Source of the DNA: Urechis unicinctus
Lineage: Eukaryota; Annelida; Polychaeta; Xenopneusta; Urechidae
Assembly: GCA_034190875.2 (NCBI GenBank)
Contig: CM067357.1
Span: forward strand, 15,339,327-15,403,326
Direction: 5' to 3'
Length of the DNA stretch: 64,000 nucleotides
Shown here: in pieces, positions 1-64,000 of the stretch
Position numbering within the stretch: the first letter of the stretch is position 1
How the letters are laid out: every line of letters begins with the position of its first letter
Made by a program: the position numbers and the translations under genes
Notes under the pieces: generated by a model
What the model was told of the DNA's origin: nothing
The model's input: only the letters and a program-made list of their open reading frames with translations
The model's database searches: none

Positions 1-664
1 TGCTGATAGTGTCCAAATTTTAATCTATTCAAATGGACAGACCTGTTGGAGATGAGGTCTCTACAATGAGTAAGTTAGCCATTATTGCTTCCAAAAAGGA
101 TGGGTTGAGGTTGAACAATCATATTTATTACAAAGGGAACATTAATTCCACTGTGCAAAATATTCATTGTTCATATTGATGAACTACAATATATTTTACA
201 TAGCCAAGAATAAATAATGCCAGTTACATGAAATCCAGAGGCAGAGCTTACAATAACATTATGAAGTGAGGGAATGGTTGACAAATGACAATTGTTTTTT
301 TAACTATACAACTTATTTTAAAACCATAGACAACTAATTGACATATTGCTTCAGATTATTCAGGTATCTAGCCTACCGTCAGTTTACACTCTGGATATGG
401 CACAGACTGGGCAAAAGAAACAGGAAAGTGCTGGCAGCCTGTGTAGTAACAGCTGTTAGAAAATCCTTCCCTGACCCGGGCGGCAAATATACAGGTTATC
501 TACAATGGAGCGGAAGATTTCTTGGTCAGGTTGAATCGACACCTGTGAGCACCTACGAGAAGGTCCTTTTCAGGTTTCTCGTACTGGGGGGCAATAGGTG
601 GTGGGACAGTCCTGTCATCTGCAAGGACCTCAGCAAGTCTGTAGCTTGGGTATTTTTGCCTTAG
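1..664 (+). pseudogene. P2RX7_C-like (P2X7 ballast-type) domain gene, left copy, 5' missing
   Basis: The first exon and the start of the second lie outside the window; see 56970-58263 for the full copy. Bases 1-69 are the end of exon 2, with donor ATGA|GTAAGT at 69/70. A TAA is met at about codon 7 of the expected frame, so this exon is frame-broken. Exon 3 begins after the acceptor TTGCTTCAG at 354 and encodes the hallmark end of the P2RX7_C domain: YLAYRQFTLW, then HRLGKRNRKVLAACVV, then RKSFPDPGGKYTGY. The frame runs on about 50 codons to 664, antisense to the transposase last exon. The family forms a cysteine/histidine metal-binding cytosolic fold in vertebrate P2X7 and occurs as stand-alone proteins in invertebrates. 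This copy differs from the right-arm copy by two conservative V/I changes in exon 3. It is probably a pseudogene. Confidence 0.7.
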
Positions 665-2008
665 ATCAAGCACCTGATGTACATAGTCTGAAGCAAATCA
701 ATGATATTCATATTTTATGATAGTCATATAATGTTATATGCCAATTTTTAATTGGGTAACAATGTTTGTGCAAATGAAACTTATTCAGGTTTCGGTAATA
801 AATGTCAAAATAACATGTGTTTCATTTTAGATAAATGCATGTTCACACCAAAAGAAATTGGTACTTTGACAGGCTTGGGATTTTCCCATACCTGAACATG
901 TTCAGTGTTCTAATAGCACTACTGCCACTTACAAAAATCCCTGAAGCCATGAACAAATTTCCTGCGGGCATAGCTCCTGTAAAAGGTTGGTAATCCCACA
1001 TCTTACGGTGTCCATTCACGCCGATTTGTTCAAAACAAGCAATACTCCCCCGGTATCTTTGATTCTGACTAGGGCCATCCTCCAGATCAACACCACTGTA
1101 CATAAGCATTCTGTGAGCTAAATTTTTCTTCCATCAAATAAAACCCTGTGATTACACTACAAACAAAACAATATTTACCTAACAGTTCTTCAAACGCCAT
1201 GTCATCATCAGTATCCATCTCAGCATCATCACTTCGTTAGTGAAGTCAGTCCAACAGATTCCTCCTGGGGCTCATATTGGGTGCCCTTGGTGACACTTTT
1301 GGTGATGTGGGCCAACTTGGCTACCTCTTGAATATATCTTTATCCCAGGAAAGATAGAACTCTGTGTCTGTAGAGACTTGTCAGCCATCTATGGTATCAA
1401 TACAATAAGTATGCTACAATTTCATTCATCATAGCCTTTAAGGATGTAAATGTTTACAAATTGACTCTGAAAAGACACGTGGATACATACAACAGAAGTT
1501 ATCCCCGCCAATGCATTTCATCATATATAATAATGCAGTTGCCTTGTGACACTCACCAAAACATTTGCCTGCACCCCCAATGACAAGTGAGAGCAAGCTT
1601 CATGGTCGGCAGACGGCAAGGCACTCGCCCCTCGTGTAGCAAACAGCGCGGACGCTGACAGGCGAAGTTTCTTCGCCTAGCCTAGGTCGGCAGTACTTGA
1701 GTGTGACACCTCAGTCTGTGATTCACCACTGTCACTAGATTTATCTATCTGCTCAGCTGCCAATACCATTTCGGAGGCTAGGTTTCTTACGAAATCCTAG
1801 ACTTTTGAGCAGCTCTGGGTCAGTCTCATAAGCACTTTTCTCGAAATGATCAGAACATAGAACTGTCGTATAACTAGTATAAGGGCAGGACTACAGTGTT
1901 TACGCTTGACTTTCGACACCCATATGCGGCGCATATCTCTTTTAGAAACAAAAAAGTCACGCCTGACTTCTCATTGTTCCGACAACCAAACGCACAACAA
2001 TAAGGCAT
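500..2008 (-). pseudogene. THAP-domain Kolobok-type transposase remnant, left copy
   Basis: This mirrors 55638-57134 of the right arm. On the minus strand the THAP region spans 2008 down to about 1753, with several frame breaks. A middle exon (1109-843) carries the motif MPAGNLFMASGIFVSGSS and is followed closely by a stop. The last exon (687-500) contains KYPSYRLAEVLADDR and VPPPIAPQYEKPEK and ends in a stop at 500. The catalytic DDE core expected between the middle and last exons is absent: only about 150 bp separates them. The last exon overlaps the opposite-strand P2RX7_C-like frame. The element is therefore an internally deleted derivative. One residue differs from the right copy in the middle exon (G versus E). 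Confidence 0.65.
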
Positions 2009-2117
2009 AATCCACACCAAGAAACGCACCAGACCGTGAAGAAAGACGAGTTAGTCACACGCTGTCAACCAACCGGGAAGGCTAAAGATGGCAATGAATA
2101 TTCGCAAACAACCCGAA

Positions 2118-2125
2118 TGACGTCA
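2118..2125. promoter_or_regulatory. CRE-type palindrome TGACGTCA near transposon end
   Basis: A perfect TGACGTCA lies about 110 bp upstream of the THAP start codon and 190 bp inside the transposon terminus. It is mirrored at 55521-55528. The opposite end of the same element (58362-58369) and the promoter-side end of element 2 (9753-9760) carry the same 8-mer. A CREB/ATF-type promoter role is inferred, not shown. Confidence 0.45.
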
Positions 2126-2312
2126 CTGTACGGACATTCACGAATTTTACCGAGCGGTATCTTGTCAGATTCGACGTGGGAAATATACATTTAAAAATCA
2201 TTTTTCTAAAAGAAAATAAGCGCGCAGTCACCTTATTATGGTCACGATACCCTTTTAAAACATAGAACTTTGGAAAAATGGAATAAAAAAAATCTTTGTA
2301 GTTGACCTTTAA

Positions 2313-3389
2313 GTAGCACCCTTTCACCCATTTACTGCCCAGCCCAGCAACAATAGCAGCCCAAAACTGTGCATTTTGTTTATTCGATGTTGTTACCCCG
2401 CTTCCTCATATCTCAGTAATGAAGGCACTATATCTAAGTAGTATGAGGTTCAAAGTATACCAGCTATATATTCATGATTATGTTGTACTTTTGGTTGTTC
2501 AACATTTGGTTACCTATCGACGGAAGGTCTTTGATTAAGGGGCGAATTTGCTCATCGACTTATGTTTGCCTATTCATTGGCCTTCAAACTTCAAACTAAT
2601 AGTTTTAGGAGATCACTTGCATGGTATATTTAACAATTTTGACAAGGTTGTATGTTGGATCGAACAAATATATGACATTATTCAAACGTAGCATGGCAAC
2701 TGTTAGTAATTCCGTGTATTAAATTGAGATCAGACATCATCTGACAAAACAGTAGAATTCTCACCTGCAAATTTATTAACAAGAAGATATTTGTGCACAA
2801 ATATATGCTATTTGAAAATGTTAAATTTAGCAGCAAGAAAAATTTATGTGCATTTCTTAAGCTTCAGTAGTACACAAAGGCATATTATACGAGGCTTGCA
2901 ATATGGTCTCGTCACAAGCTGAAGCAACTTCCATTTGGAGGGTGGACACGCATGCGAGTCAAGGCTATAAGGATTGTACTATCAGGGTTAAACCTCTCCC
3001 CGCCAAGTGGTCGAATGCAACCTAGGCAGGCGTGCTGATACTTAAGGGGTGGGGGGGAGGTTTTTTAAAAGTGTATGAGCCAGAATAGTATTAGAACACT
3101 ACCCCCATGTAGGAGATAATTCCGATAATTATCAAAACTATGGTTGGACACTACACTTCTCTCTGCGATTACACTCTCACTCATATAAACTGAAGTGTTC
3201 AATATGTTTTTGCTGCGTCCATCTTAAATATTTGCCCATAGTAAGCAGAGGTGATAACTTACATATTGATCGAGAAAGCAATTGGTTTTGTGTACCATGT
3301 AAGTTGCCAATACTGCAGTTAAACATTATGACGACTATGCAGACTTTATTATTGCTATCTATGTTTTGGAAATCAAGTAAGTGTCACAC
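2313..3389. other. Non-coding arm sequence without recognised gene
   Basis: AT-rich sequence flanking the transposon, with a G-rich run near 3046-3060. At 2930/2931 it carries the junction where the right arm has 544 extra bases. Part of 3130-3230 is related to 41130-41290 in the spacer, so it belongs to an interspersed repeat. No convincing coding frame was seen. Confidence 0.6.
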
Positions 3390-4080
3390 TAATATTGAAG
3401 TTGGTGTTGTTATCGGCCCCCAACACTTATACCAAGGACGATGTGAGCCCAAATATTAAGACGTCATTAAAGCAAATAATATAACATGCGTGATACATGG
3501 AACCTTATCAAAACAGTCCCAAACAAGAACAAGCAGGTCACAATTTCTCAATTCTGTATTGATGGTCAAATTGTCGATCATAAAAATGTCATAGCCAACA
3601 AATTTAAGCATTTGTACCTGAATATTGAGCAGAATCTTGCAAACAACATTCCCCAATCAACAAGATTTTCTATTTTTCTATTTCGAGTCCAAACGCGCAA
3701 ACTTTCGTTGTTAGTAATACGAATGAACGTGAAGGTATAAACATCATCAGTGGCTTTAACAATTGTGGATGGGACGATATTTCTAGTTCTATTACTAAAA
3801 GGAAAAATAATATATTATAGCCACTGATCTACTGTCTAAATATATCTCTAAGCAGGTGTTGTCCTTATTGAGCACGTGTTGTACCATATTCACAAATGGC
3901 CTGTGAAACGAAATTGGCAAATATAGACCCGTGTCGATTCTTCCCTGCTTTTCAAAAGTATTGGAAAAACCCATAAAGTCAGACTCAATAAATTCCTGAA
4001 CAAATATCACTTGTTGTATCAATAGCAAATGGGGTTTCGTAAAAACTACGGCACTAATTAGGTTAGTGTTATGTGTATCT
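3390..4080 (+). mobile_element. LINE-A fragment: CR1/L2-like non-LTR retrotransposon ORF2 (end of endonuclease to start of RT)
   Basis: Conceptual translation shows, in order and in shifting frames, three parts of an ORF2. First is the end of an APE-type endonuclease (IEVGVV around 3400). Second is a typical ORF2 linker (DTWNLIKTVPNKNKQ, then a stretch ending LANNIPQ; 3486-3660). Third is the start of a reverse transcriptase with KYRPVSILPCFSKVLEK at about 3910-3975. Stops and frameshifts are frequent, so it is dead. It lies directly downstream of ZNF1 and points toward it. Copies are at 53000-53700 and 41559-42370, and a shorter RT piece lies next to ZNF2 (16075-16370; 43774-44080). Confidence 0.75.
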
Positions 4081-4379
4081 AGTTGACAAAATGATCAGTT
4101 ATATATTCGTAACCCATCTTGAATGACCATTTAATTGTTCTCTTTAAGCCCTAGACAGCAATACAATCAATAATGACAATAGCTTTTAACCATAGTGAAT
4201 TATAAATTCATACAATAACAATTAATGACAAAAATAAACATGAACGCACATGTTAAACGTCATCATCATTACGATTCTTAATATGTCATACACTAAAAGA
4301 CAATGTCAGATTTTGTCAAGTATGCGTTCGAATATGTTTCGCTTGATAACTTCCACTGTTGTCACATTTGTAAAAAAAT

Positions 4380-4979
4380 TCACCAGCATGCGTTCTCATG
4401 TCTTGTCAGATGACTTCCTTTAGTGAACGACTTTCCACATATGTAAGGTTTTTCACCAGTATGCTTTCTCATATGTTCTGTCAGAGTACTTCCATGAGCA
4501 AATGACTTTCCACAAGTGTCACATTTGAAAGGTTTTTCACCAGTATGCTTTCTCATATGTCTTGTCAGATGACTTCCTTGAGTGAACGACTTTCTACAAA
4601 TGTCACATTTGTAAGGTTTTTCACCAGTATGCGTTCTCATATGTTCTGTCAGATAACTTCCATGAGCAAACGACTTTCCACAAGGGTCACATTTGTAAGG
4701 TTTTTCACCAGTATGTGTTCTTTTATGCCTTTTGATATTGCCTCCATCAGCGAACGAATTTCCACAAATGTCACATTTATAAGCTTTTACGCCAGTATGC
4801 GTTCTTTTATGCCTTTTGATATTGCTTCCATCAACGAACGACTTTCCACAAATGTCACATTTATAAGCTTTAACACCAGTATGCGTTCTCTTAGTGGGCT
4901 TTAATATTGAGTCCATTGATGAAGCAATACGAAGATCCATCATTGACATCATCAGCGGCCTTCCATGCTGATACTTCAT
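4380..4979 (-). CDS. ZNF1, left copy: short C2H2 zinc-finger protein
   Basis: A 199-codon frame encodes tandem C2H2 fingers of the form [11 protein letters not shown]5-L-x2-H-x3-H joined by TGEKPY linkers. Five fingers are intact. The sixth (KPYICGKSFTKGSHLTRH) lacks three codons between its first cysteine and the CGKSF block, so it lacks a normal cysteine pair. The right-arm allele (51346-52683) has 14 intact fingers; the shared first four or five and the last one show that about nine fingers differ between copies. The first 30 residues, from MKYQHGRP, read in a different frame from the leader of ZNF3, so this start may be artificial. The likely real exon begins after TGTAACAG at about 4995 (minus strand). 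A role in sequence-specific DNA binding in the nucleus is inferred from the family. The 3' flank at 4160-4370 is conserved at all ZNF loci here. Confidence 0.7.
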   Translation of the reverse strand: MKYQHGRPLMMSMMDLRIASSMDSILKPTKRTHTGVKAYKCDICGKSFVDGSNIKRHKRTHTGVKAYKCDICGNSFADGGNIKRHKRTHTGEKPYKCDPCGKSFAHGSYLTEHMRTHTGEKPYKCDICRKSFTQGSHLTRHMRKHTGEKPFKCDTCGKSFAHGSTLTEHMRKHTGEKPYICGKSFTKGSHLTRHENACW

Positions 4980-4984
4980 CAGCT

Positions 4985-5650
4985 AGAATTCTCCTGTAAC
5001 ACATTTTCATGAATCAATAGCTATTTTCATGTGATCTTTTAATACATCATTGTTATGAAAGTGTACCTATTGGTCACACTTAAGTATTGTTTCTTATCAT
5101 GCCTTAAGGCCCTGTAGTTTTTGACCTGATTCTCAACTAAACGTTATGACAAGACTAATCCATTACGTTAATGGTCGAACAGTGTGTAGTGGCACAATCC
5201 AATGTATCACAGGGTCTCAAAACTATGTGACATTGGCCTAGTAAATGAATGATACAAGAGAGGCAGGCTAAAAAATACTGCCTCGCCTTTCGACCGACAA
5301 AATGTGGCTCCAAGGTGTGACAACATGACTGGTTACTTGTGACACGGTTGATCACGTTCAAATGGCGGTCCCATCTCTGAAAAGGGATGTAAAAGATCAT
5401 CTGAGGACGACGGGCTCCCTGGCAGTGACCACCCTCAGAGTTACACACTCACTGCTAGACGTATAAAGCCTAGTTGCTAAACACGACTATAATTCGATGC
5501 ACACACACACACACGCCACTGGTCGATTACATAAGGCTTGGCTTACTTAGAGTCTGCACAAGCGCCAACGGCCTGTCTTCCAACGGCAAGCCTGGACGCC
5601 CAGCAATACGGTACCAACAATATAACACAAACAAAATTATCTCTAAACAA
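4985..5650. other. Upstream flank of ZNF1, paralogous to the ZNF2 flank
   Basis: Segments around 5110-5260, including a TAACGTT-rich stretch and a motif around ACTATGTGACATTGG, match parts of 12880-12960 and 13690-13740 upstream of ZNF2. This indicates that the ZNF genes were duplicated together with their flanks. A short CA run occurs at about 5500-5513. No supported coding exon was found. Confidence 0.5.
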
Positions 5651-5655
5651 AAATA

Positions 5656-5717
<62 letters not shown>
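5651..5717. repeat. (TA)n microsatellite
   Basis: An alternating TA tract of about 60 bp. The matching tract in the right arm (50643-50672) is less than half as long, so this is a length polymorphism between the arms. Confidence 0.95.
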
Positions 5718-5718
<1 letters not shown>

Positions 5719-6156
5719 GTTTTCAGATGACACCCTGATTTGTCTCAACAGGATCCCTATGTTCTTATCAGTCTGTGTTATAAAAAAACATTGTTCACCA
5801 TGTAAAGTGACCCATCAGCCGGACGTGATTAACCTAGGTATACCAGTCCGGCCATAAAATCACCCGTCAGCCCTGGGTGTTGATTGTGCACATTTTCTCA
5901 CCACAACAAAACAGTTGCTGTGGAATGACTCCAAAGAGCTGACTCTGGCTGACAAGACAAGAAAACACATCACCCGCGAGCAGTGCAGTGCTTTGTCACA
6001 GCCTCATATGGAATTTTCTGATCGATTCAGGGCCCAATCAGAAGTCAAATGAAGACTATATATCATCAACACATGTCCATTGAGGCCCCCATAGATGTTG
6101 AATCAATAGCCCATAAGCGTTTCTTGATTTTATGTTAGCAAATTACTCATAGGTTT
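5718..6156. other. Non-coding arm sequence
   Basis: Sequence shared with the right arm (50205-50640). No supported gene. It ends at the poly-G tract, where the left-arm-specific region begins. Confidence 0.5.
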
Positions 6157-6193
6157 GGGGGGGGGGGGGTGGGGGGGGGGGGGGGGGGGGGGG
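6157..6193. repeat. Poly-G tract
   Basis: A run of G broken by a single T at 6170. Its right-arm counterpart is a shorter C run at 50193-50203. It marks the edge of the arm-specific 3.8-kb difference. Confidence 0.95.
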
Positions 6194-6313
6194 TAGCCCA
6201 AAAGACCAACGTCAGGTTCTATTTATCACCTTGTCGGTCCAACAGTTTAAAGGTGCATTTTTTCAAAAAAATCGAATCGAAAAAAAAAGTTGCTAACTGC
6301 AAGAGTACCCTAA

Positions 6314-7375
6314 ATGGTGCTGATATCCGGATTCCAAAGTTGGAATGGCCGTATATATTTCTTGTTGTTCGTGAATAAACCTTCAATTCCTTATTTTTCA
6401 CTTCCAGCCAAGAATAGACCATATTTGGAAGCTCATGTATTATTAATTCCGGAAGCGCAGAAACGTCATCACTCTGTGCCGATTGCCGCAGGCGGGTGTT
6501 TAGTTTGCGCTATTTTCATTGCGATAAAGGACGATCAAACCAAGAAACGAAGAAAAGGTGGAGGGAGAAAGAAGCTGTTTATAGATTCAACAACTAAGAG
6601 AAGGAAGCGGGAGCTAGACCAGCTGCGGTCTAACACGAGGGTGTCTTAAGATAGGCATTCAGGGAAGTGAGGAGTGTGACCAACGAAGAAGCTGCAAAGT
6701 TTTGCTGGACATGTAAGTAATCTCGTAGCCCTACAAGACGTCTGCGTATAAATTCATGTTACCGTTATGACCGGAGCTAGTAATCTCGTTGTATTATGAA
6801 TACCCTGCTATCGAATCGGTCTCTATTGAATCGACTTGTGTCACCGATTAAATAAAATCTAAGGGCCTATTGTGAGTCCATTGCACCATTTAGATTTGTA
6901 AATTGTTGTTGCAAACATACCTTACTTAATTTGTAAATTTCAGGTAGAGAAATTATTGCATCCTCTTGACCCTAATTCAATGGCTGGTGATCAAGTTTTC
7001 GTCTAACCTTGCCTGCAGTCAAGTTGTGACAATGGACCACAACAGGCATATGCACTCAAGTAGGGTTGGTCAGCCAATGTAAGTCTGACCACTCAACTAC
7101 ACACTGACTAAATGTCCTATCAGAAAACAAAATACTGATGCTGCACATGTAATGTGTTCTAGCTATTTGGCCATATAATGCCATTTGTTGTGTTACAGGT
7201 CCAGCAATCACTTCAACAAGCAGTCAAAGACGTGGTCATCGGTTTAGAGGCCAAGACTTGCGCCCATATACCAGATATGATGACAGAAATCTTTAGGCCC
7301 AAGCAATGCGACAGCAATCACAACAACACCCCACAATGCTCTGCTGATGACCCCGCAAAATCAGTTTGAACATTG
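6314..7375 (+). pseudogene. Transposon-borne gene: N-terminal exon(s) of a Kolobok-associated protein
   Basis: The first recognisable exon ends at 6712 with donor GACAT|GTAAGT. Its last part is basic (KKRRKGGGRKK), then reads STTKRRKRELDQLRSNTRVS. After a stop at 6647-6649, another frame continues the expected pattern (FRE, then VRSVTNEEAAKF). This region resembles N-terminal segments of transposon-encoded proteins I recall from fish and invertebrates. A second possible exon follows the acceptor TGTGTTACAG at 7198 and stops by 7369. A polyadenylation-like AATAAA lies near 7540. It is frame-broken, and no catalytic domain was seen. The assignment to the transposase or an accessory protein is an inference. 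Confidence 0.4.
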
Positions 7376-7904
7376 CTCCTGTGCCAGGCCATCTACCCAA
7401 GAAACAGTTGCAGGAGTCTCATTTTGATTAAAAATATGATTTGGAAATTTGTTTTTGTTGAAATGTACAAATATTTTATTAGTCACATTCTTTTGTCTGT
7501 TAATCCAAACTGTAATAGAAGAACTCATGTAATTGGCAAATAAATAATACATGAACTCATTTTAATGTCACTTCTTTTTTTATCAGGGCTAGAATTATGA
7601 ACATAAAAAGTCAAATCTGAAGATAAGTGTCATGACTAATTGACAAAATAATGTGTGCATAATTCTTTTCTTCTGTGTTTGAGAGACGAAAAAATTTACT
7701 AATATATGAATGCTCATTCCATTAAACATATAGACAATAAGTTATCAGATTGTTGAAGCAAAAATGTTCAGAACAAATAATACCACATGTTTTGTAAGAC
7801 TAAGCAATTTATAATCTACACAAAAATACCAATCAGAACAATGTGATATTTCCGGATTAAAATTAAAACATTTAGGCTTAGTATATTACCAAAACCTATT
7901 TTGT

Positions 7905-8356
7905 ATTAAGCCTGTATACTGTCAATACTTGTTACGGAAGAGGTCTCTGATCTTCCTTACACAACCGGAGTTACCCTCCTGTTGCACTCCTCCAAAAATA
8001 CATGAATCCACTGAACCAATTGCTGATAGGCGCCGTGTCTAAGCATCTTTTTTTTTGTCCTCGACAACCGCATCCCATAGCAAGTCCACCCGGTACCTGT
8101 TAATAACCTCAATGACCATCGGGTCAAGCACAACTCCTTCCATCTGAGGTAGTGCATATGTGCAAAAGTCTGGGCTGTTAGTGCACCATTGCCGCTCCAC
8201 AGGGGGAGGCATTTCCCTACATTGAAGGCAGATGCAACAGTCTGGGGAAGTGGTAGTTGATGGAGGGTGGAATACTTCTTTCGGCGGTGTGGGTTGTCGG
8301 GTGATTGTAAGCGCAAACTGTGGCTGTCTTTCTAACCAGCAACTGACCCACCCCAT
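7905..8356 (-). pseudogene. P2RX7_C-like domain gene in transposon 2, frame-broken
   Basis: Minus-strand translation gives the family hallmarks in order. CCICLQCREMPPPVERQWC is the metal-binding cysteine start. LPQMEGVVLDPMVIEV follows, then a frameshift at a run of T at about 8046-8054. RHGAYQQLVQWIHVFLEE then leads into CNRRVTPVV. After a stop, another frame reads CVRKIRDLF followed by QYTG. The domain order matches element 1 and vertebrate P2X7 C-termini, but at least two frame breaks and internal stops make it non-functional as read. Upstream minus-strand sequence (8465-8984) may hold earlier exons, but none could be fixed. This is a separate, diverged family member rather than a recent copy of element 1's gene. 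Confidence 0.65.
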
Positions 8357-9199
8357 CCAAATCCAGCCACCGCACTAAATTCTGAAAATATGAGTAATCA
8401 AAAGTCTTCTTTTTGATGGATTGAATATCTCCAATACAAATCTCTCTCTGTGACCAAAATTGCAAGAAGGTTTTTGGAGCAGCTTTAGAGTGCTAAATGC
8501 TGAGTTGTACAATACCTTCATTTTCTCCTTCTGTGACAGCTCTAAAGATTTAGCAGTCACTCTACTCTGCTGTAGGGTCTGGTTAGTTATTGGTGTGTTG
8601 CAAAGGTAGCCACTGCAAACAAGATTGACTCGCTTTCGGCCTGTCGAGGTCTACAAACAAATGAGAACCAATGGAAATTTATGGTTCGAAAGTTCAACAT
8701 TGGACCTATTTACTGACAAAGTGATTCAATTAGGTAAGGCAAGCCCAAAAGTACCTTGTTTGAAGAAGGTGGGGCTCCTCTGCCACCTCTTCAGGCTTGT
8801 CTGCAACCTCCACCAACTTGGACACCTGTGTCATGGTGAACAATTTCAAACCATTAAACACATCCTTCCCAGTCATAATGGGTGTATTGAGTTCAATAAA
8901 ATACCCTTGATAAGAATCAAATAATAAAGGAATCAACCTCAATTCCACACATGTTGTCAGAATCTGTACCATGACCCCTTCCACTGCCTCTTCTTGTATG
9001 TGATCCCCTCCTTGGCATTTTGATTTCCTTTAAATTTGAAAGTGGGTTGGTTCAATTTAATCAATGAATGAACATGACAAGAATAATTCAATCAATAATG
9101 TTACAGTGTTTGAGCCAAAAGCCTGCAAAAGTCAACCAAACCCATACGATGATACATACCACCCCAAACTCCTAGCATTGACGTTTCAGTACACAGGGA

Positions 9200-9277
9200 T
9201 TTGCATTGGCTGGCCGTTATCTTCTCTGTAGGGTTTATGTATGCATAGAAGATAGCGGCCCGCCAGCCAATTCAAAT
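9200..9277. repeat. Hairpin (inverted repeat) inside transposon 2
   Basis: The arm ATTTGCATTGGCTGG leading to TTATCTTCT pairs with AGAAGATAGC leading to CCAGCCAATTCAAAT, about 30 nt per arm with a loop around 9235-9245. It could be a subterminal transposase site or a nested foldback remnant. Confidence 0.7.
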
Positions 9278-9752
9278 CCATGTTTCAGTTCACTATAACC
9301 AGATAAAGTAGACGTCATGAGGGAGACCCCAGTCCCTTGATTTATAATACAATTTATGAGTTCATTCAGGAATACTCCAATAGTTTGCTATGAAAAAGCA
9401 CCGATAATTGCATAAGAAATAATCAAACTTCGAACAAGAGTCACGGCTTTACACTCCAAAACGTGAAAAACTAGTCAAGAATATCGTTTTTATTACGCTT
9501 GAACATGCGCAGCCTCAGTATAAATATACTAAGTCTAAGGGCTACCTCAGGGTTCGTTCGCAGGCTATCTGTTGTTAAATTTACGGTAATCTATTGTACT
9601 GATAGTGTTCACTTAATTGAGGCGGGTTCTTTTTTATATACAACATTCGAAAACTCCAATCAAAGAAGAAGAAAGAAGAGAAATGTAGGAATCAAAACAC
9701 TCACCATTTCGGTTGCATGCGTTTCCACATTCTATCGAATCTGCGCTGCGCG

Positions 9753-9760
9753 TGACGTCA
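9753..9760. promoter_or_regulatory. CRE-type palindrome TGACGTCA in transposon 2
   Basis: A perfect TGACGTCA lies 230 bp inside the right terminus, on the side from which the P2RX7_C-like gene would be transcribed. An NRF1-like ACGCATGCG lies about 35 bp further on. It parallels the CRE sites in element 1. The function is inferred. Confidence 0.4.
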
Positions 9761-9989
9761 CGACTATGTGTTGTCAACAAATGACCCTTCAATACGCATG
9801 CGTCATTTTCCCATCGACATGTGCTCATGTTTGTAAACATGGGTGTGGCCGACAGATTTCGATACGGTGTAATCGACGATATAGCGTTGAACTAGTCCGC
9901 AAAATGGTTTATATGGGTTCCAAAAGAGTTGTTCTATTAAATGGAGCAAAAAAACCGCATGTCATTTTTTTCAAAAAATGCATCTTTAA

Positions 9990-10784
9990 GCAAAATTTTT
10001 TGGTCGATGCATTCGATCAACCCAGAACTCACCACTTTTTTCACGAAACATGCATGTTCTGACGAGTTTCGGGCGATCAGTGTCGAAAGTTATTATCTAA
10101 TTCGGTTGGAGATAGTGTTTCATATTCCTATCGTCTGCGGAAAACTATATTTTCGATAACTTTCCAAGTTTACCGGTGATATTTTCTTCCGAAATACAAG
10201 CGCGGAGGACGATATCCCAGACAGCCCCAGAAACTTCCGATGTAAATAAGGCGGCGAGAACATAGGCAAAAACTATTGCTGATAACTCCTGTCGCCTTTT
10301 CCCCAGGTTTTCGTTGCTTTCTTCGTGATTCGGTGTGATATTTGTGCGACAGTGAATGTTAATGGCCTTTTCTACATGTTAGACAAGGTCATTTTAGCTT
10401 TTAGCTTTGTGACACAAATGGTCCCTGTGAACCCGCGTCTTGTGAGCTGTCTCGCCTATGTTCCAATTGGTGTATCCTCCCGCTGGTTAGTTTCCGCCGC
10501 CTCGCCGCCATGTTACCAAGTCGGGCTCAGATATTACCGTTTGGTGTGTTTTACGCCAAAATACTAATTCACAGGATACTGTTGTTGCTGAAATTCAGCT
10601 TCTGTTCCTATAAATGTTTGGTGAGTTGATTTTATTAGCTAAAACTAGGTAAAGCAGCGGAACTCTTGATAATTCCGTTGACTTATGTCGGGAATTATCG
10701 TTGGACGCCAGAACTAAGAGGGAGTGCATATAGTACTTAGTTCGAAAGAGCTAGTGGGGGGTGCAGAGGCCAAATATTGACTAA
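9990..10784. other. Arm sequence without recognised gene
   Basis: This is shared with 49370-50100 of the right arm. A frame at 10325-10567 is open in both arms but shows no recognisable domain, so I do not call it a gene. A GC-richer patch with GCCGCCATGTT near 10505 resembles a YY1-type site, which is weak evidence for a promoter. Confidence 0.4.
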
Positions 10785-11129
10785 AATAAGGTTTACGAAA
10801 ATTAACTTGAAGGGAATAAGCTACATATTTAATAATAAACAATGTCTTAATAGCTTAAAAACATTTAGAAAACATGAAAACATACTGCCGATCAATCGAT
10901 ATTACCTAAGCAACAGAGTTTATGGGAGTCGTCGATTCCGATTGAAATAGTAAACAAATTGCCGCGTTCGGAATTTCGCTCCTCGTTGACTCGTCCTACA
11001 TAATTTTCGTTGAGCTCTGACCGGATTTACATCAGGGAAAATAGTAAGTTGCTTGTCATATGAAGGGAGGTGCCTTCGTTGGACGATTTGACACATAAAC
11101 GAGACGTTTGATAATAATTTATCACAGAC

Positions 11130-12040
11130 AGGACACCCGCATCGGTACAGGATAAATGTTCGGACTGTGCTGCCATTTACACAGACGGTTCGAAAGAGGA
11201 CAATAAAATTGGAGCTTCAGCCAATATTTTCCGACTCCCTGTCTGCCCTGGAGGCAATAAGAGGGAGTAATTTCCGTAATGTTTTTATTTTAAATATTGT
11301 GCTTTTATATTCTCAATTGACAAATCGTGGCAAGGATATTTTGTTTGTATGGGTACCGAGCCATGTTGGTATCCCTGGTAATGAAAGGGCAGACAGAGCT
11401 GCCAAGGAAGCCCTCATCATGAATGTGACTGAGGTCAAAGTTCCCTTTACAGACTTTAAACCTCAAGTCGTCCAATTTTTTAAACAGAAATGGCAGGACC
11501 AGTGGGATGAATCCATCCCAAACAAACTTCACGAAATTCAGCCCTTACTTGGGGAGTGGCCACAGAGCTGCAGAGAGAGCAGAAGAGAGGAGGTTATTCT
11601 TGCTCGCGCACGTATAGGACACACCTATACAACTCATGCCTTTCTACTAAGGGATGAGCCCATCCCTGAATGCATTCCTTGTCAATGTACCTACACCGTC
11701 AAGCACATTCTCATCGAATGTGCTGATTTGATTTTGATCCGAAATCGCTTCTTCCGAGTTCAAACCCTTTCAGAATTATTTGAAAGGGTGAATCCATCCA
11801 AGATACTCGGATTCATAAGAGAGATTGGACTTTTCTATAGATTTTAGACCATACAATTCTCAAATTATTATATATAATTCAATTCATATAATTCAATTAA
11901 TATTAATGGGTTTAATTTTTAGTTAGTTTTAACCCTTGACTCCTTCTTATCCTTTCGTACTCGTATTTACCCCTCCTTAAGTAGGCACCATATAACACAC
12001 TAGTGTTGGTGTGCCGTTAAACCCTATACTTACCTTACCT
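11130..12040 (+). mobile_element. LINE-B 3' fragment: RNase H domain and 3' tail
   Basis: A 226-codon frame (11167-11847) holds the second half of a non-LTR retrotransposon RNase H: FSDSLSALEAIRG, then WVPSHVGIPGNERADRAAKEA, then a CPCQC-x6-H-x4-C cysteine-histidine tail typical of I/Jockey-group ORF2. The first catalytic block (YTDGSKEDNKIGAS, 11170-11210) is in another frame and joins FSDSL directly. An internal deletion has therefore removed about one third of the domain. After the stop, the 3' region ends in a conserved tail (about 11984-12040) that is also the end of the SINE family here. The RT is missing, so this is 5'-truncated and dead. Confidence 0.8.
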
Positions 12041-12259
12041 TTCGTCCCGGCGAGGGCATTTTTGTCCAGGGGCGTTTTTGATCATTGCATGATTTGACTG
12101 CATCTAGTGTATTAGTTCCTGCTGTCAAAAGAAATGTTTTCCATATAGTGTTAGAAACTAGAAATAGAACCGTTGAAAAATAATAGTAACAAGGGTGCGA
12201 AAATTGTGAAGTTTGCAAGTTTGTTTACTGTTTTGATCGAATGGACGACTGACTGCCAG

Positions 12260-12445
12260 GAATGTCAGTGATTTTTTTTCCAAATTGTATCTCGTTTAAA
12301 TTAAAACCGAAGAAAGCTATACTCATGAGGTTTATAAAAAGGTATGTTTCATTTTTTATAAGTCAATTAGAAAAAAACAGTTATAGAAGTTTCAAATTTT
12401 ATGTTTTGGTCGGTTTTATGCCGAAATTGTACGGTAAGGGATAAC
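12260..12445. repeat. Interspersed repeat (Rep2), left copy
   Basis: This AT-rich segment occurs again at 47630-47790 (right arm) and, more diverged, at 41430-41560. Shared words include CTAATTGACTTA and CCTCATGAGTAT. Its nature is unknown. Confidence 0.6.
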
Positions 12446-12460
12446 AGCCACTTAAATCAG

Positions 12461-12491
12461 TCGATCTTACCAAGACTCTGGGTAAGATCGA
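12461..12491. repeat. Short perfect hairpin
   Basis: TCGATCTTACC (12461-12471) is the exact reverse complement of GGTAAGATCGA (12481-12491), with a 9-nt loop. It is conserved in the right arm near 47580-47610. Confidence 0.8.
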
Positions 12492-12691
12492 CCGATTTGT
12501 AGTATGTTTGTGAGTTTTCTGAATATTTATAAGCTATTTAGACACTGTTTGTTTACCTGATATAGCATATTTCCCTTCAAATAAGTAATCATTGGAGGTT
12601 ATTTCATTGGACGTGAGCGATAATCCAATAATATCATGAATTTAGCCAAGTAGGATTTCATAACGCGAGGTGCTCTATGATTCTGTCTGTG

Positions 12692-14725
12692 ACACTTATA
12701 AATAGAAATATTAAGCCAAAATATGAACATAACCACCATAAAACCAACAAACACACATGGGATATTTATCCAACGTCTGTGACCATCTGGGGATTGTCGC
12801 ATTGGGGATGTGTTGAAGATTTTGTCTTCTAATTGGTCGTAGTGGCCGCAATCCGAAATCTATCACAAAAAGTTTGTGGCAATAGTTCCTCAATGTCGCA
12901 TAGTTTTGCGGCCCTTTGATACTTTGGATTGTGCCATTGAATACAATCAGAGTCTATAGCTTTGCTAAGTGGGTTCACTTCGAGTGGCTCTGTTTGTTCG
13001 TGCGTTAAATCGAGTTAGTGCCGTTTTTGGCTACGTTGGCCATGTACGCAAATGTGGCTCTGTGGTGATCACTCTTCTAATTATAATACACTGCTATCGT
13101 TAGCAAAGCCCTTCCACTGCAAAAACACGTCCGACACATGGTTAAAGATAGCGATATGAAAACTACAATAACAATTAAATGTCAAAAAGTTAAATTGCCC
13201 GGATAGACCTGTCAAAAAAACAGCTCGTCTCTCACAGATTCCGCTGTTCGCTATTCTCGATCTTTAATTCAAGATTGTCAACAACCTTCTGGAGCGAGGG
13301 AACTGGCCGGGGGTAGACTTTAACATTTGTCAGTTTGCCAGGGACATGTGGAGATCTGGAGTATAGAGTTTAAAGCTTCGCTAAACTGAGTGGGGAAAAG
13401 GAAATAAAATGAAATGAAATGCAGCGCCTTCATTAGGCGACGATTCTATGAAATCAACAAACGCACATGGGATTGTTGATCCGACGTCTCGGGGTCGGCG
13501 ACTGTGAAAGACATGGCGTCATCTGATTGATCGAGGTTTCCACTGCTCCGAATTAAACAGAGAATTCCATGTGATTTTAAGGGTCGCTATGACCAGTTAA
13601 CGCACGGCGCCTAACAGGTGGCGTCTTCTTGGGCTGAGGCTTGAGTGATCACCCTAAGCGATGCTATACACTCTTTGATACAATGTTAAACCATGAACGT
13701 TGTGATTTAGTCTCGTCATAACGTTTAGTTGAGAATCATGGCTAAACTTCACAAAAGTGTGACGAATATGTTCGCTATCATAACAATGTCGTCAGGGGTT
13801 TGTTTAAGCCTTTGTGCTGGAGCTCATGTGGTTATTGGGTTCTTCTTCTCGGATTATCATAAAATGAGAAATATTTCCTCTTCAACGAACTTATTTGTGC
13901 CCTCTGTTTAGAACTTTCAACATCGAGATCAATTTCACAGACGCTCAACAAATAAGCTGTATGTACCACCTTTACTCATATGACCATTAGGACATTTCTT
14001 TAAAGCAATTGTAATCATCCGCTGAATGCAGACATTCAATGGGAATATCCCATGAATTCCTTCATCTTCCTCCCAGTCACTGCCAAGGCAGCTTACCACA
14101 GTCGTATTGGTTTACACGCTTGAAACTAACCAACCAGCGAATCCATTGATAAATTATTATGGCCTCATCTGGTTATTAAGACAATTGACACTTATTTAAA
14201 TGAAGCAGCATTGTCTTGATTCCTCAGCTGCGGAATATGAAAGGGGCCATCGTTAGTTCTTAGGCTATTCTCCCGTAGCGTAAGAGATATCAAGTTATGG
14301 CCAGATGCTGGCAGGGTATTATTCACTGTAAGTGAACTAGGCTTATAAGTTCCCCATGTAATGTAGAATGTCCAGCTTCCCGCTAAATAATATGTCCCAT
14401 ATTGTTGCCTTGACATCAATGTGATCAGTCTGTCAGGTCAGACTGTGGTTCTTTTGTTCGTGGGAACATGGAGTTGAAGCTATTATCGTTTTCAAGTTAT
14501 TCACATTCATTTATCAGTAAGAGTACATTAAAGTCAAGTAAACTGTGCTTGAACCAATAATGCCGAACTATGGTTACGTTCTCGCCCATATATCCACATG
14601 TCATGTTGTTAAAATATGTGACTATGCGTAACTTCTACTACTAAATTATTATCATTCCAATACATTGTTCAAGCGGTTGTTTGAATTTATTCAATGTTTT
14701 AAAAGATCACATAAATATGTGTCAC
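12692..14725. other. Upstream region of ZNF2, no supported gene
   Basis: Shared with 45430-47385. It contains segments paralogous to the ZNF1 flank (12880-12960; 13690-13740) and to the ZNF3 flank (14050-14130 and 14330-14520 match 31180-31340 and 32000). Short frames, such as 13729-13911, are open in both arms but show no domain. First exons of ZNF2 could lie here but cannot be fixed. Confidence 0.45.
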
Positions 14726-14734
14726 AGGAGAATT

Positions 14735-15740
14735 CTAGCTGATTGAACCGAATACACCAGAATGGAAGACGTTAAAGCAGTCATAAAACTGAAGGTCCCT
14801 GATAATGTCAGCGATGGATTCGCTGGTGTGAATGATGAATTATACTCTGACAGATCTGCTTTGCTACAGTATTAGAAAAAGGACAGCATTGATTATGGCA
14901 CCTCCGACATAAATTCCGAATGTCGCTATGAATTGGGAGCTCCTGGCATGCCTTTCCCTCCGTCTGGTTCCCTTGATAATCAGGTAGCGAATTACGCCAC
15001 AGAACATTCTGGACTTGTGCAAGATGAACAAAACCAATGTGATGTCGAAAAAACATATTTTAAATGGTACTGACAATCAAACAAGCTGTAAGACTACGCA
15101 GACAGGCGAGGGGACTTTGAAATGTAACACAGGTGTAAACTCCTATGACCGAAATGCACGCTTGATAAGACACATGAACACGCATACTGCACCAGGACCA
15201 TATCGGTTGTTCAGTAGGGAAAGCAATCAAAACAGACACATAAAAACTCATACTGGTAAAAAACCTCACAAATGTGAGGTTTGTGGAAAGTTCTTCAGCT
15301 ATAAAAGCTATCTGAAAATCCATGAAAGATCGCATACTGGTGAAAAACATTTCAAATGTGACGTTTGTGGAAAATTCCTCGGCTATGGAAGTGCTTTGAA
15401 AAACCAATGTGACATTTGTGGAAAGTCGTTTGCTCAAGTATATAGTCTGACTGGACATATTAGAACGCATACTGGTGAAAAACCTTATAAATGTGACATT
15501 TGTGGAAAATCGTTTGCTCACGGAAATAATCTGACTAAACATATGAGAACACATACTGGTGAAAAACCTCATGAATGTGACATATGTGGAAAATCGTTTG
15601 CTCAGGTAGGCGGTCTGACTGCACATATGAGAACGCATACTGATGAAAAACCTTATAAATGTGACATTTGTAGAAAGCCGTTTGCTCAGGGATGTGATCT
15701 GACTGGACATATGAGAACGCATACTGGTGATAAACCTTAA
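14735..15740 (+). pseudogene. ZNF2, left copy: C2H2 zinc-finger gene with leader nonsense mutation
   Basis: The exon follows a conserved acceptor (GTCACAG|GAGAATTC, about 14729). The leader frame [20 protein letters not shown] runs from 14762 and is stopped by TAG at about 14874, where the right arm has TAT. The finger frame (15015-15740) is offset from the leader frame in both arms. It holds one degenerate finger, a C-x2-C finger (HKCEVCGKFFSYKSYLKIH), and a deleted hybrid finger in which LKN runs straight into QCDICG. Four good fingers with TGEKPY-type linkers follow. The array ends at GDKP-stop, yet another finger start (KCDICGKPFAHGG) follows the TAA. With a stop, a frame offset and a fused finger, this copy is probably not functional. 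Confidence 0.7.
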
Positions 15741-15744
15741 AAAT

Positions 15745-16074
15745 GTGATATATGTGGAAAGCCGTTTGCCCATGGAGGAATTCATACACAACGCATGTTG
15801 ATGAAAAATTTATAATTGTGGAAAGGTTTTCATCTGTGGAAGTAACTGAACGAAAAATATTCGAACGCATATTGGTAAAAACTTGACAAAATATGACATT
15901 TGTGGATAGTCTTTCAGTGTTCGACATATTCAGAATCGTAATGATGGTGACGTTTTACATGTATGCCTTCATATTTATTTACGACATTAATTGTTATAGT
16001 ATGTATGTATAATTCACTATGATTAAAAGCAATTTTCATTATAGCAGGTTTAGCTGTCTTAGGCTCATAGAAAA
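15745..16074. other. 3' flank of ZNF2
   Basis: It contains the residual finger after the stop codon and a 3' region similar to 4160-4370 and 29750-29890. This supports a common ancestor of the three ZNF loci including their 3' ends. Confidence 0.6.
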
Positions 16075-16370
16075 TTTAACGCTCATTAAGGATCTTTTAA
16101 ATATATGACTGATAATTTTGTCAACTAGATACAATAAAGCTAGCATCGTGGATATCAGTATGTTCGTTCAGGAATTCAAGTCTGACATGATTGGGTTTTC
16201 CATACTTTTGAAAACAGGGAACAATCGACACGGGTCTTTCGTGCTGATTTCGTTTGACAGGCCATTTTTGAATATGTGTATAACACGTGCTAAATTAAGA
16301 CAACGCCTGTTTATTGAGATATTTAGGCAGTGTATCAGTTGTTTTATTCTTATTTACTTTAAATAATAGA
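16075..16370 (-). mobile_element. LINE-A RT fragment behind ZNF2, left copy
   Basis: The minus strand carries the same RT start region as 3795-4080, with FPVFKSMENP in place of LPCFSKVLEKP in shifted frames. It lies behind the fingers in the same relative position and orientation as at ZNF1, so it was probably present before the ZNF1/ZNF2 duplication. Confidence 0.65.
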
Positions 16371-16858
16371 ACAAGAATAATCACCCCATCCATGCTTTTA
16401 GCTAGAGAGAGGTCTAGGCGTCATTTCGTCGCCCCATTTTACAAGGAAGCACCCTAAAATCCATCAAAATCGCTATAAGATGGAAGATATCCAGCTTTTG
16501 TAATTGTTGTCAAGACAATGGCGTCTTCTCGTTTGCTATTTTGCCGACCATTACGCAAATGGTTGAATCGAGCTGATAAAAGCAACGTTCTCTTTGGATT
16601 CGAAAGCAAGGGTTTAAAAGTTCTCATTTGGTTCGGCTGAAGATTGCTGGACAAATATAATTTATCGAAGCTTGCTAATTAACCACTTTTCCTGTTCAGC
16701 TTCTCTACTGACACATATATTTTTGAAACTTTTTCAACATAAAGAGAAGAGATGGAACCCAGAGAGCTATTTCCAGCTTCTTTTGAAAGAGAAGTCAGGT
16801 TAAGATACTTAAAGTAACTTTTATTTATTTTTTATTTTTATTAATATATATATTAGGT

Positions 16859-19119
<2,261 letters not shown>

Positions 19120-19185
19120 CAGTCTAGGCATAATTTTTTGGCAGAATGATGTTTTTAAATCAAACATGTACACATGGTCTTACAA

Positions 19186-19285
19186 NNNNNNNNNNNNNNN
19201 NNNNNNNNNNNNNNNNNNNNNNNNNNNNNNNNNNNNNNNNNNNNNNNNNNNNNNNNNNNNNNNNNNNNNNNNNNNNNNNNNNNNN
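19186..19285. other. Assembly gap (100 N)
   Basis: Exactly 100 N, a conventional length for a gap of unknown size, next to the satellite block. Sequence order across this point is not proven by bases. Confidence 1.
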
Positions 19286-19544
19286 TATCTGTGCATACAA
19301 TATGGTGGCGTAAATGGATAGGCAATTTAGAATTTCATATGTCGACACCACCTGCCAGAGATTGATTTTGAAATTACAGCTATTGGCATAGGATGCATGA
19401 TCTTTCCACAGTGTTATCATCGGTCGTATGAAAACTGGTTGTAGCACATGGGGGCTTATTGATATTTGATGATATGTGTTGTAGTGACACCATCTTTCAT
19501 CCGCATAGCGCGTAATTTTAGTGCAGAAGCAGGCCACTACCAAA

Positions 19545-21299
19545 ATGCAACGGAGCATGCAACGGTTTATTGGCCTGGCGGTGTTTGTATCAGTGATGTC
19601 GTTTTGGAAAAGCAATCATTTTCAGTTACCTGGCTTTAATTCAGGTAATCATGGATATACTTTGAAAGCACAGATGCAAAATACAAGTAATCCAGCTATG
19701 CGATTTATAGAAATGATTTTAAGCAAGCTGCATATTTGCAACTGTCCGAGTGGTTAATACAAGTGCCGGGAGCCTGAAACAAGACAATGTGGAGAAAAAA
19801 AAGCTCCTTAGCCATAATATATCAGCTGTGCAACGTGGCAAATTAGCCAAGACAGTATTCATCAGACCACTAGTTGAGCACCGGAATATCTCTGCATCCA
19901 TCCCTTTATGCCCACATGGTAGCCTTGGAGAGGCAAGAATATACGAGAACCGGCAAACGTTTATCCCAATATGCGGGTAAAGCATATGTTTATTCGGCAT
20001 ATTATGATGCTCGCATAAAAGGCAAAGAATTAGTTAGGGGCATCGGATTCCGAGATCACTGTAATATTACGTGTATACTGTGGTATGGCACGAATCGCTG
20101 TCAAATTGTAAGAGCAACTCAAATCTCTTCCCACCGCAGCAGACCGTGAGTATATGTTACATCCCTGTAGTCATAATGGTACAGCGTGATCATCACAATG
20201 AATTTATAGATGTGTTTTATTTGAGAGGCTAACGTTCTTTGCCACTTAGTTCGATCATGGGATATGGACTGGCAATTTAATTTGCGTTCTCTATTTCAAT
20301 ATTGACATGTAATTGTCCAGTCATTCATTCAACATTTTAACATATATTCTTTTGCTTCAATATTCCAGAGGCAGCGTTGATAGCTATTTTATATGCGAAT
20401 CATCTAAATGGAGCAGGTCAATTCCTGATTATGTTACATTTATCAAACAAGATGATTTAAACAACTGCAGCACCATAAGCTACGCTCTAAGATTAGAAAA
20501 CACAAAGGTAACGGATCCACTTCAGCACAACGTCAGTGTCTGTGTTCACTCGCCTATCCATTCAAATTATTCTAATTCCTATCAGTTAACCGAATTTGTG
20601 GAAGTTTATATGATGCTGGGTGCAACAAAAATAGCCTTGTATAATTCCACTGGAAGTTCTGCTCTTCGACCTGTTGTGGAACATTATGTAAAACAAGGAG
20701 TTGTTGATATAGCTTCTTTCTGGAGACCTGCTGATGTGCGCAAGATTCACTATCATGGTCAGTTTACGGTCATTCAAGATTGCGCCCAAAGGTACATGTA
20801 TCGAACCAAATACTTAATACTTGTAGACTTGGATGAATTATTATTTCCAAGCAAACATAATACAATACTAGATATGATTGAGGCAAGCACTTGCCGGAAT
20901 TATGCGGCGATAAGACTTCACTCATTTATTTTCAACATAGACCTCCCACCAAATCCTGTAATCGCAAGTAATACCACAGTCACTAGGCTGCGGCCGCTAT
21001 CGTTGTTACACACCGAACACGCAAGTAGATCATGCTGCTATAAATATATCATTCAACCAAGAGCGATACAAGATTGTGAAATACATAATGCCGGACGCCT
21101 CGTACAACAACAAGAAGACTTGAAAACCCGAATAAATGTTGATAATTGCCAACTAGAACGAGAGCTTGGATATCTTCACCACTACAGGAAGTGTGGCAAT
21201 GCTACCAACGCTGTGGATGGGTTCGAAGCTCATCGATTCTTTGACAAGATCATTGTTCGTTTACAGCGCATACAACGCGCTCTTCAGCGTTCGCCGTAA
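19545..21299 (+). CDS. GT92-family glycosyltransferase, spliced, with one apparent frameshift
   Basis: A family 92 (former DUF23) glycosyltransferase, which transfers a sugar such as galactose in the Golgi. Exon 1 starts at 19545 with a short type II signal-anchor (RFIGLAVFVSVMSFW) and has a donor at 19644/19645. Exon 2 (start uncertain, about 19730) encodes a stem region and the family motif AYVYSAYYDAR, ending at 20145 (ACC|GTGAGT). Exon 3 (20369-21299, acceptor TATTCCAG) keeps phase across the intron. It carries VCVHSPI, LTEFVEVYMMLGATKIALYN, the DXD-like YLILVDLDELLFP, and the late LHHYR motif, then a stop. Inside exon 2 the frame breaks at GCGGGTAA (19975-19980): one G too many separates FIPIC from the GKAYVYSAYYDAR frame. 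This is either a sequencing error in a G run or a disabling mutation. Confidence 0.75.
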
Positions 21300-21334
21300 T
21301 CGTAAAATAGCACACATAAATCCCCATAGGAATG

Positions 21335-21720
21335 TGGAGATGGTTAGTTGATGATTATCATTGGATCCATATCCATATCCAATCAGACGATCTATGTCTG
21401 ATGTCGCCAAGTGCCAATGGATTCAAATTCTGGACCTTTGTTCTCGATTCGGAGCTCAATATGATATAGTGTTCAATCCATCGGAATCTGCTTGCATTGT
21501 GACTCAACCAAAGACCCGCAAACTTGTCTGTCCATTGGCATCATGGAAGTTGAACAGTGGAAATATTTAGAGCTTATGGTTAATTCAAATTCCAATGATG
21601 ATGAGGCAAACGCGTGTTTTAAATGGTCGGTCAAACAGCCTTAAGCAAAATTTCTCCAAATGCTTATTGCATGTAAAACTTAATATTTGTCAAACCTACT
21701 GTATTAAAACGTGACAGTGC
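21335..21720 (+). mobile_element. Degenerate non-LTR reverse transcriptase fragment (LINE-C)
   Basis: Just after the GT92 stop, translation gives SDDLCLMSPSANGF (the RT catalytic block, first residue Y and A changed). In another frame it gives LDLCSRFGAQYDIVFNPSES, then KTRKLVCP, and further on FSKCLLHVKLNI. This order fits the RT palm region of a LINE. Frames shift at least twice, so it is a fossil. Confidence 0.6.
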
Positions 21721-23735
21721 CAGTTCGCCTCCTAAAGTATCCAAGGATATCAATCATATATAAGAATATCGACCTACGCATTTATAAGGAGAATAGGACT
21801 CTCCAATAACTTGTTAATAAAATCTTTGAATGATTGTTACAAGGTACAGTCTGGTGCCGTATGGACTCATTGGTACCGTATTTTATATGCACCGCATTGA
21901 ACGCTAACTTACATGCATGTCTTATTTACTATAAGCCTGGTGCCTGCAATAAACTTTGTTTTTCGTCATTATACAATTTTACATTTGTAATCGGGTGTGT
22001 GTTAAGCCTAAGGTGGCATGTTGTGATTTGGATAACCGTGTAGACTAATTTGAGCTGACTAAGGTTTTTAGCTTTGAGCAATTTTAACAATTCATGTTTT
22101 TGATGTTTTAACTTTATTTCTATTTTCTCTAGTTACTAAAGCCACTCCAATTTCACCATTTCTTGTTATTGGTACAAATATTTACCAATAAATTATCGAT
22201 ATTGCTACTCATTTGAATTTTGTCTGCAAAAGTATGCAAACAAATAATTAATGGATTGAGTCATTAACCATTTTCCAACAAGAATGCCTTTTCGTTTGTC
22301 TACTATTTTGGTTAAATGCACCTGACAACACAGAACACATTGCAAACTACACATTCGAATATGATGTCGCATGACATAACAGTCGCCACTATTTAGATGA
22401 ATTAATACATAACTATTTTTAACACAGACATTCGCAAAGTTTACTTGATCGAAAACCATGATGATTAATTTTCAACATTATTATTTGACTTGCAATACTC
22501 ATTGAGTAGAGAAGTAATATGTAGCGTTGTGTCGTTACATCGATCACGGTGCCATCCTAAAACCATGAACGCGAATGATAGCTGTAAATCATTACGCTCT
22601 CTAAGACTACATCGCTTTTTGGTGTGTAAACTTCCACTCAGGTTACAAAATGTAGCTTTCATCCAATCCCCACTTATTAAAGTTGTTGATATCATTACGC
22701 AAAAATTAGACCGACGAGCAGGTAGAATAATTTCCAGCAACAAAAATCATGGTATATTCTGGGGAAATATGGACCATATCTACACCAACCAAAGTGAACA
22801 AAAGGGGATCAATATACCACATCTTAGAAGAGAAATAAATTACCCTGCGCGATCATTAGAACTCTTATGGGTGAATATAATACAAAGCGGTAATAAATCG
22901 CTGCAACTATGTCTGTTACGCAGAAGTGAGTGCGCCGCAGAAGGTGGATTATCGACCGCCAGAAGAAGTCACACTAGTTGTCTGTCGTTGTTCGCCGGAG
23001 GAATGCGTTATGGCGTAATAGTTGATATTGATGTCATCACGTAACTCGTAACTTAGACACTGCTTAGTGACAAGTCCGTATGAGGGGGCAACATCTCTGC
23101 TAATTAACATTTAGAATTTGAAGACATAACTTATACAGAAGCATAGGACCAATAAGATTATATTATAATTTATAATAATATGCATCTACATCCGAGGACA
23201 AATGCCAAAATAGGATATATGCACCATGCTTTCCCCAATACGACACTGTTATCACCTGCTGGTGTCATCACCTTATATCCGACTGCACACATTTACATAC
23301 GATGAACACTGCCATGTCAGCAGATGTCTAAAAATACATAATCCTTCTAGAAAGGTATAAAGTAGTAATGATTGTCACTGCTATTTTATGGGTCGGAGCT
23401 GAACTGTCTGACAAGTTGCATTTGACTGCCTCATTTGTGGAACAAGTGTCGGATTCATGAAAACCAACAATTCAGTCATCCATCATTTCTATCTATTCAT
23501 GACAGCAAGCTCGACACCATTGCGCCCATCGTAACGCACACATATTTGACATCTCAAATGTACATGTTCTACCATCACACCAGACACAAGCCGTACTCCT
23601 ATATACCCAAAGGAAATTCAGAGGTGGATGTAATTGCATGGTCATACTGAAAAAAGCAACAAGCGAGCTGACCGCCATTGCAAAGCAAACATACACCGCC
23701 AACATATCGGATGCCCAGTCTTATCGGCTTGATAA
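21721..23735. other. No recognised gene
   Basis: A 184-codon frame at 22490-23044 shows no domain I recognise and is probably chance or decayed TE. The rest is AT-rich and featureless to the eye. Confidence 0.4.
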
Positions 23736-24289
23736 TTGTCGTCATTTTGCTTTCGCAGCAAATTCAACAAACACGGGGGCCAGATTCTTGTCGTTCCAAA
23801 CGGAGTATGGGGTGTCTGTGTTGGCGGCCTGTGTCAGGCGCCCGCGACAAGTAAGATACATTTTACGCAGCTGTGTCTCCAAAACACCGTTGGTGAAACA
23901 GCTGTGTTCTTTTCAGTGGATTCAAGAAACTACGCATATGACGTGAAGAACAGTTCTTCTGTGAAGGAGAGGAAACTGATTACGACCATTACATATACAT
24001 GCATGCCGGTGAATAGCCATGAACAATGCGTTCAACTTAATTGTATTCACATGCAGCTTGTTTAAATTGATGCATTATTGCAGCAGCATGATACTCGCAT
24101 TTGAGTTACCTGGTTGATGTTGCAGGTGTTTGGGAAAGGGAGATTTTATCGAATTCGTACCTAATAAGTACCAACGACTATATCCACCCGAATGTGGGCA
24201 GCCTGGATGAGTGGTGGGAGCTGTGTGCGAACATCAAGCAGTTTTTGTGTCTGGCCTCTGAATGGACACCTGGTGGGGACTGCTACTGA
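23736..24289 (+). other. Unassigned open frames, possible exons
   Basis: An acceptor-like TTTTGCTTTCGCAG precedes 23759. The frame that follows reads KHGGQILVVPNGVWG and continues with several cysteines to 24063. A second frame, starting about 24117 after TGCAG, reads IHPNVGSLDEWWELCANIKQ and stops at 24287. The composition looks protein-like, but I do not recognise the family. It could be decayed TE or a real small secreted-type protein. Confidence 0.25.
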
Positions 24290-24324
24290 GCAAGCATGTC
24301 TTGGCTGGATTACAAGATGACAGG

Positions 24325-24437
24325 AGCGAAACGATTGGCGAAACGAGTGACGAATCAAGTGGCAAATCAAGAGGCGAATCACGTGGCGAATCAAGTGGCG
24401 AATCAAGTGGCGAATCAAGTGGCGAATCAAATGGCGA
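24325..24437. repeat. 12-bp minisatellite
   Basis: Tandem copies of GGCGAATCAAGT, about nine with variants, encode Gly-Glu-Ser-Ser repeats on the plus strand. It begins just after the stop at 24287, so it is not shown to be coding. Confidence 0.85.
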
Positions 24438-24945
24438 TGTAGATCTTCAACACTTGGTCTACTATCCTCGTTGCTTTGACTAATTGGACTCTCGATGAAT
24501 GATTGCAATACAGCGACTGGAATGGAAAGACCACATGTTTCAGTTCGGTAAACTATTTGTGCGCGACATTTGATGACAGCCTTCGATTTGTTGCAATGTT
24601 TGAGCTATCAGAAGATGCAAAATACTGAGGGACAACACGGGCAGTTGCCGCCGAATATTATCTTTGAACTGTGCAATGTAGTAAACTACTTCAATATATA
24701 AACATTATGTGATGTTTTATCAACAGGTACTTTCTTGGGTCTGGTTCGGTTATCTCAATAAACACTACAATATTGGCTTCACCAAACTCTTGAAGTATCG
24801 CGTCCAGTAACTCATGATTGGTGCAGGAAGACAAGATCGGTCTTATCAGCAACTAGCCACGGTCTTTATTACTTGGTATTTAGGGGTCTTTCAAAACTGA
24901 CGCAGCGCTAGTGGGAGGCGGTGATATGTGGGCTAGCGTGACCAA

Positions 24946-25950
24946 TGGCCTATTTCACGAACCCGGCTTAGTCCTTAGCCAACTATCCTACCGTAGACGA
25001 CTTAGTTAAGATGGCTAAGTTCTCAGTCGACTAAAGTGTTTCGCAAACAATTTTGGTAGTCGACTTAACTAAGTCGACTATGATTATCCAACTACGTACG
25101 TAAAATCCCGAGATTCCTCAATTTGGCATCGTCTATAAGTGGAACTGCAAGTTGATAGTGACATTGTTACTTTCGATGAGTAAAATTGTTCGGTTACCCC
25201 TGTTATATTCTCCAACTGCATGGCCAATTAATCCAAGGGATGGCTGTTGATGAAAGCACGTGTCACGGCTTGTTTAATTGAAGCTCAGTCGAAATGATAT
25301 CCGTATGTCTTCTTGTTGAAAACGTCACCACTAGACGCTTACGATGAATACATCATTGGCTAGACCGCTATCAGCTTTGGTTGATTGTGTTTTCGTCAAG
25401 TCTCAATAATATCCGTAGCCCAACAGATCAACGTCAGGTTTTATTCTCCCGAACTTGGTTCGAAAGAGATACTTATTTGATCTATTCTCGACACATAGCT
25501 CTCATATATAACGGTATTTTACAAACACAATCAATATAGCCAGGGTACCTATTGGACTCTACGACATCTAGTACAACCGTAACGGGGAATCAATCAGTAG
25601 AGTTTGTTATACAGCTACTCTGCGTCCCAGTCTCCAGAGCGAAAGAACCGATTTTTAGGGGTTCAGCTCCAGCCGCAGTATTGAGCATCATTAACATATA
25701 AACACGGCCCGTAGCCAGGGGCTGGTTGACCTTGACTATTTTACAGCCGACTTTTGATGATTTTTGGTGAAATATACCTTTAAAAAAGCTTTTACACTTA
25801 GACTTAGCCGACTACGACTAAGCTTAGCCACCTCCATAGCAGGTTAAGCTTAGTCGCCTAGGCATAGTCGTCTATGGTGTTCGTGAAACGCAATTTAGTT
25901 GGATAGTTCGCCAACTGTATTCGACTGAGATACATACATGAAATAGGCCA
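24946..25950. mobile_element. 1-kb MITE-like element with terminal and subterminal inverted repeats
   Basis: It begins TGGCCTATTTC and ends GAAATAGGCCA, exact 11-bp inverted termini. The subterminal parts are rich in variants of TTAGTCGACT. These include a near-perfect 24-bp palindrome at about 25057-25080 and mirrored blocks such as TTAGCC...AACTATCC versus GGATAGTTCGCCAA. No transposase frame was found and no clear target-site duplication. A related end fragment lies at 26920-26987. Confidence 0.65.
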
Positions 25951-26399
25951 CAGGTGTTATAGGGTTAGAGAAGGCTAGTGTCATGGCGCGCTACGGGGGA
26001 GATGTCAAACATCTGTCAAAAACGCCTCACGTGAATTTTGAACAGTTGGTTTTAACAGCATTGGGTTTGTTGAGTACCCCATGCATACAAGGAACTTGAA
26101 AGACGATATGACAGAACAACTATATATTGTTCATGTTCGCTGCCATTAAAATGACCTGGGAGTATCGCATACACGACAAAATAATGGTTTTGTGCCACAG
26201 TTGCTAACAGCAGGTAATAAATTATGCATATGACCTGGTACAAAGATTATCACCAGCTTCTCAGTTTTATTACATTATCGAATTATTGGTCTGTGTTATT
26301 GGCCGTTTTTTCATTCCTAACGGGGAGAAGTGTAGATTACAATGGTCCCGGAGGCAGGGGAAAGACTGATGTGGGGGAGGTGACACCTTGAAGGTTATC

Positions 26400-26700
26400 T
26401 AGTTACAAGAGAATATGGAGAGAGGCAGGTATTATGAGTGTAGGGGTAACGTGAACGGAGAGAAAGACACGGAGAAGGAAATGGGGAAGGGTAGGGGATG
26501 GAAAAGAGGCGAAAGGATTGATGTTGGAGGAAGTTAAGTAGAGGGAGAGAGGTTTGGGCAGGCAATAGTGTGAACAAGAATGGCGATAACGGGAAGTTAG
26601 GGAAAGGCTCGACGCAAGACAGAGATTAGTTACGAAGGAAGGGATGGGTTGTAGGGATGATATAAAAGAAAATGTGACAATACTTAATGTCTTTCGCCCA
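26400..26700. repeat. Purine-rich strand segment
   Basis: About 300 bp of strongly G/A-biased plus strand with many GGAGAG and GGGAAG words. Frames read through it on the minus strand because stops are rare in pyrimidine-rich sequence. It may form triplex or other non-B DNA. Confidence 0.5.
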
Positions 26701-26919
26701 CTGGTCAGTGCTATTTGAGACCGTTTTATTGCTGATATGAATGTCACAGATGAAGCTATGGCTCTTTTGTTTAGGTGCCTCATCTTACATTATGAAACTT
26801 TGTTAGTATGTTACAGCTTAGACGTGATGTTATGTAACATCACTACTCAGCTTGGCTATTGACATTGTGTCCCAGATAATGTCATTAAAATACTGCCCAT
26901 AAAAGTGAATCTCACTGCA

Positions 26920-26987
26920 TCAGAGTTCGCTAACTGTAGTCGGCTAAGCATGATATTCGACTGAGATACACACATGAAAAAGGCCAC
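26920..26987. mobile_element. End fragment of the 24946-25950 element family
   Basis: It shares the right-end sequence, with ATTCGACTGAGATACA followed by CATGAAA and AGGCCA, preceded by AGTCGGCTAAGC. It shows that the element has relatives, that is, it is a repeat family. Confidence 0.6.
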
Positions 26988-27179
26988 AAGCTTCATAATA
27001 TTTTGGGTTCCTTTTAGTAGCATGCCAACAAATTGCCAACCGTGCCATAGCAGTAAACCATTGTAAATGTATCTCACCCATTGCCTAATGCTATGTTATT
27101 ATTGTATTACATTCATGTAGCGTGGTCGTGGCGCTCTATGAGTTAATATCTGTCTCTTTGCCACGTTATGGTATGTCTG

Positions 27180-27610
27180 AGCAGGTGGACTAAATTAAGA
27201 CTTCCATTTATGATTGTCTTTGGCGTCGACATGACAAAGACACGTTAACGACTCGGTCAACAAAAGGCTGGTGCTTTGATGAAATTATCACACAAAGAGG
27301 AAATAATGCTGAATAGTTTGCAGGACTCTCTTCGACCACTTCTATCGTGTACAACGTTATATCGATCTCAAGGACAGATGATGAAATGCTAGCCTATAGT
27401 TTAATGATAACATTTAAATAGCGTTAAAAGAATGTAAGCGTTTTCATTCGTCTCACTCCTAAGCTACAGAACAGGAAATTAGCAACTCCAACTAATTCCT
27501 TCATATGCATGGCACCCTGCGCGGTTACATTCTCTTGCTATTCTGTTTTTGGCTTTCTCTGATTAAATATTTAAATTATTCTTTCCTCGAAAATGTACAT
27601 ACTTTTTTCC
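27180..27610. repeat. Diverged direct duplication, copy 1
   Basis: Shares an ordered series of words with 28440-28960: TATCGATCTCAAGGACAG, then GAAATGCTAGC, then AGCGTTTTCAT, then CGGTTACATTCTCTTGCTA, then TTTCCTCGAAAAT. Copy 2 has extra inserted sequence. The function is unknown. Confidence 0.6.
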
Positions 27611-28439
27611 CCCCAAACTACTCCATTTGAGACAACAGAATATACTGCCCAGTAATGCCAATGTCATCATGACATGGCATCCCAAACAGATGGCGTTTAC
27701 TCAGAAACGAATAATCAAAAGCACACCCCAGCGTTTGACCAAACTTGGCCCCCATAATAGTGGCACTAAATGTCAATTGTTATAATGACCATGTGCATGC
27801 TGGATTTTAGGCAAATGAAGATAAGCAAATTCGTAGCTTCGCTAAAATAATAAATGTTGTACATTGCCTCCGTCCCATGAACATTGCTTTTGGATATATT
27901 GCCAATCACGAAACCACCTCAGTGGATGATAGCCTTCCAGGGTGCATTTGTGATCGCGTACTTCATCATTCTCTGGCTAGAGCTATGTCTGCTTATCTTA
28001 TTTGATTTCTATGAGGAATTACGTATGTTCTCTGTGTTAATGGTATGCAGGCTTAATGGTATACGGTCTTTCACAAGTGTGCATCCTCCAAAAGGTTCTT
28101 TCATTCTGAGCGCGTAAAAAACACAGCCCAAAAATGTCACAAGAATACTGCTGACATGTTCTTAGATTCACAACTGTCATACGTATACGGCCTGTCCATC
28201 GTGTGAGTGGGTTATTTTATCTTACCACGGTTAATAAGCACGCAGGTACACTGAGACAGTGGAGGTTAATTATCACCTATATTAAAGATGGGGATGGAGG
28301 CATTGTTCTATCACCCTTGTAATGACAAAAGTTGGACTATAAATATGCACCATGCATTATTGGAATCTGGGCTCGAATGACTGAGACATCTGTGATGGAG
28401 CAAGTGAACAAGATGGTATTTGGTTAACAGGCGTAGTGT

Positions 28440-28960
28440 CGACATGGTGTAGTCATATTAAAGATTCGGTAGCAAAACCATGGAGCTGAACAGAAAATAA
28501 TAAACAAAGTGAGAAAATGCTGTTGAATCATTTGAGGCATTCACTTCTTCTATCTTGTATAACATTATATTGATCTCAAGGATAGAGTGGTGACAAGATA
28601 TGTGGCGCCTCAGGACATCTACATAGCAAGTCTTGGAGTTTGTGAAATGCTAGCACCAACGGGATAACTTCTTGATTCTGCAATACAAATATAGACATGT
28701 CATGTAGCTAAATGTTAACATAAAAGCAAACTTAGCGTTTTCATGATTTCAATCCAATGCATCTGACCACAAACTTTATGGACAAAGAACAATATCCATT
28801 TTGCTGTTGGATTCGCACTTAAATTAAGTCATTCATAAGTACAGCACTCTTCGCAGTTAGATTCCCTTGCTAGTCTGTTGGTGGTTGTCTCGGATCAAAT
28901 ATGGTATTTTATTCAATATGGTATGGTATTTTCCTCGAAAATTTCTCCATTTTTTTTACT
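28440..28960. repeat. Diverged direct duplication, copy 2
   Basis: The second copy of 27180-27610, about 1.2 kb downstream and in the same orientation. It is expanded by about 90 bp in the middle. Confidence 0.6.
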
Positions 28961-29627
28961 TTTGTCACATGCACCAAATACTATGTGAACCTTTCTAACA
29001 TGGTTGGGTTAAGATTGTTAGACAACGTCTAATCAGGATTTGATCAAATAATAGCCTCAGTTATATATATCTACTGAAACGCATCTGTACCAGTTCCTAT
29101 GAGCGGCGACTGCTGATAGCGATTCATGAATGCGAGTGGTTCGCTTCGTAAAAGGTAATGTATAAAACAATGTACAACATTAATCGGACAGTGAATTACA
29201 AACATTTATATAGCTGATATTAAATAGGACACATCTTGTTCTGAATGTTCTGAATACAAGGTCACCACGTAAATTTTTGATATGTGATAGTGTATTCGCA
29301 TGCACCGATTTCATTATAATTAAGAACAATTCCGTCTTAATGTTTATTGCAGTAATTATTGGCTACCTTGAGGCATTCAGTCTCATAACATCACTTCACC
29401 CCCATCGACATCTATTTGTTGTGAACGGCTCTGCACCTTATTGGATGTATTCCTACTTTGATTTCGGACATACCCCTCTTATATGGGACAAATCCCTCTT
29501 AAGTCAAGTTATTGTCTAACACCCACATGGAATTAAACATGCGCACAAAATCTTGTGCGGTTGATTGGCGCATGTGAGTTTACCTCACCCCCATAATTAT
29601 ACATCAAAACCATACACAACATTAGTA
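28961..29627. other. No recognised gene
   Basis: AT-rich sequence. A frame at 29277-29519 has no recognisable domain. Confidence 0.4.
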
Positions 29628-29648
29628 CCCCCCCCCCCCCCCCCCCCC
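29628..29648. repeat. Poly-C tract
   Basis: 21 consecutive C, similar in kind to the poly-G tracts at 6157 and 60118. Confidence 0.95.
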
Positions 29649-30021
29649 AGGTCGTCTATGGGTAGCTATGTTGTACGTACATAATATTGCCCTCTTTAAG
29701 ATACTGAGAGGATACCTTAAAAATATTACATTCGTGGAGCCCAAGACTAGATATACGTGGAATAATAACAATAGCTTTTATTCATAGGGAATCATACATA
29801 AATGCAATACAAATTAATGTCGTAAATATATTTGAACGCATATATATTAACATCACCATTACAAAGGTATTTCAGACATAATAATACATCACGGGCCTTT
29901 TTGTTAGGAAGCTTCCATGACTGAAAGGATATCCATATTTTTAAGATACATTACTAGAATGGGTTCCGATATGCCAAATAAAGCTGCTACTATTTATGAA
30001 CGACTTTCCACAAGTGTCACA

Positions 30022-31560
<1,539 letters not shown>

Positions 31561-31574
31561 TCGACTGTGGTAAG

Positions 31575-31969
31575 TAGGGTAAGTATAGGGTTTAACGGCA
31601 CACCAACACTCATGTGTTATATGGTGCCAAGAACGGTTAGTAGATAGGATTGACCTGATTAAGCAGCCGCCTTCTAGGATAAATGAAAATGTAGATGGAA
31701 AAGAAAACAAATGGAAATGATTATCCTAGGGCAAGTCGCCACCAGCCGATGGACTGGACCAGGCCATTCCAGCCTCTCGTCTGGGTGAAATCCGGTCCAA
31801 AGTGGTGTATTACAGATACGACCCCCGTAAGGACCACTCCACTCAACCACCTGGATCCCATTGTCCACCGACACGAGCCGCAACCCACGGCCGACAGGTT
31901 GCCCCCTATTAGTCGCCTCTTACGACAAGGATATAGTGGGCCTATTCTATCCCCAGACCCACAGGGGGG
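31575..31969 (-). mobile_element. SINE copy with clear 14-bp target-site duplication
   Basis: The 395-bp element is flanked by TCGACTGTGGTAAG at 31561-31574 and 31970-31983. The paralogous site near 46035-46060 has the sequence without the SINE, giving an empty site. In this orientation the element starts with the reverse complement of the LINE-B 3' tail (ATAGGGTTTAACGGCACACC). The body includes GCAACCCACGGCCGACAGG and GTCGCCTCTTACGAC. It is non-autonomous. Confidence 0.9.
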
Positions 31970-32049
31970 TCGACTGTGGTAAGCTGCCTCGGCATTGCTC
32001 GGGAAGAAGAGGGAGGAATTCATAGAATATTCACATCTAAAGTCTGCAT

Positions 32050-32335
32050 TCAAGGGTAGATGGATAAAATACAGGGAAATCCACGTGGATGAAAATGGAC
32101 AAGATTTCCTTAGGCCATGTCACCACCAGCATATGAACTGAACTAGGCCATTCCAGCCTCTTGTCTCTGTGAAATCCACCGACAAGAGTCACAACCCATG
32201 GCAAACTGGTTGCTCCTTATTGGTCGCGGTTTAAGGGCACATCAACACAAATATGTTATATAGTGCCTAAAAAGTTAGAAAGATAAGATTGAGCTGATTA
32301 AGCTGCCGTCTTCTATGACATATGGAAAATTTTAG
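32050..32335 (-). mobile_element. Degenerate SINE fragments
   Basis: Two partial copies of the same SINE family. The body resembles 31700-31950 with deletions, followed at about 32230 by a new tail start (GGCACATCAACACAAAT). Confidence 0.6.
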
Positions 32336-32689
32336 TGTAAGAATTGAGTCCATTTTATCTTTGCATATGTTGCTGTGGGTCGGGATATGCCACTTAATTG
32401 TTGTTGTTTCAGGTAATAATCTAAGTAGGTGCACGGAGGTAGGACTCTAAGGTTAGTGTCGGCTTTTAAGAAGCTGTTACAGGAGCTTGCGCTTTGAACT
32501 TGTCAGCGCGTCAACATGCCGCACGGGCAGTCGACGTCGCCCACTGTGTAACGTTGTGCTTCGCGTTTGGGTCTGGCGAACTTACGAGAATATATAAGGC
32601 TTCGCTTGGTCATGATTAATCACCAAGCTCTGTTGTACGAGTCGACCAAGTCAAATTGTTAGCGTCCAAATCACCAATTTTTCTGCACT
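32336..32689. other. No recognised gene
   Basis: GC-richer around 32500-32600 with a TATATAA-like word at 32592. It could be a promoter or LTR edge of the following retroelement-like sequence. No terminal repeat was found. Confidence 0.3.
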
Positions 32690-33453
32690 ATGTGGCGTTT
32701 CATTGAATGGGCCAAGCCTCTCCGGCCGAGGAAGCCCAAGGTTCCAGAAGAGCTAAAGCTTCAAAGTAAAGTACATGAGAAAAATAGTGGCATGGAAACT
32801 CTCGCTGGCTGAAAACAGACAGTGGACAAGAAACAGATTGACTGCAACATGATGAACTAAATATTGCCGAGATTGATGAAAGAAGTTTTGGCAACCATGG
32901 AACCTTGAAATTTGGGGAGTGACTCCACAGAATTTGGAAGCGCCTTGATGACGATATGGCGCACCTGAGGTGGTGGAATCATCCATGAAACAAAAACTTA
33001 CAGCCTTCCCAAAGCTGACGAATAAGGACACGAGCAGAGATCGAATCTGTCAAGGAGGTTCCACAATATGGCCTTCTATTGCCTATTTCGACAGATCTGC
33101 TGGATTGAACAAACTTCCGAAAGGAGAAGTGGACTTGGAATGCAGTGAAGTACAACCAAAGACATGGTGTACATTTCCCATCCTTTTCGGAATTCACACA
33201 GTTCATCAGAAATGTTAGCAGAATACAAAATAACCCATGTTTTGCATACGACTTGTCTACACCACCCTCTGCTTCGAAGAAGAAGATCGTTTCCTCCAGA
33301 AAAGTAGTTCTACCAAACAGTCTACCTCGTCCAAAAACACAGGTAAGCTCTGGTACCCAATACACAACACCAGACACGCCCTCACTGACTGCAAAACCTT
33401 CAGATCCAAATTACCTTACCCCCGGTAAATTGAACTCCCGTTCAGATGAATGA
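32690..33453 (+). pseudogene. Possible BEL/Pao-like gag fragment
   Basis: Frames starting at 32690 and at 33145 read protein-like, with internal stops and shifts between them. The segment FPSFSEFTQFIRNVSRIQNN followed by PCFAYDL resembles, from memory, BEL/Pao gag-like regions. A Ser/Thr/Lys-rich stretch then ends at 33453. No pol domain follows. The assignment is tentative; an alternative is an unrelated decayed gene. Confidence 0.3.
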
Positions 33454-33784
33454 AATCCTATCCCCCTACGATTTCAGATAACCCCCTCAAAACATTTATT
33501 CGTGTGGGTTTAATAACGAAAAAATGTGATTTAATTGATAACTAAATAGGGGAAACCCATTCGGGAATAGTATTAACCATACGCATTTAGCGTTTCAATT
33601 AATTTGTAGGAGTTCAACACTGCCTTTAATGAGTTGGTATTCAACACATATACGATTACATAATAAATGAAAATGATATGTTACTCCAATGCAATGATAG
33701 CGGAGGCTTTTAACAACACAACTAACGAATTTTGTTTCCGATTCAGACGTTATGCTGTGGAGAGTTTAGCCAAACGGTTGTTCT

Positions 33785-34110
33785 TAGATGGAGCCAATGT
33801 AGCCACAAGTCTATTTTATGATGGAACCAGTGTAGCCAAAAGACAGTCCCAGTTATGGGATGGAACCAGTAGAGCCATAAGGCTGTTATAAGATTGAACC
33901 AAAGAAACCACAAGGCTGTCAAAAGATGGAACTTATAAGATAGCAAGAGGCTGTTGTAAGACGAAACCAATTTCGCCACATGGCTATTATAGGATGGAAC
34001 TACTGTAGCCACAAGGCTGTTAAAAGACAGAACCAATGTAGTCACAAGGCTGTTATAAGATTGAACCACTGTAGCAACAACGCTGTTATCAAAACTGGAC
34101 TCGTTTAACC
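33785..34110. repeat. Minisatellite A (~30-35 bp unit)
   Basis: Imperfect tandem units containing GTAGCCACAAGGCTGTTA and GATGGAACCA. The same unit family occurs at 37245-37495. Both arrays are followed by the same joint sequence (CAGATTTGTAGAATCAGC) and a SINE. Confidence 0.8.
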
Positions 34111-34149
34111 ACAAGGAACAGATTTGTAGAATCAGCATTCTGCGCCTGA

Positions 34150-34590
34150 CAGTAAGGTAAGTATAGGGTTTAACTGCACACCAACACTTATGTGTTATAG
34201 GGTGCCTTGAAAGGTGAAAAAAGGTTGACCTGATTAAGCAGCTGCCTTCTATGATAAATGGTAAAAAGAGAGAATGAAAAAGATGAAAATGCTAATGATT
34301 ATCCTCGGGCAAGTCACCAGGTGATGAAAACATTTATCCAAAGGCAAGTCGCCATCAGCCGATTGACTAGACCAGGCCATTCCAGCCGCCCGTCTAGGTG
34401 AAATCCTGGTCAAAGTGGTGTGTTGCAGATATGACCCTTGCAAGGACCTCTCCACTAAATAACCAAGATCCTATTGTCCACCGACACAAGTAGCAACCCA
34501 CGGCCAACAGGTTGTCCCCTGTAAGTCACCTCTTATGACATACAGGAAGGATACAGCGGGCCTATTCTACCCCCGGACCTACAGGGAGAA
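34150..34590 (-). mobile_element. SINE copy
   Basis: A full-length-like member: tail (GTAAGTATAGGGTTTAAC) at 34153, body with CCACGGCCAACAGGTTG, and end at about 34588. A 45-bp internal duplication near 34300-34345 repeats the GGCAAGTC words. No clear target duplication. Confidence 0.8.
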
Positions 34591-35147
34591 TTTAGACACA
34601 GTCTTTATTCCAAAATCCTGCGGTGTCATCAATTAACAGATGATTTGGAATGTCAGTAAACACTGCATAAAATATCAACGCATCACATGATATGTTCTGC
34701 TTCACTTAATATGGTTACAAATTGATTGTTTCTGGAAAGAAAGAAGTCCATACTCACTGGTACATTCCCAATTCGAAAATCAGAATAAAAATTATGAACG
34801 AGCAGCAGAAATGTCAGATAGCTGCAAGATTGCTTGATTATTTAAACCACTCATTCTCTTACAACTGGGTGTGCAGACACATCTCCAGAGTGAAATATTT
34901 TAAAGCAAATGTGTACAGATGATTTCATCAATGTTGTGGTGTAATAAATGTTTTATCTGCATTTTCAATCACCCAGCAATACCCAATAAATAGCATTTCT
35001 GACACCAGACTCTTGCAGCAATGAAGGACTAAGTGTAACATTAACACTAAGTGCATTCAAAACAGTTTTGGGCTAATTAGACTGAGAATACATGACAACA
35101 TGGGAACATGTACTGACACAAGGATAGGTACTAGTCAAACTAGTTAG
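34591..35147. other. Part of a larger interspersed repeat
   Basis: TCATCAATTAACAGATGATT and following bases recur after the SINE at 40680 and, inverted, before the SINE at 60610. The segment 34826-34950 recurs at 37670-37800. No gene. Confidence 0.5.
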
Positions 35148-35225
35148 TAAGTAAGTAAAGGGTTAAACGGCACACCAAACATAATATCTTATATGGTGCC
35201 TACTAAGGTGAATATATAAGGTTGA
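35148..35225 (-). mobile_element. SINE tail fragment
   Basis: Only the tail portion is present (GGTTAAACGGCACACCAAAC and TATGGTGCC). Confidence 0.6.
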
Positions 35226-35289
35226 CTCTCTACACATTCACAAGATCCCTCCTTTTCTATTGGTTTCGTCCTATTAGATCCCTCCCCCA

Positions 35290-36012
35290 GACATACACAG
35301 TGTATAAAATATGTAATACAGTCCAATTTCTCTTATAATAAAGGATTTACTCTTTCAACCAATCCAAAAAGATTGTAAAACCGAAGAAGCAGTTTGTGAT
35401 AAGAATCAGATCGGCACATTTGATGAGAATATGCTTGACATTGTATGCTACGAATGCATTCAGGGATGGTTCATCCTTCAGCAGAAAATCAGGAGTTGTA
35501 TAGCAGTGACCTATATGAGCACGGGCAAGAATTACCTCCTCACTATAGCTGTCTCTGCAGCTGTGTGGCCATTCAAGTTTGCTAGGGTTGGATGATTTCC
35601 TTCAATTTGTGCTTAAATTATCTGACGATCACAGCTTTTAATCACTGGATCTGTCATCAGATAAGCAATATGTTAGCCATGTTTCGCTTTCTGTAGAGTG
35701 CCCTGAAGACAGATTATTAGCCGCTATAACTTGGGTAACTACCAGAACAGACTCCATCACCTTCCCTCAATACTTGCCTGTCTAGACCTTGATCGCATGA
35801 ACAGATTTAATGACTTCACCCCATCACATCCTGGTTGAGCGCTCCTCAAGCAGCTCAGTATGCCTTCTCATTGCCGAGGATCCTGACATGGCTCGTAACC
35901 CACATACACAACATATCCTTGCCACAATCAACTAATCGAGAGCTTAAAAGGACAATTAAAATACAAACATTAGAGAAATTCCTCCCTGTAATTGCCTTCA
36001 GGTTGCCCCTAT
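35290..36012 (-). mobile_element. LINE-B 3' fragment (degenerate)
   Basis: Nucleotide words match the reverse-oriented LINE-B of the right arm (48230-48830) in the same order: GGCACATTTGATGAGAATA, AATGCATTCAGGGATGG, ACATGGCTCGTAACCCA, ATATCCTTGCCAC. Reading frames are destroyed. Confidence 0.75.
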
Positions 36013-36026
36013 TAGTCTAAAGTGTC

Positions 36027-36170
36027 ATAATGATATTTTGAAAATTGGGAGCCCTGATATTTTCTCTCCACAATGATATTTGCATGCTATTTTGAAAATT
36101 GAGAGCCCTGATATTACCTTTCCAGAATGATATTGTTAAGCTCTTTTGATAATTGAGGGCCATCACCAAA
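36027..36170. repeat. ~50-bp tandem repeat
   Basis: Three imperfect units around AATTGAGAGCCCTGATATT and AATGATATT. A two-unit version is at 38797-38895 in the second copy of the segmental duplication. Confidence 0.7.
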
Positions 36171-36284
36171 GAGTATGATTTGTAACAGATGGACAACAAC
36201 AGTCTTGGGAGCAATTTCCAACCGCGACCACTGACGAAGTCTACAAACAGCGGCTGACAGAAAACCGTTATGCATTGATTAAAG

Positions 36285-36419
36285 TAAGGTACGCATAGGG
36301 TTTAACAGGTAAACTACAGCCGTATGTCTCTGGTAAAGGTAAGATAAGAATAGGGTTAACAGCACACCAACACTCATGTGTAATATGGTGCCAAGAAAGG
36401 TCATGCAGAATATGATACC
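36285..36419 (-). mobile_element. Two SINE tail fragments
   Basis: ATAGGGTTTAACAGG at 36296 and AATAGGGTTAACAGCACACC at 36349, the second running to GGTGCCAAGAAAGGT at 36399. It abuts the first exon region of the CARD gene. Confidence 0.65.
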
Positions 36420-37198
36420 CAAGAATGTAGTTTCTTCACAACAGGGACGGGATTTTATAAGAAGTGTATAGTCTGTGCTGTAAGTGTGTCTCACACCGTC
36501 AACCATGTAAAAAGTTATGCTAATGACCAACAGTATGATAAACAGATCACATTAGGCGAGGAGGTCATGACGCAACATAGCGTCATTACTGACAGAGAAC
36601 CTGACCCTAATATAGGTAAGTAGTGCCCGAGAACACGACAATGATTAAGGTGTTGTGTAGTATTTGATGCACACAAGCACACCTCATTTGTCAGAAACAA
36701 TTAGTGTCACTGGTCTTTTGTGTTTCAGCCATGATGTCAGGTGCCTTTGATCGCAAATTAATTCAGAACAGGCTTTATCAAACAACAAAAATAAGCCTTG
36801 ACGATTTGTGGAATTATCTGCTACGTCACGGTGTCATAACCAGCTTGCTGAGAGACCGCATTAAGGTAAGATTGTCGATATAAATGTCTCATAGAAAGAG
36901 TCTGTCTAAATTATCAGCTTTATTTTGAAGCATATCCTTGCTAACATTGTTTACTGAGTGACGGTAGATGAAAGGTGTGGAACAAGACCAGGTTGGTGGA
37001 CTTCTAGCCTATGTTCCAAAACATAGCATCACACGTTATCTTAACTTCTGTATTGCACTCATAGAAGATAACCAAGGTCATTTGGTCGAGAGTTGGCTTT
37101 GGAAAAAAGTGGGTAAATGGGCCGTGTTCACAGCATGGGGGACCAACGCGACGTGGTTGAAATCCTGCCAACTGGACCTTAGCCATAAACAGTGGTAA
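36420..37198 (+). CDS. CARD-domain protein, three visible exons
   Basis: Exon 1 is open from before 36420 to 36615 (donor ATATAG|GTAAGT). It has a cysteine pattern (CSFF...KKCIVC) and an acidic end (TDREPDPNI). Exon 2 spans 36729-36865 (acceptor TTTTGTGTTTCAG, donor TTAAG|GTAAGA) and encodes GAFDRKLIQNRLYQTTKISL then DDLWNYLLRHGVITSLLRDR. Exon 3 starts at 36968 and encodes QDQVGGLLAYVPKHSITRYL then NFCIALIEDNQGHLVESWL. Phases match at both introns (1, then 0). Exons 2-3 together fit a CARD: the helix pattern with an Asp-Asp-Leu near helix 2, and the late FC-x-AL-x3-GQ-x-HL motif. CARDs mediate homotypic assembly in apoptosis and innate immunity. Exon 3 may end at a donor at 37112 or at the stop at 37198. 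Upstream exons and partner domains are not seen. Confidence 0.65.
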
Positions 37199-37244
37199 CA
37201 AGTAACTGGGTGAAGAAGGTGCTCAGTATATCAGCGTGGGTGTG

Positions 37245-37495
37245 TAATCAATGTAGCAACAAGTCTGTAATCAAAATGAAATCACTGTAGTCACAAGGCT
37301 GTAATCAAAATGGAATCACTGTATCCACAAGGCTGTAATCAAAATGGAATCACTGTAGTCACAAGGCTGTAATCAAAAGGAATCACTGTAATGTAATCAA
37401 AATGGAACACTGTAACCACAAGGCTGTAATCAAAATTGAACCAATGTAGCCACAAGGTTGCTATACGATTAAACCAGTGAAACCACAAGGAAGAT
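37245..37495. repeat. Minisatellite B (~31-bp unit)
   Basis: Units of the form AATCACTGTAGTCACAAGG followed by CTGTAATCAAAATGG, about seven copies. It is a relative of minisatellite A and ends in the same joint sequence before a SINE. Confidence 0.85.
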
Positions 37496-37524
37496 ATTTG
37501 TACAATCAGCATTCTCCATTAATA

Positions 37525-38164
37525 AGGCAAGTACAGGGTTAAACGCCACACCAACAGTTATGTGGTTTACGGTGCCTAGAAAGGTGAACAGATCAGATTG
37601 ACCTGATTAACAGCTTGATTAATGGTAACAAGATAGAAATATACTTGGATGTAGTTGAAAAAGATAAAATGCAAGATTGCTTAAATACTTCCCCAAAGTC
37701 TCTCATTCTGTATGCAGACACACATCTCCAGAGTAAAATATTTTTAAGCTGATATGTACAGATGATTACATCCATGATGTGGTGTAATAAATGTTTAATC
37801 AACCAATCCCCAATCATTGAAAACCAATGGTGCCTGTTAAGGTGAATAGATAAGTTTGACCCGATTAAGCAGCCTTCAAGGATAGATTGGGGAAATCCAT
37901 GTTGATGAAGGTGAACGAGAGCAAGAAAGTGGAAAAAAAATGCAAATGAATATCTTAAGGCAAGACACAACCAGCTGATTTACTGGTCCATGCCATTACA
38001 GCCTCTCGTCTGGGCGAAAACAGGGCCAGTGTGGTGTGTTGCAGATATGGTTCTCGCAAGGACCACTCAACTCATTCACAAAAGAACCCTTTGCTCACCG
38101 ACACGAGCTGCAACATACCGCCAATAAGTTTCCTCCATTCTATCCTCGGACCCACAGACGGTAT
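37525..38164 (-). mobile_element. SINE copies, split and rearranged
   Basis: A tail piece at 37525-37640 is separated from a nearly complete body at 37828-38160 by about 190 bp that matches 34826-34950. This is part of the segmental duplication copy B. Confidence 0.65.
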
Positions 38165-38785
38165 AAAATATGTAATATAGCCTAAAGCAAGGATCTTTAC
38201 AAACATTCTACAAGATTTAAAAACCGAAGAAGTGATCGGCACATTTGTTGAGAATGTGCTTGACATTGCATGCGCTTTGGCAAAGAATGTATTCAGGATT
38301 ACCCCAGCTTTGTGGCCACTCTCCACAAGTAGGGGCTAAATTTCAAGCTTGCTGGGGTTGGATTCATTCTTACAATTTGTGCTTAAAATATTCAACGATT
38401 GTAGTTTTAATCATTGGATCGTTCTTCAGTTACGCAATATGCTAGCCATGTTTGAGTGCCCTGATGATCGATTATCAGCTGCTATCACTCGGGTAAGTAC
38501 TGACACCCCAAACAGATTCGATCACATTCCCTCATTACTTGCCTGTCTAGACCTTGATTGCATGAACTAATTAAATAACTTTAACCTGTCACATCCTGCT
38601 TGAGCACTACTTTAGCAGCTCAGTCTGACCTCTCATTGCAGGGGATCCTGACATGGCTCGTAACCCACATACACAAAATATCCTTACCACAATCAACTTA
38701 TTGAAAGCTAAAGAAGGACATTTAAAATACTAACATTACAGAAATTACTCCCTGTGATTGACTTCAGGTTGCCCCTATTAGTGGA
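38165..38785 (-). mobile_element. LINE-B 3' fragment (degenerate), second spacer copy
   Basis: Same ordered words as 35290-36012, with shared deletions relative to the arm copy. Both end at CTTCAGGTTGCCCCTATTAG. It was therefore copied by segmental duplication rather than by separate insertion. Confidence 0.75.
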
Positions 38786-39029
38786 ATCTCACGACATAAT
38801 GATATTTTAAAGCTTTTTTGAAAATTGGGAGCCTTGATATTTCCTTTCCACAATGATATTTTAAAGCTGTTTTGAAAATTGAGAGCCATCACCAAAGAGG
38901 ATGATTTGTAACAGATGGACAACAATAGTCTTGGGAGCAATTCCCAACCGCACCCATTGAATAAGTCTGCGAACAGCGGCTCATAGAAAACCATTCTGCA
39001 TCGGTGAAATAGAAATAGTAGATATGCTG

Positions 39030-39432
39030 TTATGTAAGTATATGGTTAAACGGCACGCCAACACTCCTGTGTTATATGGTGCCAAGAAAGGTTAAAAGAT
39101 AATGATTGACTTGATTAAGCAGCCGCCTTATTGGATAAATGAAAATGGAGATGGAAAAGATAAAAGTGCAAACGATTATCATAGGGCAAGTCACCACCAG
39201 CCGATTGAGTAAACCTGGCCATTACAGACTCCCATCTAGGAGAAATTTGGGCCAGAGTGGTGTGTTGCAGATATGGCCCACAAAAGGACCGCTCCACTCA
39301 ACCACCAGGATCCCATGGTCCACCGACACGAGTCACAACCCACGGCCAACAGGTTGCCCCCTATCAGTCGCCTCTTACGACATGCAGGAGGATACAGTGG
39401 ACTAATTATACCCCCAGACCCACAGGAGGGGA
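39030..39432 (-). mobile_element. SINE copy
   Basis: Tail GTTAAACGGCACGCCAACAC at about 39043, complete body, and end ACCCACAGGAGG at 39430. Among the better preserved copies. Confidence 0.8.
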
Positions 39433-39538
39433 TATGGAGCCGAGGGCAAAACATTCCATCACAGACTGATCGTAATAGCCACATTTGTCTAATGGTGATA
39501 TAACAGAGCATGAAAGTTAGGCGGCAGATTATTCCCAG

Positions 39539-39581
<43 letters not shown>

Positions 39582-39599
39582 TTGTGTGTGTGTGTGTGC
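39539..39599. repeat. (TG)n microsatellite
   Basis: About 30 TG units with two interruptions near 39580-39600. Confidence 0.95.
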
Positions 39600-39655
39600 G
39601 ATGTTGTTTTTACATATACATATGTAAAAAAATGTATACCCCAGAAAACGACTAA

Positions 39656-40440
39656 GTGAATGTACGACAAGGTTTGGTGTTGGACAGCACTGCTCGCAAG
39701 TTTACGCCACAAGGTAGGCCTGCTAACATCGAGGCTGTGATAAGCATAACAAGCCAGGTGGAGACAGCCCAAACTGTCTACGACCATCTCAGGCATCAAA
39801 CGGAACCTATGGAAGTAGGTAATGTACCACAGCTTCGTCCACAAGTCCCACAACCAAAGCCACAAACACAGCCGCCTATAGAGATTCAACAGCTGAAATC
39901 CCATATCTCAAAAATGGAGGATCAGCTGCATCGTCTCAAAGATGACAGGACACCACCGAAAACCGATGCCACTTCTCCCGCAGTGCACATATAAGCCGAG
40001 CCAGCATCGCCAGTTCTCCTCATCACCAAAAAACTAATTTCTGACTGCGGCCCAAAAGTAAGCATAAACGTTTCTGGAATCTTTATAAACATTTTGATCG
40101 ATACGGTCACCAGTGGCTGCTTGCTCCTATCGGAAATGTATTACAAATTTTGAAATTTTTAAGCGAAAAGGACAAATATACGATCAGGAACATTGACAGG
40201 AGAAGAAATCTAAACAGACTTACAGGTGAAGTTAAACTTGGATAGGATCGGCAACCAAGATTTTGTGAGTATTCCTAATATAGAAAATGAGGAAATTCTA
40301 GAAGATGATTTTCTTAAGGGATACGGTGCAAAGGTGGATTACGAACAGAAGATTGATGAAGTGAAAACTCTACCTCTACCATTCTGCCCAGTGCAACCGG
40401 GGTACGTACCTAGAATTGCTAAAGCAAACGAAATTTAGAC
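39656..40440 (+). pseudogene. Ty3/gypsy-like gag-protease fragment
   Basis: The first frame (39656-39994) reads as a gag C-terminal-like region rich in Pro and Gln with a coiled-coil-like end. Downstream, broken frames (40040-40440) give the retropepsin-like INILIDTVTSGCLLL, with DTV in place of the usual DTG/DSG. Later EEILEDDFLKGYGAKVDY matches the conserved end of Ty3 proteases. Stops lie between the blocks and the catalytic triplet is altered, so it is inactive. No RT follows; a SINE fragment interrupts at 40525. Its precise clade is unknown. Confidence 0.5.
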
Positions 40441-40524
40441 CCACCTCACTGACTTAAAGATGAAGTTGACATGCAGTGATTCGACCGGAAATAGGACATT
40501 GTACGGCTGCAGAGCCTGGTAAGA

Positions 40525-40675
40525 TAATTGATATGCCTGTTGCAGATATGGCTCTTGCAAGGAACTTACTACTCAACAACACGACATAAGTCACAACCCA
40601 CGGCTAACAGGTTGCCCCTATTAGTCGCTTCTTATGACATGCAGACGGACATAGTGTTCCTATTCTACCCCTGTA
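40525..40675 (-). mobile_element. SINE fragment
   Basis: Body words CACAACCCACGGCTAACAGG and TTAGTCGCTTCTTATGACAT are present. The tail is missing. Confidence 0.65.
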
Positions 40676-40749
40676 CATGTGTCATCAATTAACAGATGAT
40701 TTGGAATGTTATTTAAAACTTCATAAGATATCATATAAACGAGTAGAAA

Positions 40750-41290
40750 CAAATGGAATTAACATTCCGTCACAATTGCGACCGTTCGCGGCGAGGTTTA
40801 GCCTCTACCTAATGATAATAGGGCCGCAAATAAAGGATCGCATTTTTCATTATATTATCGCTCGGACTACGCCAACAGAAGTATTTCGATCGCATGCACA
40901 ATTCATTAATGGGCCTTACCCAACACACTAGTTGAATGACATAGAGCTCATCTAAGTAAGCATTTTAATTACATCAAATGGGTCAATCCACGTTTTTTTC
41001 TGGATAAATATGCTTCACCGAAATTAGTTGATGTTTACTTGAGTTTCCAAATTAAATATTTTGCTCCCAGGAACTACATCCACACAACGTTTCACATCCG
41101 AGCCGTATTGGTAATTGTGCGTTTCTAACCGCTGAATTATCAATATTTTTGTTTTAAATGGACCATTTGAAATGACATCTAAATTGCGTCCAAAACTTAT
41201 ATGAATGAGAGTGTAATTGGAGAGAAAACACAAGCACTGACCAACCAAGGATTTAATGAGTATCGGAATCGTCTACTATCGTAACCTATC
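40750..41290. repeat. Interspersed repeat (Rep1), spacer copy
   Basis: 40850-41190 matches 59200-59640 in inverted orientation, with shared words TACATCAAATGGGTCAATCC and TTTCGATCGCATGCA. 41190-41290 matches 53860-53990 in the right arm. It may be the non-coding part of a LINE or DNA element. Confidence 0.6.
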
Positions 41291-41429
41291 ATAGAGATAC
41301 TATCTGTGTATTCAAATATATTTGACGTATATGAACGTATGGGATTATTGAATTGCTTATACATTTCTTTTGGTATAATTTCACTATGATATTCAAAATA
41401 TATGATATGAAAAGTGTCTTTTATCCCTT

Positions 41430-41560
41430 ACCTTAGAATTCTGGCACAAAACCCGAGCAATACCATGAAATTTGAAACCTTAATAACTTTTTTTCTAATT
41501 GACTTAAAATCTGAAACATACATTTTTAAAATCCTCATGAGTATATCTATCTTCATGTAT
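41430..41560. repeat. Rep2, spacer copy
   Basis: A diverged copy of 12260-12445 / 47630-47790. Nearby 41307-41370 also matches 58587-58650, just outside transposon 1. Confidence 0.55.
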
Positions 41561-42370
41561 GATTCAAACAATGAATTTGAAAAAAAATACTGACAGCCCT
41601 ATCTCTATTGCGTTCAAAACTCATGACTTAGACATTAGTTATACTGTAAGTCCACTCAATATTAATGATCCAGATGTCATTTTCTTTAATCATCAGGTTG
41701 CTTCATCATCCCAACACAGTTTTCACTCTGAGGAAAGTTTAAAGATCATGTGTGTAAAGATTAATGCAAAACAAAAAGATTCATTACTTATGTATGTAAA
41801 CATTTGCAGTGCGCAAAAGGACTATCGCAGTTTAGAATCCTACCTGGAATCGTTAAATCATCAATTTGAAATCGTGGGCCTCACAGAGACCTGCTCGAAT
41901 TAAAGCACTGTAAATGATTTTAAGCCCGTTGGTTACATGACTAAAAATGTTTAGAGAAAGAGGTAATATGCCGGAGGAGTGTCTATTCCCATGAAGCAAT
42001 CGCATGGAATGACCTCTCAGCAAATAACTCATACATAGATGGCTTGTTTAATGAAATACCTAGACTGAGATCAGGTAAGTTTCACACTTATATTGTAGTT
42101 GGTGTGGTATATCCGACCCAAACACTAGTACCATTTAAAGCAAATAAACATTTCACCTTATCACAACAGTCAAAAAAAAAAATAAGCAGGTCCACAGTTC
42201 AATATTGATGGTAAAATAGTCGATGAAAAAAATGTCATAGGCAACCAATTAAACCATTTTCACCTGTTTATTGAACAGAATAAAAAAATGTTCCACAATC
42301 AATAGCTGAAATACTTAGACTATCTTCATAAAGAATGCAAATGAACGCGAATTTAAAAATAATACATCCG
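41559..42370 (+). mobile_element. LINE-A copy: endonuclease start plus ORF2 linker
   Basis: Frame 41559-41903 ends with the start of an APE endonuclease: YVNICSAQKDYRSLESYL then FEIVGLTETC. From 42060 to 42370 the sequence matches 3370-3770 of the left arm at the nucleotide level but with many indels. Most of the endonuclease core between these two parts is missing. Inactive. Confidence 0.7.
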
Positions 42371-42379
42371 TGGCTTACA

Positions 42380-43274
<895 letters not shown>

Positions 43275-43773
43275 AAACCTAATATATATATATTAATAAA
43301 AATAAAAAATAAATAAAAGTTACTTTAAGTATCTTAACCTGACTTCTCTTTCAAAAGAAGCTGGAAATAGCTCTCTGGGTTCCATCTCTTCTCTTTATGT
43401 TGAAAAAGTTTCAAAAATATATGTGTCAGTAGAGAAGCTGAACAGGAAAAGTGGTTAATTAGCAAGCTTCGATAAATTATATATGTCCAGCAATCTTCAG
43501 CCGAACCAAATGAGAACTTTTTTAAACCCTTGCTTTCGAATCCAAAGAGAACGTTGCTTTTATCAGCTCGATTCAACCATTTGCGTAATGGTCGGCAAAA
43601 TAGAAAACGAGAAGACGCCATTGTCTTGACAACAATTACAAAAGCTGGATATCTTCCATCTTATAGCGATTTTGATGGATTTTAGGGTGCTTCCTTGTAA
43701 AATGGGGCGACAAAATGACGCCTAGACCTCTCTCTAGCTAAAAAGCATGGATGGGGTGATTATTCTTGTTCTA

Positions 43774-44080
43774 TTATTTAAAGTAAATAAGAATAAAACA
43801 ACTGATACACTGCCTAAATATCTCAATAAACAGGCGTTGTCCTAATTTAGCACGTGTTATACACATATTCAAAAATGGCCTGTCAAACGAAATCAGCACG
43901 AAAGACCCGTGTCGATTGTTCCCTGTTTTCAAAAGTATGGAAAACCCAATCATGTCAGACTTGAATTCCTGAACGAACATACTGATATCCACGATGCTAG
44001 CTTTATTGTATCTAGTTGACAAAATTATCAGTCATATATTTAAAAGATCCTTAATGAGCGTTAAATTTTCTATGAGCCTA
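43774..44080 (+). mobile_element. LINE-A RT fragment behind ZNF2, right copy
   Basis: Mirror of 16075-16370 with one or two substitutions. Confidence 0.65.
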
Positions 44081-44409
44081 AGACAGCTAAACCTGCTATA
44101 ATGAAAATTGCTTTTAATCATAGTGAATTATACATACATACTATAACAATTAATGTCGTAAATAAATATGAAGGCATACATGTAAAACGTCACCATCATT
44201 ACGATTCTGAATATGTCGAACACTGAAAGACTATCCACAAATGTCATATTTTGTCAAGTTTTTACCAATATGCGTTCGAATATTTTTCGTTCAGTTACTT
44301 CCACAGATGAAAACCTTTCCACAATTATAAATTTTTTGAGGTTTTTCATCAACATGCGTTGTGTATGAATTCCTCCATGGGCAAACGGCTTTCCACATAT
44401 ATCACATTT

Positions 44410-45388
44410 TTAAGGTTTATCACCAGTATGCGTTCTCATATGTCCAGTCAGATCACATCCCTGAGCAAACGGCTTTCTACAAATGTCACATTTATAAGGT
44501 TTTTCATCAGTATGCGTTCTCATATGTGCAGTCAGACCGCCTACCTGAGCAAACGATTTTCCACATATGTCACATTCATGAGGTTTTTCACCAGTATGTG
44601 TTCTCATATGTTTAGTCAGATTATTTCCGTGAGCAAACGATTTTCCACAAATGTCACATTTATAAGGTTTTTCACCAGTATGCGTTCTAATATGTCCAGT
44701 CAGACTATATACTTGAGCAAACGACTTTCCACAAATGTCACATTGGTTTTTCAAAGCACTTCCATAGCCGAGGAATTTTCCACAAACGTCACATTTGAAA
44801 TGTTTTTCACCAGTATGCGATCTTTTATGGATTTTCAGATAGCTTTTATAGCTGAAGAACTTTCCACAAACCTCACATTTGTGAGGTTTTTTACCAGTGT
44901 GAGTTTTTATGTGTCTGTTTTGATTGCTTTCCCTACTGAACAACCGATATGGTCCTGGTGCAGTATGCGTGTTCATGTGTCTTATCAAGCGTGCATTTCG
45001 GTCATAGGAGTTTACACCTGTGTTACATTTCAAAGTCCCCTCGCCTGTCTGCGTAGTCTTACAGCTTGTTTGATTGTCAGTACCATTTAAAATATGTTTT
45101 TTCGACATCACATTGGTTTTGTTCATCTTGCACAAGTCCAGAATGTTCTGTGGCGTAATTCGCTACCTGGTTATCAAGGGAACCAGACGGAGGGAAAGGC
45201 ATGCCAGGAGCTCCCAATTCATAGCGACATTCGGAATTTATGTCGGAGGTGCCATAATCAATGCTGTCCTTTTTATAATACTGTAGCAAAGCAGATCTGT
45301 CAGAGTATAATTCATCATTCACACCAGCGAATCCATCGCTGACATTATCAGGGACCTCCAGTTTTATGACTGCTTTAACGTCTTCCAT
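44410..45388 (-). pseudogene. ZNF2, right copy: C2H2 zinc-finger gene, leader intact
   Basis: The leader frame [20 protein letters not shown] is open from 45388 to 45077 (103 codons), unlike the left copy, which has a stop at codon 38. It ends at FKWY-stop. The finger frame (45135-44410) overlaps it by about 58 bp in another frame, so leader and fingers are still not joined unless an intron or frameshift resolves this. Upstream of MEDVK, the codon that is GGA in ZNF3 is TGA here. The finger content is as in the left copy, with one residue changed (KIHKRSH versus KIHERSH). The array ends at GDKP-stop with a further finger start beyond. It could use an alternative start at 45135 (MCKMNKTNVM). 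Functional status is uncertain. Confidence 0.6.
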
Positions 45389-45429
45389 TCTGGTGTATTC
45401 GGTTCAATCAGCTAGAATTCTCCTGTGAC

Positions 45430-47380
45430 ACATATTTATGTGATCTTTTAAAACATTGAATAAATTCAAACAACCGCTTGAACAATGTATTGGAATGATA
45501 ATAATTTAGTAGTAGAAGTTACGCATAGTCACATATTTTAACAACATGACATGTGGATATATGGGCGAGAACGTAACCATAGTTCGGCATTATTGGTTCA
45601 AGCACAGTTTACTTGACTTTAATGTACTCTTACTGATAAATGAATGTGAATAACTTGAAAACGATAATAGCTTCAACTCCATGTTCCCACGAACAAAAGA
45701 ACCACAGTCTGACCTGACAGACTGATCACATTGATGTCAAGGCAACAATATGGGACATATTATTTAGCGGGAAGCTGGACATTCTACATTACATGGGGAA
45801 CTTATAAGCCTAGTTCACTTACAGTGAATAATACCCTGCCAGCATCTGGCCATAACTTGATATCTCTTACGCTACGGGAGAATAGCCTAAGAACTAACGA
45901 TGGCCCCTTTCATCTTCCGCAGCTGAGGAATCAAGACAATGCTGCTTCATTTAAATAAGTGTCAATTGTCTTAATAACCAGCAGAGGCCATAATAATTTA
46001 TCAATGGATTCGCTGGTTGGTTAGTTTCAAGCGTGTAAACCAATACGACTGTGGTAAGCTGCCTTGGCAGTGACTGGGAGGAAGATGAAGGAATTCATGG
46101 GATATTCCCATTGAATGTCTGCATTCAGCGGATGATTACAATTGCTTTAAAGAAATGTCCTAATGGTCATATGAGTAAAGGTGGTACATACAGCTTATTT
46201 GTTGAGCGTCTGTGAAATTGATCTCGATGTTGAAAGTTCTAAACAGAGGGCACAAATAAGTTCGTTGAAGAGGAAATATTTCTCATTTTATGATAATCCG
46301 AGAAGAAGAACCCAATAACCACATGAGCTCCAGCACAAAGGCTTAAACAAACCCCTGACGACATTGTTATGATAGCGAACATATTCGTCACACTTTTGTG
46401 AAGTTTAGCCATGATTCTCAACTAAACGTTATGACGAGACTAAATCACAACGTTCATGGTTTAACATTGTATCAAAGAGTGTATAGCATCGCTTAGGGTG
46501 ATCACTCAAGCCTCAGCCCAAGAAGACGCCACCTGTTAGGCGCCGTGCGTTAACTGGTCATAGCGATCCTTAAAATCACATGGAATTCTCTGTTTAATTC
46601 GGAGCAGTGGAAACCTCGATCAATCAGATGACGCCATGTCTTTCACAGTCGCCGACCCCGAGACGTCGGATCAACAATCCCATGTGCGTTTGTTGATTTC
46701 ATAGAATCGTCGCCTAATGAAGGCGCTGCATTTCATTTCATTTTATTTCCTTTTCCCCACTCAGTTTAGCGAAGCTTTAAACTCTATACTCCAGATCTCC
46801 ACATGTCCCTGGCAAACTGACAAATGTTAAAGTCTACCCCCGGCCAGTTCCCTCGCTCCAGAAGGTTGTTGACAATCTTGAATTAAAGATCGAGAATAGC
46901 GAACAGCGGAATCTGTGAGAGACGAGCTGTTTTTTTTTTTTGACAGGTCTATCCGGGCAATTTAACTTTTTGACATTTAATTGTTATTGTAGTTTTCATA
47001 TCGCTATCTTTAACCATGTGTCGGACGTGTTTTTGCAGTGGAAGGGCTTTGCTAACGATTGCAGTGTATTATAATTAGAAGAGTGATCACCACAGAGCCA
47101 CATTTGCGTACATGGCCAACGTAGCCAAAAACGGCACTAACTCGATTTAACGCACGAACAAACAGAGCCACTCGAAGTGAACCCACTTAGCAAAGCTATA
47201 GACTCTGATTGTATTCAATGGCACAATCCAAAGTATCAAAGGGCCTCAAAACTATGCGACATTGAGGAACTATTGCCACAAACTTTTTGTGATAGATTTC
47301 GGATTGCGGCCACTACGACCAATTAGAAGACAAAATCTTCAACACATCCCCATTGGCTTAATATTTCTATTTATAAGTGT
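45430..47380. other. Upstream region of ZNF2, right copy
   Basis: Mirror of 12692-14725. It includes the SINE-free site near 46035-46060 that is homologous to the SINE insertion point at 31561-31983. No supported gene. Confidence 0.5.
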
Positions 47381-47386
47381 CACAGA

Positions 47387-49366
47387 CAGAATCATAGAGC
47401 ACCTCGCGTTATGAAATCCTACATGGCTAAATTCATGATATTATTGGATTATCGCTCACGTCCAATGAAATAACCTCCAATGATTACTTATTTGAAGGGA
47501 AATATGCTATATCAGGTAAACAAACAGTGTCTAAATAGCTTATAAATATTCAGAAAACTCAAAAACATACTACAAATCGGTCGATCTTACCCAGAGTCTT
47601 GGTAAGATCGACTGATTTAAGTGGCTGTTATCCCTTACCGTACAATTTCGGCATAAAACCGACCAAAACATAAAATTTGAAACTTCTATAACTGTTTTTC
47701 TAATTGACTTATAAAAAATGAAACATACCTTTTTATAAACCTCATGAGTATAGCTTTCTTCGGTTTTAATTTAAACGAGATACAATTTGGAAAAAAATCA
47801 CTGACATTCCTGGCAGTCAGTCGTCCATTCGATCAAAACAGTAAACAAACTTGCAAACTTCACAATTTTCGCACCCTTATTACTATTATTTTCAACGGTT
47901 CTATTTCTAGTTTCTAACACTATATGGAAAACATTTCTTTTGACAGCAGGAACTAATACACTAGATGCAGTCAAATCATGCAATGATCAAAACGCCCCTG
48001 GACAAAAATGCCCTCGCCGGGACGAAAGGTAAGGTAAGTATAGGGTTTTAACGGCACACCAACACTAGTGTGTTATATGGTGCCTACTTAAGGAGGGGTA
48101 AATACGAGTACGAAAGGATAAGAAGGAGTCAAGGGTTAAAACTAACTAAAAATTAAACCCATTAATATTAATTGAATTATATGAATTGAATTATATATAA
48201 TAATTTGAGAATTGTATGGTCTAAAATCTATAGAAAAGTCCAATCTCTCTTATGAATCCGAGTATCTTGGATGGATTCACCCTTTCAAATAATTCTGAAA
48301 GGGTTTGAACTCGGAAGAAGCGATTTCGGATCAAAATCAAATCAGCACATTCGATGAGAATGTGCTTGACGGTGTAGGTACATTGACAAGGAATGCATTC
48401 AGGGATGGGCTCATCCCTTAGTAGAAAGGCATGAGTTGTATAGGTGTGTCCTATACGAGCGCGAGCAAGAATAACCTCCTCTCTTCTGCTCTCTCTGCAG
48501 CTCTGTGGCCACTCCCCAAGTAAGGGCTGAATTTCGTGAAGTTTGTTTGGGATGGATTCATCCCGCTGGTCCTGCCATTTCTGTTTAAAAAATTGGACGA
48601 CTTGAGGTTTAAAGTCTGTAAAGGGAACTTTGACCTCAGTCACATTCATGTTGAGGGCTTCCTTGGCAGCTCTGTCTGCCCTTTCATTACCAGGGATACC
48701 AACATGGCTCGGTACCCATACAAACAAAATATCCTTGCCACGATTTGTCAATTGAGAATATAAAAGCACAATATTTAAAATAAAAACATTACGGAAATTA
48801 CTCCCTCTTATTGCCTCCAGGGCAGACAGGGAGTCGGAAAATATTGGCTGAAGCTCCAATTTTATTGTCCTCTTTCGAACCGTCTGTGTAAATGGCAGCA
48901 CAGTCCGAACATTTATCCTGTACCGATGCGGGTGTCCTGTCTGTGATAAATTATTATCAAACGTCTCGTTTATGTGTCAAATCGTCCAACGAAGGCACCT
49001 CCCTTCATATGACAAGCAACTTACTATTTTCCCTGATGTAAATCCGGTCAGAGCTCAACGAAAATTATGTAGGACGAGTCAACGAGGAGCGAAATTCCGA
49101 ACGCGGCAATTTGTTTACTATTTCAATCGGAATCGACGACTCCCATAAACTCTGTTGCTTAGGTAATATCGATTGATCGGCAGTATGTTTTCATGTTTTC
49201 TAAATGTTTTTAAGCTATTAAGACATTGTTTATTATTAAATATGTAGCTTATTCCCTTCAAGTTAATTTTCGTAAACCTTATTTGTAGGTACTTGAGCGA
49301 TAATCCAATCATCTCATGACTTCAACCATGGTGGATATCATAACGCGATGTGGTCTATGATTCTGC
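47387..49366. mobile_element. Terminal-inverted-repeat element with nested LINE-B, right copy (more complete)
   Basis: The inverted ends of about 220 bp are at 47387-47600 and 49137-49366. Both point outward with CTATGATTCTG at the outer edge, and both contain GAGCGATAATCCAAT and CATAACGCGA. A LINE-B fragment sits between them. The outer 86 bp of the 49137-49366 repeat are missing in the left arm. No transposase was found. Confidence 0.55.
48028..48940 (-). mobile_element. LINE-B 3' fragment, right copy
   Basis: Mirror of 11130-12040, with the same internal deletion in the RNase H domain and two residue changes (I/N and W/R). Confidence 0.8.
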
Positions 49367-49369
49367 TTG

Positions 49370-50104
49370 GTAGTCAATATTTGGCCTCTGCACCCCCCAC
49401 TAGCTCTTTCGAACTAAGTACTATATGCACTCCCTCTTAGTTCTGGCGTCCAACGATAATTCCCGACATAAGTCAACGGAATTATCAAGAGTTCCGCTGC
49501 TTTACCTAGTTTTAGCTAATAAAATCAACTCACAAACATTTATAGGAACAGAAGCTGAATTTCAGCAACAACAGTATCCTGTGAATTAGTATTTTTGGCG
49601 TAAAACACACCAAACGGTAATATCTGAGCCCGACTTGGTAACATGGCGGCGAGGCGGCGGAAACTAACCAGCGGGAGGATACACCAATTGGAACATAGGC
49701 GAGACAGCTCACAAGACGCGGGTTCACAGGGACCATTTGTGTCACAAAGCTAAAAGCTAAAATGACCTTGTCTAACATGTAGAAAAGGCCATTAACATTC
49801 ACTGTCGCACAAATATCACACCGAATCACGAAGAAAGCAACGAAAACCTGGGGAAAAGGCGACAGGAGTTATCAGCAATAGTTTTTGCCTATGTTCTCGC
49901 CGCCTTATTTACATCGGAAGTTTCTGGGGCTGTCTGGGATATCGTCCTCCGCGCTTGTATTTCGGAAGAAAATATCACCGGTAAACTTGGAAAGTTATCG
50001 AAAATATAGTTTTCCGCAGACGATAGGAATATGAAACATTATCTCCAACCGAATTAGATAATAACTTTCGACACTGATCGCCCGAAACTCGTCGTTTCAG
50101 AAAA
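49370..50104. other. Arm sequence without recognised gene, right copy
   Basis: Mirror of 9990-10780. The open frame at 49530-49829 is unsupported by any domain. Confidence 0.4.
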
Positions 50105-50116
50105 ATGCAGTTCTGG

Positions 50117-50203
50117 GTTGATCGAATGCATCGACCAAAAAAAACTGTGGACCGAGGTTCTAGGGACGTTGATCGAATGCATCGACCAAAAACCCCCCCC
50201 CCC
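50117..50203. other. Transposon-2 empty or altered site with duplicated filler
   Basis: Where the left arm has transposon 2, the right arm has GTTGATCGAATGCATCGACC followed by a short A run at 50117-50141. The same sequence repeats at 50168-50192, and a run of C follows (50193-50203). The left arm contains this sequence once (10001-10021). The site is therefore not a simple TTAA empty site. Confidence 0.75.
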
Positions 50204-50642
50204 CAAACCTATGAGTAATTTGCTAACATAAAATCAAGAAACGCTTATGGGCTATTGATTCAACATCTATGGGGGCCTCAATGGACATGTGTTGATGATA
50301 TATAGTCTTCATTTGACTTCTGATTGGGCCCTGAATCGATCAGAAAATTCCATATGAGGCTGTGACAAAGCACTGCACTGCTCGCGGGTGACGTGTTTTC
50401 TTGTCTTGTCAGCCAGAGTCAGCTCTTTGGAGTCATTCCACAGCAACTGTTTTGTTGTGGCGAGAAAATGTGCACAATCAACACCCAGGGCTGACGGGTG
50501 ATTTTATGGCCGGACTGGTATACCTAGGTTAATCACGTCCGGCTGATGGGTCACTTTACATGGTGAACAATGTTTTTTTATAACACAGACTGATAAGAAC
50601 ATAGGGATCCTGTTGAGACAAATCAGGGTGTCATCTGAAAAC

Positions 50643-50672
50643 GTATATATATATATATATATACATATATAT
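50643..50672. repeat. (TA)n microsatellite, short form
   Basis: The counterpart of 5651-5717, shorter by about 35 bp. Confidence 0.95.
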
Positions 50673-51345
50673 TTTTGTTTAGAGATAATTTTGTTTGTGT
50701 TATATTGTTGGTACCGTATTGCTGGGCGTCCAGGCTTACCGTTGGAAGACAGGCCGTTGGCGCTTGTGCAGACTCTAAGTAAGCCAAGCCTTATGTAATC
50801 GACCAGTGGCGTGTGTGTGTGTGTGCATCGAATTATAGTCGTGTTTAGCAACTAGGCTTTATACGTCTAGCAGTGAGTGTGTAACTCTGAGGGTGGTCAC
50901 TGCCAGGGAGCCCGTCGTCCTCAGAGGATCTTTTACATCCCTTTTCAGAGATGGGACCGCCATTTGAACGTGATCAACCGTGTCACAAGTAACCAGTCAT
51001 GTTGTCACACCTTGGAGCCACATTTTGTCGGTCGAAAGGCGAGGCAGTATTTTTTAGCCTGCCTCTCTTGTATCATTCATTTACTAGGCCAATGTCACAT
51101 AGTTTTGAGACCCTGTGATACATTGGATTGTGCCACTACACACTGTTCGACCATTAACGTTATGGATTAGTCTTGTCATAACGTTTAGTTGAGAATCAGG
51201 TCAAAAACTACAGGGCCTTAAGGCATGATAAGAAACAATACTTAAGTGTGACCAATAGGTACACTTTCATAACAATGATGTATTAAAAGATCACATGAAA
51301 ATAGCTATTGATTCATGAAAATGTGTTACAGGAGAATTCTAGCTG

Positions 51346-52683
51346 ATGAAGTATCAGCATGGAAGGCCGCTGATGATGTCAATGATGGATCTTCGTATTG
51401 CTTCATCAATGGACTCAATATTAAAGCCCACTAAGAGAACGCATACTGGTGTTAAAGCTTATAAATGTGACATTTGTGGAAAGTCGTTCGTTGATGGAAG
51501 CAATATCAAAAGGCATAAAAGAACGCATACTGGCGTAAAAGCTTATAAATGTGACATTTGTGGAAATTCGTTCGCTGATGGAGGCAATATCAAAAGGCAT
51601 AAAAGAACACATACTGGTGAAAAACCTTACAAATGTGACCCTTGTGGAAAGTCGTTTGCTCATGGAAGTTATCTGACAGAACATATGAGAACTCATACTG
51701 GTGAAAAACCTTACAAATGTGACATTTGTAGAAAGTCGTTCACTCAAGGAAGTCATCTGACAAGACATATGAGAAAGCATACTGGTGAAAAACCTTTCAA
51801 ATGTGACACTTGTGGAAAGTCATTTGCTCATGGAAGTACTCTGACAGAACATATGAGAACGCATACTGGTGAAAAACCCTACAAATGTGACCCTTGTGGG
51901 AAGTCGTTTGCTCATAGAAGTCATCTGACAGGACATATGAGTACGCATACTGGTGAAAAACTTTTCAAATGTGACACTTGTGGAAAGCCATTTGCTCATA
52001 GAAGTTCTCTGACAAGACATATGAGAACGCATACTGGTGAAAAACCTTACAAATGTGACCCTTGTGGAAAGTCGTTTGCTCATGGAAGTTATCTGACAGA
52101 ACATATGAGAACGCATACTGGTGAAAAACCTTACAAATGTGACATTTGTGGAAAGTCGTTCACTCAAGGAAGTCATCTGACAAGACATATGAGAAAGCAT
52201 ACTGGTGAAAAACCTTTCAAATGTGACACTTGTGGAAAGTCGTTTGCTCATGGAAGTACTCTGACAGAACATATGAGAACGCATACTGGTGAAAAACCTT
52301 ACAAATGTGACCCTTGTGGAAAGTCGTTTGCTCATGGAAGTTATCTGACAGAACATATGAGAACGCATACTGGTGAAAAACCTTACAAATGTGACATTTG
52401 TGGAAAGTCGTTCACTCAAGGAAGTCATCTGACAAGACATATGAGAAAGCATACTGGTGAAAAACCTTTCAAATGTGACACTTGTGGAAAGTCATTTGCT
52501 CATAGAAGTTCTCTGACAAGACATATGAGAAAGCATACTGGTGAAAAACCTTACATATGTGACACTTGTGGGAAGTCGTTTGCTCATAGAAGTACTCTGA
52601 CTGGACATATGAGAACGCATACTGATGAAAACCCTACAAATGTGACACTTGTGGAAAGTCGTTCACTAAAGGAAGTCATCTGA
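51346..52683 (+). CDS. ZNF1, right copy: 14-finger C2H2 zinc-finger protein
   Basis: 445 codons with 14 canonical C2H2 fingers from about residue 38, each 28 residues including the linker. Fingers 3-4-5, 8-9-10 and 11-12-13 form a three-finger, 252-bp higher-order repeat: SYLTEH, SHLTRH, then STLTEH or SSLTRH. Variation between fingers concentrates at the presumed DNA-contact positions 3 and 6. Finger 15 is lost to a single missing A in a run (DENPTN replaces DEKPYKC), after which the frame ends at 52683. The exon acceptor TGTTACAG|GAGAATTC is at about 51331. Read from there, the frame matching the ZNF3 leader ends in a stop before the fingers, so the leader from 51346 is a different frame. 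It may be N-terminally altered. A nuclear DNA-binding role is inferred. Confidence 0.75.
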   Translation: MKYQHGRPLMMSMMDLRIASSMDSILKPTKRTHTGVKAYKCDICGKSFVDGSNIKRHKRTHTGVKAYKCDICGNSFADGGNIKRHKRTHTGEKPYKCDPCGKSFAHGSYLTEHMRTHTGEKPYKCDICRKSFTQGSHLTRHMRKHTGEKPFKCDTCGKSFAHGSTLTEHMRTHTGEKPYKCDPCGKSFAHRSHLTGHMSTHTGEKLFKCDTCGKPFAHRSSLTRHMRTHTGEKPYKCDPCGKSFAHGSYLTEHMRTHTGEKPYKCDICGKSFTQGSHLTRHMRKHTGEKPFKCDTCGKSFAHGSTLTEHMRTHTGEKPYKCDPCGKSFAHGSYLTEHMRTHTGEKPYKCDICGKSFTQGSHLTRHMRKHTGEKPFKCDTCGKSFAHRSSLTRHMRKHTGEKPYICDTCGKSFAHRSTLTGHMRTHTDENPTNVTLVESRSLKEVI

Positions 52684-52699
52684 CAAGACATGAGAACGC

Positions 52700-52999
52700 A
52701 TGCTGGTGAATTTTTTTACAAATGTGACAACAGTGGAAGTTATCAAGCGAAACATATTCGAACGCATACTTGACAAAATCTGACATTGTCTTTTAGTGTA
52801 TGACATATTAAGAATCGTAATGATGATGACGTTTAACATGTGCGTTCATGTTTATTTTTGTCATTAATTGTTATTGTATGAATTTATAATTCACTATGGT
52901 TAAAAGCTATTGTCATTATTGATTGTATTGCTGTCTAGGGCTTAAAGAGAACAATTAAATGGTCATTCAAGATGGGTTACGAATATATAACTGATCATT
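52700..52999. other. 3' flank of ZNF1, right copy
   Basis: Contains the remnant of finger 15 and the conserved ZNF 3' region around 52800-52930 (AATTGTTATTGTATGAATTT). No gene. Confidence 0.55.
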
Positions 53000-53700
53000 T
53001 TGTCAACTAGATACACATAACACTAACCTAATTAGTGCCGTAGTTTTTACGAAACCCCATTTGCTATTGATACAACAAGTGATATTTGTTCAGGAATTTA
53101 TTGAGTCTGACTTTATGGGTTTTTCCAATACTTTTGAAAAGCAGGGAAGAATCGACACGGGTCTATATTTGCCAATTTCGTTTCACAGGCCATTTGTGAA
53201 TATGGTACAACACGTGCTCAATAAGGACAACACCTGCTTAGAGATATATTTAGACAGTAGATCAGTGGCTATAATATATTATTTTTCCTTTTAGTAATAG
53301 AACTAGAAATATCGTCCCATCCACAATTGTTAAAGCCACTGATGATGTTTATACCTTCACGTTCATTCGTATTACTAACAACGAAAGTTTGCGCGTTTGG
53401 ACTCGAAATAGAAAAATAGAAAATCTTGTTGATTGGGGAATGTTGTTTGCAAGATTCTGCTCAATATTCAGGTACAAATGCTTAAATTTGTTGGCTATGA
53501 CATTTTTATGATCGACAATTTGACCATCAATACAGAATTGAGAAATTGTGACCTGCTTGTTCTTGTTTGGGACTGTTTTGATAAGGTTCCATGTATCACG
53601 CATGTTATATTATTTGCTTTAATGACGTCTTAATATTTGGGCTCACATCGTCCCTGGTATAAGTGTTGGGGGCCGATAACAACACCAACTTCAATATTAG
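53000..53700 (-). mobile_element. LINE-A fragment, right copy
   Basis: Mirror of 3390-4080: endonuclease end, ORF2 linker and RT start, all frame-broken. Confidence 0.75.
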
Positions 53701-54161
53701 TGTGACACTTACTTGATTTCCAAAACATAGATAGCAATAATAAAGTCTGCATAGTCGTCATAATGTTAACTGCAATATTGGCAACTTACATGGTACACAA
53801 AACCAATTGCTTTCTCGATCAATATCTAAGTTATCACCTCTGCTTACTATGGGCAAATATTTAAGATGGACGCAGCAAAAACATATTGAACACTTCAGTT
53901 TATATGAGTGAGAGTGTAATCGCAGAGAGAAGTGTAGTGTCCAACCATAAGTTTTGATAAGTATCGGAATTATCTCCTACATGGGGGTAGTGTTCTAATA
54001 CTATTCTGGCTCATACACTTTTAAAAAGCCCCCCCCCCCCCACCCCTTAAGTATCAGCACGCCTGCCTAGGTTGCATTCGACCACTTAGCGGGGAGAGGT
54101 TTAACCCTGATAGTACAATCCTTATAGCCTTGACTCGCATGCGTGTCCACCCTCCAAATGG

Positions 54162-54705
54162 ACCTGTCGTGTCACGTCGAGATTGTGAGCCTGGCCTATC
54201 GTGCGGACCGGTCAAGGGTCGCGAGAAAGAAAAGCCAGCTGACCGGGGACCCTTTATTAGGGCCACACATGGGTTAGTCAAGGGAGAGATTCATCTAGTC
54301 AAGACAAGATTCAGACCGAGACCCAGGGAAGCTTCATTGTTGAAACCTAAACAAAACCAATAAGCATATCAATGTTAGTAATGTTTAGTGTCATTTTGTG
54401 TTTGTATTTATCTTGCTAGGGGATTTGCAAGCCATATCAGTGTGATCTTTAAACTACTTTATTCATATGTGTTTAATTGACGATTTATCAATGAAAGTGT
54501 TTGAACAATTAACTGCTTTATTTACTTCCTCTGACGTATTTCAAATGAATAACCATTAGAACAAACGTTGACGCAAATTCGGAATAATTCGCGATATATA
54601 TAATGAGAGGCATGGAATAATTATTCCTTTAGATCCAATTATAGTATTAACTAATACATTAATAAAGCCATTTGGGAAAATACGTTAACTATACTGTGCG
54701 TCATG
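54162..54705. other. Right-arm-specific 544-bp block
   Basis: Absent from the left arm, where AAGCAACTT joins CCATTTGG directly at 2930/2931. One frame across it (54130-54363) reads basic and Pro-rich (MRVHPPNGPVVSRRDC) but has no domain I recognise. No terminal repeats or target duplication were seen, so a deletion from the left arm is as likely as an insertion here. Confidence 0.7.
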
Positions 54706-55520
54706 AAGTTGCTTCAGCTTGTGACGAGACCATATTGCAAGCCTCGTATAATATGCCTTTGTGTACTACGGAAGCTTAAGAAATGCACATAAATTTTTCT
54801 TGCTGCTAAATTTAACATTTTCAAATAGCATATATTTTTAACTATATGTGCACAAATATCTTCTTGTTAATAAATTTGCAGGTGAGAATTCTACTGTTTT
54901 GTCAGATGATGTCTGATCTCAATTTAATACACGGAATTACTAACAGTTGCAATGCTACGTTTGAATAATGTCATATATTTGTTCGATCCAACATACAACC
55001 TTGTCAAAATTGTTAAATATACCATGCAAGTGATCTCCTAAAACTATTAGTTTGAAGTTTGAAGGCCAATGAATAGGCAAACATAAGTCGATGAGCAAAT
55101 TCGCCCCTTAAGCAGAGACCTTCCGTCGATAGGTAACCAAATGTTGAACAACCAAAAGTACAACATAATCATGAATATATAGCTGGTATACTTTGAACCT
55201 TATACTACTTAGATATAGTGCCTTCATTACTGAGATATGAGGAAGCGGGGTAACAACATCGAATAAACAAAATGCACAGTTTTGGGTTGCTATTGTTGCT
55301 GGGCTGGGCAGTAAATGGGTGAAAGGGTGCTACTTAAAGGTCAACTACAAAGATTTTTTTTATTCCATTTTTCCAAAGTTCTATGTTTTAAAAGGGTATC
55401 GTGACCATAATAAGGTGACTGCGCGCTTATTTTCTTTTAGAAAAATGATTTTTAAATGTATATTTCCCACGTCGAATCTGACAAGATACCGCTCGGTAAA
55501 ATTCGTGAATGTCCGTACAG

Positions 55521-55528
55521 TGACGTCA
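55521..55528. promoter_or_regulatory. CRE palindrome upstream of THAP transposase
   Basis: TGACGTCA, 110 bp upstream of the THAP start codon; mirror of 2118-2125. Confidence 0.45.
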
Positions 55529-55637
55529 TTCGGGTTGTTTGCGAATATTCATCGCCATCTTTAGCCTTCCCGGTTGGTTGACAGCGTGTGACTAACTCGT
55601 CTTTCTTCACGGTCTGGTGCGTTTCTTGGTGTGGATT

Positions 55638-57134
55638 ATGCCTTATTGTTGTGCGTTTGGTTGTCGGAACAATGAGAAGTCAGGCGTGACTTTTTTGTTT
55701 CTAAAAGAGATATGCGCCGCATATGGGTGTCGAAAGTCAAGCGTAAACACTGTAGTCCTGCCCTTATACTAGTTATACGACAGTTCTATGTTCTGATCAT
55801 TTCGAGAAAAGTGCTTATGAGACTGACCCAGAGCTGCTCAAAAGTCTAGGATTTCGTAAGAAACCTAGGCTCCGAAATGGTATTGGCAGCTGAGCAGATA
55901 GATAAATCTAGTGACAGTGGTGAATCACAGACTGAGGTGTCACACTCAAGTACTGCCGACCTAGGCTAGGCGAAGAAACTTCGCCTGTCAGCGTCCGCGC
56001 TGTTTGCTACACGAGGGGCGAGTGCCTTGCCGTCTGCCGACCATGAAGCTTGCTCTCACTTGTCATTGGGGGTGCAGGCAAATGTTTTGGTGAGTGTCAC
56101 AAGGCAACTGCATTATTATATATGATGAAATGCATTGGCGGGGATAACTTCTGTTGTATGTATCCACGTGTCTTTTCAGAGTCAATTTGTAAACATTTAC
56201 ATCCTTAAAGGCTATGATGAATGAAATTGTAGCATACTTATTGTATTGATACCATAGATGGCTGACAAGTCTCTACAGACACAGAGTTCTATCTTTCCTG
56301 GGATAAAGATATATTCAAGAGGTACCCAAGTTGGCCCACATCACCAAAAGTGTCACCAGGGGCACCCAATATGAGCCCCAGGAGGAATCTGTTGGACTGA
56401 CTTCACTAACGAAGTGATGATGCTGAGATGGATACTGATGATGACATGGCGTTTGAAGAACTGTTAGGTAAATATTGTTTTGTTTGTAGTGTAATCACAG
56501 GGTTTTATTTGATGGAAGAAAAATTTAGCTCACAGAATGCTTATGTACAGTGGTGTTGATCTGGAGGATGGCCCTAGTCAGAATCAAAGATACCGGGGGA
56601 GTATTGCTTGTTTTGAACAAATCGGCGTGAATGAACACCGTAAGATGTGGGATTACCAACCTTTTACAGGAGCTATGCCCGCAGGAAATTTGTTCATGGC
56701 TTCAGGGATTTTTGTAAGTGGCAGTAGTGCTATTAGAACACTGAACATGTTCAGGTATGGGAAAATCCCAAGCCTGTCAAAGTACCAATTTCTTTTGGTG
56801 TGAACATGCATTAATCTAAAATGAAACACATGTTATTACCGAAACCTGAATAAGTTTCATTTGCACAAACATTGTTACCCAATTAAAAATTGGCATATAA
56901 TATTATATGACTATCATAAAATATGAATATCATTGATTTGCTTCAGACTATGTACATCAGGTGCTTGATCTAAGGCAAAAATACCCAAGCTACAGACTTG
57001 CTGAGGTCCTTGCAGATGACAGGACTGTCCCACCACCTATTGCCCCCCAGTACGAGAAACCTGAAAAGGATCTTCTCGTAGGTGCTCACAGGTGTCGATT
57101 CAATCTGACCAAGAAATCTTCCGCTCCATTGTAG
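55638..57134 (+). pseudogene. THAP-domain Kolobok-type transposase, internally deleted and frame-broken
   Basis: The THAP zinc finger starts at 55638 with MPYCCAFGCRNNEKSG (first two cysteines). In another frame it continues RRIWVSKVKRKH (invariant W and basic patch), then in a third frame CSDHFEKSAYETDPELLKSL (the C-x2-H pair). A fourth frame holds a Ser-rich linker. At least three frame breaks are needed. A middle exon (about 56537-56803) has QPFTGAMPAGNLFMASGIF and FRYGKIPSLSKYQF, the conserved block before the catalytic domain in Kolobok transposases. The last exon (56947-57134, acceptor TTTGCTTCAG) reads KYPSYRLAEVLADDR, then VPPPIAPQYEKPEK, as in their C-termini. The DDE core is missing. 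A THAP protein would bind the transposon ends; this copy cannot transpose. Confidence 0.7.
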
Positions 57135-58263
57135 ATAACCTGTATATTTGCCGCCCGGGTCAGGGAAGGATTTTCTAACAGCTGTTACTACACAGGCTGC
57201 CAGCACTTTCCTGTTTCTTTTGCCCAGTCTGTGCCATATCCAGAGTGTAAACTGACGGTAGGCTAGATACCTGAATAATCTGAAGCAATATGTCAATTAG
57301 TTGTCTATGGTTTTAAAATAAGTTGTGTAGTTAAAAAAACAATTGTCATTTGTCAACCATTCCCTCACTTCATAATGTTATTGTAAGCTCTGCCTCTGGA
57401 TTTCATGTAACTGGCATTATTTATTCTTGGCTATGTAAAATATATTGTAGTTCATCGATATGAACAATGAATATTTTGCACAGTGGAATTAATGTTCCCT
57501 TTGTAATAAATATGATTGTTCAACCTCAACCCATCCTTTTTGGTAGCAATAATGGCTAACTTACTCATTGTAGAGACCTCATCTCCAACAGGTCTGTCCA
57601 TTTGAATAGATTAAAATTTGGACACTATCAGCACATTTTTATTCATGCAGCTAGCCAGGAATCTGGGATGCTTGGTGATGCATGTCCATTCCTCCGTTAG
57701 AGCCATCACTCTCTCCAAACTTCTATAGCACTCTCTGGCTTTGTCCATTGGGATGCAGTAATGACATCTACACCTAACTTAGAGAAATAATTAAAGAGTC
57801 ATTGTAAATTTATATTTGTGGTACAATGAATGAATATAAAAGGAAAATACTTTATAAACTGCATGCAAACATCTGTCCACAATATTCAATGTGCTCAGGG
57901 TACAATGACAAAGCTACATTCACTAGCCAAGTACTATTTGTTGTTGTAGTTAGGTCTGTCAACATACCATCCTCAACTTACAGAATGTGTAAATTTATTG
58001 GGTAAATGAAACTAACGATTATTTTATACCAGTTAATATAGTTCAATAAAGCTTGGGAAGGGTATTCTAAAACTTACCATTCATCGAAATCTTTTGTTGA
58101 TTCTTCATCCGAAGCGGACCCTTGAATTAGCTCCCGGTGTCATTTCGTAGTGTGACTTGGATTTTTCAACTCCCGTCCGTATTGGTTCAAATAAATAGTC
58201 ATGGACATGATTTGCCCCAATTTTATGCTATGGGGACTGGTAAACTTCATCAGAAGAAGTCAT
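56970..58263 (-). pseudogene. P2RX7_C-like (P2X7 ballast-type) domain gene, three exons
   Basis: Exon 1 (58263-58078) starts MTSSDEVYQSP, with an in-frame TAG at 58228-58230, and ends in an acidic segment (SDEESTKDFDE) at donor GAATG|GTAAGT. Exon 2 (57773-57565) opens after TTAG with TGTAGATGTCATTACTGC. The split codon restores W, giving the family signature W-C-x-C-x2-C-x-x-M, then EEWTCITKHPRFLASCMNKN. The frame stops soon after VLIVSKF. Exon 3 (57279-56970, acceptor GCTTCAG) has YLAYRQFTLW through DPGGKYTGY. The matching splice phase and ordered motifs show a real spliced gene of the P2RX7_C family, now with a nonsense codon and frame breaks. It converges on the transposase, and its last 50 codons are antisense to the transposase last exon. 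The family's biochemical role outside P2X7 receptors is unknown. Confidence 0.75.
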
Positions 58264-58361
58264 GGCTTGTCAAAACGGTGTAATTTTAAAATCCAAACAA
58301 TCGTTTTTCGCTTCGCTCGCTCGCTCGCAGTCAAATTCTCTTGGAGTCAGCGCAGCAGGAA

Positions 58362-58369
58362 TGACGTCA
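58362..58369. promoter_or_regulatory. CRE palindrome upstream of P2RX7_C-like gene
   Basis: TGACGTCA about 100 bp upstream of the exon 1 start at 58263 and 206 bp inside the transposon end. It gives the element a CRE-bearing promoter region at each end. Inferred role. Confidence 0.45.
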
Positions 58370-58579
58370 CGCAACGTGCACCTAGCGGCCAACTGAGGCA
58401 AAATGGCATCGAGAAGATGGCTTCGTATTTTCTTCCGAATGAAACCTTATCGGTGGATTTTTAGTACTTATGCATGCCGTTGCAATGAATTATGGGTCCC
58501 CGTTGTTTTATGGGTTATTAATCTTCAGTTTGAAACACATTATAAAGAAATGATGAAAATCGTTAAAGTTGACCTTTAA

Positions 58580-59199
58580 ATGCATCTGTGTATTCAAATA
58601 TATTTGACGTACATGCATGTATGGGACTATTGAATTGCCCAAACATTTACACGAAACCATTAGAAAAACATTAATGGAAGCATTGAACCTTTATTTTACT
58701 TTCTCAAAAAAACGATTATGCTATTAATCTTTACTGACTCAAACTTTCATCTTTTGGAAATGATACCTATCGCGTTCAAAACTATTAGTTATTTTTGAGA
58801 TTTTGTTTCTACTGTTAAAACAACACAGTATACAAAGGAATAGATCAAATATGGCTATTAACAGATACACCAAGGCAGGCGAAGCAGGGAGTAAATAAAC
58901 TTTAAACGATAAAGATGGAATTGGCTATGAATGGTTTGATGAAATTTAAACATATTTTTTCGAGGTACTATATCAATATATTATCGAGCATTTGGAAATT
59001 TCCAATGCGAAGCAAATAGTTTATATGGTAACTGAATCAAACTTCTGTAATGTCGTTGAAAAATGTATCACTTGTTATTCTTATAAATGCTGTAAGCCAA
59101 ATAAATGTTAAAAACAATGACACATGAAGCTTGAATCATGGAACAAGTAAGAAAAGCAATAACCAGGATTAAACCAAAATGGTACAAATAACAACTTCG
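58580..59199. other. Flank of transposon 1 with interspersed repeat
   Basis: 58587-58650 and about 58760-58810 match 41307-41370 and 41590-41650 in the spacer. The rest is AT-rich with no gene. Confidence 0.5.
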
Positions 59200-59640
59200 A
59201 CTTCGACTAACTACCCATACCAACAGCCACTAGGTGATCAATGCCACTGGTCCATTTCAACAAAAATATTGATAATTCAGCGGGCAGAAACGCACAATGA
59301 CCAATACGGCTCGGATGTGAAACGTTGTGTGGCCGAAGTTTCTGGGTGCAAAATATTTTTATTTTGGATAGGGAAGTAAACATCAACTGATTTCGGTGAA
59401 GCATATTCATCCATAAAAACCGTGGATTGACCCATTTGATGTAATCAAAACGCTTACTTAGATGAGCTCTATGTAATTCAACTATTGTGTTGGGTGAGAT
59501 CCCATTTATAAATTCTGCATGCGATCGAAATACTTTTGTTTCTGTAATCTGAGCGATAATATGATAAAATAGCGAAAAATACCCCTTCGCGCTAATCGTA
59601 GTGCTTATCGCGCCTCGTAACGAAAACAATGCCGGAGCTG
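59200..59640. repeat. Rep1, distal copy
   Basis: Inverted match of 40850-41190. A 140-codon minus-strand frame is open here but broken in the other copy, so it is not taken as a gene. Confidence 0.6.
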
Positions 59641-59810
59641 ACGTCTCGCCGAGACGATTAATTATTCATGAGCTCGTCGTCTCGATACGCCGGACTCGTC
59701 AACCCATGTTTTTATCTAGAGTAGTCCACCAACTAAATAAACTACACTGCATCATAGACCACCTAGAATGGACCCACTGTATTCTCCTGTATGTCATGAT
59801 CGACGACTAA

Positions 59811-60005
59811 TAGCGGCAACCTGGAGGCAATCGCAAAATTCAGCCCCTACTTAGAGAGCGGCAACCAGCTGCTTGTATAGGTCACATCCTCATTGAATGT
59901 GCCGTGCTGGTTCTTATCGGAAATAGCTTCTCGGTTTGAAAATCTTTTAGAAATGGTTGAAAGAGTTGATCCTTGCTTTAATTAGATGAGTTAAGAATAT
60001 ATTAC
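59811..60005 (+). mobile_element. LINE-B 3' fragment, highly decayed
   Basis: TAGGTCACATCCTCATTGAA and following words match the HILIECA region of LINE-B (11700-11800). Frames are broken. Confidence 0.6.
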
Positions 60006-60024
60006 AGATTTTATGCCCTGTGTG

Positions 60025-60116
60025 GGTTCGGTGATAGAATGGGACACTATTCTCCAGCGTGTTAAAAGAGGCGACTTATAGGGGGAAACCAATTGGCCAT
60101 ATGTTACGACTCATGT

Positions 60117-60151
<35 letters not shown>

Positions 60152-60460
60152 GTGCAAAGGGATCTTTTTGAATGAGTAGAGTGGTCCTTGTGAGAACCAT
60201 ATCTGCAACACTCCACATTGGTCCAATTTACCCCAGACGAGAGGCTGAAATGGCATGGACCAGTTGGCTGGTTGTGTCTTGCCGTAAGATAATCGTTTGC
60301 ATTGTTGTCTTTTCTGCTATCTGTTCTAGTTCAACTTCATCTACATGGATTTCCGTCTTTATCTCGTATTAATCATTAAAGCTGCTTAATCAGGCCAACT
60401 TAACTATTCACCTTAACAGGCGCTAGTTTTTCCGCTTAACCATATGTTTACTTACTTACT
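60025..60460 (+). mobile_element. SINE copy interrupted by poly-G
   Basis: The body starts at about 60030 (GGTGATAGAATGGGACAC). A G run at 60118-60150 replaces part of it. The tail ends around 60440 in CTTAACCATATGTTTACTTA. Same strand sense as LINE-B at 11130. Confidence 0.65.
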
Positions 60461-60634
60461 AGTTTAGCTAGTACCTGAATCATCTGCAATATATTTCAAA
60501 ATCAGTACATGTTCCCCTGTTGTGATGTGTTCTCAGTCAGGTGAGAAATGCTATAGCAGTACATATCATGTGAGGCTATGATATCTTATGATGTGTTAAA
60601 TGACATTCCCAATCATCTGTTAATTGATGACAAA

Positions 60635-60815
60635 TGTCCCGGGGTAGAATAGGAACACTATATCCTCCTGCATGTCATAAGAGGCAACTAATAGGGGGCA
60701 ACCTGTTGGCCGTGGGTTGCGACTCATGTTTGTGGGCAATCGGATCTTTGTTGTTGAGTGGAGAGTTCCTTGCAAGGGCCATGTCTACAACACACAACTT
60801 TAGCCAGGATTCCAC
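60635..60815 (+). mobile_element. SINE 5' portion
   Basis: GGGGTAGAATAGGAACAC through GGCCATGTCTACAACACAC matches the first half of the family. The 3' half is missing. Confidence 0.7.
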
Positions 60816-61299
60816 AAAGACAAACGGCTGGCTTGCCTTGGGACTGTCGCCCTGGAAGATTGTGGGGTTACTTCATGGTTTGCACATAGGCCCTCTTTGC
60901 ACATATTTTCCCCTTTTGCTTCCACAATCAAGCTACTTGGAGTACGCTGCTTGAGGATACCCCATCACATCAGAAAGTGTTGATGTGAACTTTCTGTCCA
61001 TCGTCAAATCATTTCTCAATTTGCTCGCACATTCACGGATTTTTCACCCAGTGAGACGTCCCTTGTGTTGTTCCCACCGTTATTTACATGATGCCTGAGT
61101 TTTTAAGTCCAGCAAATTGAAAGCATCTTGATGAAGCCAGATTGCTTAAAAATGTGTTAATCTGAAAATGGGCATTTGAGAATTGGTTTGTATTGTTCTT
61201 TGCCTCTGCAGCTGTTTGGGTGTATTTGGTTTTAGAAACCTACAGTTCATTTTCAACATTACTATTTGCCACCACATGAGCATGGTCATGGACAGCTTT
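60816..61299. other. No recognised gene
   Basis: Mixed sequence between the SINE and the minus-strand degenerate gene. No supported exon. Confidence 0.4.
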
Positions 61300-62707
61300 T
61301 TTCTATGGGTGAATACAATTATATTGTACAGTTTCCACCTGTGATTGTGGCCAGTTCATCGAGGACTAAGTCACCAATAGTCTTTTCCACCCGATCATTT
61401 ATTGTGCGCGGATCGAATGTAACACGGCTGATGTTGGACACACTTGAATGCTTATCTATAGTAGAAGTCAAACCCACAATGTTCATGCTGTTGGTAAAGT
61501 CAGGAAGTGAATTTTCTCACCCTTCTCAGGAGGCTTGAGCATTCTTGATGTTTGGAGGTCATGCCTGTGTCTCTCTGTTCAACAAAGCTGGCCACAAAAC
61601 ACAATAAGGCAACTGTATGCTTACACAAACCACGTAGCTTAGCTCTGCATATATCTGTGTGTAGTACTTCCCATACATGATAGGGAGTACTGGTGATCGA
61701 GTTTTGTAGAACGACATGAGCATTACAAAACACTACTTGATGTTAGCGGTTATCTCATTGTAGGAATCCCTCTGACATGACTTGATTGCCAAAGACTTTT
61801 CCATTGTATCTTTGCACACTGCCCTAGGGAGGTAAGCTTGTGTTAAGCAGCCTTTGTTATAACATAACACAAAATACATATTTTCAATGCTATAATAGAT
61901 ATATGATTATGCACAAACATAAGTCTTGATTCCAAACTATAAAATAGCAGGAAAGACATAACCCACAAACAGACTTTTCATGATTTATTAAAGAGTTCAA
62001 GACCATAAAATAACTAACCGCCTTTGATATAGTCATCACTCTGGCTTGGGGTTGTGGGAGGTAACACTCGTGTGCTTCTCTGTCCCGTTCAACATGAACA
62101 CTATACAAAATCATTATCCATCAGGACATTCTAAAGCAAAAGGTGTTCCAAGCCTACAAAATGTAGCAGGCAAACCATTTCGACTCATCAGTAGCCTCCG
62201 CCCTTCCAGGGGTTTCTTCCTAAAGGGATTAGAGAAGGATTATACCAATTTAACACGAATCATATCACCAATAAACCGGCATTATATTCTGACATTTTGT
62301 ATGCTCTTAGTAAATAGATACTTCTTAGTTGATAGATACACATTAACGACATTTGATGTAGGCTTAGATGATCATATATCACTCTTCCTTCTCCTGTCGT
62401 CATCGGTTGTACCCATGTCAGAGCTTGTGTACTTGTCTGACTTCAACCACTTATTTCGTGGTTTCTTATAGTGATCTTTGTATATCAATAAAAACAATAA
62501 CATACACGATCAATTAAGTAACAGAAATCAACGTTCAATCATTTATATAACCTTAACAAAGAGTAAATGCAAATTAAATAAACGATTCTTACCATTTTCA
62601 CCAAGTGTTCTGACTGTAAACTCCGTCCAGCATGGTTCCGATGATAAACGTTTTTCAATGGCTTTGGTTAGAGCATCTCGTTTCAAAGCAGGCCAGCTGC
62701 AATCCAT
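61300..62707 (-). pseudogene. Degenerate gene with SWIM-like motif
   Basis: Several minus-strand stretches look like exons. 62707-62593 starts MDCSWPALKRDALTKAIEK and ends at a good donor (AAAATG|GTAAGA). 62464 to about 62370 starts KPRNKWLKSDKYTSSD and is rich in Lys, Arg and Asp. 61733-61500 contains AKLRGLCKHTVALLCFV, which fits the C-x-H half of a SWIM zinc finger, preceded by a single C in place of C-x-C. 61510-61300 reads protein-like in another frame. The exons do not join in phase. SWIM fingers occur in transposases and in proteins of unknown role in invertebrates. I cannot name the family, and it is probably dead. Confidence 0.3.
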
Positions 62708-62709
62708 CC

Positions 62710-63761
62710 CCTCAACCTCACTTCTTAGTCATATTGGACAGACGCAGCACTCTATCACATTTTGTTCAAAATAAGCCTCTAATTTCAAAGACATCGCCAA
62801 TACCTAAGGCGATGCCTCCCAGAAGAATTCTTGTCCCAGAATTAGTGGCAAATTTCAAAATTTTCATCAGAAAGTTTAAATGACCTTTTATAAAATCACC
62901 ATGAGGCAAGTTAGAAATAATACCAAGCATATTTGAAAGAATGGATAATACTGACGTGACATGAATATCCACTTGACATGTCAATAAACTGTCAAGGAGC
63001 AAATTAAATATATCTGGTTCAAATGAAAATATTATTGATTAATTTAAACGGCAAGAAATTATGACTTCCAAACAGAACTACGTTTACATGTTTCATGGAG
63101 AAAAAACCCAGTGGAAAATGTTTGTTCTTTCAAAATGGCGATAAATAGGGAGATATTATGCCAACAATCCCAGGTAAATATTCAGATGGACTGATGCTAT
63201 GATTAGCAACACCATGTCAAATTAGTGAGGCGAACGAGGATGATCAGGATGAGATGAGATGGAGAGAGAGTTGATGTAGGATGACAGGTGACACATGACT
63301 TCCACATAGAACAAAATCTACAAGTTACTTGAAAAATATATCAAGTATGAGATGACGCATGAAGTATGAGGTGAAAGGATTACATCCATACAGGGTGTGT
63401 GATGAAGTTGACCAGGATATTCTTATCTTTTGCTCCATATTCTTCCGTGCATCTTCATCAACATCGATTTCCCTGTTTTTTCCGATTCCGTTTATCTTTA
63501 AGGCGTCTCTAAAATAAGGTTAAGTTTATCCATACACCTTAGCGTATAGCTCACCTCTTCTTTACTCAGCGCCATGTTACTGCCAAGGTTCACATGCCTT
63601 ATGTTGTTGTCAGGTGACAGGAGTTCAACCGTGTCGCGTTGGTCAGACCACATTCATGCAACCTCACACACCTGACCGCCGCGCGGTAAACACGGCCCAC
63701 TCCAGGTGCTTCCTCCTCCGTCCTACTTCCTGTTTCTTTGTACCGCCTGTGGATGTGAAGT
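62710..63761. other. No recognised gene
   Basis: It includes a GA-rich stretch at about 63225-63300. No supported feature. Confidence 0.4.
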
Positions 63762-64000
63762 AAATAGGCCCATTTTACACCCAAACATGTCGTAAGAGGC
63801 AACTTATAGGGGGCAACCTTTTGGCCATGTGTTGCGACTCGTGTCAATGAAAATTGGGATTTATTTAGGTGGCTTAGTGGTGAGGTCCTTTTGAGGGCCA
63901 TTTCTGCAACACAGAGCTCTCTGGTCTAGATTTCACCTAGACGAGAGGTTGAAATTAGCTGGTTTAATCAATCGGCTGGAGGTGAATTGTCATAGGATAA
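63762..64000 (+). mobile_element. SINE copy cut by window end
   Basis: The body runs from ATAGGCCCATTTTACACCC through TCGTAAGAGGCAACTTATAG to the window edge. It contains TGGCTTAGTGG (63870), which resembles a Pol III A box, but no B box follows at the expected distance. Confidence 0.7.

Follow-up and report, generated by a model that had tools for sequence, protein, structure and literature searches.

Our analyses point to a defective member of a high-copy family of Kol0-type Kolobok transposons in the genome of Urechis unicinctus, and we hold this reading, taken as a whole, to be highly probable. The DNA transposon spans 3,238 bp (55338-58575) of the window, by which we mean the whole stretch of 64,000 nucleotides that was analysed. 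Its ends, the TTAA duplications, the remnants of two genes, its copies, the defects common to them and the traces of past purifying selection are all directly observed. The ancestor would have been a Kol0-type Kolobok with two proteins encoded tail-to-tail, a THAP/DDE transposase together with KolX, which is small and has the zinc-binding ballast domain of P2X7. Such an autonomous ancestor would have excised itself and inserted at TTAA, with the transposase cutting at the termini, and KolX would have been retained by selection for propagation of the element, its most likely role being to assist or regulate the transposase. In the window family, both the transposase core and the function of KolX would later have been lost, and this family may have spread because its ends were still recognised by transposase made elsewhere in the genome. 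We infer both a mobilisation of the family in trans and that KolX served as a cofactor of transposition; the evidence for the latter is its co-maintenance with the transposase.

The two gene remnants

The following features were assigned (window positions and strand):

1-2312, minus: second copy of the element insertion, truncated at the window edge, with the flank in common; it lies in one arm of an inverted duplication
55334-55337, no strand: left TTAA target-site duplication
55338-58575, plus: Kolobok-type (Kol0-like) transposon of 3238 bp, apparently non-autonomous, with 5'-AG...CT-3' termini
55338-55369, plus: left terminal inverted repeat, imperfect
55638-55881, plus: THAP DNA-binding domain of the transposase, broken, in three frames (PF05485, 39.9 bits read through)
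56937-57134, plus: presumed C-terminal transposase stretch, conserved in the sister family
57120-57285, minus: KolX exon encoding the second half of the P2RX7_C ballast, AYRQF...FPDPGGKYTGY (PF20478, 30.5 bits; exon limits inferred)
57611-57773, minus: KolX exon with the Cys-rich first ballast half, C-R-C-H-Y-C ... CITKHP (3' limit inferred)
58078-58263, minus: presumed first KolX exon with acidic N-terminus (in-frame TAG in 11/11 rows keeping the segment)
58544-58575, minus: right terminal inverted repeat, imperfect
58576-58579, no strand: right TTAA target-site duplication

On the plus strand, the THAP score was obtained by joining three frame pieces (MPYCC...CRNNE, ...IWVSKVKRKH and LCSDHFEKSAYETD) with X at the breaks, and exceeds the cut-off of 23.9 bits; the first piece by itself reached 11.4 bits with the Pfam profile, far under this cut-off. 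Two frameshifts interrupt THAP in this copy, one at a T run and the other at 55769-55774. THAP and the stretch 56937-57134 are the plus-strand blocks common to the window copy and the sister family. No profile identified the latter stretch, with a Pfam match of 14.1 bits against a cut-off of 27.

On the minus strand, the frame 57296-56970 matches PF20478 at 30.5 bits (cut-off 23.5) over positions 145-191 of the 192 in the profile, i.e., its last quarter. The Cys-rich exon 57773-57611 alone gave no PF20478 match, and its counterpart in L022 of the sister family remained below the cut-off at 17.4 bits. By eye, the splice sites ...GAATG/GTAAGT and TTAG/G TGT AGA TGT delimit a GT...AG intron and yield E-W-C-R-C-H-Y-C. 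In the window KolX, WCxCx2C is intact, the CC pair has one of its two Cys, and the CIT and AAC Cys are present; WCxCx2C, CC and the following C are kept in all nine aligned KolX rows. An AlphaFold model of KolX from a nine-sequence alignment had a mean pLDDT of 49.7 and was too poor for a fold search. As an identity for the Cys-rich exon, PIF2 was rejected, since its 18.9 bits lie below the cut-off of 25 and we read the match as a chance similarity of Cys-rich sequences; joined to the next exon, the match rises to 24.3 bits.

The earlier note on this DNA had described a TTAA-flanked element with matching termini, a second gene on the opposite strand with a P2RX7_C domain and an intron whose phase rebuilds the W-C signature, and all of this is borne out. 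It had further proposed a THAP plus Kolobok-type transposase remnant. The THAP part holds when read through the breaks, but the Kolobok catalytic domain is unconfirmed in the window copy.

KolX might also be a repressor or dosage sensor of transposition, responsive to zinc or guanine nucleotide, instead of a helper, which we regard as rather unlikely. Sites for zinc and for GTP/GDP are present in the P2X7 ballast (PMC9859053, PMC7016195), the guanine-nucleotide residues being R546-H547, R574, R578 and K583 in rat numbering (PMC7016195). Judged by eye, KolX of the L009 type, from another family of the same genome, keeps the R-H pair and R578, with R574 and K583 replaced. The window family, however, lost the R-H pair (YLAYRQF), and its copy retains only the Arg at the place of R578 (by eye). 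As the R-H pair and R578 occur in the L009 type and the site is not kept in the window family, it follows that nucleotide sensing is not general on present evidence.

Probable assignment to Kolobok

Our preferred assignment of the element to the Kolobok superfamily starts from its boundaries. The TTAA duplications at 55334-55337 and 58576-58579 enclose inverted ends, AGGTCAACT, that are identical in 28 of 36 aligned columns with TTAA counted in. According to the published definition, Kolobok transposons have TTAA duplications and 5'-RR and YY-3' ends (PMC9587614); those of Xenopus start with AG, and a THAP domain is usual for the Kolobok transposase (PMC6004289). The window element shows 5'-RR...YY-3' termini (AG...CT), the 4-bp TTAA duplication, which is also found in eight of 15 independent further copies, and the THAP domain (39.9 bits versus 23.9, two breaks bridged). 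Moreover, as in Kol0, there is a second gene, KolX, with the P2X7 ballast (PF20478, 30.5 bits; 41.2 bits in the sister L022).

The catalytic domain (DDE core) of Kolobok was not found in the window family in three comparisons. Patterns that we set for the D, D, C/DxxH and E motifs had no match in the window element, and the same patterns occurred in L012 and L013; tblastn with the Kolobok-like L013 transposase gave no match within the window; and no catalytic-core block common to the window copy and the sister family was found. The D, D, DxxH and E motifs have a catalytic role. An additional zinc-finger pattern, also set by us, matched 0 of 13 sequences and was probably mis-set. Because the window family has no detected DDE core, its filing under Kolobok rests on the ends, TTAA, THAP and KolX.

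It is very improbable that the element is a piggyBac-type or other TTAA transposon, although TTAA duplications fit both and no DDE core was seen in the window copy. The termini of piggyBac are CCY...GGG, whereas the window ends read AGG...CCT and the element has a THAP domain. A few piggyBac families do carry a KolX-like protein, but the published cases are described as being without most of the seven Cys (PMC9587614), while the C-x-C-x2-C half is kept here.

Compared with known Kolobok transposons, the window element is like the published Kol0 in its TTAA, its RR/YY ends and its second protein with P2X7 ballast (PMC9587614). It differs in that its family is defective in both genes, in its THAP domain, a term with no occurrence in the Kol0 paper, and in the tail-to-tail order of KolX, which parts 1-3 of that paper do not describe. 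XKol and T2-MITE of Xenopus likewise have TTAA, AG termini and a THAP transposase, and their non-autonomous derivatives are classed by their ends as here (PMC6004289); this likeness is one of published description, and that paper has no occurrence of KolX. KolobokP, too, belongs to the Kolobok superfamily, and its second gene likewise runs on the strand opposite to the first. In contrast to the window element, this gene is a His-Me nuclease instead of KolX, and KolobokP has long terminal direct repeats (~450 or 660 bp); with no direct repeat of at least 40 bp within the window element, the KolobokP type is ruled out.

Copies, related families and selection

The first 303 bp of the element gave 953 first-look candidates in the 1.19-Gb genome, and the best 40, which were scored, were all 98-100% identical, more than chance would give. 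The window's own copy is one of these 40, and from the other 39, 16 were fetched. L029 is the second window copy with a common flank and was left out, so that 15 independent further copies remain, a non-random sample drawn from the 40 best left-end matches. Sequence of both KolX and the transposase is present in 13 of them, several with internal losses. The earlier note had named copies with the same termini but no P2RX7_C gene as evidence against a real association, and the remaining two (L032, L043) are without this gene in the fetched stretch. KolX exon 2 is complete in 11 copies, partial in two (L038, L045) and absent in the same two (L032, L043). Both ends with TTAA on both sides were found in L030, L033, L039, L040, L041, L045, L046 and L047; in the other seven, an end has been lost, is clipped by the limit of the fetched stretch or falls beyond it. 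Over the 3.3 kb obtained for L032 and L043, only the left 436-440 bp of the element are present, and both lose the transposase sequence at one identical point. Judged from this left-hand part, they are probably broken derivatives.

The copies share defects in both genes, which the earlier note had missed. In the presumed first KolX exon, a TAG follows soon after the ATG in 11 of 11 rows (the window and L029 counted separately); the segment is absent from four of 15 aligned rows, and 8 bp are missing from it in the window copy, L029 and L033. A deletion in the Cys-rich exon is common to several copies, and L040, L044, L045 and L047 give one identical broken frame. From the first-exon TAG, the deletion in the Cys-rich exon and the THAP frameshifts, we conclude that both genes of the window family were probably defective by the time it spread. 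It thus looks non-autonomous.

The spot 55769-55774 (CCCTTA^TAGTTA) is unusually variable. Among the 17 rows compared (window, L029-L034, L038-L047), eight have one form and seven, representing six events, have different short changes; at this spot L032 and L043 exit the element into DNA unrelated to each other. This points to breakage at the spot on several occasions, or to a cryptic end similar to CCTTTAA. Separately, L031 contains about 830 bp (428-1255) nested in the window-family copy, with AAACACT repeated on both sides, like a second insertion.

The window itself has a large inverted duplication, in which 1-17131 and 43004-57633, pieces 95-100% alike and in mirror order, lie around ~26 kb; it may be a true duplication or an assembly artefact. 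Its common flank rules out the left-hand copy (L029), a duplicated copy that the earlier note had missed, as a second insertion. C2H2 zinc-finger genes with 84-bp repeats, named by eye, sit in the duplicated arms and in the spacer (4380-4982, 14988-15740, 30022-30786, 44410-45162 and 51343-52683), and the paired arrays 4380-4982 and 51343-52683 differ in length. The window further contains an open frame of 328 aa (20313-21299, plus), which looks like a family-92 glycosyltransferase, and, once per duplication arm, a frame of 251 aa (11092-11847 and 48221-48976) that resembles a non-LTR retrotransposon in its terminal RNase H part.

Tail-to-tail (convergent) pairs of KolX and transposase also occur in three other groups of the genome, the L018-type, the L011/L012/L013-type and L009/L010/L017. 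In the second family, the sister family (L018, L020-L028; ten aligned copies, 95-99.8% alike), the gene order is as in the window, with THAP at 46 bits in L018 and KolX on the opposite strand at 41.2 bits in L022 exon 2. The catalytic core was not found there with either the L013-transposase search or the motif patterns. The third family (L011, L012, L013) is ~6.8 kb long and has TTAA at both ends in 3/3. In L012 and L013 the motifs D, D, DxxH and E come in this order, spread over presumed exons; L011 is without the D2 pattern. The convergent KolX exon of this family reaches 100 bits with PF20478, a score obtained for L004, which is one and the same locus as L013. Among PDB entries, P2X7 chains are matched by the L013 exon at E 2e-16; of 17 candidates that the L013 KolX domain gave in a protein database, 0 reached E 0.001. 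The fourth family (L009, L010, L014, L016, L017) has KolX scores that go up to 106 bits, this value being that of L001, which is one and the same locus as L009. On the opposite strand, similarity to transposase was found in three of its five members (L009, L010, L017), and none in L014 and L016.

In two of these families there are further frames. L014 has a second, different KolX-like C-terminal half (TAYRQFVRWCWGHLGQ; 6127-6468, minus), ~1 kb from another KolX and in opposite orientation. Upstream of KolX, on the same strand, L013 (6553-5936, minus), L011 and L012 have a Cys-rich frame, frameshifted in L011. Its spacing in L013 is C-x-C-x3-C-x3-C-x-C-x6-C-x3-C-x-C, which we take to be CXC/TSO1-like. 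By eye, splice sites would fuse this frame to KolX in phase 0 in L011, L012 and L013. The frame had no Pfam match even at E 10, and its ratio of 0.82, from 48 codons, gives no clear sign of selection; hence we do not claim the fusion.

For the window copy versus L022, pN/pS was 0.348/0.782 and 0.206/0.799 in the two KolX exons, 0.154/0.944 in the C-terminal transposase stretch and 0.140/0.703 in THAP; with synonymous sites near saturation and stretches of 31-51 codons, these ratios are rough. KolX is constrained here, yet less than the THAP and C-terminal transposase stretches. Between L013 and L015 the ratio was 0.34 for KolX and 0.52 and 0.58 for the transposase, with three and two transposase stop codons set aside and none in KolX; only in this comparison is KolX tighter than the transposase. 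Within families, differences were few and no clear constraint was seen. Judging from these sequence comparisons, both genes were maintained by purifying selection before the families decayed. Since both diverged under purifying selection, their pairing is not accidental.

We give hardly any credence to an accidental association in which a Kolobok copy would have picked up, on a single occasion, a P2RX7_C gene or pseudogene unrelated to it that then spread along as passive cargo: both genes of the window family do look dead, so that nothing there now separates cargo from accessory, and two of 15 copies are without the P2RX7_C gene in the fetched stretch, but the tail-to-tail pair recurs in families whose KolX domains are only 30-36% identical (L013 versus L009 type), the ballast domain was under selection while families diverged, and there is an independent published report across animals (PMC9587614). 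Because the ballast domain was under purifying selection, we prefer the accessory reading to that of passive cargo, and that several families keep the tail-to-tail pair together with a constrained ballast domain argues for a working accessory protein. The suggestion that P2RX7_C proteins travel with Kolobok, as cargo or as accessory proteins, thus gains from 13 of 15 copies and three other groups, with the accessory version favoured.

KolX and the origin of the P2X7 ballast

Previous work reported that the Kol0 lineage of Kolobok encodes a transposase and KolX, that KolX matches residues 476-595 of human P2X7 with seven conserved Cys, that P2X7 originated when a P2X4-like gene was fused with KolX from a Kol0 Kolobok, and that Nanor likely is a domesticated KolX (Kojima & Bao 2022, PMC9587614). 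This paper was the sole find of a literature search for KolX and Kolobok. The central idea of the earlier note, with its bearing on how P2X7 acquired the domain, is therefore a rediscovery, and the principle that the P2X7 tail stems from a transposon protein is already published; added here is independent support from one genome. The P2RX7_C domain was found across Metazoa by Rump et al. 2020, in whose text 'transpos' is absent (PMC7016195). The P2X7 ballast and Nanor share with KolX the PF20478 profile, a conserved A-Y-R and, in part, the Cys clusters and an Arg of the GDP site, but unlike the window element they are host proteins without transposase or transposon ends (PMC7016195).

We may speculate that KolX is a dedicated transposition factor, with a ballast half that senses zinc or guanine nucleotide and an N-terminal half that, in at least the L011/L012/L013 family, would be a Cys-rich DNA-binding module; we consider this improbable. 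If true, a regulator of transposition that was bound to DNA would be the source of the P2X7 ballast, through its sensor half.

A genome search with PF20478 gave 2,592 first-look candidates, and the best 150, the only ones scored, were all above the curated cut-off. The exon of the window falls outside these 150. P2RX7_C is hence a high-copy repeat in this genome, with at least 150 places, and in invertebrates an annotated P2RX7_C gene may in many cases be a remnant of a transposon.
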